Assembly: GCF_003574395.1 (NCBI RefSeq) | Contig: NZ_KZ984536.1 | Coordinates: forward strand, 167,322 to 231,321 | Length of the DNA: 64,000 nt | Source: Tabrizicola thermarum | GTDB taxonomy: Bacteria; Pseudomonadota; Alphaproteobacteria; Rhodobacterales; Rhodobacteraceae | Direction: 5' to 3' | Part shown: positions 1-64,000 of the stretch, in pieces | Layout: the number at the start of each line of letters is the position of its first letter | How positions within the stretch are numbered: the first letter of the stretch is position 1 | Position numbers and translations under genes: made by a program | The notes under the pieces: generated by a model | The model's input: only the letters and a program-made list of their open reading frames with translations | What the model was told of the DNA's origin: nothing | Databases searched by the model: none

Positions 1-590
1 ATCTCGGCCATCGCGGCCGAGGTCGTGCCCATCATCGTCCGCCCTGCCGTGTCAAAGCTCATCGTGCCGCACCAGGGCATGTCGGCCCGCAGCGCCGCAT
101 CGGCTGCCGCCCGGTATTCCTCGGGCGCCGAGATCGTCTCGACCCACAGGACATCCGCGCCCCCCTCCTTCAGCGCCTCGGCCTGTTCGTGGAAGATTTC
201 CACCGCCAGCGCATGGGTCAGCGTGCCCATCGGCTCGAAGATCTCGCCCGTCGGGCCCATCGAGCCTGCAACGACCACCGCTCGCCCGGCCTTGTCGGCG
301 ATCTCGCGGGCCAGTTCGGCGCCGACGCGGTTCAGCTCGCGCACCCGGCCTTGCGCATTGTGCAGCTTCAGCCGCGCCGCGTTGCCGCCGAACGTATTGG
401 TGAGGAACAGGTCCGACCCGGCCGCGACGGCATCGCCATACAATTTGCGGATGTTTTCCGGCTTTTCGACGTTCCAGAACTCCGGCGGCTCACCCGAGGA
501 CAGGCCCATGTTGAACAGGTTGGTCCCGGTTGCGCCATCCGCCATGATCCAGTCACGGGCGGCAAGCATCCGGGTCAGCGCGTCGGTCAT
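1..590 (-). CDS. bmt: betaine-homocysteine S-methyltransferase, N-terminal part (cut by window edge)
   Basis: Reading leftwards, the product opens with a homocysteine S-methyltransferase N-terminus: an ADGATGTNLF block, then LTNTFGGNAARL, then GSMGPTGEIFEPMG. These are hallmarks of the pfam S-methyl_trans TIM barrel, most like the betaine-homocysteine enzyme that remethylates homocysteine to methionine. About 196 residues are present. The C-terminal zinc-binding cysteines lie beyond the left edge. I chose the ATG at 590 because AAGGA sits 8 bases before it. The in-frame ATG at 599 touches that same sequence and is too close. The gene lies 12 bases downstream of the MprF-like gene on the same strand, so the two may be cotranscribed. 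Family assignment is firm; betaine as methyl donor rather than another is inferred. Confidence 0.85.
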   Translation of the reverse strand, partial: MTDALTRMLAARDWIMADGATGTNLFNMGLSSGEPPEFWNVEKPENIRKLYGDAVAAGSDLFLTNTFGGNAARLKLHNAQGRVRELNRVGAELAREIADKAGRAVVVAGSMGPTGEIFEPMGTLTHALAVEIFHEQAEALKEGGADVLWVETISAPEEYRAAADAALRADMPWCGTMSFDTAGRTMMGTTSAAMAE

Positions 591-602
591 TTCGGGCATC
601 CT

Positions 603-2462
603 TCAGGCCTGCATATCCCCCTCCCTCTGCCATGGGTTGCGGCGATAGGCAATTTCATATTCCTCATCATGACCGGTGGTCCGCCTCATGCTGGCAAGCT
701 CTCGCGGATGGCAGACGCGGCGCCAGATCTCGGCCCCGACGATCGCAAGGGCGGGATAGGACGGTGCTGCGATGTAAAGACGCTGCCAGCGCGGCGCGAA
801 GCCGGACTTGAACTGGTCCAGCCCGCGCATCGCTTCGCCCGCAAGGCGCCGCCCCAACCGCGCGATCGGGCCGGTCTCCCCGCCCCGCGCCCCGATCGGG
901 ACGGCGGCCAGCGACAGATGCTGCACCCCCTTCTCCCGCGCCGCGACAAGGGCTGCCAGGATCATTGCCTGCGCCGTGCCTTCGGGGGCTGTGGGCCCGG
1001 GGCGCAACAGGTCCAGCGTCCAGACCTGATCCGGCCCGATTCGGGTCGCATGAAAGCTGACAAAGCCCACCACCTCGCCACCCGCGCGGGCCACGACGAC
1101 GACCTGGCCCGCCAGATAGTCCGGGTCGAAACGCCCCATGGCAAAGCCGCGCTCCTTCCCGCGCGCCCGGATCCAGGCTGCGTTGAGCCGGCCCAGCGCA
1201 GCCCAGTCCGGCCGAGGCTCCACCGCAGCGGTCACACCCGCCGCCTCGGCCCGCCGCAGCTTGCGCCTGAGGCCCGCGCGCGCCGGGACGTCCAGCCGGA
1301 ACGCCATCGGGCAAAGCCAGGCCTCGCGCGCCACGGGAAGCACCCGCAGCCCCGCCCGCCGCGCCGCAACCGCCTGTCGACCGGACAGCTTGTACAGGAC
1401 CGGCCAGCGCCCTTCCTCCCGCGCCGCGCGGCAAAAGCGCGCAAGGTCCGCCACTGCCGACAGCGCGACCAGCCCATGTGCCGTCCGCCCGCCGACAAAG
1501 CCTTGCGGATGCGCGAAAAGCTCGCCCTGCGCGACAAGTCCCGCCTCGGCGATCTGCGGCGGCGGCACCGGGGCGCGCCGGGGCGCCCCGCGCGGCCCCG
1601 TGGCCGCCAGCAGCGCCACCCCGGCCCCGATCAGCGCGGGCAGGGCATAGGCGATCGCCCGCCAGGCCACCACAGCCGCCAGCAGCCCCGCCTGCGGCTC
1701 CCCCGGCAACAGCGCCAGAAGGACAATCTCGAACGCGCCCAGACCGGCAGGCGAGCCCGAGACCAGCCCCGCGCCCAAGGCCAGCAGGAACGCCGGCAGA
1801 AACACCGTCAGCGCCGGATCGCCCGGGATCAGCAGCCACAAGGCCACCCCCGCGGCCAGACAGTCGACCGCCGCCAGGGACAGAAGCCGCCCGATGGTGA
1901 AAAGATTCGGCACCCAGACTCGCCCCAGCGCCAGGGCCGCGCCCAGACCAAGGACCACCGCCGCCAGCCCCACAGGTGCAAGCCCGGCGAAAGGCGCATC
2001 GGGCAGAGCCAGAAGACAGACCGAGGCGAGCACCGTCCAGGCCATCAGGAACGACGCCGCCACCAGCACCGACAGCCGCATCGCGGCCATCAACCCCAGC
2101 TCCGGCAGCATCCGCCAGCGCACCAGCGCGCCGCTGACCACGCCCAGACCCACGGTCTGGCCGATGGCAATCGCCGCGACCCCCGCCCGAGCGGCGCGGC
2201 CGGGATCGACCCCGGTCAGAAGATGCCGGTGCCAGGCCCGGTCATACCCCGCCACGGCCCAGAAGCTGACCCCGGTGGCCAGCATCGCCAGGATCACCGG
2301 CAGCACCCCGATCCCGCCCAGCGCCGACAGGACCAGCTGCGGATCGACCGCCTGCACCCTTTGCGCCAGCAGCCCCAGGAACAGCGCGCCAAGGCCCGCC
2401 GTCCCGGCCAGCCGCTGATAAAGCCTTGGGCGCACGGCCCCCGCCAGTCCCTGTCGCCGCAC
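603..2462 (-). CDS. MprF-like membrane protein: flippase-type membrane part plus DUF2156 aminoacyl-lipid synthase domain
   Basis: A 619-residue protein with two parts. Residues about 15-300 hold roughly eight hydrophobic segments, including a glycine-rich SGSPAGLGAFE loop typical of the UPF0104/MprF membrane region. Residues about 310-600 match the soluble GNAT-like DUF2156 domain that transfers an amino acid from aminoacyl-tRNA to phosphatidylglycerol (blocks LYKLSGRQAV, FRLDVPARAGLRRKLRRAE, LDQFKSGFAPRW). It is shorter than the classical ~840-residue MprF because the membrane part is reduced. It starts at GTG 2462, with GGAGG seven bases upstream. In Gram-negative bacteria such proteins make lysyl- or alanyl-phosphatidylglycerol in the inner membrane, affecting acid and cationic-peptide tolerance. 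Which amino acid is used cannot be told from the sequence. Confidence 0.85.
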   Translation of the reverse strand: MRRQGLAGAVRPRLYQRLAGTAGLGALFLGLLAQRVQAVDPQLVLSALGGIGVLPVILAMLATGVSFWAVAGYDRAWHRHLLTGVDPGRAARAGVAAIAIGQTVGLGVVSGALVRWRMLPELGLMAAMRLSVLVAASFLMAWTVLASVCLLALPDAPFAGLAPVGLAAVVLGLGAALALGRVWVPNLFTIGRLLSLAAVDCLAAGVALWLLIPGDPALTVFLPAFLLALGAGLVSGSPAGLGAFEIVLLALLPGEPQAGLLAAVVAWRAIAYALPALIGAGVALLAATGPRGAPRRAPVPPPQIAEAGLVAQGELFAHPQGFVGGRTAHGLVALSAVADLARFCRAAREEGRWPVLYKLSGRQAVAARRAGLRVLPVAREAWLCPMAFRLDVPARAGLRRKLRRAEAAGVTAAVEPRPDWAALGRLNAAWIRARGKERGFAMGRFDPDYLAGQVVVVARAGGEVVGFVSFHATRIGPDQVWTLDLLRPGPTAPEGTAQAMILAALVAAREKGVQHLSLAAVPIGARGGETGPIARLGRRLAGEAMRGLDQFKSGFAPRWQRLYIAAPSYPALAIVGAEIWRRVCHPRELASMRRTTGHDEEYEIAYRRNPWQREGDMQA

Positions 2463-2540
2463 GCCGTCGCCTCCGCCTGTCCAAGGGGGACAGGCTGCAC
2501 CGGCAGGGCTGGAGATCGGGTTAACGTTTCAAATGCGCAC

Positions 2541-2570
2541 AAAAAAGCGCGGCCCCCGCAAGGACCGCGC
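2541..2570 (-). terminator. Rho-independent terminator of the ATPase zeta gene
   Basis: Read on the minus strand: a GC-rich stem of nine pairs (one G-U) around a six-base loop, followed by six T residues. It starts 23 bases after the stop codon of the zeta-subunit gene and before the MprF-like gene. The two genes are therefore probably separate transcripts. Confidence 0.8.
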
Positions 2571-2593
2571 CCGGTGCCCGCGCTGCGACGGGA

Positions 2594-2908
2594 TCAGATC
2601 TCGGCCAGAAGCTGCGCCTTGGCGACCGGCAGCAGTTCCTTCATCTTGGCGCGAACCTCATCGGCGCTGGCCTTGCCCGCAAGATCGGCCACGACCTTGC
2701 GCACCACATCCTCGTCGCCCGCTTCCTCGAAATCGGCGCTGACCACTTCCAGCGCATAGGCGGCGGCATCCGCCTCGGACTTGCCCATCAGCTCTGCCGC
2801 CCAAAGCCCGAGCAGCTTGTTGCGCCGCGCCTCGGCCCGGAACTGCATCTCGCTGTCATGGGCGAACTTGGCCTCGAAGGCAGTCTCGCGATCGTCGAAC
2901 GTGGTCAT
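2594..2908 (-). CDS. F1F0-ATPase inhibitor subunit zeta (DUF1476)
   Basis: A 104-residue acidic, mostly helical protein opening MTTFDDRETAFEAKFAHD and continuing with a RRNKLLGLWAAELMG block. This is the DUF1476 family, whose Paracoccus denitrificans member is the zeta subunit: it inserts its N-terminus into F1 and blocks ATP hydrolysis. The length matches the family. The ATG at 2908 is chosen over an in-frame ATG four codons upstream because GGGGGAG precedes it at short spacing and because family proteins begin MTTFDD. It diverges from purC, as commonly seen in Rhodobacteraceae, and has its own terminator downstream. Confidence 0.93.
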   Translation of the reverse strand: MTTFDDRETAFEAKFAHDSEMQFRAEARRNKLLGLWAAELMGKSEADAAAYALEVVSADFEEAGDEDVVRKVVADLAGKASADEVRAKMKELLPVAKAQLLAEI

Positions 2909-3098
2909 GGGCTCCCCCAACAGTCATGGATATCCGGTCTGGCCTGCCTTTCCATATGCCCATCCCGCCCCGTCGCCGCAAGCCCCCTTGGCGCCTTTGG
3001 CCGCTCGCGCCTTGCGGGTATTGGCCCCTTGGACTATAGGCAATTTAAAGCGGCTTGAAGGATTGCCCTTCCGCCCACATCCCCGGACGAAGTGAACC

Positions 3099-3851
3099 AT
3101 GGCACGGCGCAAGAAGGTCTACGAAGGCAAGGCCAAGATCCTGTATGAAGGGCCCGAGCCCGGCACCCTTGTCCAGTATTTCAAGGACGACAGCAGCTCT
3201 TCGGTGGCCGTGCCCTCGACGCTGGAAGGCAAGGGCGTGCTGAACAACCGGCTGTCCGAATTCTTCATGTCCGGGCTGAACCAGATCGGCGTGCCGACGC
3301 ATTTCATCCGCCGGCTGAACATGCGCGAACAGCTGGTCCGCATGGCCGAGATCATCCCGCTGGAAATCGTCGTGCGCAACTTCGCCGCAGGGCCCCTGTC
3401 CGCGCGCCTCGGCATCCCGGAAGGCACGCAGCTGCCGCGCCCGATCGTCGAATACTACTTCAAGGACGAAAAGCTGAACCTGCCCCTCGTGGCCGAGGAG
3501 CACATCGTCGCCTTCGGCTGGGCCAACCAGCAGGATCTGGACGACATCGTGGCCCTCGCGCTGCGCGTCAACGACTTCCTGTCCGGCGTGATGATGGGCG
3601 TGGGCATCCGGCTGGCCGATTTCCGGATCGAGGTCGGGCGGATCTGGGAAGGCGACTTCATGCGCCTGATCGTGGCGGACGAGATCAGCCCCGACAGCTG
3701 CCGTCTGTGGGACATGCGCCAGCCCGAACGGCCCGACGGCACGATCCCCGACCCCCAGCCGATGGGCGATGTCTATACCGAACTTGCCCGGCGCCTTGGC
3801 GTCCTGCCCTCGAACGTCACCCACACGATGAAGCCCACGCTCATCAACTGA
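3099..3851 (+). CDS. purC: phosphoribosylaminoimidazole-succinocarboxamide synthase (SAICAR synthase)
   Basis: A 250-residue protein that condenses CAIR with aspartate using ATP in de novo purine synthesis. Visible family blocks are the N-terminal [11 protein letters not shown] nucleotide-binding strand pair, [15 protein letters not shown], and [20 protein letters not shown]. Length is normal. purS follows 71 bases downstream on the same strand, so they probably form one transcript. purQ, usually close by, is 11 kb away on the other strand here. The 190-base gap upstream, shared with the divergent ATPase zeta gene, must hold both promoters. Confidence 0.97.
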
Positions 3852-3922
3852 GCCGCGCCCCTTGTCCCCTGTCCGGGCCTTGGATATGGACCGGACAGCC
3901 CAGGAATACCGGAGACCACCCG

Positions 3923-4162
3923 ATGAAAGCCCGCGTCACCGTCATGCTCAAGACCGGCGTTCTCGATCCGCAGGGCGAGGCCGTGCGGCACGCGCTGGGA
4001 TCCCTGGGCTTTGCCGGAGTGAACGGTGTGCGGCAGGGCAAGGTGATCGAACTGGACCTGGCCGAAACCGATGCCGCGAAGGCCGAGGCCGAAGTGAAGG
4101 CGATGTGCGAGAAGCTGCTCGCCAACACTGTCATCGAAAGCTACCGGGTCGAACTCCTTTGA
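3923..4162 (+). CDS. purS: phosphoribosylformylglycinamidine synthase subunit PurS
   Basis: A 79-residue protein opening MKARVTVMLKTGVLDPQG and containing the GVRQGKVIELDL strand, typical of PurS. PurS is the small subunit that bridges PurL and the glutaminase PurQ in the three-part FGAM synthase. Start ATG 3923 has GGAGA seven bases upstream. The reading frame is open further upstream but lacks a better start. Immediately after the stop lies a pair of palindromes shared with the end of the convergent P450 gene. Confidence 0.95.
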   Translation: MKARVTVMLKTGVLDPQGEAVRHALGSLGFAGVNGVRQGKVIELDLAETDAAKAEAEVKAMCEKLLANTVIESYRVELL

Positions 4163-4167
4163 CCGAT

Positions 4168-4230
4168 GGTGGGCGATACCGCCCACCCTACAGAGAGTCC
4201 CGCGCAGGGTGGGCAATCTGCCCACCCTGC
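4168..4230. repeat. pair of GGGTGGGC-type extragenic palindromes
   Basis: Two hairpins follow each other. The first (4168-4187) is an 8-base inverted repeat around a 4-base loop. The second (4204-4230) is a perfect 12-base inverted repeat around a 3-base loop. Both are built on the same GGTGGGC/GCCCACC core. The first ends one base before the P450 stop codon. The second lies inside the P450 reading frame and encodes part of its C-terminal tail. They could also terminate purS transcription, although no T-run follows. Confidence 0.8.
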
Positions 4231-5552
4231 CGATTTGTCACCCGCAACCAGATCCCGTCCTTCGCCCGCACTGTCAGATGCGCCACAGGCACGGGAACCC
4301 GCTCCGGCAAAGCCTCGAACCGGAACGCCCGCACCAGATGCGCCAGCATGAGCGTGCCCTCCAGCATGGCAAACCCCGCCCCCGGGCACACCCTGGGGCC
4401 CCGCGAGAACGGCAGATAGCCCCCCTGCGGCACCTCCCCCGCCCAGCGGTCGGGGTCGAAGGCATCCGGCCTTTCCCACAACCTTTCATGCCGGTGCAGA
4501 TGCCAGGGGCTGATCACCACCTGCGCGCCCAGCCGCACCTTGCGCCCCCGGAACTCCTCCGGCCGCGCCGTCTCGCGCACCAGCATCGGCACCGGCGGGT
4601 ACAGCCGCAGCGCCTCGCGGAACACATCCCGAGTGAACCGCAATGACCCCACAACCCCGAACTCCGGCCGCAATGCCGCCGCCTCTGCCGCCACCCGCTC
4701 CTGCACCTCGGGATGCGTCGCCAGCAGATACAGCGCCCAGCCCAGGGCCGAGGCGCTCGTCTCATGCCCCGCCAGGAAGAAGATCGCCACCTGATCGACC
4801 ATCTCTGCCGTCCCGAACGGCATCCCGGTCACCGGATCCGGCGTCGTCATGATCTTCGTCGCCAGATCGGCAGGAGCCCGCCCCTCGGCGATCGCCACCG
4901 CCCGCTCCGCCGTCAGCCCCTCGATCAACCCCCGGATCGCCCGGGCCGACCGCCTCGTCGCCCCCCGGTGCAGCCGTGGCACCCACGCGGGCAACCGCAG
5001 GAAAGCCCCCAGGTTCAGGATCGGAGCACTCCGCTGGTAGGCCCGGAACTCATGGAACACCGCCTGCGCCACCCGGTCCTCGATCGGGATGGAAAACAGC
5101 GTGCGGAAGATCACATCCGCCGCCGCATGGCTGGCGGCCAGCTCCACTTCGACCTCTCCGGTCTCCATCCGCGCCACCGCCGCCTCGGATGCGGCCCAGA
5201 TGGCCGGGAAACTGTCCTTCACCCGACCGCCTTCGAACGCCGGGTCGATGATGCGCCGCTGGCGCAGCCACTCCTCGCCGTTGGTCACAAAGACCGACCG
5301 GCCCAGCAGGGGCCGCAGGCCCTCGGTCACCCGGTCCGACTTCGGGAAATCCCCCGGCCGCTCGTCCAGCACCCGCCGCACCAGCGCGGGATCGTTGCAC
5401 AGATAGCTGCGGAAGAACGGCGTGCGGAACTCGGCCATCCAGGCCCGGTAGAGCCGCGCCGGCTGCGCCGAAAGGATGTCGCGCCGGAACGCCCGCAGAT
5501 GCCCCCAGAGAGACACCCTCTCAGCCCGCGAGTCCGGCTTGGGCGGCGTCAT
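4188..5552 (-). CDS. cytochrome P450
   Basis: A 454-residue P450 monooxygenase. The oxygen-activating I-helix motif AGHETSA, the ExxR motif in EALRLYPP and the haem loop FSRGPRVCPG (ligand about Cys389) are intact. Sequence style resembles CYP4/CYP102-like long-chain substrate P450s more than small bacterial terpene hydroxylases, but the substrate cannot be assigned. There is no membrane anchor. The last 13 or so codons run through a GGGTGGGC palindrome, so the C-terminal tail is probably acquired. Its start overlaps the stop of the upstream alpha/beta hydrolase gene by four bases (ATGA), so the two are translationally coupled. Redox partners are not visible in the window. Confidence 0.93.
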   Translation of the reverse strand: MTPPKPDSRAERVSLWGHLRAFRRDILSAQPARLYRAWMAEFRTPFFRSYLCNDPALVRRVLDERPGDFPKSDRVTEGLRPLLGRSVFVTNGEEWLRQRRIIDPAFEGGRVKDSFPAIWAASEAAVARMETGEVEVELAASHAAADVIFRTLFSIPIEDRVAQAVFHEFRAYQRSAPILNLGAFLRLPAWVPRLHRGATRRSARAIRGLIEGLTAERAVAIAEGRAPADLATKIMTTPDPVTGMPFGTAEMVDQVAIFFLAGHETSASALGWALYLLATHPEVQERVAAEAAALRPEFGVVGSLRFTRDVFREALRLYPPVPMLVRETARPEEFRGRKVRLGAQVVISPWHLHRHERLWERPDAFDPDRWAGEVPQGGYLPFSRGPRVCPGAGFAMLEGTLMLAHLVRAFRFEALPERVPVPVAHLTVRAKDGIWLRVTNRQGGQIAHPARDSL

Positions 5553-6766
5553 GCCACGTCCCGGAACGGCGACAGCGGCGTGACGATCCGGCTGGCCGAG
5601 GGCTTGCGCCCCGCGAACCGCTCACCCAGCGTCAAGGGCCCCGCCGTGATGCGGAAATAATCGTAATCCCCCGGTCGATCAAAGGCGCAGAGATACTGGA
5701 AATGCAGCCGGAAATACCGCCGCCGCAGCGCCCGCCACCGCTCGGGGCTCAGCGTCCGCGTGAAGGCCGCCGACAGGATCAGCGGCCAGCGCTGGCCCGG
5801 CGGAGCGACCCCGCTCACCGCCACCGGATCGCACAGCGCAAAGCTGCACCCGTCGCCGGGGGCCGAGACATCCACCCAGGTCAGCTCCTCGCGCGTGGAC
5901 AGATAGGCCAGGTCCCCCCGCAACCGCCCGGCCCCCGGCAGGAAGGACACCATCGGCACCGCCTGCCCCAGCGACAGGAACCCCAGCGCCGGACCCTGCG
6001 GCACGCCGTCCCGGATCAGGTCGGCCAGCACCGACACCCCCAGATGCACGCCCGAGGAATGGCCGACGACCAGCACCTCGTCCACGCCGCTTGCCAGGGC
6101 CGCCCGCAGCCGCTGGACGAAGGCGCGCAGCCGCTCTTCCAGCGCCGCCGGATAGGCCCCGCCCTCGCCCGCGGTGAACGCATAGTCGTGCATCAGGTAA
6201 TAGACGAACAGCCGGTGATCCAGCCGCCGGAATGCCTCCAGCACCAGCCAGACGACCGCTGCCGCAAGCCCCCAGCCCATCCCCCGGGGCAGACCCGACC
6301 CCAGCCAGACCACGATACCGCCCGCCACCAGCGCCAGCGCCGCCTGCACCACCAGCAGCACCGCGGGATACAGCGCCGCGATCATCGGCCCCTTGCGCAA
6401 CCGGATCAGCCGCCGCAACGCGCCCGAGGCGGCGTAGACCCAGGCCGTCCGCGCCAGCTGGACATAGGTGCCAGCGATGCCCCGCCGCATCGAGCCCTTG
6501 ACCAGATCCGCCCAGACCAGCACCTCCACCTCGGCCTCGACGGCCCGCCCCTCGATCTCGGCGGTGACGGTCCAGCCGTAGGCTTCGCCCTGGCGCGGCT
6601 GCAACCCGATCCGATAGCCCGAGATCGCCGCCTGCGCCGCGCCCTCGGTCCGATACAGCTCGCGATAGCGGCGCGGCGGGAACGGGTCATAGCCCGGGAT
6701 GTACAGGACATGCCGCCGGAAGACCTCTGCCCCGCCCGTGCTGTCGCTTGCTGTCGCCACGCCCAT
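5549..6766 (-). CDS. membrane-anchored alpha/beta-hydrolase-like protein of unknown substrate
   Basis: A 405-residue protein. The N-terminal block HVLYIPGYDPF resembles the oxyanion strand of lipases. Two adjacent hydrophobic segments lie at about residues 130-155 and 163-177. VLVVGHSSGVHLG follows, with a GxSxG elbow whose nucleophile would be about Ser237. These features fit an esterase or lipase anchored in the inner membrane. The catalytic Asp and His are not certain by eye. It overlaps the P450 start by four bases, so a joint role, for example oxidation and hydrolysis of a fatty substrate, is plausible but unproven. I do not recognise a named family. Confidence 0.7.
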   Translation of the reverse strand: MGVATASDSTGGAEVFRRHVLYIPGYDPFPPRRYRELYRTEGAAQAAISGYRIGLQPRQGEAYGWTVTAEIEGRAVEAEVEVLVWADLVKGSMRRGIAGTYVQLARTAWVYAASGALRRLIRLRKGPMIAALYPAVLLVVQAALALVAGGIVVWLGSGLPRGMGWGLAAAVVWLVLEAFRRLDHRLFVYYLMHDYAFTAGEGGAYPAALEERLRAFVQRLRAALASGVDEVLVVGHSSGVHLGVSVLADLIRDGVPQGPALGFLSLGQAVPMVSFLPGAGRLRGDLAYLSTREELTWVDVSAPGDGCSFALCDPVAVSGVAPPGQRWPLILSAAFTRTLSPERWRALRRRYFRLHFQYLCAFDRPGDYDYFRITAGPLTLGERFAGRKPSASRIVTPLSPFRDVA

Positions 6767-6830
6767 CCCGTCCCTCTGCCGCCGCCACCTTAACGGCAGG
6801 TAAGCGTCAGGGGAACCACGCGCCGAACGG

Positions 6831-7586
6831 TCAGCCCGGCAGCGGCAGACCCAGAACCTGATAGGTTTCCAGCATCCAGTAGCTGAAGTCCGAAAAGGCC
6901 CCGGTCAGAAGGGCCAGGCCGACCAGGACCAGCAGGCCCCCCATCAGCCGCTCGACCAACTTCATGTGCCGCTTCAGCTTTGCCATCAACGACATTGAAT
7001 GTTCGATGAAAATCGCCGCCAGCAGGAAGGGCAGCCCCAGACCCAGCGCATAGACCCCCAGCAAAAGCGTGCCCCGCTCCATGCTGCCTTCCTGCGCGGC
7101 CAGCGACAGGATTGCGCCCAGCTGCGGGCCGATGCAGGGCGTCCAGCCGAAGGCAAAGGCCAGGCCCAGCAGATAGGCGCCGAACGCCGACCCGCCGCGG
7201 TCGCCCGCATTCATCCGAATGTCGCGGTCCAGGATCGGGATGCGATACAGACCCAGGAAATGCAGCCCGAAGGCGATGATGAGCAGACCGGACACCCGCC
7301 CCAGAAGCACCTGATTGTCCAGCACGAAGCTGCCGAAGGCCGAGGCGGTGAACCCCAGCAGCAGGAAGATCGTCGACAGCCCCATCACGAAGAACAGCGC
7401 AGGCAGGATCACCCGGTGCCGGTCCACCCCGTCGCGCATGTCGCCGACCGAGATGCCCCCCATATAGGCCAGATAGGGCGGCACGATGGGCAGGACGCAA
7501 GGCGACAGGAAGGACAGCACGCCCGCCACCAGCGCGACCAGCATCGCGGGCAGAAGGGCAGCGTCGATGATCTCGATTCCGAACAT
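6831..7586 (-). CDS. ccdA: thiol:disulfide interchange protein CcdA
   Basis: A 251-residue, six-helix inner-membrane protein. Its two conserved cysteines lie in SPCVLPIVPPY (Cys30) and WTPCIGPQ (Cys151). They carry electrons from cytoplasmic thioredoxin to periplasmic thioredoxin-like proteins needed for cytochrome c maturation. Length and spacing are normal for the short CcdA form. It diverges from the TusA-like gene across a 112-base gap. The 64 bases towards the hydrolase gene show no clear terminator. Confidence 0.93.
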   Translation of the reverse strand: MFGIEIIDAALLPAMLVALVAGVLSFLSPCVLPIVPPYLAYMGGISVGDMRDGVDRHRVILPALFFVMGLSTIFLLLGFTASAFGSFVLDNQVLLGRVSGLLIIAFGLHFLGLYRIPILDRDIRMNAGDRGGSAFGAYLLGLAFAFGWTPCIGPQLGAILSLAAQEGSMERGTLLLGVYALGLGLPFLLAAIFIEHSMSLMAKLKRHMKLVERLMGGLLVLVGLALLTGAFSDFSYWMLETYQVLGLPLPG

Positions 7587-7698
7587 GTCCCGTCCCAGAT
7601 AGCGGCTTTCCCGGCCTTCGTCACCGGGTCAACCCGTCACATCGCCGTGGCAGGGTTGTAACCTTGCCCCGCTGCCCTGCCCCGGCTACACCGCCCGC

Positions 7699-7929
7699 AT
7701 GACGGATTGGGACGAGATGGTGGATTGCGAGGGGCTTCTCTGCCCGCTCCCCGTGCTGCGCGCACGGAAGCGGCTTCTGTCGCTTGCCCCCGGCACGGTG
7801 CTCTGCGTCCGTGCGACCGATGCCATGGCCGGGATCGACCTGCCGCATTTCTGCGCCGAAGCCGGTCACGCCTATCTCGGGTCGTCCAGCGAAGGGGCCG
7901 TGACGCTGCACCTGATCCGTCGCGGCTGA
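7699..7929 (+). CDS. TusA-like sulfurtransferase
   Basis: A 76-residue protein of the TusA/SirA/YeeD fold. The catalytic cysteine lies in the CPxP motif LLCPLPVLRARK (Cys15), followed by the usual acidic-to-basic helix and a final two-strand segment. Such proteins pass persulfide sulfur to tRNA-thiolation, molybdenum-cofactor or sulfur-oxidation partners. Which pathway applies is not shown by the context: ccdA diverges upstream and rne converges downstream. A hairpin terminator follows the stop codon. Confidence 0.88.
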   Translation: MTDWDEMVDCEGLLCPLPVLRARKRLLSLAPGTVLCVRATDAMAGIDLPHFCAEAGHAYLGSSSEGAVTLHLIRRG

Positions 7930-7936
7930 ACGCAAG

Positions 7937-7958
7937 ACGGGCGGCCGAAGCCGCCCGT
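7937..7958. terminator. hairpin between convergent tusA-like gene and rne
   Basis: A perfect nine-base inverted repeat closes a CGAA tetraloop, eight bases after the TusA stop and 22 bases beyond the rne stop. It lacks a strong T-run on either strand. It probably works as a bidirectional terminator or a 3'-end stabiliser. Confidence 0.6.
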
Positions 7959-7979
7959 TCCGCAATCCTGCGCACCGCC

Positions 7980-10700
7980 TCAGCGGCCCAGCGACCACCA
8001 GCCCTTGCGCCTGGGCTTGGCCGGTTCATCCGCTTCCGGCGCCGGAGCTTCGGCCTCGGCCGGATCGGCGACCACGGTCTCGGCCACAGGCGCCAGTCCC
8101 GGATCGGGGGCCAGCGCAGGGGCCTCGGAGGCCTCGACCACCGCCTCCGCCTCCGCCGCCACAGGTGCCTTGGCTCGCGAGCGCGCCCTCGGCTTCGGCG
8201 CCTCGGCCTCGGGGGCCTCCTGGACGACCGGGGCCTCGCCGACCGGCGCGGCCAGAGCCTCCGCCTCTGCCGCGACCGCCTTGGCCCGGCTTGCCCGCTT
8301 CCTCGGCGCCGGCTTCGCCTCGGCGACCGGCTCATCCGCAGGCGCTTCGGTCGCCGGCGCCGCCGCTGCGACACCCTCGGCCACTGTCTCCACCGGCTCG
8401 GACCTTGTCCCGCGCGGCTTGCGCGTGCGCTTCGGCTTGGCCGTCGGCTCTTCGCTCACCGCTTCCGCCGCAACCTCCACCTCGACCTCGCCCGCGCCGT
8501 CCTCGTCCGCGCTGTCCTCGTCGTCGCCCTCGGCCCCGGCCTCGACCGACTCCTCGCCCGCCGGAGCGGCCCCCTCACGCTGGCCACCCCGCCGCCGCCG
8601 ACGCCGCCGACGCTTCTTGCGCCCGCCCTGGCCATCGCCCTCGCCCGCCGCCGCAGCGGCAGCCGTCCGGGTCCCGCCCGAAACCTCGACCGAAGCCTCG
8701 GCCTCCTCGGCTTCCTCCTCGACCAGATCGTCGACGATATCCTCGTCGTCCTCTTCCTCGACCGGAGCACCCATCAGCCCGGCATGGCCCGACACGACCG
8801 GACCCTCCGGCACCGCCCGGATCGCGGTCTTGAACTTCTCGATGGAATAATCGGGCGACACCATCGTCGGGTCCGCCTCGATCCGCACCGCCATGCCATA
8901 GCGCGCCTCGATCAGCGCCACATGTTCCCGCTTGGCGTTGAAGAGGTAGTTCACGATCCCCACCGGCGCCTTCAGCAGCACCTCCTTCGACCGCTTCCGC
9001 GTCCCTTCCTCCTCCAGCGCGCGCAGGACCTGCAAGGCCATCGAATCGTCCGACCGGATCAACCCCGTGCCATGGCAATGCGGGCAGGGCTGGGTCGTCG
9101 ATTCCAGCATCCCCGGGCGCAGGCGCTGCCGGCTCATCTCCAGAAGGCCGAAGCCCGAGATCCGCCCCACCTGGATGCGCGCGCGGTCCGTCTTCAGCTT
9201 GTCCTTCAGACGCTTCTCGACCGCGGCATTGTTCTTGCGCTCTTCCATGTCGATGAAGTCGATGACGATCAGCCCCGCGAGGTCGCGCAGGCGCAGCTGG
9301 CGCGCGATTTCCTCGGCGGCTTCCAGGTTCGTCTTCAGCGCCGTCTCCTCGATCGAGCCCTCCTTCGTGGCCCGGCCCGAGTTCACATCGATCGCCACCA
9401 GCGCCTCGGTCACGCCGATCACGATGTAGCCACCGGATTTCAGCTGCACGACCGGGTTGAACATGCTGGCCAGATAGCCCTCGACCCCGTATCTCGCGAA
9501 CAGCGGCACCGGGTCCTGATAGCGCACGACCTGCTTGGCGTGGCTTGGCATGATCATCCGCATGAAGTCCTTGGCGGTGCGATAGCCCGCCTCGCCCTCG
9601 ACCAGCACCTCGTCGATCTCGCGGGAATACAGATCCCGGATCGACCGCTTGATGAGGTCGCCTTCCTCGTAGATCTTGGCCGGAGCGATCGACTTCAGCG
9701 TCAGCTCGCGAATCTGTTCCCACAGCCGCATCAGATATTCGTAGTCGCGCTTGATCTCGGGCTTGGTGCGCTTGGCGCCTGCCGTCCGCACGATCAGGCC
9801 CGCGCCTTCCGGCACCTCCAGCTCGTTCGCGATCTCCTTCAACTTCTTGCGATCCACCGCATTGGTGATCTTGCGGCTGATCCCGCCGCCCCGCGCCGTG
9901 TTCGGCATCAGCACGCAATAGCGGCCCGCAAGGCTCAGATAGGTGGTCAGCGCCGCGCCCTTGTTGCCGCGTTCCTCCTTGACCACCTGGACCAGCATGA
10001 TCTGCCGGACCTTGATGACTTCCTGGATCTTGTAGCGCCGGGCGCGCGGGCGGCGCGGAGCGGCGATCTCCTCGGCCAGATCCTCCTCGGCGATCGATTC
10101 GATCTCGTCGTCGGTGTCGCTGGCATGGTCCACCGCACGGTAATGCCCGTCAGAACCGTTTTCGACCGACTCGTTGTGGTGGTCGTGATCGTGGTGCTCA
10201 TGGTCCTGATCTTCGGGGGCATCCATTTGCCCCGCTGCGGCAGCCTGCACCAGCGGCCCGTCGGTCCCCTCGTCCTCGCCCAGATCGACCACGTCCATCC
10301 CGGACGGGCCCTCGGTCACCATGTCGTCCGACTTCACCGTCTCGGCCCTGGCCGCAGGCCGCGGCGGGCGCCGGCGCGAACGACGGTTGTCCTCTTCCTC
10401 CTCGGCGCGGGCCATCGCCCGCTCTTCCTCAAGCAGGGCTTTCCGGTCGGCCACCGGGATCTGATAGTAATCGGGGTGGATTTCGGCAAAGGCCAGGAAC
10501 CCGTGGCGGTTGCCGCCATATTCCACGAAGGCCGCCTGCAGCGAAGGTTCGACCCGCGTCACCTTGGCCAGGTAGATGTTCCCGGCAAGCTGGCGCTTGT
10601 TTACGGTCTCGAAGTCGAACTCTTCGACCTTGTTTCCGTCAACCACGACCACCCGGGTTTCCTCGGGATGGGTGGCATCGATAAGCATTTTCTTTGACAT
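7980..10700 (-). CDS. rne: ribonuclease E/G
   Basis: A 906-residue endoribonuclease that initiates mRNA decay and rRNA/tRNA processing and scaffolds the degradosome. The S1 RNA-binding domain (about residues 35-240) is split by a roughly 135-residue acidic, low-complexity insertion (85-220) that includes a His/Asp-rich run, DHEHHDHDHH (167-176). The catalytic aspartates lie in AIDVNSGRA and IVIDFIDME. The zinc-link cysteines are in CPHCHG. The last ~300 residues are disordered, first Glu/Ser/Arg-rich then Ala/Pro/Glu-rich, ending in RRKGWWSLGR. The start ATG at 10700 gives the typical MSKKMLIDATHPEE N-terminus. A longer in-frame extension is untypical and is probably leader. Confidence 0.97.
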   Translation of the reverse strand: MSKKMLIDATHPEETRVVVVDGNKVEEFDFETVNKRQLAGNIYLAKVTRVEPSLQAAFVEYGGNRHGFLAFAEIHPDYYQIPVADRKALLEEERAMARAEEEEDNRRSRRRPPRPAARAETVKSDDMVTEGPSGMDVVDLGEDEGTDGPLVQAAAAGQMDAPEDQDHEHHDHDHHNESVENGSDGHYRAVDHASDTDDEIESIAEEDLAEEIAAPRRPRARRYKIQEVIKVRQIMLVQVVKEERGNKGAALTTYLSLAGRYCVLMPNTARGGGISRKITNAVDRKKLKEIANELEVPEGAGLIVRTAGAKRTKPEIKRDYEYLMRLWEQIRELTLKSIAPAKIYEEGDLIKRSIRDLYSREIDEVLVEGEAGYRTAKDFMRMIMPSHAKQVVRYQDPVPLFARYGVEGYLASMFNPVVQLKSGGYIVIGVTEALVAIDVNSGRATKEGSIEETALKTNLEAAEEIARQLRLRDLAGLIVIDFIDMEERKNNAAVEKRLKDKLKTDRARIQVGRISGFGLLEMSRQRLRPGMLESTTQPCPHCHGTGLIRSDDSMALQVLRALEEEGTRKRSKEVLLKAPVGIVNYLFNAKREHVALIEARYGMAVRIEADPTMVSPDYSIEKFKTAIRAVPEGPVVSGHAGLMGAPVEEEDDEDIVDDLVEEEAEEAEASVEVSGGTRTAAAAAAGEGDGQGGRKKRRRRRRRRGGQREGAAPAGEESVEAGAEGDDEDSADEDGAGEVEVEVAAEAVSEEPTAKPKRTRKPRGTRSEPVETVAEGVAAAAPATEAPADEPVAEAKPAPRKRASRAKAVAAEAEALAAPVGEAPVVQEAPEAEAPKPRARSRAKAPVAAEAEAVVEASEAPALAPDPGLAPVAETVVADPAEAEAPAPEADEPAKPRRKGWWSLGR

Positions 10701-11087
10701 GTTGGTCCACTGCGCCCCGGGCGCAACGGGTCGTCCGGCGGGCCGGACGGAAGGTCGAAACGGGCGGGGCGGCTTGTCTGGGCGCGGGCAGCGGGCAGAT
10801 GCAGCGGTCTGCGACCCTTGGGGTCGCCTGATCCGTTGCGCAAGATGCCCACACGCCTCATCGCGGTTACAACTGAAAGGCCTTTCGGGCCCTCCACCTA
10901 ATTCAGCCAACAAATCCAAGGACTTGCGGGCAATGTGCACAGCCTTGCGGCCGATCCGGCTCCTTTGAGGGGACACGAATTTCACGCGCCCGGGCCCCAA
11001 AGGAGAGAATTCTTCGGGCAGCGAACTGCCTCTGGCCGACCCTATGGGCAAGCCGCAGGAAGGGCAATGGCGAATTTCACGGCCCTG
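10701..11087 (-). other. long leader/upstream region of rne without a gene
   Basis: 387 bases upstream of rne contain no reading frame with convincing codon use. Several GC-rich inverted repeats are present, for example the GGCC-CGAAA-GGCC hairpin near 10880. A long structured 5' untranslated region fits known autoregulation of rne through its own leader, but no specific element was recognised. Confidence 0.45.
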
Positions 11088-11388
11088 TCACAGGCGTGTT
11101 TCGGGCACTCGATGGCCCAGCCGCCACCGGCAGACCGAGTCCGGCTCGTCCCGTTCCGTCGGGCAGATCGCCCGCATCGCCGCCTCGGTCCCGACGGCAG
11201 CATTGTCGGCCCGGGTCGTGTTGCGCGGGGCCAGCGGGATGGCAAGCACCCGGTCCCATGTCGTGCAGCCGGGGATTCGCGCACAAGCCCGCCTCGACCG
11301 CGTGCAGTTTCCAGGCCAGCCCGCCTTGCGAGGCAAGCGGCACGCCCAGAGTCAGCACCAGCCCTGCCCCGATCCACCCGTTCCGCAC
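11088..11388 (-). pseudogene. small exported protein gene disrupted by a frameshift
   Basis: Two overlapping frames complement each other. From GTG 11388 a signal-peptide-like segment (GAGLVLTLGVPLASQGGLAW) runs to a VEAGLCANP block. From there the neighbouring frame continues with TWDRVLAIPLAPRNTTRADN and ends VCRWRLGHRVPETRL at 11088. Both halves show the strong third-position GC bias of neighbouring genes. Removing one base from the GGGG run at 11271-11274 would join them into a protein of about 99 residues with four cysteines. A GGGG ribosome-binding stretch precedes the GTG. This is either a real single-base disruption or a sequencing error. The family is not recognised. Confidence 0.5.
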
Positions 11389-11567
11389 CTTGCCACCCCT
11401 GCGAGTCCTCCGCCGAGAAAGCCATGCAACGCGGGCCTGAGGCAAGTCCGGCTTCGCCGTTCAAGGGCCGAATAGGGGCGACGCAGAGCCACCCCTCAGG
11501 CGCGGGCAAATCCTGACGCAACCCTGATGCCCACAGCCAAGCCCTTGTTTTCACTGGCCGCGAAGAC

Positions 11568-11585
11568 CTGCCCACGCGTGGGCAG
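11568..11585. repeat. perfect palindrome after dctD
   Basis: An 18-base perfect palindrome with the half-site CTGCCCACG lies nine bases beyond the dctD stop. It shares the TGCCCAC/GTGGGCA core with the palindromes at 4168-4230. It may end dctD transcription, but no T-run follows. Confidence 0.55.
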
Positions 11586-11594
11586 CCCACGGGA

Positions 11595-12923
11595 TCAGAC
11601 GTAGTCGCTCCGGCTCAACCCATACTTGGCCATCTTCTCGTTCAGCGTCCGGCGCGGCAGGCACAGCTCCTCCATCACCGCCACGATCGACCCCTTGTGC
11701 CGCCGCATCGTGTTGTCGATCAGCATCCGTTCGAAGGCCTCGACATAGTCCTTCAACGGCTTGCCTTCCGTGGTCAGCGCCGGCCCCGAAGCCTCGTTCT
11801 CGGCCATGAGGAGACTGGCAATCGACCCCGACCCCCGCCGGTTCTGCAACACCGCCCGTTCCGCGATGTTGACCAGCTGCCGCACGTTCCCCGGCCAGGG
11901 CGCCTGCAACAGCTGCGCGGCTTCCTGAGCCGTCACCTGCGGCGCCTCGCAGCCGTATTCCTCGGCGAACTGCTCGGACAGCCGGGTGAACAGCTGCAGG
12001 ATATCCTCGCCCCGCGTCCGCAAGGGCGGCAGCAGGATCGTCATCGCCCCCAGCCGGTAGTAGAGATCCGGCCGCAGCGACTGCTCCAGCGTCGTGTCCG
12101 GGGCATGGCTGTTGCAGATCGCGATGATCCGCGTCTCGGGCGGCGTGCCCTGATCGTTGATGAAGGTCAGCAGCCGCGCCTGCAACGCGGACGGCATCGC
12201 CTCGATGTCCTCCAGGCACAGCGTGCCCCCCCGCGCTTCCTCGACCAGGGGCAGCGCGCCATCCTCTGCCGGCCCGAACAGCCGCGCGGCCAGCTTGTCC
12301 TCGCTCCAGGCCGCGCAGGAGATCGCCACGAACTTCTTCGACGCCCGCGGCCCCACCGCGTGCAGGGCATGGGCGACCAGCGTCTTGCCCGTCCCCGTCT
12401 CGCCGTCGATCAGCACATGGCTGTCCGCCTGCCCGAGGTCCAGGATATCCTCGCGCAGCCGCTCCATCGCGGGCGACGAGCCGATCAGCTTCTTGATGAT
12501 GGTCGAGCCGTCAGCCAGTTCCTTGCGCAGCGCCCGGTTGTCCAGCGTCATCCGCCGCGCCTGGGTGGCCTTCTTGGCAAGCTCGGTCATCCGGTCGGGA
12601 TTGAACGGCTTCTCCAGGAAATCGAACGCCCCCACCCGCATCGCCTCGACCGCCATCGGCACATCGCCGTGGCCGGTGATCATGATGACCGGCAGTCCCG
12701 AATCCTGCCCCATCAGCCGCTTGAGGAACGCCATCCCGTCCATCCCCGGCATCTTGATGTCGCTGACCACCACACCCTGGAAATCCGGCCCGATCGCCTT
12801 CAGCGCGTCCTCGGCGCTGGCATAGGTTTCGGTGTCGAACCCGGACAGGGCCAGCCACTGGCTGATCGACTGCCGCATGTCGGCCTCGTCATCGACGATT
12901 GCCACTTTCATTGCGCGGGCCAT
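11595..12923 (-). CDS. dctD: DctD-type response regulator lacking the sigma-54 contact loop
   Basis: A 442-residue regulator with three parts: receiver (Asp55 in VVVSDIKMPG), AAA+ domain (Walker A GETGTGKT, residues 174-181) and C-terminal Fis-type helix-turn-helix (SIVAVMEELCLPRRTLNEK). Between LFG and GGTL only 14 residues remain, against about 22 in NtrC-family activators, and the GAFTGA motif that touches sigma-54 is absent. Walker B reads LCLEDI where LFLDEI is usual. It therefore probably does not activate sigma-54 promoters. The start is ATG 12923, just after the dctB stop, with TGAGGT upstream; a longer in-frame start would overlap dctB. With DctB it should respond to C4-dicarboxylates or related acids. 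Confidence 0.88.
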   Translation of the reverse strand: MARAMKVAIVDDEADMRQSISQWLALSGFDTETYASAEDALKAIGPDFQGVVVSDIKMPGMDGMAFLKRLMGQDSGLPVIMITGHGDVPMAVEAMRVGAFDFLEKPFNPDRMTELAKKATQARRMTLDNRALRKELADGSTIIKKLIGSSPAMERLREDILDLGQADSHVLIDGETGTGKTLVAHALHAVGPRASKKFVAISCAAWSEDKLAARLFGPAEDGALPLVEEARGGTLCLEDIEAMPSALQARLLTFINDQGTPPETRIIAICNSHAPDTTLEQSLRPDLYYRLGAMTILLPPLRTRGEDILQLFTRLSEQFAEEYGCEAPQVTAQEAAQLLQAPWPGNVRQLVNIAERAVLQNRRGSGSIASLLMAENEASGPALTTEGKPLKDYVEAFERMLIDNTMRRHKGSIVAVMEELCLPRRTLNEKMAKYGLSRSDYV

Positions 12924-12933
12924 TTGGACCTCA

Positions 12934-14694
12934 TCATTCTGCTGCTTCCTGTCTGTTGCCAAGGATCGGCAATTGCATCTCGAACACCGCGCCGCCCCCG
13001 TCGCCGTTCCGCGCGGTCAGACGGCCGCCCAGATCGGTGACGATGCCGCTGGAGATCGCAAGGCCCAGCCCCACGCCCTCGCCCGGTTTCTTCGTCGTGT
13101 AGAAAGGTTCGAACAGGTTCTCGAGATCGCTGATCCCGTGACCATTGTCGCGCACCGTCAGAGTCGCGGTCTCGCCCGCCGACAGAAGGATGTCGATCTG
13201 CGGGTCCTTGATGTCTTTCGTGGCGTCCAGCGCGTTGCGCAACAGGTTGATGATCACCTGTTCCAGCCGCAGCCGGTCGGCCATCACCATCACCGGCTGG
13301 CGCGGGACGCCCCGGCTGATCTTCACCACGCGCGCCTTCAGCTGCGGCTCCATCATCGCCAGCGCCGACGACACACAAGCCCGAAGATCAACTTCTTCAA
13401 AGGCTTCGCCGCCTTTCCTCGCGTAAGACTTCAACTGCCGCGTGATCGCGCCCATCCGTTCGATCAGGTCATCGACCCGCTGGAACGACGACAGGGCCTC
13501 GTCCAGACGCTTGCGCTGCAACAGAAGCCGCGCGCCCGCGAGATAGGTCTTCATCGCCGCCAGAGGCTGGTTCAGCTCGTGGCTGACGGCCGCCGACATC
13601 TCGCCCAGGGCCGCCAGTTTCGACGACTGTGCCAGCGTCAGTTCGGCCACCTCCAGGTCCTTCTTCACCTTCTCCCGCTCCGCAATCGCCCGCTGCAACC
13701 GGGCGTTCAGAAGCCGCAGTTCCGCTGACTCCCGCTGGAACGACAGCGACCGCGACCAGGCCCGGCGCGACAAGAGGTAGAAAGTGAAGGCCATCAGGAT
13801 CGCAAATCCCATGATCTCCAGCGCCAGGATCCCGTTCACCTGATCGCGCACAGATCCATAGGCGGTGAAGGTGGCAATCTTCCAGCCGCGGAACGGCACG
13901 CGCGCCTCGGTCCGCATCACCGCCTCGCCCCGCACATAGGCGTCGGGTGGGTCCTGCGTCCATTCCGCCGTGGCCCGCAGGGCCCGGGCGATGGCCGAGG
14001 GCGGATCGCGCAGCGCCAGCGCATCGGCGGCGGGCAGACCCCGCCAGCGCGGCTCGGTCGCCAGCATCACCGTGCCCTCGCTGTCGGTGACCATGATCGC
14101 ATCCTGCAACCCCGCCCAGGCGCGTTCGTATTTCATCAGATCGACCGAAACCAGGATCACCCCCCGCGTCGTGCTGCCATCGGTGACCTTGCGGGAATAG
14201 AGGAAATCAAAGCCCCCCGTCTCGCGCCGCACCGCCGAAAAGATCGTGTCCTTCGACCGCTGCGCATCGACGAAATACTTCGCGTTGCGATGGCTGGTGC
14301 CCAGAAGATTGCGGTTCGTCGCCCCCACCACCCGACCGTCGGAATCCAGCAGCCGGATCGAGGCGACGCCGAGTTCCGATTGCAGCTTGATCAGCTTGGC
14401 CGAAGTGCCGGAAAAGTTGCCGCTTTTCAGCGACGAAACAAGGTCCGGGTCATTGGCCAGCAACAGCGGCACGACCGAAGTCCGCTGCAATTCCGCCATC
14501 AGGTTCCCGGTGTAAAGCGCCAGCCGCACTTCGGCCCGGCTGCGGGTATCGGCCGTGTAGCGGTCGGTCAGAAGTCGGTTCGACACCAGCACCACGATGG
14601 TCGCCAGAAGCACCAGAAAGACGACCACCAGCTTGGCGCGCCAGGGCAGGCCCGGCGCAGCGGCAGAGATCGAACTGGTATCATTGGAAGTCAT
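12934..14694 (-). CDS. dctB: C4-dicarboxylate-type sensor histidine kinase
   Basis: A 586-residue inner-membrane sensor. It has a first helix at about residues 20-40, a periplasmic tandem-PAS (dCache) sensing domain (about 45-290, with the DctB-like YFVDAQRSKDTIF and FLYSRKVTDG blocks), a second helix near 300-320, a coiled coil, then the kinase core. The phosphorylated His is in SHELNQPLAAMKTYL, and N, G1 and G2 boxes follow (LLRNALDA, DNGHGI, GVGLGLAIS). It precedes dctD with a 10-base gap, so the two form a standard two-component operon. The dctPQM transporter genes usually controlled by it are not in the window. Confidence 0.92.
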   Translation of the reverse strand: MTSNDTSSISAAAPGLPWRAKLVVVFLVLLATIVVLVSNRLLTDRYTADTRSRAEVRLALYTGNLMAELQRTSVVPLLLANDPDLVSSLKSGNFSGTSAKLIKLQSELGVASIRLLDSDGRVVGATNRNLLGTSHRNAKYFVDAQRSKDTIFSAVRRETGGFDFLYSRKVTDGSTTRGVILVSVDLMKYERAWAGLQDAIMVTDSEGTVMLATEPRWRGLPAADALALRDPPSAIARALRATAEWTQDPPDAYVRGEAVMRTEARVPFRGWKIATFTAYGSVRDQVNGILALEIMGFAILMAFTFYLLSRRAWSRSLSFQRESAELRLLNARLQRAIAEREKVKKDLEVAELTLAQSSKLAALGEMSAAVSHELNQPLAAMKTYLAGARLLLQRKRLDEALSSFQRVDDLIERMGAITRQLKSYARKGGEAFEEVDLRACVSSALAMMEPQLKARVVKISRGVPRQPVMVMADRLRLEQVIINLLRNALDATKDIKDPQIDILLSAGETATLTVRDNGHGISDLENLFEPFYTTKKPGEGVGLGLAISSGIVTDLGGRLTARNGDGGGAVFEMQLPILGNRQEAAE

Positions 14695-14740
14695 GCGGGC
14701 AGAGTAGGCCCCGCCGGAAGTGGTCTCAAGCCGAAGCGGC

Positions 14741-15409
14741 TCAGGCCAGCGCCATCCCGCGCATCAGCGAGGCGAAGAGCCCCTTGCCGTCGCTGCTTCC
14801 CAGCGCCGGTTCGGTCGCGCGCTCGGGGTGCGGCATCATCCCCAGCACGCGGCGGTTCTCCGACAGGATGCCCGCGATGTCGCCCATGCTGCCGTTGGGG
14901 TTCTGCGTGTAGGTGAAGGCGATCCGGTCCTCGCCCTTCAGCCGCGCCAGCCCTTCGGCGTCGATCGTGTAGTTGCCGTCGTGATGCGCGATGGGAACGA
15001 GGATCTCCTGCCCCTTCCGGTAGGCAGCGGTAAAGTCGGACTGCGCCGTCTCGACCCGCAGCGAGACCGTCCGGCAGACGAATTTCAGCGTCGCGTTGCG
15101 CATCAGCACGCCGGGCAGAAGGCCCATCTCGGTGATGACCTGAAACCCGTTGCAGATGCCCAGCACATAGCCGCCGCGGACGGCATGGGCGCGGATCGCC
15201 GCGCTGATCGGAGACTGCGCCGCAATCGCCCCGCAGCGCAGATAGTCGCCAAAGCTGAAGCCTCCGGGCACCCCGACCACGTCCACGCCTTTCGGCAGAT
15301 CGCTGTCCTTGTGCCAGACCCGCGCCACCTCGAACCCCGCGCCCTCGAAGGCCACGGCAAGGTCGCGGTCGCAGTTCGAACCCGGGAAGGTGACGACAGC
15401 GGCTTTCAT
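14741..15409 (-). CDS. purQ: phosphoribosylformylglycinamidine synthase, glutaminase subunit PurQ
   Basis: A 222-residue class I glutamine amidotransferase, opening [16 protein letters not shown], with the nucleophile cysteine in [12 protein letters not shown] and the His-Glu pair in MMPHPERA. It supplies ammonia to PurL with PurS as bridge. Start ATG 15409 matches the family N-terminus. In this window it is separated from purC-purS by about 10.5 kb and lies on the opposite strand. It diverges from the D-lactate-dehydrogenase-like gene. Confidence 0.97.
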
Positions 15410-15505
15410 CGGGGCGACTCCATCTTGCGACCATGCGCCTGATAGCCGAACGCCTGGAAAAGGGCCAGTGCTTGTGCCCCCCTTGAAAGCCGCTAGGCTA
15501 AAGCG

Positions 15506-16876
15506 ATGCTTGACGATACCGCCCTCGCCGCCCTTCGCGCGATCTTCGGCGACCGGCTTTCGGTTGCGCCCGCCCTCCTGGCCCAGCACGCCCAGAGCGA
15601 AAGCCTGGTCTCCGCCGGCCGGCCCGACGCCGTGGTCTTCCCCCACGCCACCGATGAGGTCGCCGCCCTTGCCCGCTGGTCCTCGACCCACCGCGTCCCC
15701 TTGATCGGCTGGGGCGCGGGGACCTCGCTTGAAGGCCACGCTCTCGCGGTCTCGGGCGGAGTGGTGGTCAACTTCCGCGACATGGCCGCCGTCCTTGAAA
15801 TCCGCCCCGAGGACCGCCTCGTCCGCGTCCAGCCGGGCATCACGCGCGAGGCCCTGAACCGCGAGCTGCGCGCCACCGGCCTGATGTTCCCGGTCGATCC
15901 CGGGGCCAATGCCACGCTTGGCGGGATGGCCGCCACCCGCGCCTCGGGCACGACGGCGGTCCGTTACGGCACGATGCGCGACAACGTCCGGGGGCTGGAG
16001 GTTGTGCTGGCAGATGGTCAGGTGATCCGCACCGGCACGGGCGCGCCCAAGTCCTCGGCGGGTTACGACCTGACCGCGCTCTTCGTCGGCTCCGAAGGCA
16101 CGCTCGGTCTCATCACCGAACTGACCCTGCGGCTTCACGGCCAACCCGAAGCGGTGATGACCGCCGTCGCCGCCTTCCCCTCGGTCGCGGCCTCGGTCGA
16201 TTGCGTGATCGCCACGATGCAGATGGGCCTCACGCCCGCGCGGATCGAGTTTCTGGATGCCGAGACGGTGGCCGCCTGCAACGCCTATTCGCACCTCTCC
16301 CTGCCCCCTGCCCCGCAGCTCTTGGTCGAGTTCCACGGCCACCCTGCGGGCCTGGCCGAGGACGTCTCCCGTTTCCGCGATCTGGCCGCCGCCCATGGTG
16401 CGACGGGGTTGGACTGGGCTGACAAGGCCGAGGACCGCACCCGGCTCTGGGCCGCGCGTCATGCGGCCTACCGCGCGATTCTGGCCTCCAGACCGGGGGC
16501 AAAGGCCGTGGTGACGGATGTCTGCGTGCCGATCTCGGCTTTGGCGACGGCAGTCGAGGAAACCCGGGCCGACATCGCGACCTCCGGCATCCCCGGCCCG
16601 ATCCTCGGCCATGTCGGCGACGGCAATTTCCACGCGATCCTGCTGGTCGATCCGGCTTCGGACACCGAAGTGGCCACGGCAAAGGCCCTGGCGGGCCGCA
16701 TGGCCCGGCGCGCCCTGCGACTGGGCGGCACGATCACCGGGGAACATGGCGTGGGCTTCGGCAAGCGACCCTGCATGCAGGCCGAACACGGGGCCGCCTG
16801 GGCGGTCATGGGCGCGCTGAAACGCGCCCTTGATCCTTTGGGGCTGATGAACCCCGGCAAGCTGGTGCCGGACTAG
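15506..16876 (+). CDS. FAD-linked D-lactate dehydrogenase/glycolate oxidase-type flavoprotein
   Basis: A 456-residue enzyme with an N-terminal PCMH-type FAD domain ([47 protein letters not shown]) and a C-terminal FAD-oxidase domain. The latter carries GHVGDGNFH and [14 protein letters not shown], which supply active-site His residues. The family (GlcD, Dld, DLD1) oxidises D-2-hydroxyacids and passes electrons to cytochrome c or quinone. The length and closing [13 protein letters not shown] are typical of the cytochrome-type D-lactate dehydrogenase. The precise hydroxyacid is not shown. It ends three bases short of a convergent small gene. Confidence 0.88.
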
Positions 16877-16879
16877 GGC

Positions 16880-17041
16880 CTAGTAATAGGGATGCGGCTG
16901 GCGGAACAGTCCGCGGTCGATCTCGCGCTCGCGGCGTTCAAGGTCGATCCGGGACACGGCAGCGTCAAGATAGGCCCGCTCGCGTTCCGAGATGGCATCG
17001 GTGGGAGGCGTTGCGACAAGCGATTTCAGGATGTTGAACAT
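16880..17041 (-). CDS. DUF3563 family small protein
   Basis: A 53-residue protein, MFNILKSLVATPP to LERREREIDRGLFRQPH. It matches the short DUF3563 family, whose C-terminal VDLERRxREIDRG block is characteristic. Function unknown. AAAGGG sits upstream of ATG 17041. The longer in-frame extension to 17119 has poor codon use and is not expected. It converges with the flavoprotein gene with almost no spacer. Confidence 0.75.
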   Translation of the reverse strand: MFNILKSLVATPPTDAISERERAYLDAAVSRIDLERREREIDRGLFRQPHPYY

Positions 17042-17170
17042 GTGACTGCCCTTTCTTCTGGCCCTGAACATAGCGCGCCGCAGCGCAGCATTGCAGGTCC
17101 GCTCCGGCAATTCCGTCATGCGCCTGACGCATAGGCTGTCACAAGAATGCCGTAACTGCGGGCAGAGCGC

Positions 17171-18814
17171 CTAGCCGGCCAGCAAGGCGCGCGCGGCGGC
17201 GCGGGCCGCTTCGGTCACCGTGTCGCCCGCCAGCATCCGGGCGATCTCCTCGACCCTTTCCCCGGGCGGCAAGGCCGTGACGGTGGACAGCGTCTGGCCC
17301 CCCGCCACCCGCTTCTCCACCCGCCAGTGCCGCGCGCCGAAGGCCGCGACCTGCGGACTGTGCGTCACCACCAGAACCTGTGCGCCCTGTGCCAGGGCCT
17401 TGAGCCTGCGCCCCACCGCATCCGCCGTCGCCCCGCCGACCCCCCGGTCGATCTCGTCGAAGATCAGCGTCAGGCCGGGACTGTCGCCCGTCAGGCAGAC
17501 CTTCAGCGCCAGAAGGAACCGGCTCAGCTCCCCGCCCGAGGCAATCCGGTTCAGCGGCCCCGCCGGTGAGCCGGGGTTCGTAGCCACGGTGAAAGTCACC
17601 GCATCCACCCCCTCGGGCCCCGGCTCGCCCGGCGTCACCTCGGTCACGAAAACCGCGCGCTCCATCTTCAGGGGCGCCAGTTCCGCCGCCATCGCTGCAT
17701 CCAGCCGGCTCGCCGCCGCGCGCCGAGCCGCCGTCACCCGCGCCGCCTCGGCCGCATAGGCGGCTTCCGCCTCGGCCACCGCCTTCGCCAGCCGGGCAAT
17801 CCCCGCCGCCCCGCCGTCGATCGCCGCCAGCCGCGCCCGCAAGCCATCGGCAAACCCGCCCAGATCGTCGGCCAGGACCCCATGCTTGCGCGCCAGCGCC
17901 CGGATCGCGAACAGCCGCTCTTCCACCCGCTCCAGTTCCCCGGGATCGAAGTCCAGCGCCTCCAGCGCCCGCTCCACCCCGGCCTGAGCCTCGCCCAGTT
18001 CGATCAGCGCCCGGTTCAGCGCCTCCATCGGCGCGTCGAGCCGCCCCTCGGCCTTGTCCGCCGCGCCGTCCAGCCAACGCAGCGCGTCGCGCATCCGGCC
18101 TTCGGCACCCTCGTCCGACAGGGCCATCAGCGCCTTGGCCACATCCTCGCGGATCCGCCCGGCGCCCTGCATCAGCCGACGACGGGCGTCCAGCGCCTCG
18201 TCCTCACCGGGGCGAGGGTCCAGCTTGTCCAGTTCCCCCACCGCATGGCGCAGAAACTCTTCCTCGGCCGCCGCGCGCGCCAGCGCCGCCTCGGCCTCGG
18301 AGAGCCGCATCCGCGCCTCGCGCTGCGCCGCCCAGGCCGTGCGCACCGCGCCAAGGTCCAGCCCCGCGTAAGCGTCCAGCAGCGCCCGATGCCCGCGCGG
18401 GTTCAGCAAGCCCCGGTCGTCATGCTGGCCATGCAGTTCGACCAGAGTGTCCGACAGATCGCGCAGAACCTCGCCGCTGACCCGGCGGTCGTTGACGAAG
18501 GCGGTCTTGCGCCCGTCTGCGCTGTTCACCCGGCGCAGGATCAGCTCGTCCTCGGCCTCGATCCCCGCCGCCTCCAGCACGCCCCGCGCGGCATGGCCGG
18601 GGGAAAGGTCGAAGACCGCCGTCACCTCCCCCTGCGAGGCGCCCTGCCGCACCAGCTCGGCCCGGCCCCGCCAGCCCAGCACGAAGCCCAGGGCGTCCAG
18701 CAGAATCGACTTCCCCGCCCCCGTCTCGCCGGTCAGCACGTTCAGACCCGGGCCAAGCTCCAGGCTCAGCCGGTCGATGATAAGGACATCGCGGATATCC
18801 AGACTGCGCAGCAT
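17171..18814 (-). CDS. recN: DNA repair protein RecN
   Basis: A 547-residue SMC-like ATPase that organises broken DNA ends for recombination. Walker A is GETGAGKSILLDA (from residue 29), followed by a long Glu/Ala/Arg-rich coiled-coil middle. C-terminal signature SGGELSRFLLALK, Walker B LTLIFDEIDRGVGG and the His-switch VVTHSPQVAAFGARHW follow. Length is normal. It follows bamD with a 34-base spacer, as in most Rhodobacteraceae, at the end of the lpxC-bamD-recN run. Confidence 0.97.
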   Translation of the reverse strand: MLRSLDIRDVLIIDRLSLELGPGLNVLTGETGAGKSILLDALGFVLGWRGRAELVRQGASQGEVTAVFDLSPGHAARGVLEAAGIEAEDELILRRVNSADGRKTAFVNDRRVSGEVLRDLSDTLVELHGQHDDRGLLNPRGHRALLDAYAGLDLGAVRTAWAAQREARMRLSEAEAALARAAAEEEFLRHAVGELDKLDPRPGEDEALDARRRLMQGAGRIREDVAKALMALSDEGAEGRMRDALRWLDGAADKAEGRLDAPMEALNRALIELGEAQAGVERALEALDFDPGELERVEERLFAIRALARKHGVLADDLGGFADGLRARLAAIDGGAAGIARLAKAVAEAEAAYAAEAARVTAARRAAASRLDAAMAAELAPLKMERAVFVTEVTPGEPGPEGVDAVTFTVATNPGSPAGPLNRIASGGELSRFLLALKVCLTGDSPGLTLIFDEIDRGVGGATADAVGRRLKALAQGAQVLVVTHSPQVAAFGARHWRVEKRVAGGQTLSTVTALPPGERVEEIARMLAGDTVTEAARAAARALLAG

Positions 18815-18848
18815 CGTCAGCCGCAGGGTGCGCAGCAGCGCACCATCC

Positions 18849-19688
18849 TCACAACCACTCGCCGCGGACCATCTGGCGATAGATCGTGCGCAGCCAGCCT
18901 TCGCCCTTGGCTTCCGGCGACAGGCCCTTGCCCTTCAACAGGCGGAAGCTGTCGTCGTAGAACGGCGAGGACTGGTAGTTGTAGCCCAGGATCGCCGCCG
19001 CCGTCTGCGCCTCGTCGGTCAGGCCCAACGCCAGATAGCATTCCACCAGCCGGTGCAGCGCCTCGGCCGTGTGGCTTGTCGTCTGGTAATCCGCGACCAC
19101 GGTGCGGAACCGGTTGATCGCCGCCGCATAGTGCCGCCGCTTCAGGTAGTAGCGCCCGACTTCCATCTCCTTCGCCGCCAGCTGGTCGAAGGCCAGCTCG
19201 AACTTCAGCATGGCCGATCGGGCATATTCGCTGTCGGGATAGGTCTCGATCACGTCGCGCATGCCCTTGAGCGCCTGGAAGGTCACGCCCTGGTCACGGC
19301 CCACGTCGTCGATCTGGTCGTAATAGCTCAGCGCCATCAGGTACAGCGCGTAGGGCGCATCCTCGTCGCCGGGGTAGAAATCCAGGAATCGCTGCGCTGC
19401 ATCGCGCGCTTCGGGATATTGCTTGGCCTTGTGATGCGTGTAGGCCTGCATGATCAGGGCACGCTTGGCGAATTCGGTATAGGGATACAGCCGTTCGACT
19501 TCCTGGAAGTAGATCAGCGCATCCTTGGGCTTCTTGCCGGTTTCAAGCTCCAGCTCGCCCTTCTTGTAGATTTCTTCCGCGGTGTAGGTATCAAGCGCGC
19601 GTTCCTGCGGGCCGCCCGCGCAGCCGGCCAGCGCCGCCACCAGAACCGCCGCTCCTAGAAACCCTGCGCCGGGCCTTCTGCCTGACAT
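18849..19688 (-). CDS. bamD: outer membrane protein assembly factor BamD
   Basis: A 279-residue lipoprotein with a lipobox at LAGC and five TPR-like repeats (for example LIYFQEVERLYPYTEFAKRA and AAQRFLDFYPGDEDA). It joins BamA to fold outer-membrane beta-barrels. ATG 19688 is chosen because AGG precedes it; a TTG five codons upstream is less likely. It lies between lpxC and recN. Confidence 0.96.
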   Translation of the reverse strand: MSGRRPGAGFLGAAVLVAALAGCAGGPQERALDTYTAEEIYKKGELELETGKKPKDALIYFQEVERLYPYTEFAKRALIMQAYTHHKAKQYPEARDAAQRFLDFYPGDEDAPYALYLMALSYYDQIDDVGRDQGVTFQALKGMRDVIETYPDSEYARSAMLKFELAFDQLAAKEMEVGRYYLKRRHYAAAINRFRTVVADYQTTSHTAEALHRLVECYLALGLTDEAQTAAAILGYNYQSSPFYDDSFRLLKGKGLSPEAKGEGWLRTIYRQMVRGEWL

Positions 19689-19794
19689 TCTTTGCCTATC
19701 CAACCTGCAGCCCGGGCGGTTCGCCCCTGTGTTTGGCCCGTCCTAGCACAGAAAAATCCGGGGCGCAAAACGCCTTTCGTGACTTTGCGTAGGT

Positions 19795-20724
19795 TCAGAG
19801 ACACCCGTTGCGCAAGGGCAAATCACCCGCATGGACGCCAACCCCCGGCAGCTTGCCCAGGGTGCGCGGCCCGCAGTCCACGATTTCATAGGCCGAAGCA
19901 TCGGCAAACAGTGCCCGCAACAGTCGGTTGGTCAGCGCATGGCCCGCCCGTTCCCCGATGTACCGCCCCAGGATCGGGCCACCCGCCAGCGCCAGATCGC
20001 CCACCGCGTCCAGCATCTTGTGACGCACGGGTTCGTCGGCATGGCGCAGGCCGCCCGGCGACAGCACCCGGTCGCCCGCGAAGACCACCGCGTTTTCCAG
20101 CGTGCCGCCCAGGGCCAGACCCTTGGCCCGCATCGCGTCGATGTCGGACTGGCGGCAGAAGGTGCGGCTGTCGGACAACTCGCGCACGAAGGCGCCGTTG
20201 GCCATGTTCAGCCGACGCTCCTGCACGCCGATCGCCTTGTCCTCGAAGTCGATGCGGAAGTCGATCTCCAGCATGTCGGCCGGTTCCAGCCGCGCCAGGG
20301 CATCGCCCTCGCGCACTTCGACCGGCTTCAGGATCCGCACCGCGCGGACCGGCGGGTCCTGTTCTTCCAGCCCGGCGGCCATGAAGCCCTCGACGAAGGG
20401 CACGGCCGAGCCGTCAAGGATCGGTACTTCGGGTCCGTCGATCTCGACCAGGGCGTTGTGGATGCCGAACCCGGCCAGCGCGGCCATCAGATGTTCGATG
20501 GTCGAAACCGAGACACCCGCCTCGTTCTGGATGACCGTGCACAGGCGCGACGGCGTGACGGCATCCCAGCGCGCCGGGATCATCTGGTCGCGGTCGGCGA
20601 CATCGGTGCGACGAAACCAGATCCCGTGATCGGCAGGCGCCGGATGCACGACCATCCGCACGGGCAGGCCAGTGTGCAGGCCAAGCCCGGAAAAAGTCGC
20701 AGGGGAATTCAGCGTATTCTGCAC
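19795..20724 (-). CDS. lpxC: UDP-3-O-acyl-N-acetylglucosamine deacetylase
   Basis: A 309-residue zinc amidase committing to lipid A synthesis. It opens MQNTLNSPATFSGLGLHTG. Metal ligands lie in TIEHLMAAL (His78) and in RHKMLDAVGDLAL (His and Asp), and the catalytic His in GERAGHALTN. Length is normal. It follows ftsZ after a terminator and a 194-base spacer, which should hold its own promoter. It precedes bamD by 106 bases. Confidence 0.97.
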   Translation of the reverse strand: MQNTLNSPATFSGLGLHTGLPVRMVVHPAPADHGIWFRRTDVADRDQMIPARWDAVTPSRLCTVIQNEAGVSVSTIEHLMAALAGFGIHNALVEIDGPEVPILDGSAVPFVEGFMAAGLEEQDPPVRAVRILKPVEVREGDALARLEPADMLEIDFRIDFEDKAIGVQERRLNMANGAFVRELSDSRTFCRQSDIDAMRAKGLALGGTLENAVVFAGDRVLSPGGLRHADEPVRHKMLDAVGDLALAGGPILGRYIGERAGHALTNRLLRALFADASAYEIVDCGPRTLGKLPGVGVHAGDLPLRNGCL

Positions 20725-20862
20725 GTCTCGCTCAACCTCATGCCGGGCAGGTTCAGCGCCCGCATCCGGTTGCCCGTTAGCTATTCGTTAAGAGCCGCTA
20801 TCTCAACTCACTCTTTGTGACCATATGTGACAGATGTGAAACCTTCGGCAAGGCCTTGCCAC

Positions 20863-20891
20863 CAAAAGGAAAAGGCCCGGTTTCCCGGGCC
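20863..20891 (-). terminator. Rho-independent terminator of ftsZ
   Basis: Minus-strand stem GGCCCGG/CCGGGCC around a GAAA tetraloop, followed by the T-rich run TTTTCCTTTT, 27 bases after the ftsZ stop. It separates the fts-mur operon from lpxC. Confidence 0.85.
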
Positions 20892-20918
20892 AGTCTCGGT
20901 GGTGGTGCCGCGTTCTTT

Positions 20919-22556
20919 TCAGTTGGCCTGGCGGCGCAGGAAGGCGGGAATCTCGATCCGGTCCTGATCGGAACCCAGGTCGTGATCGTCGTCGTAAGAG
21001 GTCACCGGCGGCTGCGTGCGGCCCGTCGGGGCAGTCGGGCTGCCGGCTTCCAGATGTCCGGCCATGCGGTTGATCAGCGAGCCGATGCCGAACCGCGGCT
21101 TTGCGGCCGCAGCCGGTGCGGCAGCCGGAGCGGCGGCCGGGGCCGGGCGTGAGAACTGCGACGGGGCATGGCCCGGACGGCTGACCGCTGCCTGCAACCG
21201 GGCCAGCGCCTCGGGCGAGGGCTGACCGGCAGCCCGCGGACGCGGGGCGACAAAGGCACCCGGATCGGCTTCGATCGCGGCCGGGGTCGACCGGACCAGC
21301 GCCGGCTGCGCCGGGGTCTGCGGGCGATAGGCGGGCGGCGGCAGATCGTCGGCGATCGACAGGTCGTCGGCCTCGAAGTCGGCTTTCGACGCCGCTGCGT
21401 CAAAGGCCGCGTCGGCAACCCTCTCGACCTCCTGCCCGAAGGCCATCCGCTCTTCCATCACCGGCTCGGGCGTCGGCACATGCGCCGGCGCAGCCGCGCG
21501 CGGGGCTTCCGGTTCGCGGGCGGGGGCCATGGACAGCGGCCGCTCCATCGTCCGGCGCGCCACCGGCGGCTCGGCCTTGTTCGCCGCCGAGGCGTCGATG
21601 CCCGTCGCCACGACCGACACGCGGATACGGCCTTCCATCGCAGTGTCCAGAGTGGAGCCGACGATGATGTTCGCCTCGGGGTCCACCTTCTCGCGGATGA
21701 TGTTGGCGGCCTCGTCCAGCTCGAACAGCGTCAGGTCGTGCCCGCCGGTGATGTTGATGAGGACACCCTTGGCCCCGTTCAGGCTGATCTCGTCCAGAAG
21801 CGGGTTGGCAATCGCCTTCTCCGCCGCCTGGATCGCCCGGTCGTCGCCACTGGCTTCGCCGGTGCCCATCATCGCCTTGCCCATCTCGTCCATCACCGCG
21901 CGGACGTCGGCGAAGTCCAGGTTGATGAGGCCGGGCCGCACCATCAGGTCGGTCACGCCCTTCACGCCCTGATACAGCACGTCATCGGCCATGGCGAAGG
22001 CTTCGGTGAAGGTGGTGCGCTCGTTGGCCAGCCGGAACAGGTTCTGGTTCGGGATGATGATCAGCGTATCGACCACCTTCTGAAGCGCCTCGATCCCCTC
22101 TTCCGCCTGGCGCATCCGCTTGGCGCCCTCGAACTGGAAGGGCTTGGTCACCACGCCGACCGTCAGCACGCCCAGCTCGCGCGCGGCCTGCGCGATGATC
22201 GGCGCCGCACCCGTGCCGGTGCCCCCGCCCATGCCCGCGGTGATGAAGCACATGTGCGCCCCCGCCAGGTGGTCGACGATCTCTTCGATCGTCTCCTCCG
22301 CCGCCGCCGCCCCGACCGAGGGCCGGGCCCCTGCTCCAAGACCTTCCGTCGCCTTGACACCCATCTGGATCCGCGCGCTTGCCCGGCTTTGCTGCAAGGC
22401 CTGGGCATCGGTGTTGGCCACGACGAACTCGACGCCTTCCAGCATCTTGTCGATCATGTTGTTCACCGCATTGCCGCCCGCGCCGCCCACACCGAACACG
22501 GTGATGCGCGGCTTCAGCTCTTCACGCTCGGAAGTCATCGTCAGATTGAGTGCCAT
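20919..22556 (-). CDS. ftsZ: cell division GTPase FtsZ
   Basis: A 545-residue tubulin homologue. The tubulin signature GGGTGTG (residues 110-116) and the T7-loop NLDFADVR, which completes the neighbour's GTPase site, are intact. After the conserved core (about 1-330) comes a long Ala/Pro-rich linker of roughly 195 residues, then the C-terminal FtsA/FtsZ-partner peptide [14 protein letters not shown]. The long linker is usual for alphaproteobacteria. It is the last gene of the dcw run and has its own terminator. The 195-base gap before it probably holds a promoter. Confidence 0.98.
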
Positions 22557-22751
22557 GGGTTTGCCTGTCCCTTTGTCCGCCGCCTGTTTCCGGTCCTTTC
22601 CGCCACGAAATCCACGCGGAAGGCCGACTTATCCCCGATTCTATCCACAACGGCGCACGACGTCACGCGAAAACTCGTGCCAAACCACGAAATCTGGGGG
22701 GCTAACCCCCGTATTCAGCGGTATTTCGCCCTTCGCCCGTGGATATGGTGG

Positions 22752-24086
22752 TCACCAGTTGTCCTTGAACCATTTGACGGCCCGCCGCAAGGACCGCGCC
22801 GGATAGCGTTCCGCCGGGATTTCGAAGTCCCACCATTCGTCCTGCGGGTGCGCCGCGAACAGACACAGCCCGACCGCAGAGGCAAAAGCCGCCCCCGTCG
22901 CCGCCTGCGGCAGGCCCTGCACCCGAAGGGGCCGCCCCAGCCGCACCCTTTGGCCCAGGATGCGCGTCGCGATGCCGTCCAGCCCCGGGATCTGGCTGCC
23001 GCCGCCGGTCAGCACGATCTGCTGGCTTGGCAGAGTATCGAAACCCGCCGCGTCCAGACGGTCGCGCACTTCTTCCAGGATCTCCTCGACGCGCGGGCGC
23101 ATGATGCCGATCAGCTCGGTCCGGCTGATCTGGCGGCGATCCTTTTCCCAGTCCCCGCTGTCGCCGCCGATGTCGATCATCTCGCGGTCGTCCATGCCGG
23201 TGGCATACAGACCGCCATGCCGCGTCTTGATCCGCTCGGCCACCGCCATCGGGATCTGCAAGCCCTTGGAAATGTCGCTCGTCACATGATCCCCGCCCAT
23301 CCGCACGCTGTCGGCATAGATCATGTGCTTCTTCATGAAGATCGAGATGCCGGTCGCGCCCCCGCCCATGTCGATGCAGGCCGCGCCCAGTTCCTGTTCG
23401 TCCTCGACCAGGGACGCGATGCCCGAGACATAGGCCGATGAGGCCAGCCCCGCCAGTTCCAGATCGCAGCGCTTGATGCAGTACAGAAGGTTCTGGATCA
23501 CATCGCCGTCCACCGACAGAAGGTGCATGTCCACCGCCAGCCGGTGCCCGATCTGCCCGCGCGGATCGCCCAGGCCCGTGCGATGGTCCAGCGCGAAGTT
23601 CACCGGCTGGGCATGCAGGACCTCGCGTCCCGGCCCGAGATCCGGCACGTCGCAGGCGGCCAGCACGCGGCTGACGTCCTGTTCCGTCACCACGCTGTCC
23701 TGCAAGTCCAGCTCGCCCGCCAGCCCATAGCTGCGCGGCTCTGCGCCCGCAAAGCAGGCGATCACATGATCGACCCGCACATTGGCCATCTTCTGCGCCG
23801 CCTGCACCGCCGTGCGGATCGCGCGCTCGGTCTCGTTCATCACCGCGATCTCGCCAAAGCGCACGCCCCGGCTGCGGGTGGTGGCCGCACCGATCACCCG
23901 GAACTGGCTCTGCCCCGCCATCGGCCCCACGCCGTCCTGCTCGCGCAGCCGGTCCGGGCCGTCGAACCGCAGGACCAGGCAGGCGATCTTGCTGGTGCCG
24001 ACGTCCAGAATGGCGATCACGCCGCGCTGCATGGCGGCCTTGCGCATGTTCCGCATGGCCCGCTGGGAAGTATAGAGATCGGTCAC
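22752..24086 (-). CDS. ftsA: cell division protein FtsA
   Basis: A 444-residue actin-fold ATPase that tethers FtsZ to the membrane. Phosphate-1 block ILDVGTSKIACLV, adenosine block IVLTGGGSQIPGLDG and the C-terminal amphipathic end RSLRRAVKWFKDNW are visible. The start is a GTG overlapping the ftsQ stop by four bases. The gene lies between ftsQ and ftsZ in the standard order. Confidence 0.97.
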   Translation of the reverse strand: MTDLYTSQRAMRNMRKAAMQRGVIAILDVGTSKIACLVLRFDGPDRLREQDGVGPMAGQSQFRVIGAATTRSRGVRFGEIAVMNETERAIRTAVQAAQKMANVRVDHVIACFAGAEPRSYGLAGELDLQDSVVTEQDVSRVLAACDVPDLGPGREVLHAQPVNFALDHRTGLGDPRGQIGHRLAVDMHLLSVDGDVIQNLLYCIKRCDLELAGLASSAYVSGIASLVEDEQELGAACIDMGGGATGISIFMKKHMIYADSVRMGGDHVTSDISKGLQIPMAVAERIKTRHGGLYATGMDDREMIDIGGDSGDWEKDRRQISRTELIGIMRPRVEEILEEVRDRLDAAGFDTLPSQQIVLTGGGSQIPGLDGIATRILGQRVRLGRPLRVQGLPQAATGAAFASAVGLCLFAAHPQDEWWDFEIPAERYPARSLRRAVKWFKDNW

Positions 24087-24979
24087 AGTTCGTTCTCCAC
24101 GGTTGCAAGGCCCTGCGCGCGGCGCACCTCGGCAAGGGCATGGGGGGAAAGGCGAAGGGTGGGGCGGTGGTCCGACCGCAGATCGACGGTCAGGATGTCG
24201 CGGTTCATCAGGTCCTGCGCATGGTCCAGCGCAAGCAGACGCTCCAGCGCCTGCACCGGGTTCTTCTCAGGCAGAAGCACGCGCTGGTCTCGGTCCAGCA
24301 CCAGATCCCAGCGGCGCTCGCCCACCCGCACCAGCCCCCGGATACGCGGCGTCAGCGGTCCGGCGGCGGCGATCAGGTCCAGCGCCTCGGGCGTGGCCTT
24401 GTCGGCCCCCTCGCCCGCGATCAGCGGCAGGTCGGGACGGTCGGTGCGCGACAGAAGACCCGCGACGCGATGGCCGGTCTCGTCGACCAGGGTCAGGCCA
24501 TCCTCGGTGCGCCAGATCGCGACCGGCACCCGTTCGGTGATCAGCACTTGCAGAATTCCACCCGACCGCACCCGCAGATCGGCCTTCTTCACCGCATCCA
24601 GCTTCTCGATCCGTGCCCGCGCCGCGTCCAGGTCGATGTCGAAGGACGACATCGGCAAGGGTAGCGCCAGCTTGGCGCGGACTGCTTCGGCCAGGTCCTC
24701 CGAGGCGCCCTCGATCCGGGCAAGGCTGACGCGGAACTCGGGCCGCGCCTCGAACTCTTCGCGCAGATGCGTCAACTGGCCGATCACCGCCTGCCGGTTC
24801 GGCTCGTGGCTGAACCACAGCACCGTCGCGCCGATCATCCCCAGCAGCGGCACGCCCTTTACCAGGAAACCGCGCACATAGGGCGTCAGCATCAGCCGTT
24901 GCAGCCGGTAATCCCACTTCGACGGCGCGGGATCGCGGCGCGGGCTGCGACCGGGGCGGCGGCCGATCAGCGATTGCAT
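24083..24979 (-). CDS. ftsQ: cell division protein FtsQ
   Basis: A 298-residue bitopic protein with a basic cytoplasmic N-terminus ([12 protein letters not shown]), one membrane helix near residues 40-56, then a POTRA domain (about 80-155) and the beta domain that recruits FtsB/FtsL. Its start overlaps the end of ddl by 13 bases and its stop overlaps ftsA, so translation is coupled throughout. Confidence 0.95.
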
Positions 24980-25887
24980 GACGCATCCTCCACCATCCAG
25001 GCGCAGAACTCCGGGAACCCGATCCCCTGCATCGCCGCCTGCTCGGGCGCGAGCGACGTGGGCGTCATCCCCGGCTGGGTGTTCGTCTCCAGCAGGATCA
25101 GCCCGGCCAGCCCGCGCGCCTCGTCCCAGCGGAAATCGGTGCGACTGACGCCCCGGCACCCCAGCGCCCGGTGCGCGCGCAGCGCATAGTCCAGACAGGC
25201 CGCCTCGATCTCGGCCGGGATGTTCGCCGGGCATTCATGCCGGCTGCCGCCCGGGGCATACTTGGCCTCATAGTCATACCAGCCGTCGGTGATGATATCC
25301 GTCACCCCCAGCGCCCGGTCGCCCATCACCGTGGTCGTCAGCTCGCGCCCCGGGGCATAGGCCTCCACCATCACCACCGCCGGCATCGACGCCGCCAGCC
25401 GCGGCACGTTCGACCCCTCGCGCACGATGTAGACCCCGACCGAGGACCCTTCGTTGTAGGGCTTCACCACATAGGGAGCCGCCAGCACATGCCCCGCCTC
25501 GACCTCGTCCCGCGACGCCAGCCGGCTTTCCACCACCGGCAGACCGGCAGCGCGATAGACCTCCTTGGTCCTGACCTTGTCCATCGCCAGGGCCGAGGCC
25601 AGCACCCCGGAATGCGTATAGGGGATCCTCAGCCATTCCAGCATCCCCTGCACGCAGCCGTCCTCGCCCCAGCGGCCATGCAGCGCGTTGAAACAGACGT
25701 CGGGTTTCAGCTCGGTCAGACGCGCAGGCAGATCGGGGCCGCAATCGACCTCCGTCACCCGGTAACCAGCCTCCCGCAGGGCCTTGGCGCATTCGCGCCC
25801 AGAGACAAGCGACACTTCCCGCTCGGCGGAAAGGCCACCCATCAGAACCGCCACTTCGGGGGCCATCCTGCTCGATGCGCCCGCCAT
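24967..25887 (-). CDS. ddl: D-alanine-D-alanine ligase
   Basis: A 306-residue ATP-grasp ligase making the D-Ala-D-Ala peptidoglycan terminus. Family blocks: [47 protein letters not shown] and [15 protein letters not shown] 25887 is chosen because GAGG precedes it at a six-base spacing. An ATG four codons upstream lacks such spacing. It overlaps ftsQ by 13 bases. Confidence 0.96.
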
Positions 25888-25926
25888 GCACTGCCTCATC
25901 CGGGCCTTGTATGACCCGTGATATCG

Positions 25927-26856
25927 TTAGTCCTGCGGGAATTCTCCGACCCGCATGATTTCCCACTCTAGCGTGATACCGCTTGATTGGAAAACCTTTT
26001 TTCGCACTTCCTCGCCCAGATTTTCCAGATCCGCCGCCGTCGCCCCCCCGGCGTTGATCAGAAAGTTGGAATGCATGGCAGACATCTGCGCCCCGCCGAC
26101 CCTCGCTCCCCGCATCCCGGCCTCGTCGATCACCTTCCAGGCCTTCAACTCGTGGCTGTCGTCCGCGCGGCCGGTCGAGCTGAACCCCGCCGGATTGCGG
26201 AACGTCGACCCCGCCGAGCGCTCCTTCGTCGGCTGGCTGGCATCGCGCCGGGCGATCTGGTCCACCATCCGCGCCTCCAGCGCCGCCGGATCCCCCCGTC
26301 CCGCCCGGAACGTGGCCGAAACGATCACCGCGCCCTCCGGCAGATCGCTCTGCCGATAGCGCAGGGCCAGCGCGCTTGCAGGCAATGTCACGACCTCGCC
26401 CGACCGCAAGACGACCCGCACCTCCTCCAGCACATCCGCCACATAGGACCCGTAGCACCCGGCATTCATCCGCACCGCGCCGCCGATCGTCCCCGGAATG
26501 GTCCGCAGGAAGGTCAGGTCCAGCCCAGCCTCTGCCGCCCGCCGCGCCACATGCGCGTCCAAGGCCGCAGCCCCCGCGACGACCCTGTCCCCCTCGACCG
26601 CAATCGCATTGAACCCCCGCCCCAGCCGGATCACCACCGCACGGATGCCGCCGTCCCGCACGATCAGGTTCGACCCCACGCCCATCGGGAACACCGGCAC
26701 GGAAGGATCCAGCGCGCCCAGAAACGCGGCCAGATCGGCCTCGTCCGCGGGCTGATACAGCCAGTCCGCCGGCCCGCCGACCCGCAGCCAGGTCAGGTCC
26801 GCCAGCGGGCGATCCGGCGTCAGCACGCCGCGCGTTTCGGGCAAAGTCACCGTCAT
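25927..26856 (-). CDS. murB: UDP-N-acetylenolpyruvoylglucosamine reductase
   Basis: A 309-residue flavoprotein completing UDP-MurNAc. FAD-binding blocks [12 protein letters not shown] and [31 protein letters not shown], and the catalytic Ser region GSTFRNPAG are present. It is the type I form. ATG 26856 has AAGG five bases upstream. ATG 26883, nine codons earlier, is an acceptable alternative. It is followed by ddl after 39 bases. Confidence 0.96.
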
Positions 26857-26895
26857 CCCTGCCTTCTGCGGCGCTTTCCGCATCCGTGCAAGACC

Positions 26896-27162
26896 TCAGG
26901 CCCGCCGCCACAGCGCAAGCAGGATTCCGACCACCGCGCCCCCAAGGATCGGCGCGGCAAAGAGCAGCGCCTCGCGCAAAAGGCCGATCCCTCCGGCCAT
27001 GTCCAGGCCCGCTTCCTGCCAGGTCATGCCGATCATCGCCGCCAGCGCCAGAACCGGCAGCAGCACCGCCGCCCCCCAGCCATAGCGACGGGTCATGAAA
27101 TGGGACATCAGCCCAGCCAGAATCACTGTCGCGCCCGCAATCGCCCAGAGACTCCCTGTCAT
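26896..27162 (-). CDS. small membrane protein, unknown
   Basis: An 88-residue protein with three hydrophobic segments (about residues 4-20, 29-46 and 63-84) separated by short polar loops and ending RRA. No recognised domain. It sits between murB and a DUF2484 gene with spacings of 39 and 4 bases, so it is cotranscribed with cell-wall genes. Retention at this place suggests a membrane-associated accessory role. Codon use matches the neighbours. Confidence 0.7.
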   Translation of the reverse strand: MTGSLWAIAGATVILAGLMSHFMTRRYGWGAAVLLPVLALAAMIGMTWQEAGLDMAGGIGLLREALLFAAPILGGAVVGILLALWRRA

Positions 27163-27166
27163 CGCC

Positions 27167-27412
27167 CTACCCGACCTGACGGCGCAGCCAGCGCCAGAGG
27201 AAGATCACCGGCCAGCGCAGGACCGACGCCCCTGCGGCCAACAGCAGAAGTCCCACCACCGGGCCGCCGACATAGGTCGCCCAGCCCAGAAGCGGCACGC
27301 CCAGCGCGATCAGCACATAGGCCGCCCGCCAATGCCTGTCGCGCGACGGAAACATCGCGATCACATTCGCCGCGATCAGCCAGACCAGACAAAGCGCAAG
27401 CGGCAGCGTCAC
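27167..27412 (-). CDS. DUF2484 family membrane protein (second copy)
   Basis: An 81-residue, three-helix protein, MTLPLALCLVWLIAANVIAMFPSR onward, ending RWLRRQVG. It shares the pattern W-L-x-AA-x-V-x-AM(F/L)P-x-R with the adjacent gene, so the two are tandem paralogues. DUF2484 proteins are nearly confined to Rhodobacterales and lie between murC and murB. Their function is unknown. It overlaps the upstream paralogue by four bases. Confidence 0.78.
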   Translation of the reverse strand: MTLPLALCLVWLIAANVIAMFPSRDRHWRAAYVLIALGVPLLGWATYVGGPVVGLLLLAAGASVLRWPVIFLWRWLRRQVG

Positions 27413-27675
27413 TTCTCAAGCTCCTTCGGCAGCGGCGCGGGCCGTCCCATGGCCCGCCGCGCGAAGTAGAGCAGCGGGTTGCGGAACATCGAGACAAAGG
27501 CGAACAGCCCCACCGCCAGCCAAAGCCAGCCATGCAGCCAGCCGATCCAGACCAGCAGCACCGGAGCAGCCGCCAGCAGAGCCAGCCCTGGCGCCATCTG
27601 CCGCCGCATCGGCAGCATCGCCGTGACCGCTGCGGCAAGGACCCAGAGACAGCCCAGGATCAGCGGCGGGCTCAT
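27409..27675 (-). CDS. DUF2484 family membrane protein (first copy)
   Basis: An 88-residue protein, MSPPLILGCLWVLAAAVTAMLPMR onward, with three hydrophobic segments and a basic tail (FARRAMGRPAPLPKELEK). It is a paralogue of the next gene. It lies downstream of murC, but is separated from it by a pair of palindromes that may weaken readthrough. Confidence 0.78.
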   Translation of the reverse strand: MSPPLILGCLWVLAAAVTAMLPMRRQMAPGLALLAAAPVLLVWIGWLHGWLWLAVGLFAFVSMFRNPLLYFARRAMGRPAPLPKELEK

Positions 27676-27700
27676 TTCAGCACCGTCAGCCCCGGGAACC

Positions 27701-27744
27701 CAAATTCCTTCGAAGGAATTTGCAAAACTCTTCGAAGAGTTTTG
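27701..27744. repeat. two abutting 22-base perfect palindromes with a shared TTCGAA centre
   Basis: The first palindrome (27701-27722) and the second (27723-27744) are each perfect 22-base inverted repeats centred on TTCGAA, and they touch with no spacer. Half-sites differ (CAAATTCC and CAAAACTC). They lie 7 bases beyond the murC stop codon. They are AT-rich against the local background. They could act as a terminator/attenuator inside the dcw operon or be a family-specific extragenic repeat. Confidence 0.85.
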
Positions 27745-27751
27745 GCCCCCC

Positions 27752-29161
27752 TCATGCCGCCTTGCCGATCAGTTTCGCGGGCAGTGAATTGGCCCAGGCA
27801 CTGATCGTCCCGGCCCCGAGGCAGACCACCATATCCCCCGGCTGCGCCTGTTCCCTGACCAGCCGCGCCAGTTCGGATTCGTCGGCCAGCGCCCGGGCGT
27901 GGCGATGGCCATGCGCGATCAGCCCCGCCACCAGATCGTCGCGGCTCGCGCCCGCTATCGGGTCCTCGCCGGCGGAATAGACCTCGGCGATGGCCACCAC
28001 GTCGGCCTCGTTGAAACAGGTGCAGAACTCCTCGAACAGGCTCGACAGCCGGGTATAGCGGTGCGGCTGATGCACGGCGATGATCCGCCCCCTGGTGGCC
28101 TGCCGCGCGGCCTTCAGGACCGCCGCGATCTCCACCGGGTGGTGGCCGTAATCGTCGATGATCGTGACCCCGTTCACCTCGGCCACCTTGGTAAAGCGCC
28201 GGTTCACCCCGGCAAAACCCGCCAGCGCCTCGCGGATCTCGTCGCGCTTCATCCCCAGATGCCGCGCGACCGCCACCGCCGCCAGCGCGTTCGACACGTT
28301 GTGATCCCCCGGCATCGGCAAGGTGCAGCCCTCGATCATCTGGCCTTCCGCCTGCAAGGCGATGTCGAACTGCGCCGTGCCGTTTTCATAGCGCAGGTTC
28401 ACCGCCCGCACGTCGGCCTGAGCGTTGAAGCCGAAAGTCACCACGCGCCGGTCCGTGACCCGGCCGACCAGAGCCTGCACCTCGGGGTGATCGGTGCAGC
28501 AGACCGCCAGCCCGTAGAACGGGATGTTCGACACGAAATCCAGGAAGCCCTTGCGCAGCGCGTCGAAGGTCCCCCAATGCTCCATATGCTCGGGGTCGAT
28601 GTTGGTCACGATGGCGATGGTCGCGGGCAGCCGGTTGAAGCTGCCGTCGCTCTCGTCCGCCTCCACCACCATCCACTCCCCCGCCCCGGCCCGCGCGTTG
28701 GAGCCATAGGCATGAATCACACCGCCGTTGATGACCGTGGGATCAAAGCCCCCCTTGTCCAGCAAGGTCGCCACCATCGTCGTGGTCGTCGTCTTGCCAT
28801 GCGTCCCGGCAATGGCGATGTTCGACCGCAGCCGCATCAGTTCGGCCAGCATCTCGGCCCGGCGCACCACCGGCAGCTTGCGCCGCCGCGCCTCTTCCAG
28901 CTCCGGGTTGCCCTTCTTGATCGCGGAGGAAATCACCACGACCGACACCCCGTCCCCGATGTTTTCGGCCCGCTGCCCCTCGAAGAAGGTCGCGCCCAGG
29001 CTGACCAGCCGGTCGGTGATCTTCGACGCCTTCGCATCCGACCCCTGCACCCGGTAGCCCAGCGTCATCAGCACCTCGGCGATGCCCGACATGCCGATGC
29101 CGCCGATGCCGACGAAATGGATCGGCCCCAGTTCCAGCGGCAGTTTCGTGGCTGCGTTCAT
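27752..29161 (-). CDS. murC: UDP-N-acetylmuramate-L-alanine ligase
   Basis: A 469-residue Mur ligase: N-terminal UDP-binding [15 protein letters not shown] loop [14 protein letters not shown], and the central YGHHPVEI and C-terminal HQPHRYTRL blocks. It adds L-Ala to UDP-MurNAc. Its start overlaps the murG stop by four bases. Downstream lie the double palindrome and the DUF2484 genes. Confidence 0.97.
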
Positions 29162-30252
29162 TGCGTCTCTCCGCCCAACTCTTCCACCAGGGCCACCAGT
29201 CGCGCCGTCGCGTCCGGCTTGCCCTCACCCAGCGCCGCCCGCGCCATGCTCTCGGCGCGATGGGGATCCTCCAGGATCGCGGCGATGTGGCCCGCCAGGA
29301 CACCCGCGTCAAGCGCCTTCTCCTGCACCACCACCGCCGCCGCAGCGTCAGCCAGCCCCTTCGCATTCGCCGTCTGATGATCCCCCGTCGCCGCCGCATA
29401 GGGAATCAGGATCGCCGGCCGCCCGATCACGCTGATATCCGCCACCGACGAGGCGCCCGACCGGCTGATGACCAGCTGCGCCTCCGACAGCCGCCGGGGA
29501 ATGTCGGAAAAGAACGGCGCGATCTCGGCCCGCACCCCCGCCGCCTCATAGGCCGCCGCCGCCCGCGCCGCGTCCTCGTCCCGCGCCTGATGCGCGACCC
29601 GCAGGTTGGCGCGCAGGCCCTCCGGCAACAGCGCCACCGCCGCCGGCACCACATCCGACAGGATCCGCGCCCCCTGCGAGCCCCCGATCACCACCATCGA
29701 CATCGGGTAATCGCCCGGAGGAATATAGGGCGCCGAGGCCCGGTCCAGCACCGCCTGCCGCACCGGATTGCCCACCGGCTCACCCGCCACGCCCACCGGC
29801 AGGGCCGTGGGCCAGGTCCCGCAGGCGACCTTGTCCACCCGGCGCGCGAGAACCTGGTTCACCCGGCCCAGCACCCCGTTCTGCTCATGGATCATCCGGG
29901 GCCGCCGCAGGATCCAGGCCGCCGCCAGCGCCGGGATGGACGGATAGCCGCCGAAGCCCACCACCACCGCAGGCCGGTCGCGCAGCTGCGACCACAGCGC
30001 GCCCATGACCCCGCCCAGAATCCGCACCGGCACCATAAGCTTCGCCGCCGTCCCCCCGCGCGCAAAGGTCGCCGAGGCCACCCTTTCCACCGTCACCGCC
30101 TCGGGAAACCCGCCGGCATAGCGCGCGCCGCGATCATCCGTGGACAGCTTCACCCGCCAGCCCCGCGCCAGCATCGCCTCGGCCAGAGCCTGCGCCGGGA
30201 ACATGTGCCCCCCCGTGCCCCCCGCCGCGATCAGCAACAGCTTGCCGCTCAT
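29158..30252 (-). CDS. murG: undecaprenyl-pyrophosphoryl-MurNAc-pentapeptide GlcNAc transferase
   Basis: A 364-residue GT28 enzyme making lipid II at the inner membrane face. [15 protein letters not shown] (diphosphate loop), [21 protein letters not shown], and the UDP-GlcNAc site block [12 protein letters not shown] are intact. Translation is coupled to murC by a four-base overlap. It follows ftsW after an 88-base spacer holding a GC-rich hairpin. Confidence 0.97.
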
Positions 30253-30283
30253 CCTCCGGGACCTCCGGTCACGACAAGTGCCC

Positions 30284-30307
30284 CCCTCCCCCCTCCGTGG
30301 GGGAGGG
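30284..30307. repeat. GC-rich hairpin between ftsW and murG
   Basis: A nine-base stem CCCTCCCCC/GGGGGAGGG around a six-base loop, flanked by further C- and G-runs. It resembles short extragenic palindromes common in high-GC alphaproteobacteria. No T-run follows, so it is probably not a strong terminator within this operon. Confidence 0.6.
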
Positions 30308-30340
30308 CCGGGGTGGGGGGGCTCACGATCAGGACATCCA

Positions 30341-31504
30341 TCACCGCCCCCGCCGGAAGATGTCGCTCATCTGCCCGCGCGGCCGTTCCCGCGTCAGCGC
30401 CAAGAGCATCCCCAGCGTGATCCCGGCCGCGATGACCGAGGACCCGCCATAGCTGACGAAGGGCAGCGTCATCCCCTTGGCGGGCAGAAGCCGCACCGCG
30501 ACCCCCATGTTGATCATCGCCTGCACCCCGAAGATGCAGGCCAGCCCTGCCCCCGCCAGCCGCGCGAAGGGGTCGCGCTCCGGCAGAAGCCGCCACAAGG
30601 ACCGCACAACGATCACGCCATACAGCGCCAGGATGAACAGGACCAGGATCAGCCCGTATTCCTCGGCCGCGACCGCGATGATGAAATCGGTATGCGCGTC
30701 CGGCAGCGACCACTTCACCTGCCCCTCGCCGACGCCCACGCCGAAGAACCCGCCCTCCTGGATCGCATTCGCCGCATAGCCCAGCTGTGTGCGCGGGTCC
30801 ACGTCCGGCGACAGGAACCCGTCGATCCGCCGCGCGAAATGCTCGGAGGATTCATAGAAGACCAGCCCCGCCGCCGCGACGATCCCGCCCACGACCCCGA
30901 TCAGCAGCATCGGCGCGCCGCCCACGAAATAGACCACGCCCCAGGCGAACAGCACCAGCGCCGACTGGCCGAAATCCGGCTGCATCGCCAGGAACCCGAC
31001 CACGACCAGCGTCAGCGCGAATGAGATCGTCTTGCCCGGCGGCCCCGCCAGATCCTGCGACGCCGCGATCAGCCAGGCCACCACCACCACGAAGCCCGGC
31101 TTCAGGAACTCGGACGGCTGGACGCTGGCAAAGCCGAAGGAAAACCAGCGCACCGCGCCCTTGCCGAAATCGGTGCCGAACAGGGGCAGCAGCATCAGCG
31201 CCAGCATCGACACCGCAAAGCCCAGCACCCCCACCCGACGCACCATGTCGGGCGGCATCATCGACACCGCGATCATCACCACCAGCGCCACGCCGCCGAA
31301 GAAGGCCTGCCGCTGCACATAATAGAACGGCTCCAGCCCGTTGCGCGTCGCCAGCGGCACCGAGGCCGCCAAGCCCAGCAGAAGCCCCACGCCGAACAGC
31401 ACGAAGACGCAGGTCAGCACCCACTTGTCGATGGTGCGCCACCATTTCGGGATGACCGGCTCCGATACCCGTACGGGATTGGAGCCATAGACCATTTCAG
31501 TCAT
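30341..31504 (-). CDS. ftsW: septal peptidoglycan glycosyltransferase FtsW
   Basis: A 387-residue SEDS-family polymerase with ten predicted helices. The family blocks GAVRWFSFG...QPSEFLKP and [17 protein letters not shown] (catalytic loop) and [10 protein letters not shown] are present. It pairs with FtsI to build septal wall. In this window it is the first gene of the mur/fts run: the usual upstream murD/mraY genes are absent and a kinase gene lies there instead, after a 151-base gap. Confidence 0.96.
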
Positions 31505-31655
31505 GGAAAACCGCCTGTCCGTCTGCTCTGCCTTCAGGCCCAGGTGTGTCCCCCGGGTCCTGGCGATCAGACTAGCTTCAAATCCGTCGCATGGCCAGCG
31601 GGAATACGGGGCCCGGGCAAGCGGGGTTTTCCGGCCTCCCGCACTGCCTCCGGGG

Positions 31656-32294
31656 CTAGCCGTTGCGGATCACATGATCCGCCGAGATCGAGCAATCGCG
31701 CACCCGGCGCCCATTCGGCAGATCGTTTTCTTCCAGCTTTTCAACAATCTCGGCCTCGCTCAGCCCCAGCCGTTCCCATCGCCCGCGCAGGCGCGCGCGC
31801 AGGACATGCTCGGGCACATCGACCATCACCGTCAGATCGAACATCGGACGAAGCCGGTCCCAGGGCGCTTCGTTCAGCAACAGCCAGTTGCCTTCGACCA
31901 CGATGATCTGCACGTCCTTCGGGATCAGCCGCGCCCCGGCGCGGGCGATCTCGATCCTGCGGTCGAAGACCGGGACCGCGACCTCATCCTCATCCTGCGC
32001 CCGCAGCCGCTTCAGCGTGTGGTAAAGCCCGCCCACGTCGAAGGTCATCGGCGCGCCCTTGCGTGGCCGCAGCCCCGCCGGGACAAGATACAGGTCGTCG
32101 TAATGATACCCGTCCATCGGCAGCACCGCCGCCTGCCCCGGCTTCCGGCCGTTCAGCTTGCCCACCAGCTTGTCGGCCAGCGTCGATTTTCCCGACCCCG
32201 GAGCCCCGGCCAGCGCCGCAATGACGCGCCCGCCCTCTGCCGCGCGGGCCTCCAGACGGTCTGCGATCTGCGTCAGGTCGGCCAAGTTGCCCAT
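31656..32294 (-). CDS. P-loop nucleoside/sugar kinase-like protein (uridine kinase/pantothenate kinase fold)
   Basis: A 212-residue kinase with Walker A AGAPGSGKSTLADKL near residue 30, the PMDGYHYDD block that follows in the PRK/uridine kinase/PanK fold, and an LID-like arginine-rich region (RARLRGRWERLGLS). The closest named type is the FrcK/YggC group annotated as fructokinase-like or nucleoside triphosphate hydrolase. The substrate is not fixed by sequence. GGGAGGG precedes ATG 32294. It sits alone between uvrD and ftsW. Confidence 0.78.
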   Translation of the reverse strand: MGNLADLTQIADRLEARAAEGGRVIAALAGAPGSGKSTLADKLVGKLNGRKPGQAAVLPMDGYHYDDLYLVPAGLRPRKGAPMTFDVGGLYHTLKRLRAQDEDEVAVPVFDRRIEIARAGARLIPKDVQIIVVEGNWLLLNEAPWDRLRPMFDLTVMVDVPEHVLRARLRGRWERLGLSEAEIVEKLEENDLPNGRRVRDCSISADHVIRNG

Positions 32295-32432
32295 GCGGTC
32301 CCTCCCCGGATTTGCGCGATCCTGCCCCGGCTTCCGACCCGGGTGCAAGACCCGGCAAAGCCCCTGCGCCCCCTTTGCACAAGTCTTAACAAGACCTGAA
32401 CGCCCACAGCCAACCCGTTGATTTCGTTGCCA

Positions 32433-32458
32433 CAGAAAACCGCGCCGCGCGCGGCGCG
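32433..32458 (-). terminator. terminator of uvrD
   Basis: An 18-base perfect GC palindrome (32441-32458) lies three bases after the uvrD stop and, on the minus strand, is followed by GGTTTTCTG. This is a short but plausible Rho-independent terminator. Confidence 0.65.
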
Positions 32459-32461
32459 TCC

Positions 32462-34834
32462 TCAGAACGGCACGTCGTCCACCTGATCCGCCGGGATCAC
32501 CCAGCGCGCGACGACCTTCTTCGATCCGGCATGGTCGAACTCCACATCCAGCTTGTCCCCCTCGATCCCCATGATCTCGCCGTAGCCGAACTTCCGGTGG
32601 AAGACCCGGTCGCCGATCACATAGGGGGACGAGGCCTCCATATCGATCACCACATGCCGCGCCTCCTGCGGCTGCCGCATGGGGCGGGCACTGGAATTCT
32701 CCTGCAGCCGCCGCCAGCCCGGCGAGTTGTAGACGTCGGCCTTCGAGACCCGCTCCTCCAGGCTCGACCCGAACCCCACGGACGCCGCCGCCCCGAAGCC
32801 CCCGCCATAAAGGCCGGGCGCGGTCAGCACCTCGACGTGGTCGGCCGGAAGCTCGTCGATGAACCGCGAGGGCAGCTGCGACTGCCACTGCCCGTAGACC
32901 CGCCGATTGCTGGCAAAGCTGATCGTCGCCAGCCGCTCGGCCCGGGTGATCCCGACATAGGCCAGCCGGCGTTCCTCCTCCAGCCCCTTCAGCCCGCTTT
33001 CGTCCATGCTGCGCTGGCTGGGAAACAGCCCATCCTCCCAGCCCGGCAGGAAGACGACCGGAAACTCCAGCCCCTTGGCGGCATGAAGGGTCATGATGGT
33101 GACCTTCTCCTCCGCCCCTTCCGTCTCGTTGTCCATGATGAGGCTGACGTGTTCCAGGAACCCCTGAAGATTGTCGAACTGCTCCAGCGCCTTCACCAGT
33201 TCCTTGAGGTTGTCCAAGCGGCCGGGAGCCTCCGGCGTCTTGTCGTTCTGCCACATTTCGGTGTAGCCGCTTTCGTCCAGGATCGTCTCGGCCAGCCGGA
33301 TGTGGTCGTATTCGGGGTGCAGCGTGACCGCGTGCCAGCGGTCCACCCCGTCGACAAAGGCCCGCAGCTGCGCGGCCCCTTTCCCCGGGATCACCCCCTT
33401 CGCCAAAGCCTCCCGCGCGCCGTCGAGGAGCGACACCCCCGCCGCCCGCGCCAGCACGTTGATCTTCGCCTGCGCCGTGTCGCCCAGGCCCCGCTTGGGC
33501 AGGTTCACCACGCGCTCGAAGGCCAGATCATCGTCCGGGGACACCGCCAGCCGGAAATAGGCCATCGCATCGCGGATTTCCTGGCGTTCGTAGAACCTCG
33601 GCCCGCCGATCACCCGGTAGGGCAGGCCTATGGTCAGGAACCGGTCCTCGAAGGCGCGCATCTGGTGGGACGCGCGGACAAGGATCGCCTGATGGTTCAG
33701 GTCCACCGGGTCCATGCCCCGCGTCCCCCGCTGGATGGCCTCGATCTCTTCCCCGATCCAGCGCGCCTCTTCCTCGCCGTCCCAATGGCCGATCAGCCGC
33801 ACCTTCTCGCCCAAGGCCCCCGCCGTCCACAGGGTCTTGCCCAGACGGCCTGCGTTCCTGGCGATGATGCCGGACGCCGCCGCAAGAATACGCCCGGTGG
33901 AGCGATAGTTCTGCTCCAGCCGGATCACCTGCGCGCCGGGGAAATCCTTTTCGAACCGCAGGATGTTGCCGACCTCGGCGCCCCTCCAACCGTAGATCGA
34001 CTGGTCGTCGTCGCCCACGCAGCAGATGTTCCGGTGCGACTGCGCCAGAAGCCGCAGCCAGAGATACTGGCAGACGTTGGTGTCCTGATATTCGTCCACC
34101 AGGATATAGCGGAACCAGCGCTGGTATTGCTGCAAGACATCCGGGTGGGTCTGGAAGATCGTCACGCAGTGCAACAGAAGGTCGCCGAAATCGGTGGCGT
34201 TCAGCGTCTTCAGTCGGTCCTGATAGGCGGCGTAAAGTTCCGTGCCCCGGTTGTTGTAGGCCCCCGCTTCGGACGAGGGTACCTTTTCGGGCGTCCAGGC
34301 GCGGTTCTTCCAGCCGTCGATCAGGGAGGCCAGCAACCGCGCGGGCCAGCGCTTTTCGTCGATGTTGGCGGCCAGGATCAGCTGCTTCAACAACCGCAAC
34401 TGATCGTCGGTATCCAGAATGGTGAAATTGGGTTTCAGCCCCACCAGTTCCGCATGCCGTCGCAGGATCTTGACCGACAGCGAGTGGAAGGTGCCCATCC
34501 AGGGCATCCCCTCGGCCACCGCGCCCAGCATCCGGCCCACGCGGTCCTTCATCTCGCGCGCGGCCTTGTTGGTGAAGGTCACGGCCAGAATCTCGTTCGG
34601 GCGGGCCTTGTGCTGGTTCAGCAGATGCACGATCCGCGCCGTCAGTGCCTTTGTCTTGCCCGTCCCCGCGCCGGCCAGCATCAGGACCGGCCCGTCCAGC
34701 GCCAGAACGGCGGCGCGTTGCGCGGAGTTCAGCTCGTCCAGATAGGGCGTGCCGCGCGTCGCCATCGCGCGCTGCGACAGCGGCACGACATTTGCGGCGG
34801 CGGCAAAGGCCTCGTCTTCATCCCATCCGTTCAT
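32462..34834 (-). CDS. uvrD: ATP-dependent DNA helicase UvrD/PcrA
   Basis: A 790-residue superfamily 1A helicase. Q-motif and Walker A (LMLAGAGTGKTKAL, from about residue 51), Walker B LVDEYQDTN, motif III DDDQSIYGWRGAE, motif IV IRLEQNYRS, motif V TLHAAKGLEFPVVFL and motif VI VGITRAE are all present. It unwinds DNA in nucleotide-excision and mismatch repair. The C-terminal Tudor-like segment (DRVFHRKFGYGEIMGIEGDKL) binds RNA polymerase in PcrA. ATG 34834 gives the family-like N-terminus; upstream in-frame codons are poor. Confidence 0.95.
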   Translation of the reverse strand: MNGWDEDEAFAAAANVVPLSQRAMATRGTPYLDELNSAQRAAVLALDGPVLMLAGAGTGKTKALTARIVHLLNQHKARPNEILAVTFTNKAAREMKDRVGRMLGAVAEGMPWMGTFHSLSVKILRRHAELVGLKPNFTILDTDDQLRLLKQLILAANIDEKRWPARLLASLIDGWKNRAWTPEKVPSSEAGAYNNRGTELYAAYQDRLKTLNATDFGDLLLHCVTIFQTHPDVLQQYQRWFRYILVDEYQDTNVCQYLWLRLLAQSHRNICCVGDDDQSIYGWRGAEVGNILRFEKDFPGAQVIRLEQNYRSTGRILAAASGIIARNAGRLGKTLWTAGALGEKVRLIGHWDGEEEARWIGEEIEAIQRGTRGMDPVDLNHQAILVRASHQMRAFEDRFLTIGLPYRVIGGPRFYERQEIRDAMAYFRLAVSPDDDLAFERVVNLPKRGLGDTAQAKINVLARAAGVSLLDGAREALAKGVIPGKGAAQLRAFVDGVDRWHAVTLHPEYDHIRLAETILDESGYTEMWQNDKTPEAPGRLDNLKELVKALEQFDNLQGFLEHVSLIMDNETEGAEEKVTIMTLHAAKGLEFPVVFLPGWEDGLFPSQRSMDESGLKGLEEERRLAYVGITRAERLATISFASNRRVYGQWQSQLPSRFIDELPADHVEVLTAPGLYGGGFGAAASVGFGSSLEERVSKADVYNSPGWRRLQENSSARPMRQPQEARHVVIDMEASSPYVIGDRVFHRKFGYGEIMGIEGDKLDVEFDHAGSKKVVARWVIPADQVDDVPF

Positions 34835-35025
34835 CGCGCCAGTATAGCCGGAACCGCGCAGGGGGAAAGGCCCTGCGTTCCCGGATTGTTCGGGATGCAA
34901 CCGCCCGCTTCGGTGCACCCGGGTATACTGTCGCATTTCTGTCGGGAAACGGCGGCATTCCCTCTTGCGCTGCAATGCAGCACCCCTAAGGTGCCTTGGT
35001 CACGCTGCCTGGGGGAGTGCCGCCG

Positions 35026-38000
35026 ATGCCCGAATTCAAGAAGATCCTGGTCGCCAACCGGGGCGAGATCGCGATCCGCGTGATGCGGGCGGCCAACGAG
35101 ATGGGCAAGAAGACCGTCGCGGTCTATGCCGAGGAGGACAAGCTGTCGCTCCACCGCTTCAAGGCGGACGAGGCCTACCGGATCGGCGAGGGGCTGTCGC
35201 CGGTGGGGGCTTACCTGTCGATCCCCGAGATCATCCGCATCGCGCGCATGGCGGGGGCGGATGCGATCCACCCGGGTTATGGGCTTCTGTCGGAGAACCC
35301 GGATTTCGTCGATGCCTGCGATCAGGCCGGGATCACCTTCATCGGGCCCCGCGCCGAAACCATGCGGGCGCTAGGCGACAAGGCCAGCGCGCGGCGGGTG
35401 GCGATGGAGGCGGGCGTGCCCGTCATCCCGGCGACCGAGGTGCTGGGCGAGGACATGGCCGTCATCAAGAAGCAGGCGGCGGAGGTCGGCTATCCCCTGA
35501 TGCTGAAGGCGTCATGGGGCGGCGGCGGGCGGGGGATGCGGCCGATCCTGAACGAGGAGGAGCTTGAGGCCAAGGTCCGCGAGGGTCGGCGCGAGGCCGA
35601 GGCCGCCTTCGGCAATGGCGAGGGGTATCTGGAGAAGATGATCCAGCGCGCCCGGCATGTCGAGGTGCAGATCCTGGGCGACAAGCAGGGCAATGTCTGG
35701 CACTTGTGGGAACGCGACTGCACCGTGCAACGGCGGAACCAGAAGGTCGTCGAACGCGCGCCCGCCCCGTACCTCACGCAGGAACAGCGCGAGGAGGTCT
35801 GCGAGATGGCCAAGCGCATCTGTTCCCATGTGAACTATGAATGCGCCGGGACCGTCGAATTCCTGATGGATATGGACACCGGCAAGTTCTACTTCATCGA
35901 GGTGAACCCGCGCGTGCAGGTCGAACACACGGTGACCGAGGAAGTCACCGGCATCGACATCGTCCAGGCCCAGATCCTGATCGAGGAAGGCAAGTCCCTG
36001 CCCGAAGCGACCGGGGTTGCCAGCCAGGCCGATGTGAAGCTGAACGGCCACGCGCTGCAATGCCGGGTGACGACGGAAGACCCGCTGAACAATTTCATCC
36101 CGGACTATGGGCGGTTGACGGCCTACCGTAGCGCCACGGGCAACGGCATACGCCTCGACGGCGGCACCGCCTATGCCGGGTCGGTCATCACGCGGTATTA
36201 CGACTCGCTTCTGGTGAAGGTCACGGCCCATGCCCAGACCCCGGAGAAGGCGATTGCCCGGATGGACCGGGCGCTGCGCGAATTCCGCATCCGGGGGGTG
36301 GCGACGAACATCGAATTCGTCATCAACCTGCTGAAACATCCGACTTTCCTGAACGACACCTACACCACCAAGTTCATCGACACGACGCCCGAGCTGTTCC
36401 AGTTCAAGAAACGCCGCGACCGGGCGACGAAGATCCTGCTGTACATCGCCGACATAACGGTCAACGGGCATCCGGAAACCGTCGGCCGCCCGAAGCCGCC
36501 GGCCGAGGCGAAGCCGCCGAAGCCGCCTGCGCTGAAGGCCGATCCGGCGATGGGGACGCGCAATCTTCTGGAACAGAAGGGTCCGCAGGCCGTCGCGGAC
36601 TGGATGAAGGAACAGAAGAAGGTCCTGCTGACCGACACCACGATGCGCGACGGGCATCAGTCGCTGCTGGCCACCCGGATGCGGTCGATCGACATGATCA
36701 AGGTCGCCCCCGCCTATGCCGCGAACCTGCCGCAGCTCTTCAGCGTGGAATGCTGGGGCGGGGCCACCTTCGATGTGGCCTACCGCTTCCTTCAGGAATG
36801 CCCCTGGCAGCGCCTGCGCGACCTGCGCGCCGCGATGCCGAACCTGATGACGCAGATGCTGCTGCGCGCCTCGAACGGGGTGGGCTACACCAACTATCCC
36901 GACAACGTGGTGCGCAGTTTCGTGCTGCAGGCCGCCAAGACCGGCGTGGACGTGTTCCGCGTGTTCGACAGCCTGAACTGGGTCGAGAACATGCGCGTCG
37001 CCATGGACGCGGTGCTGGAGGCGAACAAGGTCTGCGAGGGCACGATCTGCTATACCGGCGACCTTCTGGACCCGGCCCGGTCGAAATATGACCTGAAATA
37101 CTACCTTGACCGCGCGAGGGAGCTGAAGGCCGCAGGCGCCCATGTGCTGGGGCTGAAGGACATGGCGGGGCTTCTGAAACCCGCTTCGGCCAAGATCCTC
37201 ATCAAGGCGCTGAAGCAGGAGATCGGGCTGCCGATCCACTTCCACACCCACGACACCTCGGGCGCGGCGGCGGCGACGGTGCTGGCCGCCTGCGATGCCG
37301 GGGTGGACGCGGTCGATGCGGCGATGGATGCCTTCTCGGGCGGGACCTCGCAACCCTGCCTTGGCTCGATCGTCGAGGCGCTGCGTCATACCGAGCGCGA
37401 CACGGGTCTGGACATCGCGGCGATCCGGCAGATTTCCGACTATTGGGAGGCGGTGCGCAAGCAGTACGCGGCCTTCGAAAGCGGGCTTCAGGCCCCCGCG
37501 TCGGAAGTCTATCTGCACGAGATGCCCGGCGGCCAGTTCACCAACCTCAAGGCGCAGGCGCGCAGCCTTGGGCTGGAGGAACGCTGGCACGAAGTGGCGC
37601 AGGCCTATGCCGATGCGAACCAGATGTTCGGCGACATCGTGAAGGTCACGCCCTCCTCGAAGGTGGTGGGCGACATGGCGCTGATGATGGTGGCGCAGGG
37701 GCTGACCCGCGCGCAGGTCGAGGACCCGAATGTCGATGTGGCCTTCCCCGACAGCGTCGTGGACATGCTGAGGGGCAACCTCGGCCAACCCCATGGCGGC
37801 TGGCCCGAGGGCATCCTGAAGAAAGTGCTCAAGGGCGAGAAGCCCTTGACCGACCGTCCGGGCAAGACCCTGCCGCCGGTCGATCTGGAGGCGGTGCGCA
37901 AGAAGATCTCGGCCGAGATGAACGGGATCACCGTCGATGACGAGGACCTGAACGGCTATCTGATGTATCCCAAGGTCTTTCTCGACTACATGGGCCGGCA

Positions 38001-38469
38001 CAAGCAGTACGGCCCGGTGCGCACGCTGCCGACGCCCGTATTCTTCTACGGCATGCAGCCGGGCGACGAGGTCTCGGTGGAGATCGACCCCGGCAAGACG
38101 CTGGAGATCCGCCTGCAGGCCGTCGGCGAGACGACCGAGGACGGCGAGGTCAAGGTCTTCTTCGAACTGAACGGCCAGCCCCGCGTGATCCGGGTGCCGA
38201 ACCGCGCGATCAAGGCGAAGACGGCGGCCAAGCCCAAGGCGCAGGAGGGCAACCCCGCCCATGTCGGCGCGCCGATGCCGGGGGCGGTGGCGTCCATCGC
38301 GGTGACGGTGGGCCAGAAGGTGCGGGCGGGCGACCTTCTGCTGAACATCGAGGCGATGAAGATGGAAACGGGCCTGCACGCCGACCGCGAGGCGGTGGTC
38401 AAGGCGATCCATGTCCATCCCGGCAGCCAGATCGAGGCCAAGGACCTGCTGGTGGAATTCGAGGCTTGA
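35026..38469 (+). CDS. pyc: pyruvate carboxylase
   Basis: A 1147-residue single-chain anaplerotic enzyme making oxaloacetate. Order: biotin carboxylase (about 1-450; KILVANRGEIAIRV, GGGGRGM, FIEVNPRVQVEHT), carboxyltransferase (about 530-1000; TMRDGHQSLLATRMR, VDAVDAAMDAFSGGTSQP), allosteric/PC domain, then the biotin carrier with Lys1112 in EAMKMET. Start ATG 35026 follows GGGGGAG. Full length and all motifs are intact. It ends before a bidirectional terminator shared with csbD. Confidence 0.98.
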   Translation: MPEFKKILVANRGEIAIRVMRAANEMGKKTVAVYAEEDKLSLHRFKADEAYRIGEGLSPVGAYLSIPEIIRIARMAGADAIHPGYGLLSENPDFVDACDQAGITFIGPRAETMRALGDKASARRVAMEAGVPVIPATEVLGEDMAVIKKQAAEVGYPLMLKASWGGGGRGMRPILNEEELEAKVREGRREAEAAFGNGEGYLEKMIQRARHVEVQILGDKQGNVWHLWERDCTVQRRNQKVVERAPAPYLTQEQREEVCEMAKRICSHVNYECAGTVEFLMDMDTGKFYFIEVNPRVQVEHTVTEEVTGIDIVQAQILIEEGKSLPEATGVASQADVKLNGHALQCRVTTEDPLNNFIPDYGRLTAYRSATGNGIRLDGGTAYAGSVITRYYDSLLVKVTAHAQTPEKAIARMDRALREFRIRGVATNIEFVINLLKHPTFLNDTYTTKFIDTTPELFQFKKRRDRATKILLYIADITVNGHPETVGRPKPPAEAKPPKPPALKADPAMGTRNLLEQKGPQAVADWMKEQKKVLLTDTTMRDGHQSLLATRMRSIDMIKVAPAYAANLPQLFSVECWGGATFDVAYRFLQECPWQRLRDLRAAMPNLMTQMLLRASNGVGYTNYPDNVVRSFVLQAAKTGVDVFRVFDSLNWVENMRVAMDAVLEANKVCEGTICYTGDLLDPARSKYDLKYYLDRARELKAAGAHVLGLKDMAGLLKPASAKILIKALKQEIGLPIHFHTHDTSGAAAATVLAACDAGVDAVDAAMDAFSGGTSQPCLGSIVEALRHTERDTGLDIAAIRQISDYWEAVRKQYAAFESGLQAPASEVYLHEMPGGQFTNLKAQARSLGLEERWHEVAQAYADANQMFGDIVKVTPSSKVVGDMALMMVAQGLTRAQVEDPNVDVAFPDSVVDMLRGNLGQPHGGWPEGILKKVLKGEKPLTDRPGKTLPPVDLEAVRKKISAEMNGITVDDEDLNGYLMYPKVFLDYMGRHKQYGPVRTLPTPVFFYGMQPGDEVSVEIDPGKTLEIRLQAVGETTEDGEVKVFFELNGQPRVIRVPNRAIKAKTAAKPKAQEGNPAHVGAPMPGAVASIAVTVGQKVRAGDLLLNIEAMKMETGLHADREAVVKAIHVHPGSQIEAKDLLVEFEA

Positions 38470-38733
38470 CCCTCCGCTCTGCCGGCTGAGGCTTGGCGTG
38501 GCGGCAGCATTGCCGGCCTTCTGGCGAATTGGTCCGGCAACCTTGGCCCGCTAAAGGCTGGCGAGCGGGTCAGGTTTGCCGAGGTGATGATCCCGGCCCC
38601 GTATCCCGACACGCCATTCGGCAGTCCGCGGGAGAGCCGCTCAGGGCGCGTGATGCCCGACGCAAGGCCCTTCGGTGGGATGCGCCTGGGCCAGGACTTC
38701 ACGCCTGATTCCGTGCTGCCCCGGTGGCATTGA
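38470..38733 (+). other. open frame continuing in phase after the pyc stop, possible gene remnant
   Basis: After the pyc TGA the same frame stays open for 87 codons to the TGA at 38731-38733. It reads in part GGSIAGLLANWSGNLGPLKAG and MIPAPYPDTPFGSPRESRSG with GC-rich third positions. No good start with a ribosome-binding site is seen except a weak GTG/ATG near 38583. It may be a degenerate remnant or chance. I cannot name a family. Otherwise this 311-base gap holds only the terminator. Confidence 0.3.
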
Positions 38734-38764
38734 AAAGGGGCGCCCCGCAAGGCGCCCCTTTCCG
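38734..38764. terminator. bidirectional terminator between pyc and csbD
   Basis: An 11-base perfect inverted repeat (AAAGGGGCGCC/GGCGCCCCTTT) around a six-base loop. It has T residues on both strands, serving pyc on the plus strand and csbD on the minus strand. Confidence 0.85.
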
Positions 38765-38780
38765 TTTGCAGGATGTCCGG

Positions 38781-38978
38781 TCAGACCTTGTCGAAGAAGC
38801 GCTTGACCTCGGCCTCGGCCTCCTCCTTGGTGCGGCCATAGCGCTCCTGGATCAGCCCGGCGAGCTTGTCCTTCTGGCCCTCGGCCTGGTCAAGCTCGTC
38901 ATCGGTCAGCTTGCCCCACAGGATCTTCGCTTCGCCCTTGAGCTGCTTCCATTTGCCGGCAATCTGGTCCTGGTTCAT
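38781..38978 (-). CDS. CsbD family stress protein
   Basis: A 65-residue charged helical protein opening MNQDQIAGKWKQLKGEAKILWG, with KLTDDELDQAEGQKDKL, the CsbD signature. CsbD-type proteins are small general-stress proteins of unknown mechanism. A strong AAGGAGA lies upstream of ATG 38978. The longer in-frame ORF is not used. It stands alone with its own terminator. Confidence 0.92.
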   Translation of the reverse strand: MNQDQIAGKWKQLKGEAKILWGKLTDDELDQAEGQKDKLAGLIQERYGRTKEEAEAEVKRFFDKV

Positions 38979-39092
38979 CGGATGTCTCCTTGTCTGTGAC
39001 CGCGAGGGGATGTCGCGGACTTCATGACGGGACAACGCCGCACCCGGACAGGGGTTCCACGCTGGTTTGCTGATCGGCAAAACTGCGCGCAA

Positions 39093-39120
39093 ACGAAAGG
39101 GCCGCCCCGAAGGACGGCCC
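39093..39120 (-). terminator. terminator of the EF-hand gene
   Basis: Minus-strand nine-pair stem (one G-U) closing a TTCG tetraloop, followed by TTTCGTTT. It lies 20 bases after the EF-hand stop. Confidence 0.75.
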
Positions 39121-39140
39121 CCACATCATCAGAGCCGGGA

Positions 39141-39386
39141 TCAGGCCTTGAAGGCGCCCGAGTCGACGGCCGCTTTCAGCTCTTCCGGCGACAGTTCGCC
39201 CGAAGCGTCGGTGTCGGCCGCCTTGAAGGCCTCTTCGGTCACGGAAGCGTAGGTCGCCTGCACTTCTGCCAGCGAGAAGGTGCCGTTGCCGTCAGCGTCA
39301 GCGACGACCGGCGCGGCAGCGTCTTCAGCGAAGACAGCGGTGGCGGTCAGGGCCGTTGCGGCCAGAACGAAAGCGAATTTGGTTAT
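39141..39386 (-). CDS. small exported EF-hand protein (start uncertain)
   Basis: A secreted or periplasmic calcium-binding-type protein. A signal peptide (KFAFVLAATALTATAVFA) is followed by two EF-hand loops, DADGNGTFSLAEV and DTDASGELSPEEL, and the protein ends GAFKA. The natural start by position is the ATA codon at 39386, seven bases after GGAG, but ATA is not a usual start. In-frame TTG codons at 39467, 39458 and near 39431 would add an odd 15-27 residue basic extension and have no good ribosome-binding site. Family assignment is clear from the loops. The biological role is unknown. It has its own terminator. Confidence 0.75.
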   Translation of the reverse strand: MTKFAFVLAATALTATAVFAEDAAAPVVADADGNGTFSLAEVQATYASVTEEAFKAADTDASGELSPEELKAAVDSGAFKA

Positions 39387-39683
39387 TGTCTTTCTCCAGT
39401 TTGCGGCAGCGCGGATATCGCCGCCGCGCAAGAAGGCGATTCTGCCTTCGACGCGCAAGCTATTCAAAAAGTTCAGGAATCCAAGTCGAAATCCCGAAAG
39501 ATTGCATGGCTCTCACGACGATTTTACTGCGACCGCAAAGGCCATTGACGCAGCCGCAGCATCATGCTGGCGGGCCAGCGCGGGCTGCCCCGTCGCCGAA
39601 TGTGCGAGAATTTTGCGACTGATTGCACTTTCCCTCTTGCAGGCATCCGCGCCACTTTATAAATCCCCGGTCATCCGGACGGT

Positions 39684-39758
39684 GCGGGCGTAGCTCAGGG
39701 GTAGAGCATAACCTTGCCAAGGTTAGGGTCGTGAGTTCGAATCTCATCGCCCGCTCCA
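39684..39758 (+). tRNA. tRNA-Gly (GCC)
   Basis: A 75-base cloverleaf including an encoded CCA end. Acceptor stem GCGGGCG/CGCCCGC, D-arm GTAGCTCAGGGGTAGAGC, anticodon GCC at 39716-39718 in a CCTTGCCAAGG stem-loop, and T-loop GTTCGAATC. A terminator follows. It marks the border between housekeeping genes and the surface-polymer/NRPS region to its right. Confidence 0.97.
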
Positions 39759-39770
39759 TCTGGATCTGAC

Positions 39771-39794
39771 AAGGGCCCCCGACGGGGCCCTTTG
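39771..39794. terminator. terminator after tRNA-Gly
   Basis: A nine-base stem AAGGGCCCC/GGGGCCCTT around a four-base loop, 12 bases after the tRNA. It also serves the convergent kinase-like gene that ends at 39811. Confidence 0.8.
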
Positions 39795-39810
39795 TCATTT
39801 CGGGGTCGGG

Positions 39811-40614
39811 CTATTCCGGATAGACGCGGGCTTCTTCCTGTTCCATGAAGCGGCACTTGTTCAGGACGACGCCCAGCACCTGCGTCCGCTTGGCCAGGTC
39901 CTTGCCGCAGCGGTCCACCTCGGTCACCGTCGTCTCGTCCGCCGCAGCGACCATCAACGCACAGTCCACCTGATCCAGGAAGGAAATCGCGTCGTCATTG
40001 GCCAGCATCGGCGACATGTCGAACAGGATGACATCGGGGCGGAGTCTGGCCTCGATCTCGTCGACCATGTCGGCGGTTCGGGCGGCCGACAACAACTCTG
40101 CCGGGCTTTCCACCGGTTTCGAATTCAAGCCGACCGCCAGATTCGGGGCGCACCGGCGAATCTGGGAAAGGTCGACCGTCCCCGAGGCCAGCATTCCGGC
40201 AAAGTTCTGGTCTGGCTCGACCCCCAGGATGGTCTGAAGCGACGGATGCCGAAGGTCGAGGTCCAGCAGCAGGACCCGCGTATCGGCCATCCGCGCCAGG
40301 CTGAACGCCAGGTTCACCGCGACGGTCGACTTGCCGCAGCCCTGGGTGGGTGAGGTGATGGCAACCCTGCTCCACCCGTTCGAGCGCAGCGCCCGGATCA
40401 GGTTGGTGCGCATCAGGTCAAAGCTGGCCGAGTTCTGGTTGGGGTGCATGGCGACGACGCGGTTCCGCTCCAGCACCTTGGGGTTCAGCGTCAGGCCCGG
40501 AAGATCGGCCCAGGGACCAGTCTCTGCCTGCCCGGCCCCACCGGAGGTCGCCCCCTTCATCTTGCGCTCGCGCGCGTCCCGGGCCTTGGCGAGTGCCGAT
40601 TGTATCCGTTCCAT
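39811..40614 (-). CDS. capsule/EPS P-loop kinase (BY-kinase-like, CpsD/CapB family)
   Basis: A 267-residue cytoplasmic MinD-type ATPase. Walker A TSPTQGCGKST, Walker A' LLLDLDLRHPS and Walker B DVILFDMSP are present in the order seen in bacterial tyrosine kinases that control polysaccharide chain length. The tyrosine-rich C-terminal tail used for autophosphorylation is missing: only one Tyr remains in EARVYPE at the end. It lies six bases after the Wzz-like gene, its probable membrane activator, in a three-gene minus-strand operon. It may act as a non-phosphorylated ATPase switch. Confidence 0.85.
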   Translation of the reverse strand: MERIQSALAKARDARERKMKGATSGGAGQAETGPWADLPGLTLNPKVLERNRVVAMHPNQNSASFDLMRTNLIRALRSNGWSRVAITSPTQGCGKSTVAVNLAFSLARMADTRVLLLDLDLRHPSLQTILGVEPDQNFAGMLASGTVDLSQIRRCAPNLAVGLNSKPVESPAELLSAARTADMVDEIEARLRPDVILFDMSPMLANDDAISFLDQVDCALMVAAADETTVTEVDRCGKDLAKRTQVLGVVLNKCRFMEQEEARVYPE

Positions 40615-40620
40615 GATGTC

Positions 40621-42180
40621 CTACTCGGTCTTGCCGGTGGTCGCGGGGTCAGCGACCCCGCCGATTTCGGGTGCGTTGGAGGCCAGCCCCAGAAGTGAAT
40701 TGAGCGGCGCGACATAGATGTGAACCACCAGCATCAGCACCGGAATGTTGATGAGCAGCACCACAAGCATCGCCAGTGTCCCGTGCGAAAATCGCCTGTC
40801 GTGCGTCCCGCCCTCGAGGTAGCCGACGGTCGCAAAGGGCGGCGCCCCGATCACCTTGGCCAGTTCCGACGGACGACGGATCGTCTGGTTCAGGATTTCC
40901 AGAAGGAAAAGCAGCGCACCTGACAGGATCACTCCGGCCCCGAAAGACGCGATCGCGATGCGCTTGCGATTCGGCTCGGACCGGATGGTGGGCGGCACGG
41001 CGCGTTCGATCATCGTGATCCGCTGGCCGCGGTCGGTGGCCTCGATCCGGTTGCCCATCCGTGCCTCGGACAGGCTGCCCACCGCTTGCTCGTACTGAAC
41101 GCGGAGCGTTTCGTAATTGCTGCGCAACTCGGCCAGCCGGATCGAGTTGCCGGGCGTCGCCTCGATGCTTGCCTCGAGCGCGGCCAGGTCCTTTTCGACA
41201 ATGCCCTTCTGTTCGGCGAGGTAGTCGATCTGTCCGTCGATATCCAGCATCTGCACCTGGAAGGGTGTCAGGCGCCCGCCGCCGGACAGGTTCAGCTGCT
41301 CCTTCACCGCCTCCTCAAGCGCGTTGACCTCGTTCTGAAGCGCCTTGATGCGCGGGTTGTTGGGCGACAACACCACCAGCGCCGAGGCAAGCTCCTTGCG
41401 CAGGTCATCCAGACGCTGCTCTTCGGGCGTGCGGGCTTCGTCGGTGTTCACAAGTCGGCCGGTGCGGTCGTAAAGTTCGGTCAACCGCTGGCGCCGGTCG
41501 CGCAGCGAGGCCAGGTCGCGGTTCAGTTGCAACAGACGTTCCTGCTGCGCGGCCTGACGCGAGCGCCGGAACTCCAGGCTTTCGGGCAGCGCGTCGCGGT
41601 TGGCCTGCTCGAACTCCAGGATCTTCGCGTTCTGCTCGCTCAGCTCCTGCGTCAGGCGCTGCACTTCCTGTTCGAAGAAATCCAGCGTATTGGCCGAGGC
41701 TGCGGTGCGCAGTTCCGTGCTCCATTGCAGGATCTGTTCGGCGATGTCGTTGGCGACATCGGCCGAACGCTGCGGCTCGGACGCGCCGAACGACACGGTG
41801 ACGACCCCGGTGTTGCCCTGATTGTTCGGCATGTAGATCCCGACCCGGCTGCTCATGTCCCGCAGCTTCTGATCTGCGGTCATGGTGGGGGCATCACTGA
41901 ACAGGTCGTGCCGCTCGGCGAGGGCCAGCAGGTTGTCCCGCGTCATGATCCGCTGCTGGATCGCCAGCAGGGTCTCGTCGGTCGTCGAGCGCACGGTCGA
42001 GGCCGCCAGTTCGTCGGGGATCTGGGCGTTCTCGATCAGAAGCCTGGCCTCTGCCCGAAAGACCGGCGGCAAGGATACGGCATAAAGGATTCCGGCCGTC
42101 GTTGCCGTGAAGATGATCGCAGCGATGACGGGAAGCCGCCGGAGGATCAGGGACAGATAGAAACGCAGGTCCAGCGTCAT
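40621..42180 (-). CDS. Wzz/GumC-like polysaccharide chain-length determinant
   Basis: A 519-residue polysaccharide co-polymerase. First helix at about residues 14-34, then the Wzz domain (VFRAEARLLIENAQIPD), a long periplasmic coiled coil (about 150-400, rich in Glu/Gln/Leu/Arg), a second helix near 420-440 with the following proline-rich RRPSEL motif, and a third hydrophobic segment near 470-490. Length and layout resemble GumC and the chain-length proteins of exosortase-linked EPS loci. Its start abuts the stop of the upstream ATPase gene. It works at the inner membrane with the kinase and the Wza-like channel found 14 kb away. Confidence 0.88.
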   Translation of the reverse strand: MTLDLRFYLSLILRRLPVIAAIIFTATTAGILYAVSLPPVFRAEARLLIENAQIPDELAASTVRSTTDETLLAIQQRIMTRDNLLALAERHDLFSDAPTMTADQKLRDMSSRVGIYMPNNQGNTGVVTVSFGASEPQRSADVANDIAEQILQWSTELRTAASANTLDFFEQEVQRLTQELSEQNAKILEFEQANRDALPESLEFRRSRQAAQQERLLQLNRDLASLRDRRQRLTELYDRTGRLVNTDEARTPEEQRLDDLRKELASALVVLSPNNPRIKALQNEVNALEEAVKEQLNLSGGGRLTPFQVQMLDIDGQIDYLAEQKGIVEKDLAALEASIEATPGNSIRLAELRSNYETLRVQYEQAVGSLSEARMGNRIEATDRGQRITMIERAVPPTIRSEPNRKRIAIASFGAGVILSGALLFLLEILNQTIRRPSELAKVIGAPPFATVGYLEGGTHDRRFSHGTLAMLVVLLINIPVLMLVVHIYVAPLNSLLGLASNAPEIGGVADPATTGKTE

Positions 42181-43281
42181 TCAGGGGGTCTCACTCGTCT
42201 CGCTTGCGGCATTGGCATTTGCCGAAAAGAATACGCCATCATCCAGCACCTGCTGGAGGATCGCAGGGGTCACCAGGCGCTTGCCTTTGGTGAAGGCATA
42301 GACCATCGCCAGATCGCACAATTGGTTCACCAGACGCGGCACGCCCTTGGTCAGGTCATAGATCATGGAGATCGCAGGCGCCGTGAAAATGCGCGACTCG
42401 CAGCCCGCGATCTTCAGACGATGCGGAATGTAGCCGCGGACCGTCTTCAGGTCCATCGCCGTCAGGTGATAGCTGGCCGCCACCCGCTGGGCAAACTGGC
42501 GCATCTCGGGCCGCGACACCAGAGCGCGCAGCTCGGGCTGGCCGATCAGCACCAGTTGCAGCACCTCGTCCTTGCCCGAGTTGATGTTGATGAACATCCG
42601 CAGCTCTTCCAGCGCCTCGGCCGACAGGTTCTGCGCCTCGTCGAAGATCAGCACCACGCTGCGGCCGGCGGCATATTCCGCCAGCAGGAAGTTCTGGAAC
42701 CGCGAGAACAGGTCGACATAGCTTTCCTCAAGCTCGGCCGGTTGCTCCAGCGCGTGCAGCACCCAGCGCAGAAGCTCGGCCCGCGATCCGTGCGGGTTCG
42801 ACACCAGCCCGACCTTCAGCTCTGCGCCCAGCGACCGCACCAGATGCAGCAGCAGCGTCGTCTTGCCCGCCCCCACCTCGCCGGTAATCAGCGTGATCGG
42901 GGAATGCGCGCGCACGCCGTATTCCAGCATCGTGTAGGCGCGCTGGTGCGACGGCGGCCAATACAGGAAATCGGGATCCGGCGTCAGCGCGAAGGGGCGC
43001 ATCTTCAGCCCGAAATGTTCCGTGTAAAGATCGGGCGTCCTGACCACCGGCGCCTCGGTCGGCAAGAGCCGCGACCGGACCCGCGTCGAACGTGGAGCCG
43101 CTGATTCGAGAAAGCCGGGCGGCGGCGTCATGGCGACGCTACGATCCTGGTAGGTCGGAATGTCCAGGGCCGAGTCGTCCGTCCGTGCAGAGCTGTCCGG
43201 CACCGGGTCCGCCTCGTTTCCGGCCTCGGGATCAAGCCACAGGATGCGGGATAACAACCTGCGGGATCTACTGCGCGTCAT
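42181..43281 (-). CDS. ExeA/GspA-type AAA ATPase of an EPS locus
   Basis: A 366-residue protein. After a ~85-residue disordered N-terminus comes YTEHFGLKMRPFALTPDPDFLYWPPSHQRA, a segment whose opening EHFGLxxxPF is the ExeA/TIGR03015-type signature. Walker A GEVGAGKTTL, Walker B VVLIFDEAQNLS and the arginine sensor GVPRLVNQLCDLA follow. Such ATPases accompany Wzz-type proteins in exosortase-associated exopolysaccharide loci. No periplasmic peptidoglycan-binding part is present. ATG 43281 has AAAGGTGAG upstream. It diverges from the polyketide synthase gene. Confidence 0.85.
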   Translation of the reverse strand: MTRSRSRRLLSRILWLDPEAGNEADPVPDSSARTDDSALDIPTYQDRSVAMTPPPGFLESAAPRSTRVRSRLLPTEAPVVRTPDLYTEHFGLKMRPFALTPDPDFLYWPPSHQRAYTMLEYGVRAHSPITLITGEVGAGKTTLLLHLVRSLGAELKVGLVSNPHGSRAELLRWVLHALEQPAELEESYVDLFSRFQNFLLAEYAAGRSVVLIFDEAQNLSAEALEELRMFININSGKDEVLQLVLIGQPELRALVSRPEMRQFAQRVAASYHLTAMDLKTVRGYIPHRLKIAGCESRIFTAPAISMIYDLTKGVPRLVNQLCDLAMVYAFTKGKRLVTPAILQQVLDDGVFFSANANAASETSETP

Positions 43282-43705
43282 CTACTCACCTTTAAGCAAT
43301 TCCCCGGGACCGTGGGGCTTTGTTCCCCTGTCATAAGCAAAGTCAGACGGCATGGCGACGCCTTACAGACTACTGGTGCGAATGCATCAACAAAGTAGGG
43401 AAATCATAGCCGTAGGGTCCGGAATCCCCCAGAAATGGCCACTATCTTACCCAACACTCGTGCTTATCTAGACGGACTCATGTAGGAAAGCTCAAGGAAA
43501 TTTTGACGGCATGCGAATCGTTGATGGTCCCGGTCAGTCCCCGGTTTTCGGGAAGGTGCAGCGTAGGTGAGATTGTGAACAACTGTCCCGGCGCCTTTGC
43601 GCAGACGGGAACAATCGCATCGGTCGCGCCACGAGGCCAGGCAACGGGACGCGGCATCCGCAGGAACGACGCGGACCGCAGACGGCAAGTCGAGAGGTTG
43701 GTCGC
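43282..43705. promoter_or_regulatory. divergent control region of EPS and PKS/NRPS operons
   Basis: 424 bases without a gene separate two long divergent operons. Base composition is clearly more AT-rich (especially 43380-43560) than the surroundings. This is where both promoters must lie. I found no convincing -35/-10 pair and no clear operator repeat. AGAGG lies nine bases before the PKS start. Confidence 0.5.
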
Positions 43706-46700
43706 ATGAAGAACGGACTGCAGGACCTTCCGGCAGACACGGATATCGCCATCGTCGGCATGGCCGCGCACCTGCCGGGTGCCGCGGACATCGCCGCCTA
43801 TTGGGAAAACCTGCGCGAGGGTCGCAGCGCCGTGCGCCGCCTGACCGAGGCAGAGATTCTGGCCTCGGGCGAAAGCCCTGCCCTGCTGCGCAATCCGAAT
43901 TACGTCCCCGCCGCCGCCCTGCTGGAAGGCTACGACCGTTTCGACGCGGAATTCTTCGGTTTCTCCCCGAAGGAAGCCGCCATCCTCGACCCCCAGCACC
44001 GCCAGTTCCTGGAGGTCGCCTGGGAGGCGCTGGAAAACGCGGGCCACATGCCGGAAGGGTTCAAGGGCAGGATCGGCGTCTTCGCGGGCTGCGGGATGGG
44101 CAGCTACTTCTACTTCAACCTCTGCTCGAACCCCGCGCTGGTTGAAAGCACCGGCATGTTCCTTCTGCGCCACACGGGCAACGACAAGGATTTCCTGTCC
44201 ACCCGCGTCAGCCATGTCTTCGACCTCAAAGGCCCCAGCCTTGGCCTGCAGACCGCCTGCTCCACCTCGCTGGTCGCCACGCATTACGCGATCCAGGCGC
44301 TCTTGAACGGCGAATGCGACATGGCGCTGGCGGGCGGGGTCACGATCGACATGCCCCAGGGGCGCGGCTACCTCTACAAGGAGGGCGAGGTCCTGTCGCC
44401 CGACGGCGTCTGCCACGCCTTCGACCACCGCGCGCAGGGCACCGTTTTCGGCTCGGGCGCGGGCACGGTCCTTCTGCGCCGGCTGGAGGACGCGCTGGCC
44501 GATGGCGACCACATCTGGGGCGTCATCAAGGGCTCGGCCGTCAACAACGACGGGGCGGCGAAGGCTGGCTATCTGGCTCCTTCCGTCGAGGGTCAATCCG
44601 CCTGCGTCGCAACCGCCCTCGCCGTGGCCGGGACGCCTGCGGACACCATCGACTATGTCGAATGCCACGGCACCGGCACCTATCTTGGCGACCCCATCGA
44701 AGTCGCCGCCCTGACCGAGGCCTTCCGCCGCACCACCGACGCGAAAGGCTTCGCCAGGATCGGCAGCGTCAAGACCAACATCGGCCACCTCGACACGGCC
44801 GCCGGGGTCGCGAGCCTGATCAAGACCACGCTTGGCCTCTACCACGGCCAGATGCCGCCCAGCCTCAACTTTGAATCGCCGAACCCCGCCATCGACTTTG
44901 AGAACAGCCCGTTCCGGGTCAACGACCGGCTCTCCGACTGGCCCCGCCGCATGGGCCCCCGCCGCGCTGGCGTCAACTCGCTGGGCGTCGGCGGCACCAA
45001 TGCCTTTGTCGTGGTGCAGGAACCCCCGGCGCTGCCCGCCTCGGACCCCTCGGACTGGCCCTTCCAGCTTCTCACCCTTTCCGCCCGCAGCCAGTCGGCC
45101 CTTGGCGAAGCCTCGGCCCGCCTCGCCGCCCACCTCCGCGCGCATCCCGAACAGCCGCTGGCCGATGTGGCGTGGACGCTGAAGGAAGGCCGCCGCGCCT
45201 TTGAACATCGCCGCGTGCTGGTGGCGGGCAGCCACGAGGAAGCGGCGCAGATGCTCGAGGCCGGCGATCCCCGCCGCGTCTTCACCCAGCGCCGTCTGGG
45301 CGATGCCCCCGATGTCGTCTTCATGTTCCCCGGCGGCGGCGCGCAATACCCCAACATGGCGCGCGACCTTTACGAGACCGAACCCGTCTTTGCCGAATGG
45401 ATGGACCGGGGTCTGGCGGCGTTGGGCGATGCCGAAGCCGAAACCCGCGCGCTCTGGCTGCCCGCGAAAGGCCAGGAACAGGCCGCCGCCGAAGCGCTGC
45501 GCCAGCCGTCCAAGCAACTGCCGCTGATCCTGATCGTCGAGGTGGCGCTGGCGAAGCTGTGGGAAAGCTGGGGCGTGAAGCCCGCCGTCCTGATCGGCCA
45601 CAGCATGGGCGAAAACGCCGCCGCATGCGTGGCGGGCGTGATGACGCTGGAGGCCGCCGTGGGCCTTGTCCGCCTGCGCGGGCAGCTGTTCGACACCGTG
45701 CCTGCGGGGGGCATGCTGTCGGTCCCCCTCTCCGAGGCCGCGCTGAAACCCTACCTCGGCGATCTCGACATCGCCTCGGTCAATGCGCCGGAACTGACCG
45801 TCGTGTCCGGCTCTGATGCAGGGTTGAAGGACCTCGCGGAACGCCTGAAAGCCGACGGCATCGACACCACCCGCATCGCCATCGACATCGCGGCGCATTC
45901 CAGGATGCTGGAAAGCATACTGCCCGCCTTCCGCGCCCATCTGGCCGGGATGCAACTGTCACCCCCACAGATCCCGATCATCTCCAACCGCTCCGGCCGG
46001 ATCCTCACGGACGCGGAGGCCACCAGCCCCGACTACTGGGTCGCCCACCTGCGCAACACCGTCCGCTTCGCCGACGGCATGGCGACGCTCCGCCAGAAGC
46101 CCGACCGCGTGTATCTGGAGGTCGGCCCCGGCCGCGCGATGGCCTCGCTGGCGCAGGCCAACGGCGCGATGGGCGGCCAGCCGGTCCCCGCCAGCCTCCG
46201 TCACCCCGACGACACGGTCAGCGACGACCGCCACTTCATCGCCACCCTCGGCCGCCTCTGGGCCTGCGGGGCGGAGCCCGACCTGACCCAGCTCTGGGGC
46301 GAGGCGAAACGCCGCCGTGTCCCCCTGCCGACCTACCCCTTCCAGCGCAGCCGCTATTTCGTCGAACGCGGCCAGCCCGCTGTCACGACCGAGGCCGACC
46401 TGACCGCGAAACGCCACGACAGCGTGACCGACTTCGGCTACCGCATCGGCTGGCGCGTGATGCCCGCCGACTGCCCGGTGGACGTGGAAACCGAACTCGG
46501 GCCTGCCCTCACCTGGCTCGTCTTCGCCGATGAGGCGGGCCTTGCCCGCGCCGCCGTCCAGCGCCTGCGAGCCGCGAACCACCGCGTGATCACCGTCCAC
46601 GCCGGCGACGCCTTCGCCCGCACCTCGGACGACACCTATACGCTCGCCCCCGAACATGGGCGCGAAGGCTATGACGCCCTTCTCGCCGACCTCGCCCAGC

Positions 46701-49700
46701 GCGACCTGTCGCCCGCGCGGATCGCGCATTTCTGGCTGGTCACGGAAAAGGAAACCTTCCGCCCCGGCTCCTCCTTCTTCCAGCGCAATCTGGAGCAAGG
46801 GTTCTGGAGCCTCTTCTTCCTCGGCCAGGCCATCGCCGAGATCGGCCTGAAGCCCCTGCCCCATCTGACCGTCGTCACCTCCGGCGCGGCGCAGGTCCGC
46901 ACGGAAGCCCTGCCCTACCCCGAGAAAGCCACCGTCGCGGGCCCCGGCCGCGTGCTGCCGCGCGAACTGCCGGGGATCACGGCCAGCCTGCTGGACGTGA
47001 CGCTCGACAGGAAGATCCCGGCGGAAACCGTCTCGGCGGTGCTGGAGGAAATGCTCGCCACCCCGGCCAACACCGTTGCCGCCCTTCGTGGCAGCCGCAG
47101 GCTTGAAACCCGCCTCGTCCCCGCGAAACTGCCCGAACCGGCCGAGGTTCCCGAAGGCTCGGTCTGGGTCATCACCGGCGGCTTCGGCGGGATCGGCGTC
47201 ACCGTGGCCGAGCGCCTGATGCGCGACCGCCACGCCAGGGTCGCCCTGATCGGCCGCCATGTCCCCGAACCCGGATCGGTCCGCGCCGGGGTCCTCTCGC
47301 GCCTCGAACGCCTCGGCCGCGTGATGGCCGTCGCCGCCGACGTCTGCAACCCCGAGGACATGCGCGCCGCCTTCGACCGCGTCCGGTCCGAGTTCGGCCC
47401 GATCTACGGCGTCGTCCACGCCGCGGGCACCGTCGATGACGCCCCCCTTCTCGGCAAGGACCCCGGCTCTGCCGATGCGGTCCTGTCGCCCAAGGTCCAC
47501 GGCACGAAACTGCTCGATACGCTCCTCCCCGACGGCAGCGTCGACCGGATCGTGCTGTTCTCCTCGACCTCCACCGTCCTGACCCCCGCCGGTCAGGCCG
47601 ATTACGTCGCGGCGAACGAATACCTCAACGCCTTCGCCCGTTCCCGCTCCGGCGGCCGCACCCGCGTGACCGCGATCAACTGGGGCATCTGGTCCGGCAT
47701 CGGCATGGCCGCCGACGCCGACGCCCGCCGCCAGGGCAAGGACGCGGGCACCCCGCTGCCCGGGCAACTGGTCCTGGAACGGATGCAGAAGACCGAGGAT
47801 GAAACCCGTTTTCACGCGACCCTGACAAAGAACCACTGGGTCATGGACGACCACCGGCTTCTTGACGGCACCGCCGTCCTGCCCGGTTCCGCCTACCCGG
47901 AAATCGCAGGAGAAGCCCTTGCCGCAGCGGGTGCCAAACCCGGCTTCCAGCTGACCGACCTCACTGTCTTCCGCCCCCTGCGGCTGGAGGCCGACCTGCC
48001 CCGTGACCTGCGCGTGTCGCTGACCCGCAGCCGCGACGGCACCCAGCGCCTTCAGGCCCGCGCGCTGGAGCCGCAAGGCTGGGCGCTGACCGCCGAAATG
48101 GGGGTCACGCCCCTCGACACCCCCGCAGGGACCATCGACCTGTCTGCCATCGCCGCGCGCTGCCCTGACAAGGCCACCGCACCCGGCGGCGAAAACCTGC
48201 CCTCGGCGCAAGAGGACCGCATCGCCTTCGGGCCGCGCTGGCAGGTCCTGCGCGCGACGGCGCTGGGCAACCGCGAAGGTCTTGCAACCCTCTCCCTCCC
48301 GCCGCAGGCCGTGGCCGATACCGCGACCGCCGCGCTGCACCCCGCGCTTTACGACATCGGCACCGGTTGGGGGATCGCCCTGCTGCCGAAGGTGGCAGAG
48401 GGCTTCGTCTGGGCCCCCGTCACCACGACCTCTGTCCGCGTCCACGGCGCCCTGCCTGCCGAAATCCGCAGCTGGGTCCGCCTGTCCGGCACCCCCACCG
48501 AGGACACCGCCAGCTTCGACGTGACCCTCACCGACCCCATGGGCCGCGTGCTGGTCGAGGTCGAGGGCATCACCTTCCGCAAGGTCGCCTTCGAGGAGGC
48601 GCTGGCCAAACCCGCCGCCCCGAACCCGCGCGAAGTGATCCGCGACGACGAAAACCGCGCCCAGTCTCCGGCCGAACAGCGCCTTGCCGAGGCGCTTGCC
48701 GGCGGCATCCACCCCGCCGAGGGCGCCGAGGCCTTCCTGCGCGCCATCGCGGCGGACGGCGCACAGGTCCTTGTCTCCTCGCTCGATCTGGAAGCCCTGG
48801 TGAAACAGGCCAACGCCCCCGTCGCTGCGGAAAGCGAAGGCCCCGGTTTCGCCCGCCCCGACCTGGAAAGCGCCTATGTCGCGCCAAGGAACAGCGTCGA
48901 ACGCACCCTCGCGGCCTTCTGGGCCGAGCTTCTGGGCGTGTCCGAAGTGGGGGTCGAGGACGACTTCTTCGCCCTCGGCGGCCATTCCCTGATCGCCGTG
49001 CGCCTGTTCGCGATGATCCGGCGGCAGTGGAAGGTGGATTTCCCGATCTCGGTCCTGTTCGAGGCCCCGACCATCGCCCGCTGCGCCGCGCTCATCATCG
49101 ACCGCATCGGCCCGCAGGACGACAGCGCCCCTGCGCCGACGCAACTCGCCGATCCGGCCGGGCCGAAGTTCACCCATCTCGTCGCCATGCACCGGGGCGA
49201 AGGCGGGCCGAAGACCCCGTTCTTCCTGGTCGCCGGCATGTTCGGCAACGTGCTGAACCTGCGCCACCTTGCCAGCCTTCTGGGCACCGATCGCCCGTTC
49301 TACGGGCTTCAGGCCAAGGGCCTGTTCGGCGACGACAAGCCGCACATGACCATCGAGGAAGCCGCTGCCTCCTGCCTTGCCGAAATCCGGCAGGTGCAGC
49401 CGAAGGGCCCCTATCTGCTCGGCGGCTTCTCCGGCGGCGGGCTGACCGCCTGGGAAATTGGCCGGATGCTGCGCGCCCAAGGGGAGGAGGTGGCCCTCAT
49501 GGTCCTCCTCGACACGCCGCTCCCGGTGCGTCCGGTCCTGACCAGGCCGGACAAGGCCCTGATAAAACTGGCCGAAATCCGCGCCGGCGGTCCGAAATTC
49601 CTTGCACAGTGGGCAAAACGGCGCTGGGAATGGGAACGATCGCGTCGCGCCAGGGCCGCGAACGAACCCGACCCGACCGTGCCCTCCTACAACAACGCCG

Positions 49701-50029
49701 CCATCGAAGCCGCCTTCCGCCATGCGATCGGCGTCTATGATCTGAAGGCCTGGGAGGACGGCAATGTCGTCCTCTACCGCCCGCCCCTGGACCGCCGCTT
49801 CAAGGTCACGGGGGGCAACTGGGTGTCGGAGGCCCGGGAATACGTCTTCCACGACAACCTCTGGACGCCCTATGCGCCCCGGCTGACCGTGGTCGAGGTG
49901 CCGGGCGATCACGATTCGATGGTGCTGGAACCGAACGTGCGCGTTCTTGCCGCACGGATGAAGGCGGCGATCCAGGCCGCCGAAGCTGGCGAGTCCCGCC
50001 ACCCCGACCGTAGACTTGCCGCCGAATGA
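43706..50029 (+). CDS. type I polyketide synthase, KS-AT-KR-DH-ACP-TE
   Basis: A 2107-residue one-module synthase. KS (13-435) has Cys185 (TACSTS), His321 (ECHGTGT) and His361 (NIGHLDTAAG). AT (about 535-830) has Ser633 in GHSMGE and IAAHS as its second motif, which leaves malonyl versus other extender open. KR (structural half from about 890, catalytic ITGGFGGIG near 1157, Tyr1300). A dehydratase-type hot-dog domain (about 1370-1620) carries His1383 but an extra residue in HxxxGxxxxP and a DxxxG in place of DxxxQ. ACP Ser1761 (GGHSL). TE (about 1830-2090) has Ser1909 (GGFSGGG) and His2069. DH follows KR, the reverse of the usual order. It is followed 12 bases later by the NRPS gene. Confidence 0.95.
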   Translation: MKNGLQDLPADTDIAIVGMAAHLPGAADIAAYWENLREGRSAVRRLTEAEILASGESPALLRNPNYVPAAALLEGYDRFDAEFFGFSPKEAAILDPQHRQFLEVAWEALENAGHMPEGFKGRIGVFAGCGMGSYFYFNLCSNPALVESTGMFLLRHTGNDKDFLSTRVSHVFDLKGPSLGLQTACSTSLVATHYAIQALLNGECDMALAGGVTIDMPQGRGYLYKEGEVLSPDGVCHAFDHRAQGTVFGSGAGTVLLRRLEDALADGDHIWGVIKGSAVNNDGAAKAGYLAPSVEGQSACVATALAVAGTPADTIDYVECHGTGTYLGDPIEVAALTEAFRRTTDAKGFARIGSVKTNIGHLDTAAGVASLIKTTLGLYHGQMPPSLNFESPNPAIDFENSPFRVNDRLSDWPRRMGPRRAGVNSLGVGGTNAFVVVQEPPALPASDPSDWPFQLLTLSARSQSALGEASARLAAHLRAHPEQPLADVAWTLKEGRRAFEHRRVLVAGSHEEAAQMLEAGDPRRVFTQRRLGDAPDVVFMFPGGGAQYPNMARDLYETEPVFAEWMDRGLAALGDAEAETRALWLPAKGQEQAAAEALRQPSKQLPLILIVEVALAKLWESWGVKPAVLIGHSMGENAAACVAGVMTLEAAVGLVRLRGQLFDTVPAGGMLSVPLSEAALKPYLGDLDIASVNAPELTVVSGSDAGLKDLAERLKADGIDTTRIAIDIAAHSRMLESILPAFRAHLAGMQLSPPQIPIISNRSGRILTDAEATSPDYWVAHLRNTVRFADGMATLRQKPDRVYLEVGPGRAMASLAQANGAMGGQPVPASLRHPDDTVSDDRHFIATLGRLWACGAEPDLTQLWGEAKRRRVPLPTYPFQRSRYFVERGQPAVTTEADLTAKRHDSVTDFGYRIGWRVMPADCPVDVETELGPALTWLVFADEAGLARAAVQRLRAANHRVITVHAGDAFARTSDDTYTLAPEHGREGYDALLADLAQRDLSPARIAHFWLVTEKETFRPGSSFFQRNLEQGFWSLFFLGQAIAEIGLKPLPHLTVVTSGAAQVRTEALPYPEKATVAGPGRVLPRELPGITASLLDVTLDRKIPAETVSAVLEEMLATPANTVAALRGSRRLETRLVPAKLPEPAEVPEGSVWVITGGFGGIGVTVAERLMRDRHARVALIGRHVPEPGSVRAGVLSRLERLGRVMAVAADVCNPEDMRAAFDRVRSEFGPIYGVVHAAGTVDDAPLLGKDPGSADAVLSPKVHGTKLLDTLLPDGSVDRIVLFSSTSTVLTPAGQADYVAANEYLNAFARSRSGGRTRVTAINWGIWSGIGMAADADARRQGKDAGTPLPGQLVLERMQKTEDETRFHATLTKNHWVMDDHRLLDGTAVLPGSAYPEIAGEALAAAGAKPGFQLTDLTVFRPLRLEADLPRDLRVSLTRSRDGTQRLQARALEPQGWALTAEMGVTPLDTPAGTIDLSAIAARCPDKATAPGGENLPSAQEDRIAFGPRWQVLRATALGNREGLATLSLPPQAVADTATAALHPALYDIGTGWGIALLPKVAEGFVWAPVTTTSVRVHGALPAEIRSWVRLSGTPTEDTASFDVTLTDPMGRVLVEVEGITFRKVAFEEALAKPAAPNPREVIRDDENRAQSPAEQRLAEALAGGIHPAEGAEAFLRAIAADGAQVLVSSLDLEALVKQANAPVAAESEGPGFARPDLESAYVAPRNSVERTLAAFWAELLGVSEVGVEDDFFALGGHSLIAVRLFAMIRRQWKVDFPISVLFEAPTIARCAALIIDRIGPQDDSAPAPTQLADPAGPKFTHLVAMHRGEGGPKTPFFLVAGMFGNVLNLRHLASLLGTDRPFYGLQAKGLFGDDKPHMTIEEAAASCLAEIRQVQPKGPYLLGGFSGGGLTAWEIGRMLRAQGEEVALMVLLDTPLPVRPVLTRPDKALIKLAEIRAGGPKFLAQWAKRRWEWERSRRARAANEPDPTVPSYNNAAIEAAFRHAIGVYDLKAWEDGNVVLYRPPLDRRFKVTGGNWVSEAREYVFHDNLWTPYAPRLTVVEVPGDHDSMVLEPNVRVLAARMKAAIQAAEAGESRHPDRRLAAE

Positions 50030-50041
50030 CCGGAGACTGAC

Positions 50042-53000
50042 ATGACCCTGACCGCCCTTCTGATCGGCAATGAAAGTCTGACGGTGGAATGCGGCAAGCG
50101 CTGGCTGGAGCAGGGGCACCAGCTTGCAGCCGTCGTCACGCGCGAACCCAGGGTCGCCGCCTGGGCCTCGGGCGCCGGGCTTCGGGTCATCGCGCCGGGC
50201 GCAGGCCTGGTCGAGCGGACCAAGGGGCTAAGCGTGGACTGGCTGCTCTCGGTTGCCAATCTCTCTCTGGTGGCCGCCCCGGTCCTGGCGCTGGCGCGGC
50301 AGGGCGGCGTCAACTTCCACGACGGCCCGCTTCCCGGCTATGCCGGTCTCAACGCCCCGGTCTGGGCGCTTCTCAACGGTGAGGCGACCCACGCCGTCAC
50401 CTGGCACCTGATGACCCAGGGCATCGACGAGGGCGAGGTGCTGGCCACCCGCCGTTTCGAGATCGAACCCGACGACACCGCCTTCACCCTGAACGCCCGC
50501 TGCTTCAGCGCCGCCCTCGACAGCTTTGCCGAAGTGATGGCGGCGCTGGAGGCGGGCGGCCACCCGCGCCAGCCGCAGGCGTCGGGCGCGCGCAAGGTCT
50601 GGCGACGCGCCGACCGCCCGGCAGCGGCAGCGCGGCTTGACTTCACCCGCCCGGCCGAGGCGGTCGCCCGCCAGGTCCGCGCGCTGGATCATGGCGGCTA
50701 CCGCAACCCGCTGTCGGTCCCGAAGATCGAGGCCGCCGGTCAGGTCTGGGCCGTGGGTCTGGCCGAGGTCGTACCCGGCTCTGCCGCCCCCGGCACCGTG
50801 CTGGCGCGCGATGCCGACAGCCTTACCGTCGCCTGTGCCGAAGGCGCGGTGCGCCTGTCGCACCTCAGCTGTCTCAAGGGCCTGCCCATCGACACCGCCC
50901 GGGCTGGCGCCTCGCTCGCCTCGCCCGACGCAGCGGAAGCTGCCCGCCTGGACGCGGCCCTCAGCCCGACCGCCGAGGCCGAAGTCCGCCTGCGCGGCCT
51001 GCTTCTCCGCCCCGATCCTGTCCTTGCCGCCGCCACCGGACCGCAGGACTGGCACCAGATCCCGCTTTCGGGTCCGGCCGCCTCTGCCGCCCGGATCGCT
51101 CTCGCCGCGATCCGCGCCCTTGGCCGCACCGGCGGCGACATCGCACTGGCCCTGGCCAGCGACCCCTCCCCGGGCTACCTGCTCCCCTGGGTGCCGGTGC
51201 GGCTGGAGGCGTCGGGATCGGTCATCGACGCCGAAACCCGCACCGCAGGCGCGCTTGACGCGGGCCGGGCCGCAGGTGGCCTTGCCGCCGATCTGGCCCT
51301 GCGTGAGCCCGGACTGACCGGCCTGCACCCTTCGGGCCTTGCCATCTCTGACGGAACGACCCCTCTCACCGGCAGCGTCATCACGATCTCGACCGCCGGA
51401 CCGGTGACCCTCTGGCATGATGCGGCGCGCCTTCCTGCGCCCGAGGCCGCGCGACTGGCCGACCGGATCGCCCGGCTTCTGTCCGCCATGGCCGCCACGC
51501 CCGACGCCGATCTGGCCGGCTTCTCCCTGCTCTCGGAACAGGAAATCCGCGCCTGTTCCGGTGCGCTGGCCGCGACGGCCCGCGATTACGACCGGCAGAT
51601 CACCCTGCCCGGCGCGATCCTGGCCCAGGCCGCCCGCACGCCCGAGGCGACCGCCGTCATCGCGGGCGATACCCGCCTCACCTACGCCGAACTCGCCGAC
51701 CGCGCCGCCCGCATCGCCAATACCCTGCGCGGCATGGGCGTCCGGCGCGGCGCTCTCGTGGGTCTCGCCTGCTCCCGCTCCACCGACATGGTCGCGGGCG
51801 CGCTGGGGATCCAGTTGGCCGGTGCCGCCTATGTCCCGATGGACCCGGCCTACCCCGCCGATCGCCTGGCCCTTTATGCCGAGGATTCGGGCTGCCCGGT
51901 CATCGTCACCGAAAGCGCCGTCGCCCAGGCGCTGCCCAAAGGCCCCGCGCTCCTTGTCCTGGACACCGACCAGCGCCTTGCCACCGCCGCGACGACCCGG
52001 CCCGCCGAGGGCCCGACTGCGGACGACCCGGCCTATGTGATCTACACCTCCGGCTCCACCGGCCGCCCCAAGGGCGTCGTGGTCGGCCACCGCAACGTGA
52101 TGAACTTCTTCGCGGGGATGGATGACGTGCTGGGCACCGATCCCGGCACCTGGCTTGCGGTCACCTCGCTGTCCTTCGACATTTCGGTGCTCGAGCTGTT
52201 CTGGACCCTGACCCGTGGCTTCACCGTGGTCCTCGCTAACGAAAGCGCCCGCGTCCGTCCCTCGGGCGACAGCGCGATCAATCCCCGCAAGATGGACTTC
52301 TCGGTCTACTACTGGGGCAATGACGACCTGCCCGGCCCCTCGAAATACGAGCTTCTCCTCGAAGGCGCCAGGTTCGCCGACCAGAACGGCTTTGTCGCGA
52401 TCTGGACGCCCGAACGCCACTTCCACGCCTTCGGCGGCCCCTACCCGAACCCCGCCGTCACGGGTGCGGCGGCGGCGGCCATCACCCGGAACATCGGCGT
52501 CCGCGCCGGGTCCATCGTCGCGCCCCTGCACCACCCCGCCCGCATCGCCGAGGAATGGGCGGTCATCGACAACCTGACCAACGGTCGCGCCGGGATGGCC
52601 TTCGCCTCGGGCTGGCAGCCCGACGATTTCATCCTGCGGCCCGAGAACACACCCCCCGCGAACCGTCAGGCGCTGTTCGAGTCCCTCGAGGCCGTGCGCA
52701 GGCTCTGGCGTGGCGAAGCGGTGGAGTTTCCCCGCAAGGACGGCACCCCCTTCGCCGTGGTGACCCAGCCGCGCCCGGTCTCCAGAGAGGTCGAGGCCTG
52801 GGTGACCACCGCCGGCAACCCCGAAACCTGGCGCGAGGCGGGCCGGATGGGCGCACATGTGCTGACCCACCTCCTGGGCCAGTCGATCGCCGAGGTTGCA
52901 GAGAAGGTGAAACTCTACCGCGCCGCACTGGCCGAGGCGGGGCATGACCCGTCCCGCTTCAAGGTGACGCTGATGCTGCACACCTTCCTGGCCGAAGACC

Positions 53001-54670
53001 GGGAAACCGCGCGCAACATCGCGCGTGAACCGATGAAAAGCTACCTCCGCTCGGCGGCGGGTCTCATCAAGCAATACGCCTGGGCTTTCCCGGCCTTCAA
53101 GAAGCCGCAAGGTCTGGCCAATCCGATGGACATCGACCTCGGGTCGCTTGCCCCCGATGAACTGGAAGCCATCCTCGACTTCGCCTTCCAGCGCTATTTC
53201 GACGACTCCGGCCTGTTCGGCACCGTGGACGACGCCGTGAAACGGGTCGAGGGGCTCAAGGCCATCGACGTCGACGAAGTCGCCTGCCTGATCGACTACG
53301 GCATCCCGACGACTGTGGTGCTCGAGGGGCTGCGGCATGTGGCCGAGGTGCTGCGCATCACCAATTCCGGGGCCGGGGACGACGATTCGATGGCGGGCCT
53401 GATCCACCGCCATGCCGTCACACATCTGCAATGCACCCCGTCGATGGCGCGGATGCTGGCCGAAGACGACGGCGCCCGCGCTGCGCTGAAACGGCTGAAG
53501 CGGATGCTTGTCGGGGGCGAGGCGCTGATGGGCCGTCTGGCCGGCGATCTCTCCGGCCTGATCGGCGCGCCGGTCCTGAACATGTATGGCCCGACCGAGA
53601 CGACGATCTGGTCCTCGGTCGAGGCGACGACCGGCGAGGATGGCGTGGTCAACATCGGCCAACCCATTGCGAACACCGCGCTTTATGTGCTGGACGACAC
53701 CCAGGCCCCGGTCGCGGATGGCCAGGAGGGCGAACTCTGGATCGGCGGCGAAGGTGTCGCGCACGGCTATTTCCAGCGCCCCGACCTGACCGCCGAGCGC
53801 TTCCGCCCCGACCCCTTCGCAGGCCATGGCCGGATGTACCGCACGGGCGACCTTGTCCGCAAACGTGCCGACGGCAAGCTCGATTACCTCGGCCGCGCCG
53901 ACTTCCAGGTCAAGATCCGCGGCCACCGGATCGAACTGGGCGAGATCGAGACCGCGCTCGAAGCCGCGCCGGGCATCCGCCAGGCCGTCGTCGTCGCGCG
54001 CGAGGATCAGCCCGGGGATGTCCGTCTGGTGGCCTATGTCACCGCCGCTGGCCCGGTCGATGCCGCCGCCCTGAAAGCGACCCTTGCGGAACACCTGCCC
54101 GAGGTCATGGTGCCCGCCCATATCGTGAAGCTCGACGCCTTCCCGCTCACCCCGAACGGCAAGGTCGACCGCAAGGCGCTGCCCGCGCCCTTCGCGGCGT
54201 CCCCCGCCACCGCCGCCGCCACACCCGAGCCCCTGGCCGCGACTGCGCCCTCTCCGACACCCGCCGCGGCGCCCGCAGTCACCGTTGCGGGCAACCTCGA
54301 AGAGGCCATCGCCGCGGTCTGGGCCCGCGTCCTTGGCGTGCCGCAGGTCGGCCGGTCCGACAACTTCTTCACCCTCGGCGGCCATTCGCTCTTGGCCGTG
54401 CAGGCCCACCGCGAGATGAAGGTGGCGCTCAACTCCGACCGGCTGGCGATCACCGACATCTTCCGCTTCCCCGTCGTCTCGGCGCTGGCGGCGCATCTGG
54501 GCAAATCGATCACCGTGGTGCCGACGCCCGTCCAGTCCATCGCCGCAGCCGCGCCCCCCGCCGCCTCGACAGCTGCGGCAGCCACCGGCGACACGGCCGC
54601 CGACAGCCGGATGGATGCGATGGCCCGCCGCCGGGCGATGCGCGAAGCGCGGGAGAAGGCGCTGGGATGA
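50042..54670 (+). CDS. NRPS loading-type protein: formyltransferase-A(Gly)-[luciferase-like monooxygenase insert]-PCP
   Basis: 1542 residues. N-terminal methionyl-tRNA-formyltransferase-like domain (1-290) with catalytic Asn91, His93 and Asp129 at canonical spacing. A ~220-residue stretch without HHxxxDG follows, so there is no working condensation domain. Adenylation domain: A3 YTSGSTGRPKG near 665, A4 FDIS at 712-715. It is interrupted at about 735-1105 by an FMN-dependent luciferase-like monooxygenase of the MupA/Atu3671 type (WTPERHFHAFGG, GRAGMAFASGWQPDDF), then resumes with A5 YGPTET and A10 NGKVDRK. Pocket residues D713, I714, L717, Q1130, L1156, G1158, M1181, I1189, W1190 and K1374 give the glycine code. 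PCP Ser1449, then an Ala/Pro-rich tail. Confidence 0.94.
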   Translation: MTLTALLIGNESLTVECGKRWLEQGHQLAAVVTREPRVAAWASGAGLRVIAPGAGLVERTKGLSVDWLLSVANLSLVAAPVLALARQGGVNFHDGPLPGYAGLNAPVWALLNGEATHAVTWHLMTQGIDEGEVLATRRFEIEPDDTAFTLNARCFSAALDSFAEVMAALEAGGHPRQPQASGARKVWRRADRPAAAARLDFTRPAEAVARQVRALDHGGYRNPLSVPKIEAAGQVWAVGLAEVVPGSAAPGTVLARDADSLTVACAEGAVRLSHLSCLKGLPIDTARAGASLASPDAAEAARLDAALSPTAEAEVRLRGLLLRPDPVLAAATGPQDWHQIPLSGPAASAARIALAAIRALGRTGGDIALALASDPSPGYLLPWVPVRLEASGSVIDAETRTAGALDAGRAAGGLAADLALREPGLTGLHPSGLAISDGTTPLTGSVITISTAGPVTLWHDAARLPAPEAARLADRIARLLSAMAATPDADLAGFSLLSEQEIRACSGALAATARDYDRQITLPGAILAQAARTPEATAVIAGDTRLTYAELADRAARIANTLRGMGVRRGALVGLACSRSTDMVAGALGIQLAGAAYVPMDPAYPADRLALYAEDSGCPVIVTESAVAQALPKGPALLVLDTDQRLATAATTRPAEGPTADDPAYVIYTSGSTGRPKGVVVGHRNVMNFFAGMDDVLGTDPGTWLAVTSLSFDISVLELFWTLTRGFTVVLANESARVRPSGDSAINPRKMDFSVYYWGNDDLPGPSKYELLLEGARFADQNGFVAIWTPERHFHAFGGPYPNPAVTGAAAAAITRNIGVRAGSIVAPLHHPARIAEEWAVIDNLTNGRAGMAFASGWQPDDFILRPENTPPANRQALFESLEAVRRLWRGEAVEFPRKDGTPFAVVTQPRPVSREVEAWVTTAGNPETWREAGRMGAHVLTHLLGQSIAEVAEKVKLYRAALAEAGHDPSRFKVTLMLHTFLAEDRETARNIAREPMKSYLRSAAGLIKQYAWAFPAFKKPQGLANPMDIDLGSLAPDELEAILDFAFQRYFDDSGLFGTVDDAVKRVEGLKAIDVDEVACLIDYGIPTTVVLEGLRHVAEVLRITNSGAGDDDSMAGLIHRHAVTHLQCTPSMARMLAEDDGARAALKRLKRMLVGGEALMGRLAGDLSGLIGAPVLNMYGPTETTIWSSVEATTGEDGVVNIGQPIANTALYVLDDTQAPVADGQEGELWIGGEGVAHGYFQRPDLTAERFRPDPFAGHGRMYRTGDLVRKRADGKLDYLGRADFQVKIRGHRIELGEIETALEAAPGIRQAVVVAREDQPGDVRLVAYVTAAGPVDAAALKATLAEHLPEVMVPAHIVKLDAFPLTPNGKVDRKALPAPFAASPATAAATPEPLAATAPSPTPAAAPAVTVAGNLEEAIAAVWARVLGVPQVGRSDNFFTLGGHSLLAVQAHREMKVALNSDRLAITDIFRFPVVSALAAHLGKSITVVPTPVQSIAAAAPPAASTAAAATGDTAADSRMDAMARRRAMREAREKALG

Positions 54671-55323
54671 CCCAGCCCTCCCGGCTGAAGCGGATCGAGA
54701 CGGCGCTGGCCGCATTGTTCCCGGCGGATGTGGCCGTGGCGCTCTGCACTCTGCCCGCCGCCGACCCGCGCGACCTCTGGCCTGCGGAACGTCCGGCCGT
54801 GGCCGGGGCTGTCCCGGCGCGCCTGGCCGAATTTGCCGCCGGACGACAGGCCGCCCGCACGGCGCTTTCGGCCCTTGGCCTGCCCCCCGTCGCGCTGCCG
54901 ATGGGGCCGGACCGCGCACCCGTCTGGCCTGACGGCATCGCCGGGTCCATCGCCCATGCCGCCGGTCTGGCCGTCGCCGTCGCCCGCCGCGGCGCGCCCC
55001 TTGGCGTCGATGTCGAGCACGACAGCCCCCTGCCCGATGACCTCTGGCCCACCCTCACCTCGCCCGAGGAACGCGCCGCCTTCCCGCCGGGCGAAACGGG
55101 CCGACAGGTCCGCCGCGTCTTCGCCGCCAAGGAGGCGCTCTTCAAGGCCCAGGCCCAGGGCGCGCGGGCCATGTTCGGCTTCGACGCCGTGCGCGTGACC
55201 CTTGTCGAGGACGGGTTCGATGCCCAGTTCCTCTGCGATGCCGGGGCCTTCCGCACCGGCGATCGGGTGCGGGGGCGGTTGGCGCGCGTCGAAGGGCTGA
55301 TACTGGCAGGGGTGGCACGGTGA
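54667..55323 (+). CDS. 4'-phosphopantetheinyl transferase (Sfp/EntD type)
   Basis: A 218-residue enzyme that arms carrier proteins. N-terminal EntD-like RQAARTALSALG and AGSIAHAAGLAVAVA, the metal site PLGVDVEHDS, and the Mg-binding FAAKEALFKAQ block are present. Its start overlaps the NRPS stop by four bases. It is therefore made with, and very probably dedicated to, the ACP of the PKS and the PCP of the NRPS. Confidence 0.93.
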   Translation: MTQPSRLKRIETALAALFPADVAVALCTLPAADPRDLWPAERPAVAGAVPARLAEFAAGRQAARTALSALGLPPVALPMGPDRAPVWPDGIAGSIAHAAGLAVAVARRGAPLGVDVEHDSPLPDDLWPTLTSPEERAAFPPGETGRQVRRVFAAKEALFKAQAQGARAMFGFDAVRVTLVEDGFDAQFLCDAGAFRTGDRVRGRLARVEGLILAGVAR

Positions 55324-56276
55324 CGATGATGACACGACGCACGGCGATCCTCGGCGGCCTTCTGTCAGCACTTGGCGCGGGCGGGCTTTACTGGCAGCTG
55401 ACGCGCGCGCCCTCTGCCGCCTCGGTCAGGACGCGGCTTGCGGCGGCATCGGTCCCGAAACCCGACAGACCGCTGACCGTCTTTCACCTTGGCCACAGCC
55501 TGGTGAACCGGGACATGCCCGCGATGCTGGCCCAGCTTGCTCCCCCGGGGCACCGCTACGACAGCCAGCTGGGCTGGGGCACCACCTTGCAGGCCCACTG
55601 GGGCGACGCGCCGATCAACGGGTTCGAGGCCGAGAACGCCCATCCCCGCTTTCGCCCCGCGCTCGAGGCCGTGCGCAGCGGCGACTACGACGCCATCGTC
55701 CTGACCGAGATGGTCGAGATCCGCGCCTCGATCCGCTATTACGACAGCCCTGAATACCTCGCAAAATGGGCGATGGAGGCGCTGAAGGCCCGGCCCGACG
55801 TGCGTCTTTACCTCTACGAGACCTGGCACCAGCTGGACGATCCAGAAGGCTGGCTGGAACGGCTGGACGCCGACCACGACCGCTACTGGCTCTCGCGTGT
55901 CCTCGGCCCCGCGCTGAAACGCCTGCCCCAGGGGGCGCAGATATTCCTGATCCCGGCGGGCCAGGTCCTTGCCGCCTTCGTCCGCGCGGTCGAGGCGCAG
56001 GGCGGCCTCGGCAATGTCCGCGACCGGACCGACCTCTTTTCCCGGGCCGAGGATGGCACGCTGGACGTCATCCACCTCAACGACATCGGCAACTACCTCG
56101 TGGCATTGGTCCACCATGCGGTGCTCTATCAGCAAAGCCCGGTGGGCCTGCCCCATGCCCTTCTCCGCGCCGATGGCACCCCGGCAACCGCCCCCGAGCC
56201 TCAGGTCGCGCGGCTGATGCAAGAGACGACCGATTCTGTCGTTCACAACTTGGGCTTGTCCGGCTTCACCGCGTGA
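55320..56276 (+). CDS. exported SGNH-hydrolase-like protein in the PKS/NRPS operon
   Basis: A 318-residue protein with a twin-arginine-like or plain signal/anchor segment (TRRTAILGGLLSALGAGGLYW). FHLGHSLVNRDM follows, where Ser60 fits SGNH block I, then the glycine block LGWGTTL, VLTEMVEI, and DVIHLND with Asp249/His252 in the DxxH of block V. It is likely a periplasmic or membrane-bound esterase/acyltransferase. The Asn of block III is not evident. The start GTG overlaps the PPTase stop by four bases, so it belongs to the same translational unit. Acting on the released polyketide product or on the polysaccharide is inference. Confidence 0.7.
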   Translation: MTMMTRRTAILGGLLSALGAGGLYWQLTRAPSAASVRTRLAAASVPKPDRPLTVFHLGHSLVNRDMPAMLAQLAPPGHRYDSQLGWGTTLQAHWGDAPINGFEAENAHPRFRPALEAVRSGDYDAIVLTEMVEIRASIRYYDSPEYLAKWAMEALKARPDVRLYLYETWHQLDDPEGWLERLDADHDRYWLSRVLGPALKRLPQGAQIFLIPAGQVLAAFVRAVEAQGGLGNVRDRTDLFSRAEDGTLDVIHLNDIGNYLVALVHHAVLYQQSPVGLPHALLRADGTPATAPEPQVARLMQETTDSVVHNLGLSGFTA

Positions 56277-56442
56277 TGTTGCATATCCGCCACCACGGGC
56301 GGCAATGGTGGTCTTCCAGGGTCCTGCGGGCCATCAGGAAGCCGGTTCGGGTGGAATTCCCCTTTCCGATCGGCGTCAGGCCAAATATCCTGCCCTGAAT
56401 GCAGCTCACCCGGATTTTGCGGGCCGCTATGGAGAGTTTTCG

Positions 56443-57051
56443 ATGTTCATCCTTCGCCGTCTCGTCGCCGCCCTGTTCCTCTTGCCGATCCTGGCCCTGA
56501 CAGCCGCTGCCCAGGACTACCGCATCCGCCCCGGCGACGTGCTGCAGATCGAGGTTCTCGAGGACGCAACGCTGAACCGCAGCGCGATCGTGCTGCCCGA
56601 CGGCCAGATCTCGCTGCCGGTCGCGGGCACGGTCCGCGTCGCCGGACGCAGCATCGCCGAAGTCCAGGCCGACCTTGTCCGTCGCCTCGCTCCGGGCTTC
56701 GCGTCCACCCCGACGGTCTTCGTGACGCTCAGCGCCCTTGCCGAACGTCCTGCCGGCACCGCGGCCGCAGCGCGCACCATCGACATCTACATCCTCGGCG
56801 CCGCGAACAGCCCCGGCAAGATCGAGGTTTCGCCCGGCACCACCCTGCTGCAGGCGATCGCACAGGCCGGCGGCGTATCGCCCTTCGGCGCGAAGAAACG
56901 CATCCAGCTCCGCCGCGTCGACAAGTCCGGCAACGAGCAGGTCTACAGGCTTGACCTCGACGCCATCGAGCGCGGCGCCTCGGCTGGCGGCACCACGCGC
57001 CTGGTGAAAGGCGACGTCATCGTCATCCCGCAGCGCAAACTGTTCGAGTAA
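56443..57051 (+). CDS. Wza-like polysaccharide export protein (short form)
   Basis: A 202-residue protein with a signal peptide (LVAALFLLPILALTAAAQ), the Poly_export domain (YRIRPGDVLQIEVLED, LPDGQISLPVAGTVRVAG) and one SLBB domain (IYILGAANSPGKIEV to RLVKGDVIVIPQR). No lipobox cysteine and no C-terminal membrane helix, so it is a short periplasmic Wza variant rather than a full outer-membrane channel. GGAGAG precedes ATG 56443. It starts 166 bases after the SGNH gene and six bases before the beta-barrel gene, which probably supplies the outer-membrane pore. Confidence 0.9.
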   Translation: MFILRRLVAALFLLPILALTAAAQDYRIRPGDVLQIEVLEDATLNRSAIVLPDGQISLPVAGTVRVAGRSIAEVQADLVRRLAPGFASTPTVFVTLSALAERPAGTAAAARTIDIYILGAANSPGKIEVSPGTTLLQAIAQAGGVSPFGAKKRIQLRRVDKSGNEQVYRLDLDAIERGASAGGTTRLVKGDVIVIPQRKLFE

Positions 57052-57057
57052 TTCGGA

Positions 57058-58395
57058 ATGCGCCATACCGGCCACCTGATCGGAGGGGTCTGCGCCCTTG
57101 GCGCGGCTCTTGTGCCCGGCGCAAGCCGTGCGCAGGAGGGTGGCCTCTTGCTGCGGTTCGGGATCGAGAACCGGCTGGAGATCACTCGCAATTCCGGCCT
57201 CTCCGTCCCGGCGGAGGGGACCGAAGTCGCCAATGCCACGCTGCTGTCCTTCGGCCTGTCCAGTGAAACCACCATCGACCGGCTGACCTTCGATGTGACC
57301 GGCGGGGTGATCGCTCAGAATACCGACGACGGCAGCGAGATCGACTTCGGTCGCACCGCGCTGACCTTCGGCTACCACCGCGAGGTTCCCGCTGCCGTGC
57401 TGGATCTGGCTGCCGAATTCCGCACCGACGATGCCGATGCCTTTGGCGACGATCTCGGCGATGTCGGCGCCGTCGGCTCCCGCAGCGATCTGTCCCTGTC
57501 GGCGCGGCTGGAAACAGGCCGCACTTCCGGCGTCGGCCTCGCCCTCGGCGTCGCCTACGACCAGACCAGATATCAGGACACCATCGACCCCGATCTGGTC
57601 GACACCACCGAATGGCGCGGTGACGTGGCCGCGATCCTGCATTTTTCCGAAGTGGCAACCGGCCGTGTCGGCCTGCGCTATCGCCACCGCGAGGAAGACG
57701 ATCTCGGCACCACCACCACGGATGCCACCACCGTCTTCGCCGGGCTCGACTATTCGCTGTCGGAACGGACGGATCTGTCGGTCGAACTCGGCTACACCGA
57801 AACCGAAACCGAAGACGGCGGCGTCATTGACCGGGACACCGGCCCCGATGCCAGCGTCCGGCTGTCCTACGACATGCCGGTCGGCACGGCCTATGCCCTC
57901 CTCGGCGTCACGACCGATGCCGACGAAGGCCAGCGCCAGACGTTCGAGATCGGCCGCGCGCTGGAAGCCCGGCGTGACACCCTCTCGGCCCGCCTGGGGG
58001 TGACCCATGGCGACCGGACGGGCACCGATCTGATCGGATCGCTGGAATGGACCCGCGCCCTGCCGGATGGCAGCATCGGCGTGACCGCCGAACGCCGCGT
58101 CAGCTATGACGCCGACACTGACGAAGGCGTCACCGATTCGATCTTCAGCCTGACCTGGGCGAAGACTCTGAACGACACCACATCTGTCCTGTTCGGCGCC
58201 ACCTACGAAAACAGCGATTCGGCGTCGGAACGGATCGAACAGGTCTCGTTCGACGCGGGCGTAAGCCATAGGCTGACCGCCGACTGGAGCCTGTCGGGCG
58301 GCATGGGCTACACCGTGCGCCACGATGCAGACGGTCGTGCGGAATCGCCCAGACTTTTCGTCGCGCTCAGCCGGGACTTCCTGTTCCGGCCCTGA
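57058..58395 (+). CDS. outer-membrane beta-barrel protein of the EPS export locus
   Basis: A 445-residue protein with a signal peptide (GGVCALGAALVPGASRAQ) and repeating amphipathic strands of alternating charged and hydrophobic residues, each ending in Asp/Glu/Thr turns (for example LEWTRALPDGSIGVTAERRVSY). It ends in RDFLFRP, an aromatic C-terminal signal seen in barrels. Many strand pairs resemble the barrel proteins paired with Wza-type proteins in exosortase-linked loci. It may form the pore for the polymer. The last 29 bases overlap the convergent methyltransferase gene. Confidence 0.75.
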   Translation: MRHTGHLIGGVCALGAALVPGASRAQEGGLLLRFGIENRLEITRNSGLSVPAEGTEVANATLLSFGLSSETTIDRLTFDVTGGVIAQNTDDGSEIDFGRTALTFGYHREVPAAVLDLAAEFRTDDADAFGDDLGDVGAVGSRSDLSLSARLETGRTSGVGLALGVAYDQTRYQDTIDPDLVDTTEWRGDVAAILHFSEVATGRVGLRYRHREEDDLGTTTTDATTVFAGLDYSLSERTDLSVELGYTETETEDGGVIDRDTGPDASVRLSYDMPVGTAYALLGVTTDADEGQRQTFEIGRALEARRDTLSARLGVTHGDRTGTDLIGSLEWTRALPDGSIGVTAERRVSYDADTDEGVTDSIFSLTWAKTLNDTTSVLFGATYENSDSASERIEQVSFDAGVSHRLTADWSLSGGMGYTVRHDADGRAESPRLFVALSRDFLFRP

Positions 58396-59380
58396 CCCAG
58401 GGCCTCCTGGCTCGGGCGAACAGCCCGATGCAATCGTACTTCCGATCCGGCGGCGCAAAGGCCGACCGTGCCAGCAGCGCCAGATCGCGGCCGAGCGTTC
58501 GGCGCGGTGTCACCTTGCCTCCCCCATTGTCCCGCAAGCGCCGGTGCACCTGGTTCTCCCAGGCCCGCCACCCGGGCGAGAAATGCCGCGTCCGGCCATG
58601 GTGCACTTCCTCCACGATCTCGAACCCGGCTTCTTCCATCAACCGGCGCAGCGATTGCGGCGTGAAGAACTTCAGGTGCCGCGGCACGTCCAGCATTTCT
58701 GAGATCTCGGCATAGGTCTGGAAATGCAGTGCCGCGCAATTCGGCACCTCGCAGTAGAACCCGCCCCCCGGCGCCAGCAGCCCGTGCACATTGCGCAAGG
58801 CGCGCCCCGGATCGGCGCAATGCTCCAGCACATGGGTCATCAGGATCAGGTCGAACCTCTGCTCCCTCACCGAGGGCGGGATCGCCTCGGCCGTGCCCGC
58901 CTCGACCGTGACACCCCGGCCTGCCGCGACCTCTCGCGCCTTTGGGTCGGGATCGACGCCGAACAGCTCCCTCCCGGGCGCAGCCAGCGTCGCGACGAAA
59001 TCCCCCCCGCCGCAGCCGATGTCCAACACGCGCCGGGCCTCGGGTTGCAGCGCCTGCAGCCGGGCGGCATCCATCATCCGGCCCTGATCCGTCAGCCAGG
59101 CCAGCTTGACCAGCACCCGGTCCACCGGCCCGGCGGCCACCTCGGGGAAATGCGACTGGCCATGCGTGTAATAGGCCGCCATGTCGTAGCTGACCCGCAC
59201 TTCCTCGGGCGTCAGTTCCCGGCGCATCAGCCCGACATCGCAGGCCCGGCACCACACCAGCCCGCCCGAGCTGATCGCCTGCCCCGTCTTCACATCAATC
59301 GGAATGTCCAACCAGGGCGTCAACTCTGCCGCCGGTGTCGCGCAAATCGGACAACGCGGCGTGTCTACAGGATCGTCCAT
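58367..59380 (-). CDS. class I SAM-dependent methyltransferase with N-terminal zinc-ribbon-like motif
   Basis: A 337-residue methyltransferase. The first 45 residues contain CPIC and CRAC pairs, a likely zinc ribbon. The SAM site is VLDIGCGGGDFVATL with acidic strand GVDPDPKA, then MTHVLEHCADP, and a C-terminal helical part. Similar proteins modify sugar residues or lipids in polysaccharide loci. The exact acceptor is unknown. It overlaps the barrel gene by 29 bases at the 3' end. An 84-base gap separates it from the glycosyltransferase upstream. Confidence 0.86.
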   Translation of the reverse strand: MDDPVDTPRCPICATPAAELTPWLDIPIDVKTGQAISSGGLVWCRACDVGLMRRELTPEEVRVSYDMAAYYTHGQSHFPEVAAGPVDRVLVKLAWLTDQGRMMDAARLQALQPEARRVLDIGCGGGDFVATLAAPGRELFGVDPDPKAREVAAGRGVTVEAGTAEAIPPSVREQRFDLILMTHVLEHCADPGRALRNVHGLLAPGGGFYCEVPNCAALHFQTYAEISEMLDVPRHLKFFTPQSLRRLMEEAGFEIVEEVHHGRTRHFSPGWRAWENQVHRRLRDNGGGKVTPRRTLGRDLALLARSAFAPPDRKYDCIGLFARARRPWVRAGTGSPG

Positions 59381-59464
59381 GCGAAAGGTCCCGTTCGTTT
59401 GAAAATGGCTTATTCAGAAATAAGCATTCTTCGCCCGGAGACACCCAGCTGGCGCGAAAAAACT

Positions 59465-60412
59465 CTACTTTCTGACCAGGCTTCGCAGGGCATGCCCGAC
59501 CAGGTCGCGCAGGAAATGCGGCGGGCCGGGAGGGATCGACGGCTGCACCAGCCGCCGCGCCCGCAGGATCAGCCCGCCCGTGACATGCGCCAGCGTCGCC
59601 GCCACCACGCGCGAGGTGCCTCCCGCCTTGCGGAAATAGTGCCAGCGGCTGTCGAACCAGTAGCCCGGCACCCGCTTCCACGTCTTCATCCCGGTCGAGA
59701 CCGAGCCGATATGCTCCACCCGGCTTTCCTTCACGAAATGCGTGGGCCAGCCGGCTTCGGCCGCGCGGCGGCAAAGATCGGTTTCCTCGAAATACAGGAA
59801 GAAGGTCTCGTCGAAATCGCCGACCGTGCGGATCACCTCGTCCCGCAGCATCATGCTGGCCCCCGCCAGCCAGTCCACCGGACCCGTCGCCTCGGGGACC
59901 CCGATGGCCACCGACTTGTGCCGCAGCAGGCGCGAGATCGGCCCGGTCCGCGCCGCCCCCTCCAGCTCCGACGCGACCGAGGGGAAGCGGAAACAGGTCA
60001 CATGCGGCTCACCGTCCGAGCCGTGGATGTAACTGCCGGCGATCCCGACCCCGGGATGCGCCTCCAGATGGTCCAGCAGCTGCCGGATCGCATCCGGGGC
60101 CGGAAAGGCGTCCGAGTTCAGGATGTAGACATAGTCCGGCCGCACCCCCCCCGGCAGACCCAGCCGGATGCCAACGTTGTTGCCCGCACCGAACCCGCCG
60201 TTGCGGCCCGACTGCACCACGCGGACCCGGGGGTGGTCCTTCAGCGCCTCGCTCATCTTCTCGAACGATCCGTCGCCGGAATCGTTGTCGACGACGACGA
60301 TCCCCCCCGCGATCCCCTCCATCGCGCGTTCGGCAAATTCGGCCGCACGCAGGGTCATGTCGGCTGTCCGCCAGTTCAGAATCACGGTCAGGACCGTCGG
60401 GCCGTCGCTCAT
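59465..60412 (-). CDS. family 2 glycosyltransferase (rhamnosyltransferase-like)
   Basis: A 315-residue GT-A enzyme. VLTVILNWRTADMT, VVVDNDSGDGS and YILNSDAFP (metal/UDP or dTDP site) are followed by GASMMLRDEVIRTVG and DETFFLYFEETDLC, which resemble WbbL/RfbF-type rhamnosyltransferases. The last 45 residues are basic and probably membrane-associated. The start overlaps the upstream WecG-like gene by four bases, so both act in the same repeat-unit assembly. Confidence 0.88.
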   Translation of the reverse strand: MSDGPTVLTVILNWRTADMTLRAAEFAERAMEGIAGGIVVVDNDSGDGSFEKMSEALKDHPRVRVVQSGRNGGFGAGNNVGIRLGLPGGVRPDYVYILNSDAFPAPDAIRQLLDHLEAHPGVGIAGSYIHGSDGEPHVTCFRFPSVASELEGAARTGPISRLLRHKSVAIGVPEATGPVDWLAGASMMLRDEVIRTVGDFDETFFLYFEETDLCRRAAEAGWPTHFVKESRVEHIGSVSTGMKTWKRVPGYWFDSRWHYFRKAGGTSRVVAATLAHVTGGLILRARRLVQPSIPPGPPHFLRDLVGHALRSLVRK

Positions 60413-61152
60413 TTCCCCGCCCCCCCGTTCCGCGTCTTCAGCGCCGTCACCGTCATCGAGGGCAGAACCAGCGCACAGTCCAGATAGCGTCTGGCCAGCC
60501 GCCGCGGGTTCGACAGCATCCGCCACAGCCACTCCATCGCGATTCGGCGCACCCAGACCGGCGCCCGCGTCTGGTGCCCCGCGATGAAATCCAGTCCCGC
60601 CCCGATGGACAGGAACCCCAGCCCCGGATGCCGCGCCAGCCCCCGCGCTGCCAGAAGCTCCTGCTTCGGTGCGCCAAGCGCCAACAGACAGATCCGCGCG
60701 CCCGAGGCCGCGACCTGATCCAAGAGCGCATCCGCCGCCGCACTCGCCGGATCGAACCCGAAGGGCGGCGCAAGGCAAGCGGCGACCTCCAGCCCCGGAT
60801 GATCCGCCTTCAACTGTGCCGCCGCCGCCTGCAAAACCGGCTCGGTCGACCCCAGAAACGCCAGCGGCGCGCCAATCCTCGCTGCCATCGCCGCAACCGG
60901 AGCGATCAGTTCCGACCCCGGCACCAGCGCCACGTCGCCCCGCCCCGACAGCCGCGCCATCCAGACGATGGGGTTGCCATCCGCGACCACATGGGTATGC
61001 GCCCGGTAGGCCGCCAGAAACGCCGGGTTCCGCCGCAGCTTCACCACATGGTCCAGGTTCAGCGTTGCCACCGCAAAGCCGCGCCCCTGCGCCAGACGGG
61101 CCTCCATATCGGCCAGAAGCGCCGCTTCGGTCGGAAAATTGACCAATGTCAT
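60409..61152 (-). CDS. WecG/TagA/CpsF family glycosyltransferase
   Basis: A 247-residue GT26 enzyme. FAVATLNLDHVVKLRR, VVADGNPIVWMARL, ICLLALGAPKQE and GAGLDFIAGH are the family signatures. Members add ManNAc or related sugars to a lipid-linked acceptor at the inner face of the membrane. ATG 61152 is chosen because codons upstream of it (to ATG 61215 or 61239) lose the third-position GC bias of this genome. It overlaps the next gene by four bases. Confidence 0.9.
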   Translation of the reverse strand: MTLVNFPTEAALLADMEARLAQGRGFAVATLNLDHVVKLRRNPAFLAAYRAHTHVVADGNPIVWMARLSGRGDVALVPGSELIAPVAAMAARIGAPLAFLGSTEPVLQAAAAQLKADHPGLEVAACLAPPFGFDPASAAADALLDQVAASGARICLLALGAPKQELLAARGLARHPGLGFLSIGAGLDFIAGHQTRAPVWVRRIAMEWLWRMLSNPRRLARRYLDCALVLPSMTVTALKTRNGGAGK

Positions 61153-61318
61153 CGGATCCAATCGCACATCTCCGGAAACAGCCAGATCACCCGCCACAAC
61201 TCTATCCCTTGCCATCCTGTCGCCACACAGCTCTGGCACCGCTGCTGACTGACAGGCGATTGTTCATTCGCCGTCAAGACGATAGTCTGCGACATACAGG
61301 GTTTGGCAGGGCTTTTTC

Positions 61319-62287
61319 GTGGCATTCGCGCAAGAGACATTCAGTCCGGGGAACGATCCCGCGCCCAAAGCCGCATTGTTGCCGGTGTCGCTTTCAATCA
61401 TTGTCCCGACCTTCCGGCGTGAGTCTCTGCTGCCCGCCCTCTTCGCCGCCGTCGCCGAAGAACGCGCCTCGATCCCCGAACCCGTCGAACTCCTCCTGAT
61501 CGACAATTCCCCCGAAGCGTCCGCCCGAACCGCCGCCGCATCGGCCCCCGGATTTGTGCGCTACATCCACGAACCCCGGACCGGAGTCGCCCGCGCCCGC
61601 AACCGCGGCGTGGCCGAGGCGACAGGGACCCACATCATCTTCCTCGACGACGACGAAACCCCCGCCCCCGGCTGGCTCGCCGCCTTCGCCGAGGCCGCAA
61701 GACACGGCGCGCAGGCCGCCTTCGGCGCGGTCGAACCCCGGTTCCAGACCGACCCGCCCGCCCCCTTGCGCGGCCCCCTCGACCGCCTCTTCAGCCGACG
61801 CCTGCCCGCCGCCGACGGGGCCGAGGTTCAGCACCTGCGCGCCTATCTCGGCTCGGGCAATTCCATGTTCGCGCGCGAAACCCTCGCGCTCGTCGATCCG
61901 CCCTTCGACCCCGCCTTCGACCGTGGCGGAGAGGACGTCTGGCTCTTCCGCCACCTCGTCGACGACCACCGCATCCCGATGCTCTGGTGCCCCGGCGCAC
62001 TCGTTCACGAAATCGTCCCCGCCTCCCGCGCCAGCCTGTCCTTCCTCCGCGCCCGCCGATACTCCGACGGTCAACTCCGCTGCCTGGTCGAAAGCGGCCA
62101 CGGCGGGCTGCGCGGTGCCGCCCGCGTGGCGCTCTGGATGGCGGTCGGCGCGGCGCAACTTGCAGGGCACGGCCTCGCCGCCCTTCTGACCCGCCCCTTT
62201 TCCCCCAGCCGCTCCACCCGGTTCCAGCTTGCCGCCTGGGGAGGGGCGGGCAAGCTCTTCTGGTGGCGGCGCAAACTTGCGCGGTAA
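61319..62287 (+). CDS. family 2 glycosyltransferase
   Basis: A 322-residue GT-A enzyme with SIIVPTFRRESLLPAL, LLIDNSPEA, GVARARNRGV, and the DDD metal site in IIFLDDDETP. The C-terminal GGEDVWLFRHL and a hydrophobic helix (RVALWMAVGAAQLAGHGLAAL) place it at the membrane. Start GTG 61319 with AGGG seven bases upstream. It diverges from the WecG-like gene over a 166-base AT-richer gap. A GT4 gene follows nine bases after. Confidence 0.9.
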   Translation: MAFAQETFSPGNDPAPKAALLPVSLSIIVPTFRRESLLPALFAAVAEERASIPEPVELLLIDNSPEASARTAAASAPGFVRYIHEPRTGVARARNRGVAEATGTHIIFLDDDETPAPGWLAAFAEAARHGAQAAFGAVEPRFQTDPPAPLRGPLDRLFSRRLPAADGAEVQHLRAYLGSGNSMFARETLALVDPPFDPAFDRGGEDVWLFRHLVDDHRIPMLWCPGALVHEIVPASRASLSFLRARRYSDGQLRCLVESGHGGLRGAARVALWMAVGAAQLAGHGLAALLTRPFSPSRSTRFQLAAWGGAGKLFWWRRKLAR

Positions 62288-62296
62288 ACACCCGGC

Positions 62297-63541
62297 ATGA
62301 CCCAGACCCCCGCCCCCCAGCCCGTCGCCTATCTGACCGGCGACTACCCCAAGGTCTCGCACACCTTCATCCTGCGCGAAGTGCAGGCCGTCCGCGCTGC
62401 CGGGGTCCCCGTCATCACCTGCTCGATCCGCCGCCCCCCGGCCTCCGAGTTCAAGGGGGCCGAGGAACAACAGGCCCGGGCCGAGACCTTCTATGTCATC
62501 GCCGCCGCGAAGAACCCGCTGCGCCTCCTCAAGGCGCATGGCCGCGCGCTCATTCGCGCACCGGGCATCTGGTTTTCCACCTTCGCGCTGGCCATCCGCA
62601 TGCGCTCCCCCGGCCTCAAGGCCTTCCTCTGGCAGCTCTTCTACTTTCTCGAGGCCGGGGTCCTTGCCGATCACCTCCGCGCGCAGAACGTCCGCCACCT
62701 GCACAACCATTTCGGCAATTCCAGCTGTTCGGTCGCCGTCCTCGCCGCGAAACTCGCCGACATCCCCTTCAGCTTCACCGAACACGGCCCCGCCATCTTC
62801 TTCGAGGTCGACCGCTGGTCGCTGCCGGAAAAGATCGCCCGCGCGCAGTTCGTCGTCGCCATCACCCATTTCTGCCGCTCGCAGCTGATGCTGTTCTCCG
62901 ACCCCGTCCACTGGTCGAAGATCGCCATCGTCCATTGCGGCCTCGACCCCGCGCTTTACCGCCGCGAAGCCCCCACCTTCGGCAAACGCGTCGCCTTTGT
63001 CGGCCGTCTCGACCCGGTCAAGGGCGCGCTTCTGCTGATCGAGGCGATGGCAACGGTCCTGAAAACCCACCCTGACGCGACCCTGACCCTGGCCGGCGAC
63101 GGCCCCGCCCGCGCCGCCGCCGAAGCCCGGGCCAAGGCGCTTGGCATCGCAAACGCCGTCCATTTCGCGGGCTTCCTGACCCAGCCGCAGGTCGCGGACC
63201 TTCTGGCCAATTCCGACATGCTGGTCCTGCCCTCCTTCGCCGAGGGACTGCCCGTGGTCTACATGGAGGCGCTGGCCTCCCGCATTCCCGTCGTGGCCAG
63301 CCGCGTCGCGGGCGTGCAGGAACTGGTGGAGGACGGCGTGACCGGCTTCACCGTTCCCCCCGGCGACGTGCCGACACTGGCCGACCGCATGGCGCGCCTG
63401 ATGTCCGACCCCGACCTCTCGGCCCGGATGGGCGAGGCCGGGCGCAGGGCGGTCGAACGCGAACATGACATCACCCGCGAAGGCGCCTGGCTGGCCGAGC
63501 TTTTCCGCAACGGCGGCCCGAACGGCAAGCTGCGCCCCTGA
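62297..63541 (+). CDS. family 4 glycosyltransferase
   Basis: A 414-residue GT-B enzyme. N-terminal acceptor half with YPKVSHTFILREV, HLHNHFGNSSC and TEHGPAIFF. C-terminal nucleotide-sugar half with FVGRLDPVKGALLLIEAM, LAGDGPARAA, the EX7E site FAEGLPVVYMEAL (Glu-Gly-Leu-Pro-Val-Val-Tyr-Met-Glu) and the IPVVASRVAGVQELV block. It resembles ExoL/AmsK-type EPS transferases. It lies nine bases after the GT2 gene in one transcript. Confidence 0.92.
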   Translation: MTQTPAPQPVAYLTGDYPKVSHTFILREVQAVRAAGVPVITCSIRRPPASEFKGAEEQQARAETFYVIAAAKNPLRLLKAHGRALIRAPGIWFSTFALAIRMRSPGLKAFLWQLFYFLEAGVLADHLRAQNVRHLHNHFGNSSCSVAVLAAKLADIPFSFTEHGPAIFFEVDRWSLPEKIARAQFVVAITHFCRSQLMLFSDPVHWSKIAIVHCGLDPALYRREAPTFGKRVAFVGRLDPVKGALLLIEAMATVLKTHPDATLTLAGDGPARAAAEARAKALGIANAVHFAGFLTQPQVADLLANSDMLVLPSFAEGLPVVYMEALASRIPVVASRVAGVQELVEDGVTGFTVPPGDVPTLADRMARLMSDPDLSARMGEAGRRAVEREHDITREGAWLAELFRNGGPNGKLRP

Positions 63542-63550
63542 CCGCCGCCG

Positions 63551-64000
63551 CTATTTGTACTCGATCAACCCGGCCTTCCGTCGCCGCAGCCGGTTCATCC
63601 AGTACTGCAACACCCCAACCGCCTCGGGCACCTTGGCCAGCACCATGAACACTCCGCGTTCCCAGCCGTGGCGACGGGCCAGCCGCAGCATCTGAAGGGG
63701 ATACAGCAGCAGCAACAGCAGCGCCCAGGGGCTGACCAGCGCCCCAATCAGCGTGACCAGCGGCAGGACCGCCCCCCACAGGACCGCCCGCCGCGTCTCG
63801 GCCACCCAGTGCCGCTCGGGCGGGGCGCCATGCAGCGCAGCCCCTTCGGCAAAGGCATGCCCCCCGCGCCGCGTCCGCTTCCACCACTGGCCGATCCGGG
63901 TCATCGCCGCGTCGTGCAGCGTCATCTCCTCGTCGATCCGCCAGACCTGCCAGCCCGCCGCCCGCAGCCGCACGCAAAGCTCCGGCTCCTCGCCCGCAAT
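63551..64000 (-). CDS. family 2 glycosyltransferase, C-terminal part (cut by window edge)
   Basis: The last ~149 residues of a GT2 protein entering from the right edge: GEEPELCVRLRAAGWQVWRID, the usual E-x-E/D-L-C-x-R-L acceptor motif, followed by EEMTLHDAA and two hydrophobic helices (about VLWGAVLPLVTLIGALV and ALLLLLLYPLQML). It ends with a basic tail. This fits an ExoA/succinoglycan-type glycosyltransferase with membrane tail. The catalytic DxD part is outside the window. Confidence 0.8.
   Translation of the reverse strand: MAGEEPELCVRLRAAGWQVWRIDEEMTLHDAAMTRIGQWWKRTRRGGHAFAEGAALHGAPPERHWVAETRRAVLWGAVLPLVTLIGALVSPWALLLLLLYPLQMLRLARRHGWERGVFMVLAKVPEAVGVLQYWMNRLRRRKAGLIEYK

What the first reader, a model, noticed from the sequence alone, without database searches (positions are those of the whole stretch)
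43706..56276. Compact hybrid PKS-NRPS operon embedded in a polysaccharide export locus
Seen: PKS, NRPS, PPTase and SGNH-type hydrolase are consecutive on the plus strand with a 12-base gap or four-base overlaps, and Wza-like and barrel genes continue in the same direction. The minus-strand side holds kinase, Wzz-like and ExeA-like ATPase genes, and five glycosyltransferases follow. Established: kinase/Wzz/Wza sets export surface polysaccharides. Inference: the assembly line makes a small formylamide-type acyl group that is attached to, or exported with, the polymer, with the SGNH protein as acyltransferase or esterase. I know of no described system of this layout.
Basis: partly seen in the sequence, partly recalled or inferred. 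Interest (0 to 1): 0.9.

Follow-up and report, generated by a model that had tools for sequence, protein, structure and literature searches.

The report
Polyketide-peptide assembly line in polysaccharide locus
Two giant enzymes of a kind usually linked to antibiotics sit inside, and appear to travel with, the genes for a bacterial surface polysaccharide and one particular glycosyltransferase, so they probably make a small chemical group for that polymer, which would give a function to a common orphan gene cluster.

Summary
Confirmed: KS-AT-KR-DH-ACP-TE PKS, F-A-PCP NRPS, PPTase and SGNH genes lie as stated inside a polysaccharide locus. The tie to polysaccharide holds. A family-2 glycosyltransferase, GT2a, occurs in 28 of 30 genomes judged to have the pair and 0 of 71 others. 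It lies between PKS and NRPS in 63 of 80 named loci; 75 of 80 show two or more glycan-gene families, GT2a counted; hand-picked control loci show 0-1 in 18 of 19. The export set is exchangeable: TIGR03015 accompanies the pair in 19 of 20 genomes of the genus, 0 of 10 in other genera. Best reading: a dedicated line turns glycine plus malonate into a C4 unit for the polymer. Product and attachment are inferred; by MOX precedent the formamide may be lost. Such pairs are catalogued as orphan clusters; my searches found no paper linking them to polysaccharide. Against: a related line in Aliiroseovarius lies outside glycan genes.

The parts
43706..50029 (+). Type I PKS, 2107 aa: KS about 43739-45019, AT about 45317-46150, KR about 47162-47695, DH about 47780-48589, ACP about 48905-49096, TE about 49223-49975
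   Evidence: catalytic residues of the six domains kept in 23 aligned rows, the TE end missing from one truncated row
50042..54670 (+). NRPS loading module, 1542 aa: formyltransferase domain about 50042-50869; residues about 280-500 match no domain model; A domain about 51539-52276 and 53357-54187; PCP about 54305-54499
   Evidence: no condensation-domain match reported
52298..53350 (+). MupA/Atu3671-type FMN-dependent luciferase-like monooxygenase (MOX) inserted in the A domain between motifs A4 and A5
   Evidence: TIGR04020 470.4 bits, cut-off 244.45
54667..55323 (+). Sfp/EntD-like phosphopantetheinyl transferase; one of only two ACPS-family matches in the genome
55320..56276 (+). SGNH-fold protein with N-terminal hydrophobic helix; Ser60, Asp249, His252 invariant in 27 aligned sequences
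56443..57051 (+). Wza-like polysaccharide export protein (an upstream start at 56305 is possible)
57058..58395 (+). Outer-membrane beta-barrel protein, weakly like TIGR03016
42181..43281 (-). ExeA-like ATPase (TIGR03015-like, below cut-off: 239.8 of 324.5 bits)
40621..42180 (-). Wzz-like chain-length determinant (TIGR03007-like, below cut-off)
39811..40614 (-). Tyrosine autokinase (TIGR03018-like, below cut-off)
59465..60412 (-). GT2a, family-2 glycosyltransferase, the most strictly co-occurring of the three partners tested genome-wide; lies between the PKS and NRPS genes in most of the named loci read
60409..61152 (-). WecG/TagA/CpsF-type glycosyltransferase overlapping GT2a by 4 bases
61385..62287 (+). 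Family-2 glycosyltransferase (GT2b)
62297..63541 (+). Family-4-type glycosyltransferase (GT4a)
63551..64000 (-). Family-2 glycosyltransferase (GT2c), continues past the window to 64483 in window numbering
58367..59293 (-). SAM-dependent methyltransferase; in few relatives only

Best explanation
The PKS, NRPS, PPTase and often the SGNH protein form a dedicated two-protein assembly line that makes one small acyl unit for the surface polysaccharide built by the same locus. Shown by sequence: complete domain sets with conserved catalytic residues, a glycine-MOX type A domain, an F domain with the N-H-D triad, a PPTase in the operon, and genome-wide co-occurrence with one glycosyltransferase (GT2a). 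Inferred order: PPTase arms both carriers; the NRPS loads glycine, the F domain formylates it and the inserted FMN monooxygenase oxidises C-alpha; the PKS takes this starter, adds one malonyl unit, reduces and dehydrates it; the TE passes the C4-type acyl to an acceptor. The acceptor is probably a sugar handled by GT2a, acylated on the cytoplasmic side before export, because no MBOAT or AT3 membrane acyltransferase was found among the window-locus genes scanned. The SGNH protein would then trim or rearrange the group after export. The starter may keep its formamide (hydroxylated or not) or lose it as formamide to leave a glyoxylyl starter; sequence cannot decide.
For: Domains; catalytic residues. 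A code DILQLGMIWK equals the code reported for four MOX-bearing glycine A domains (PMC12283262, passages). MOX in glycine A domains hydroxylates C-alpha (PMC11342130, passages). Co-occurrence: GT2a in 28 of 30 genomes judged to have the pair and 0 of 71 without; SGNH 24 of 30 and 0 of 71, in G057 on another contig than the pair. Position: GT2a between PKS and NRPS in 63 of 80 loci, elsewhere in the stretch in 12, not found in 5; 4-base overlaps on both sides in Paracoccus marcusii. At least 2 of 15 glycan-gene families (GT2a being one of the 15) in 75 of 80 stretches; control loci 0-1 in 18 of 19. Same setting in Hydrogenophaga, Aminobacter and Shinella. The PKS holds the only ketosynthase match in a PKS-sized frame of the window's genome (2152 aa; the other matches lie in frames of 406-807 aa).
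Against: No chemistry is shown: no structure of the polymer or product. The Fisher values treat related genomes as independent. Two genomes have the pair without GT2a (G004, listed as 100% complete; G006, 80%), and in L101, L108 and L110 the best GT2a match is only 35-37%. The small SGNH protein is missing from 5 of 10 other-genus genomes, though the large SGNH-like protein is in the locus of each of those five. LLM-bearing relatives exist outside glycan loci (Aliiroseovarius, Streptomyces, Nostoc); the Aliiroseovarius one even has the F domain with its triad. Methylobacterium showed NRPS and PKS with one weak glycan match. TolC or type I secretion genes lie near the pair in Aminobacter and Shinella. 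MOX precedent would remove the formamide, which makes the F domain's role unclear. No acyl-transfer enzyme is identified.
Confidence: 0.6

Rival explanations
1. The assembly line makes a free secreted small molecule (signal, metallophore, antibiotic) and merely shares a region with polysaccharide genes, the TE hydrolysing the product.
For: TE with GxSxG and His kept fits hydrolysis; hybrid clusters of this type are described in print as potential producers of bioactive compounds (PMC10584327, passages); a related line in Aliiroseovarius lies next to nos and other non-glycan genes; TolC or type I secretion genes near the pair in Aminobacter and Shinella and an ABC transporter in the window's locus could export a metabolite.
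Against: GT2a co-occurrence 28 of 30 against 0 of 71 and its place between the two genes in 63 of 80 loci; persistence in glycan loci with different export sets in different genera.
Confidence: 0.15
2. The product is not a side group but a structural part of the lipid-linked intermediate or chain: GT2a glycosylates the assembly-line product, which is then a backbone or end-cap residue.
For: GT2a encoded between PKS and NRPS with 4-base overlaps in P. marcusii suggests that it works directly with the product; the product could carry a hydroxyl at the oxidised glycine carbon (inference).
Against: The locus has its own initiating sugar transferase and several other glycosyltransferases, so a sugar chain can be made without it; no direct test.
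Confidence: 0.15
3. The link is genomic only: the pair is carried as cargo in glycan loci because such loci exchange genes often, with no biochemical link.
For: Glycan loci are exchange hot spots (recalled); the pair is on plasmids in several Alphaproteobacteria.
Against: The export genes change between genera while GT2a and the pair stay together; SGNH is kept in G057 although on another contig; other PKS/NRPS-like loci do not share the setting in 18 of 19 cases.
Confidence: 0.1

Closest known systems
Orphan NRPS-like/T1PKS hybrid cluster of Roseibaca and relatives (PMC10584327, passages)
   Same: NRPS gene 4,527 nt and PKS gene 6,333 nt, locus tags 00765 and 00767, so one tag in a gap of about 1 kb between them, as in PKS-GT2a-NRPS here; the hybrid type reported in 18 of the 37 species analysed
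   Different: There treated as a source of bioactive molecules; the words polysaccharide and glycosyltransferase do not occur in its main text. Identity of the clusters is my inference from sizes and order, not an alignment, and the 18 may include other hybrids
Phaeobacter inhibens PKS Inhi_1972 and NRPS Inhi_1974 (PMC4062626, passages)
   Same: PKS and NRPS separated by one locus tag
   Different: No function assigned in the passages read; not aligned here
MOX-bearing glycine A domains of myxothiazol and melithiazol synthetases (PMC11342130, PMC12283262, passages)
   Same: Monooxygenase inserted in a glycine A domain; the code reported for four MOX-bearing glycine domains is the window's
   Different: There the amide is released and glyoxylate is removed by the terminating TE; here the module has an F domain in front, no recognisable C domain, and a separate PKS that carries the TE
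F-A-PCP initiation module of linear gramicidin synthetase LgrA
   Same: Formyltransferase fused to A and PCP with no upstream condensation
   Different: Here the F domain scores higher with ArnA and sugar N-formyltransferases than with LgrA, and a MOX is inserted
XrtA/PEP-CTERM exopolysaccharide export set
   Same: Kinase, Wzz-like, ExeA-like ATPase and Wza-like genes match its models
   Different: All four score below the curated cut-offs and no exosortase match in the genome. XrtA loci can hold a small acyl-CoA ligase set (recalled; its ligase model TIGR03098 matched the NRPS A domain only far below cut-off)
Mycobacterial PKS enzymes that acylate trehalose (recalled)
   Same: A PKS makes an acyl group for a sugar
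   Different: Long-chain lipids on a disaccharide; no NRPS loader, no polysaccharide export locus

Membership tests
MOX-containing glycine-activating NRPS module | Luciferase-like monooxygenase of TIGR04020 inserted in the A domain | tested here: met
   470.4 bits against cut-off 244.45; residues 753-1103 between A4 and A5
MOX-containing glycine-activating NRPS module | A-domain code DILQLGMIWK | tested here: met
   Window code identical; DILQ(L/M/F)GMIWK in 80 of 80 rows counted (window plus 79 of the 80 named loci), two of these with one position unreadable; literature code
MOX-containing glycine-activating NRPS module | Terminal module that releases an amide | tested here: not met
   No C domain match, F domain in front, TE on the PKS
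F-A-PCP initiation module | Formyltransferase with Asn-His-Asp triad, A and PCP, no functional C domain | tested here: met
   N-H-D in 80 of 80 rows
Type I modular PKS | KS, AT, KR, DH, ACP, TE with catalytic residues | tested here: met
XrtA/PEP-CTERM EPS system | Export proteins above NCBIfam cut-offs | tested here: not met
   239.8 of 324.5, 154.3 of 278.85, 99.5 of 180 and 110.5 of 230.65 bits
XrtA/PEP-CTERM EPS system | Exosortase in the genome | tested here: not met
   0 matches to PF09721 at E <= 0.001
Wzx/Wzy-dependent polysaccharide locus | Initiating sugar transferase, Wzx, Wzy, Wzz | tested here: inconclusive
   Window locus: sugar transferase and Wzz-like yes, Wzy-like weak (20.7 of 31.7 bits), no Wzx recognised but an ABC transporter; a Wzx-type family in 8 of 9 other-genus loci, one member scanned
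SGNH hydrolase superfamily | SGNH fold with catalytic Ser and DxxH | tested here: met
SGNH hydrolase superfamily | Hydrolase or acyltransferase activity | not testable with these tools
   needs an assay

The most novel reading that the evidence does not exclude
A new class of polysaccharide decoration: a two-protein assembly line burns an N-formylglycine starter through its MOX domain to a glyoxylyl or alpha-hydroxyformamido starter, extends it once to a reactive C4 unit (4-oxo- or 4-formamido-4-hydroxy-but-2-enoyl) and places it on the repeat unit, where it could crosslink or bind surfaces. It would be shared by many Rhodobacteraceae, Hydrogenophaga and some rhizobial relatives whatever export machinery they use.
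Probability: 0.2. Interest if true: 0.9.

Novelty: new variant of a known kind. Interest (0 to 1): 0.74.

Why it matters
A hybrid NRPS-like/T1PKS cluster was reported in 18 of the 37 species of one survey and called unknown (PMC10584327, passages). In the relatives examined here the pair occurs in 30 of 61 family genomes (20 of 32 in the window's genus, which was over-sampled, and 10 of 29 in other genera). If it decorates surface polysaccharide, bioprospecting for a free product is looking in the wrong fraction, and the question of what it makes becomes testable by polymer analysis. A PKS-NRPS working for a polysaccharide would also join two fields that seldom meet, and the alternative products have distinct masses.

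Tried and rejected
Rejected: an XrtA/PEP-CTERM system proper (below-cut-off matches, no exosortase). Rejected: a general tie to this particular export set (no homologue of the window's ATPase, Wza-like or barrel protein detected in the 9 other-genus loci; TIGR03015 in 0 of 10 other-genus genomes with the pair). Against that rejection: the ATPase lies beside the pair in 6 of 7 Hydrogenophaga loci, and Wza-like and barrel matches lie beside it in L170. Rejected: the plus-strand ORF 58724-60487 as a gene (no family match; minus-strand genes called there). Not decided: G053 holds fragments like both proteins (NRPS pieces 51-54%, PKS 46%); I counted it as lacking the pair. Broken or contig-split copies (G006, G012, G015, G018, G029, G040, G059 among them) were counted as having it. 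G030 lacks TIGR03015 but its contig begins near the PKS.

Limits of the counts. The 80 named loci are the best 80 of 530, so distant relatives are under-read. One search had 91 rows; 80 (window plus 79 named loci) were tallied, one named locus gave no row. Of 28 plasmid records I read 13 stretches; two of these carry no annotation. Glycan genes were detected with queries taken from loci that carry the pair, which favours them: the same queries scored Aminobacter 1 and Deinococcus 0 although annotated neighbours include glycan genes; Methylobacterium scored 1 and Neorhizobium 6. The 19 control loci (14 genomes, 13 loci in the same family) were picked by hand from the weaker matches; two are the undecided G053 fragments, some (for example G055b) may be lone adenylating enzymes, five are contigs of 6-9 kb. 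Without G053 the control is 16 of 17. Five named loci have fewer than two glycan families: four short contigs (10-19 kb) and L112 (25 kb). L112 (labelled Curvibacter) falls inside Rhodobacteraceae in the tree, so its label is doubtful. The tree is a quick one and places long branches unsurely. Foldseek alone gave weak TM-scores for the SGNH model; the fold rests on VIA-align and the residues.

Paper searches that listed no paper tying the pair to polysaccharide: (open PMC papers only; some searches listed 25 of 75, 20 of 152 and 10 of 73 papers, and I opened few of them). Papers read as passages only: PMC11342130, PMC8739492, PMC10584327, PMC11225332, PMC4062626, PMC4359443, PMC12283262. PMC8739492, PMC11225332 and PMC4359443 gave nothing decisive.
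Full report
Observation. PKS 43706-50029, NRPS 50042-54670, PPTase 54667-55323 and SGNH 55320-56276 follow one another on plus with a 12-base gap and two 4-base overlaps. A codon-based caller of my own agrees and starts the Wza-like gene at 56443. To the left on minus lie the ATPase, Wzz-like and kinase genes; to the right the Wza-like and barrel genes, a methyltransferase and five glycosyltransferases. The locus runs on for some 11 kb past the window with a weak Wzy-like gene, a GT4, a 2OG-Fe(II) oxygenase, an ABC transporter, an initiating sugar transferase and a weak PIG-L-like gene. I did not scan the genes beyond.

What the two big proteins are. The PKS reads KS-AT-KR-DH-ACP-TE. The catalytic residues of all six domains are kept in 23 aligned rows, apart from the TE end of one truncated row. 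The NRPS reads formyltransferase, about 220 residues without a domain match, A domain, PCP; no condensation-domain match was reported. The formyltransferase triad Asn-His-Asp is present in 80 of 80 rows counted. In the PDB the F domain scores best with ArnA and sugar N-formyltransferases and more weakly with LgrA.

Substrate. I read the ten specificity positions from motifs (PheA numbering and motif positions recalled). They give DILQLGMIWK in the window and DILQ(L/M/F)GMIWK in 80 of 80 rows, two with one unreadable position. A 2025 comparison of A-domain codes reports that four glycine-activating domains with a MOX all share exactly DILQLGMIWK (PMC12283262, passages). Another paper states that the MOX of myxothiazol and melithiazol lies in glycine A domains and hydroxylates C-alpha, after which the amide is lost and glyoxylate stays on the carrier (PMC11342130, passages). 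So glycine as substrate is well supported and oxidation at C-alpha is the best inference. Whether the N-formyl group survives is open. That is the main correction to 'formylamide-type acyl group'.

Order of work. The NRPS has a loading-type layout and the TE is on the PKS, so I infer NRPS first, PKS second, against the gene order. One malonyl extension with KR and DH would give a C4 but-2-enoyl unit. AT specificity for malonyl is assumed, not shown.

Linkage tests. In 101 genomes (window's genome plus 100 relatives) the pair was judged present in 30: 20 of 32 in the genus, 10 of 29 in other genera of the family, 0 of 40 outside. GT2a at E <= 1e-50 is in 28 of these 30 and in 0 of the other 71; the two misses are G004 and the incomplete G006. 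The SGNH protein at E <= 1e-8 is in 24 of 30 and 0 of 71; in the five other-genus genomes without it the large SGNH-like protein lies in the locus. TIGR03015 at E <= 1e-30 is in 19 of 30 and 17 of 71: 19 of 20 within the genus, 0 of 10 in other genera with the pair. Only these three partners were tested genome-wide. Fisher values are; relatedness makes them too small. In G057 the SGNH gene is on another contig than the pair and is still kept.

Neighbourhoods. In nine other-genus loci (39-40 kb each) the order is PKS, GT2a, NRPS, mostly then PPTase, with Wzz-like, kinase, GT2c, and mostly GT4a, WecG-type, Wzy-like and Wzx-type genes around; no homologue of the window's ATPase, Wza-like or barrel protein was detected in the nine. 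A scan of named genomes gave 530 relatives, of which the best 80 were kept. GT2a lies between PKS and NRPS in 63, elsewhere in the stretch in 12, and was not found in 5; 75 of 80 have at least two of 15 glycan families, GT2a being one; PPTase in 72, SGNH in 28, large SGNH in 11. Seven Hydrogenophaga loci are among them and form one supported group in the tree, which suggests transfer between classes although its exact place is open; in six of the seven the ATPase homologue lies before the PKS. Of 28 plasmid records matched I read 13 stretches. Glycan settings are annotated around the pair in Parasedimentitalea, two Ruegeria, two Paracoccus, Aminobacter and Shinella; in P. marcusii PKS, GT2 and NRPS overlap by 4 bases each. 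In a Deinococcus plasmid a related NRPS without F domain and a PKS (38%, TE motif not aligned) lie near capsule genes. LLM-bearing relatives of Aliiroseovarius, Streptomyces and Nostoc do not lie in glycan loci; the Aliiroseovarius one has the whole F-A-MOX-PCP layout (42%) with a longer partner of 3082 aa, and it groups with a Methylobacterium copy outside the set that holds the window, whose stretch gave one weak glycan match. Nineteen other PKS/NRPS-like loci from 14 of the same genomes had 0-1 glycan families in 18 cases and 6 in one, G019; their choice and the detection bias are described under Tried and rejected.

Mechanism and confidence. That the pair serves the polysaccharide is my firm conclusion (about 0.8). 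That it makes a C4 acyl group from glycine and malonate is likely (about 0.5). That the group is placed on a GT2a-linked sugar before export and later handled by the SGNH protein is a proposal (about 0.35). The overall figure given is 0.6.

Known or new. Such gene pairs are in print as orphan hybrid clusters: in Roseibaca the NRPS (4,527 nt) and PKS (6,333 nt) are separated by one locus tag in about 1 kb, and hybrids of the type were found in 18 of 37 species (PMC10584327, passages); in Phaeobacter inhibens PKS and NRPS tags are Inhi_1972 and Inhi_1974 (PMC4062626, passages). My equation of these with the present pair rests on size and order. I found no paper that ties the pair to polysaccharide in the listings of searches of open PMC papers. 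I call it a new variant of a known kind: every part belongs to a known family, the combination and the proposed job do not.

Noticed in passing
L075-L076 (G019:C25): A different, multimodular NRPS-PKS (open frame 3375 aa) lies beside an XrtA-like ATPase/Wzz/kinase set in a genus member that lacks the pair described here.
   Followed up: partly
window 39684-39758: A tRNA-Gly gene lies directly beside the kinase end of the locus and may mark an insertion boundary.
   Followed up: no
L036:16938-19859 and relatives: A large (about 840-985 aa) SGNH-like protein, in one case with an RTX-type repeat match, replaces or joins the small SGNH protein in many other-genus loci.
   Followed up: partly
G004:C3, G005:C28, G011:C14, G029:C205, G030:C76: Matches of 43-45% to the inserted monooxygenase alone, in open frames of 375-419 aa (one with a stop inside the match), occur in five genus members; role unknown.
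   Followed up: no
L182 (Deinococcus actinosclerus plasmid): NRPS with the same A-LLM-PCP part but no formyltransferase, followed by a PKS, near CapK and UDP-glucose dehydrogenase genes.
   Followed up: partly
L112 and L146: Records labelled Curvibacter and Exiguobacterium carry NRPS copies that fall inside the Rhodobacteraceae in the tree; the labels are doubtful.
   Followed up: partly
L176:4015-5667: A VPLPA-CTERM exosortase gene (xrtD) and a rhamnose set lie upstream of the pair in Ruegeria conchae.
   Followed up: no
L003:9722-10561: A 2OG-Fe(II) oxygenase gene (window numbering 67400-68239) is kept at 76-94% identity beside the glycosyltransferases in six genus members; it may modify the same polymer.
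   Followed up: no
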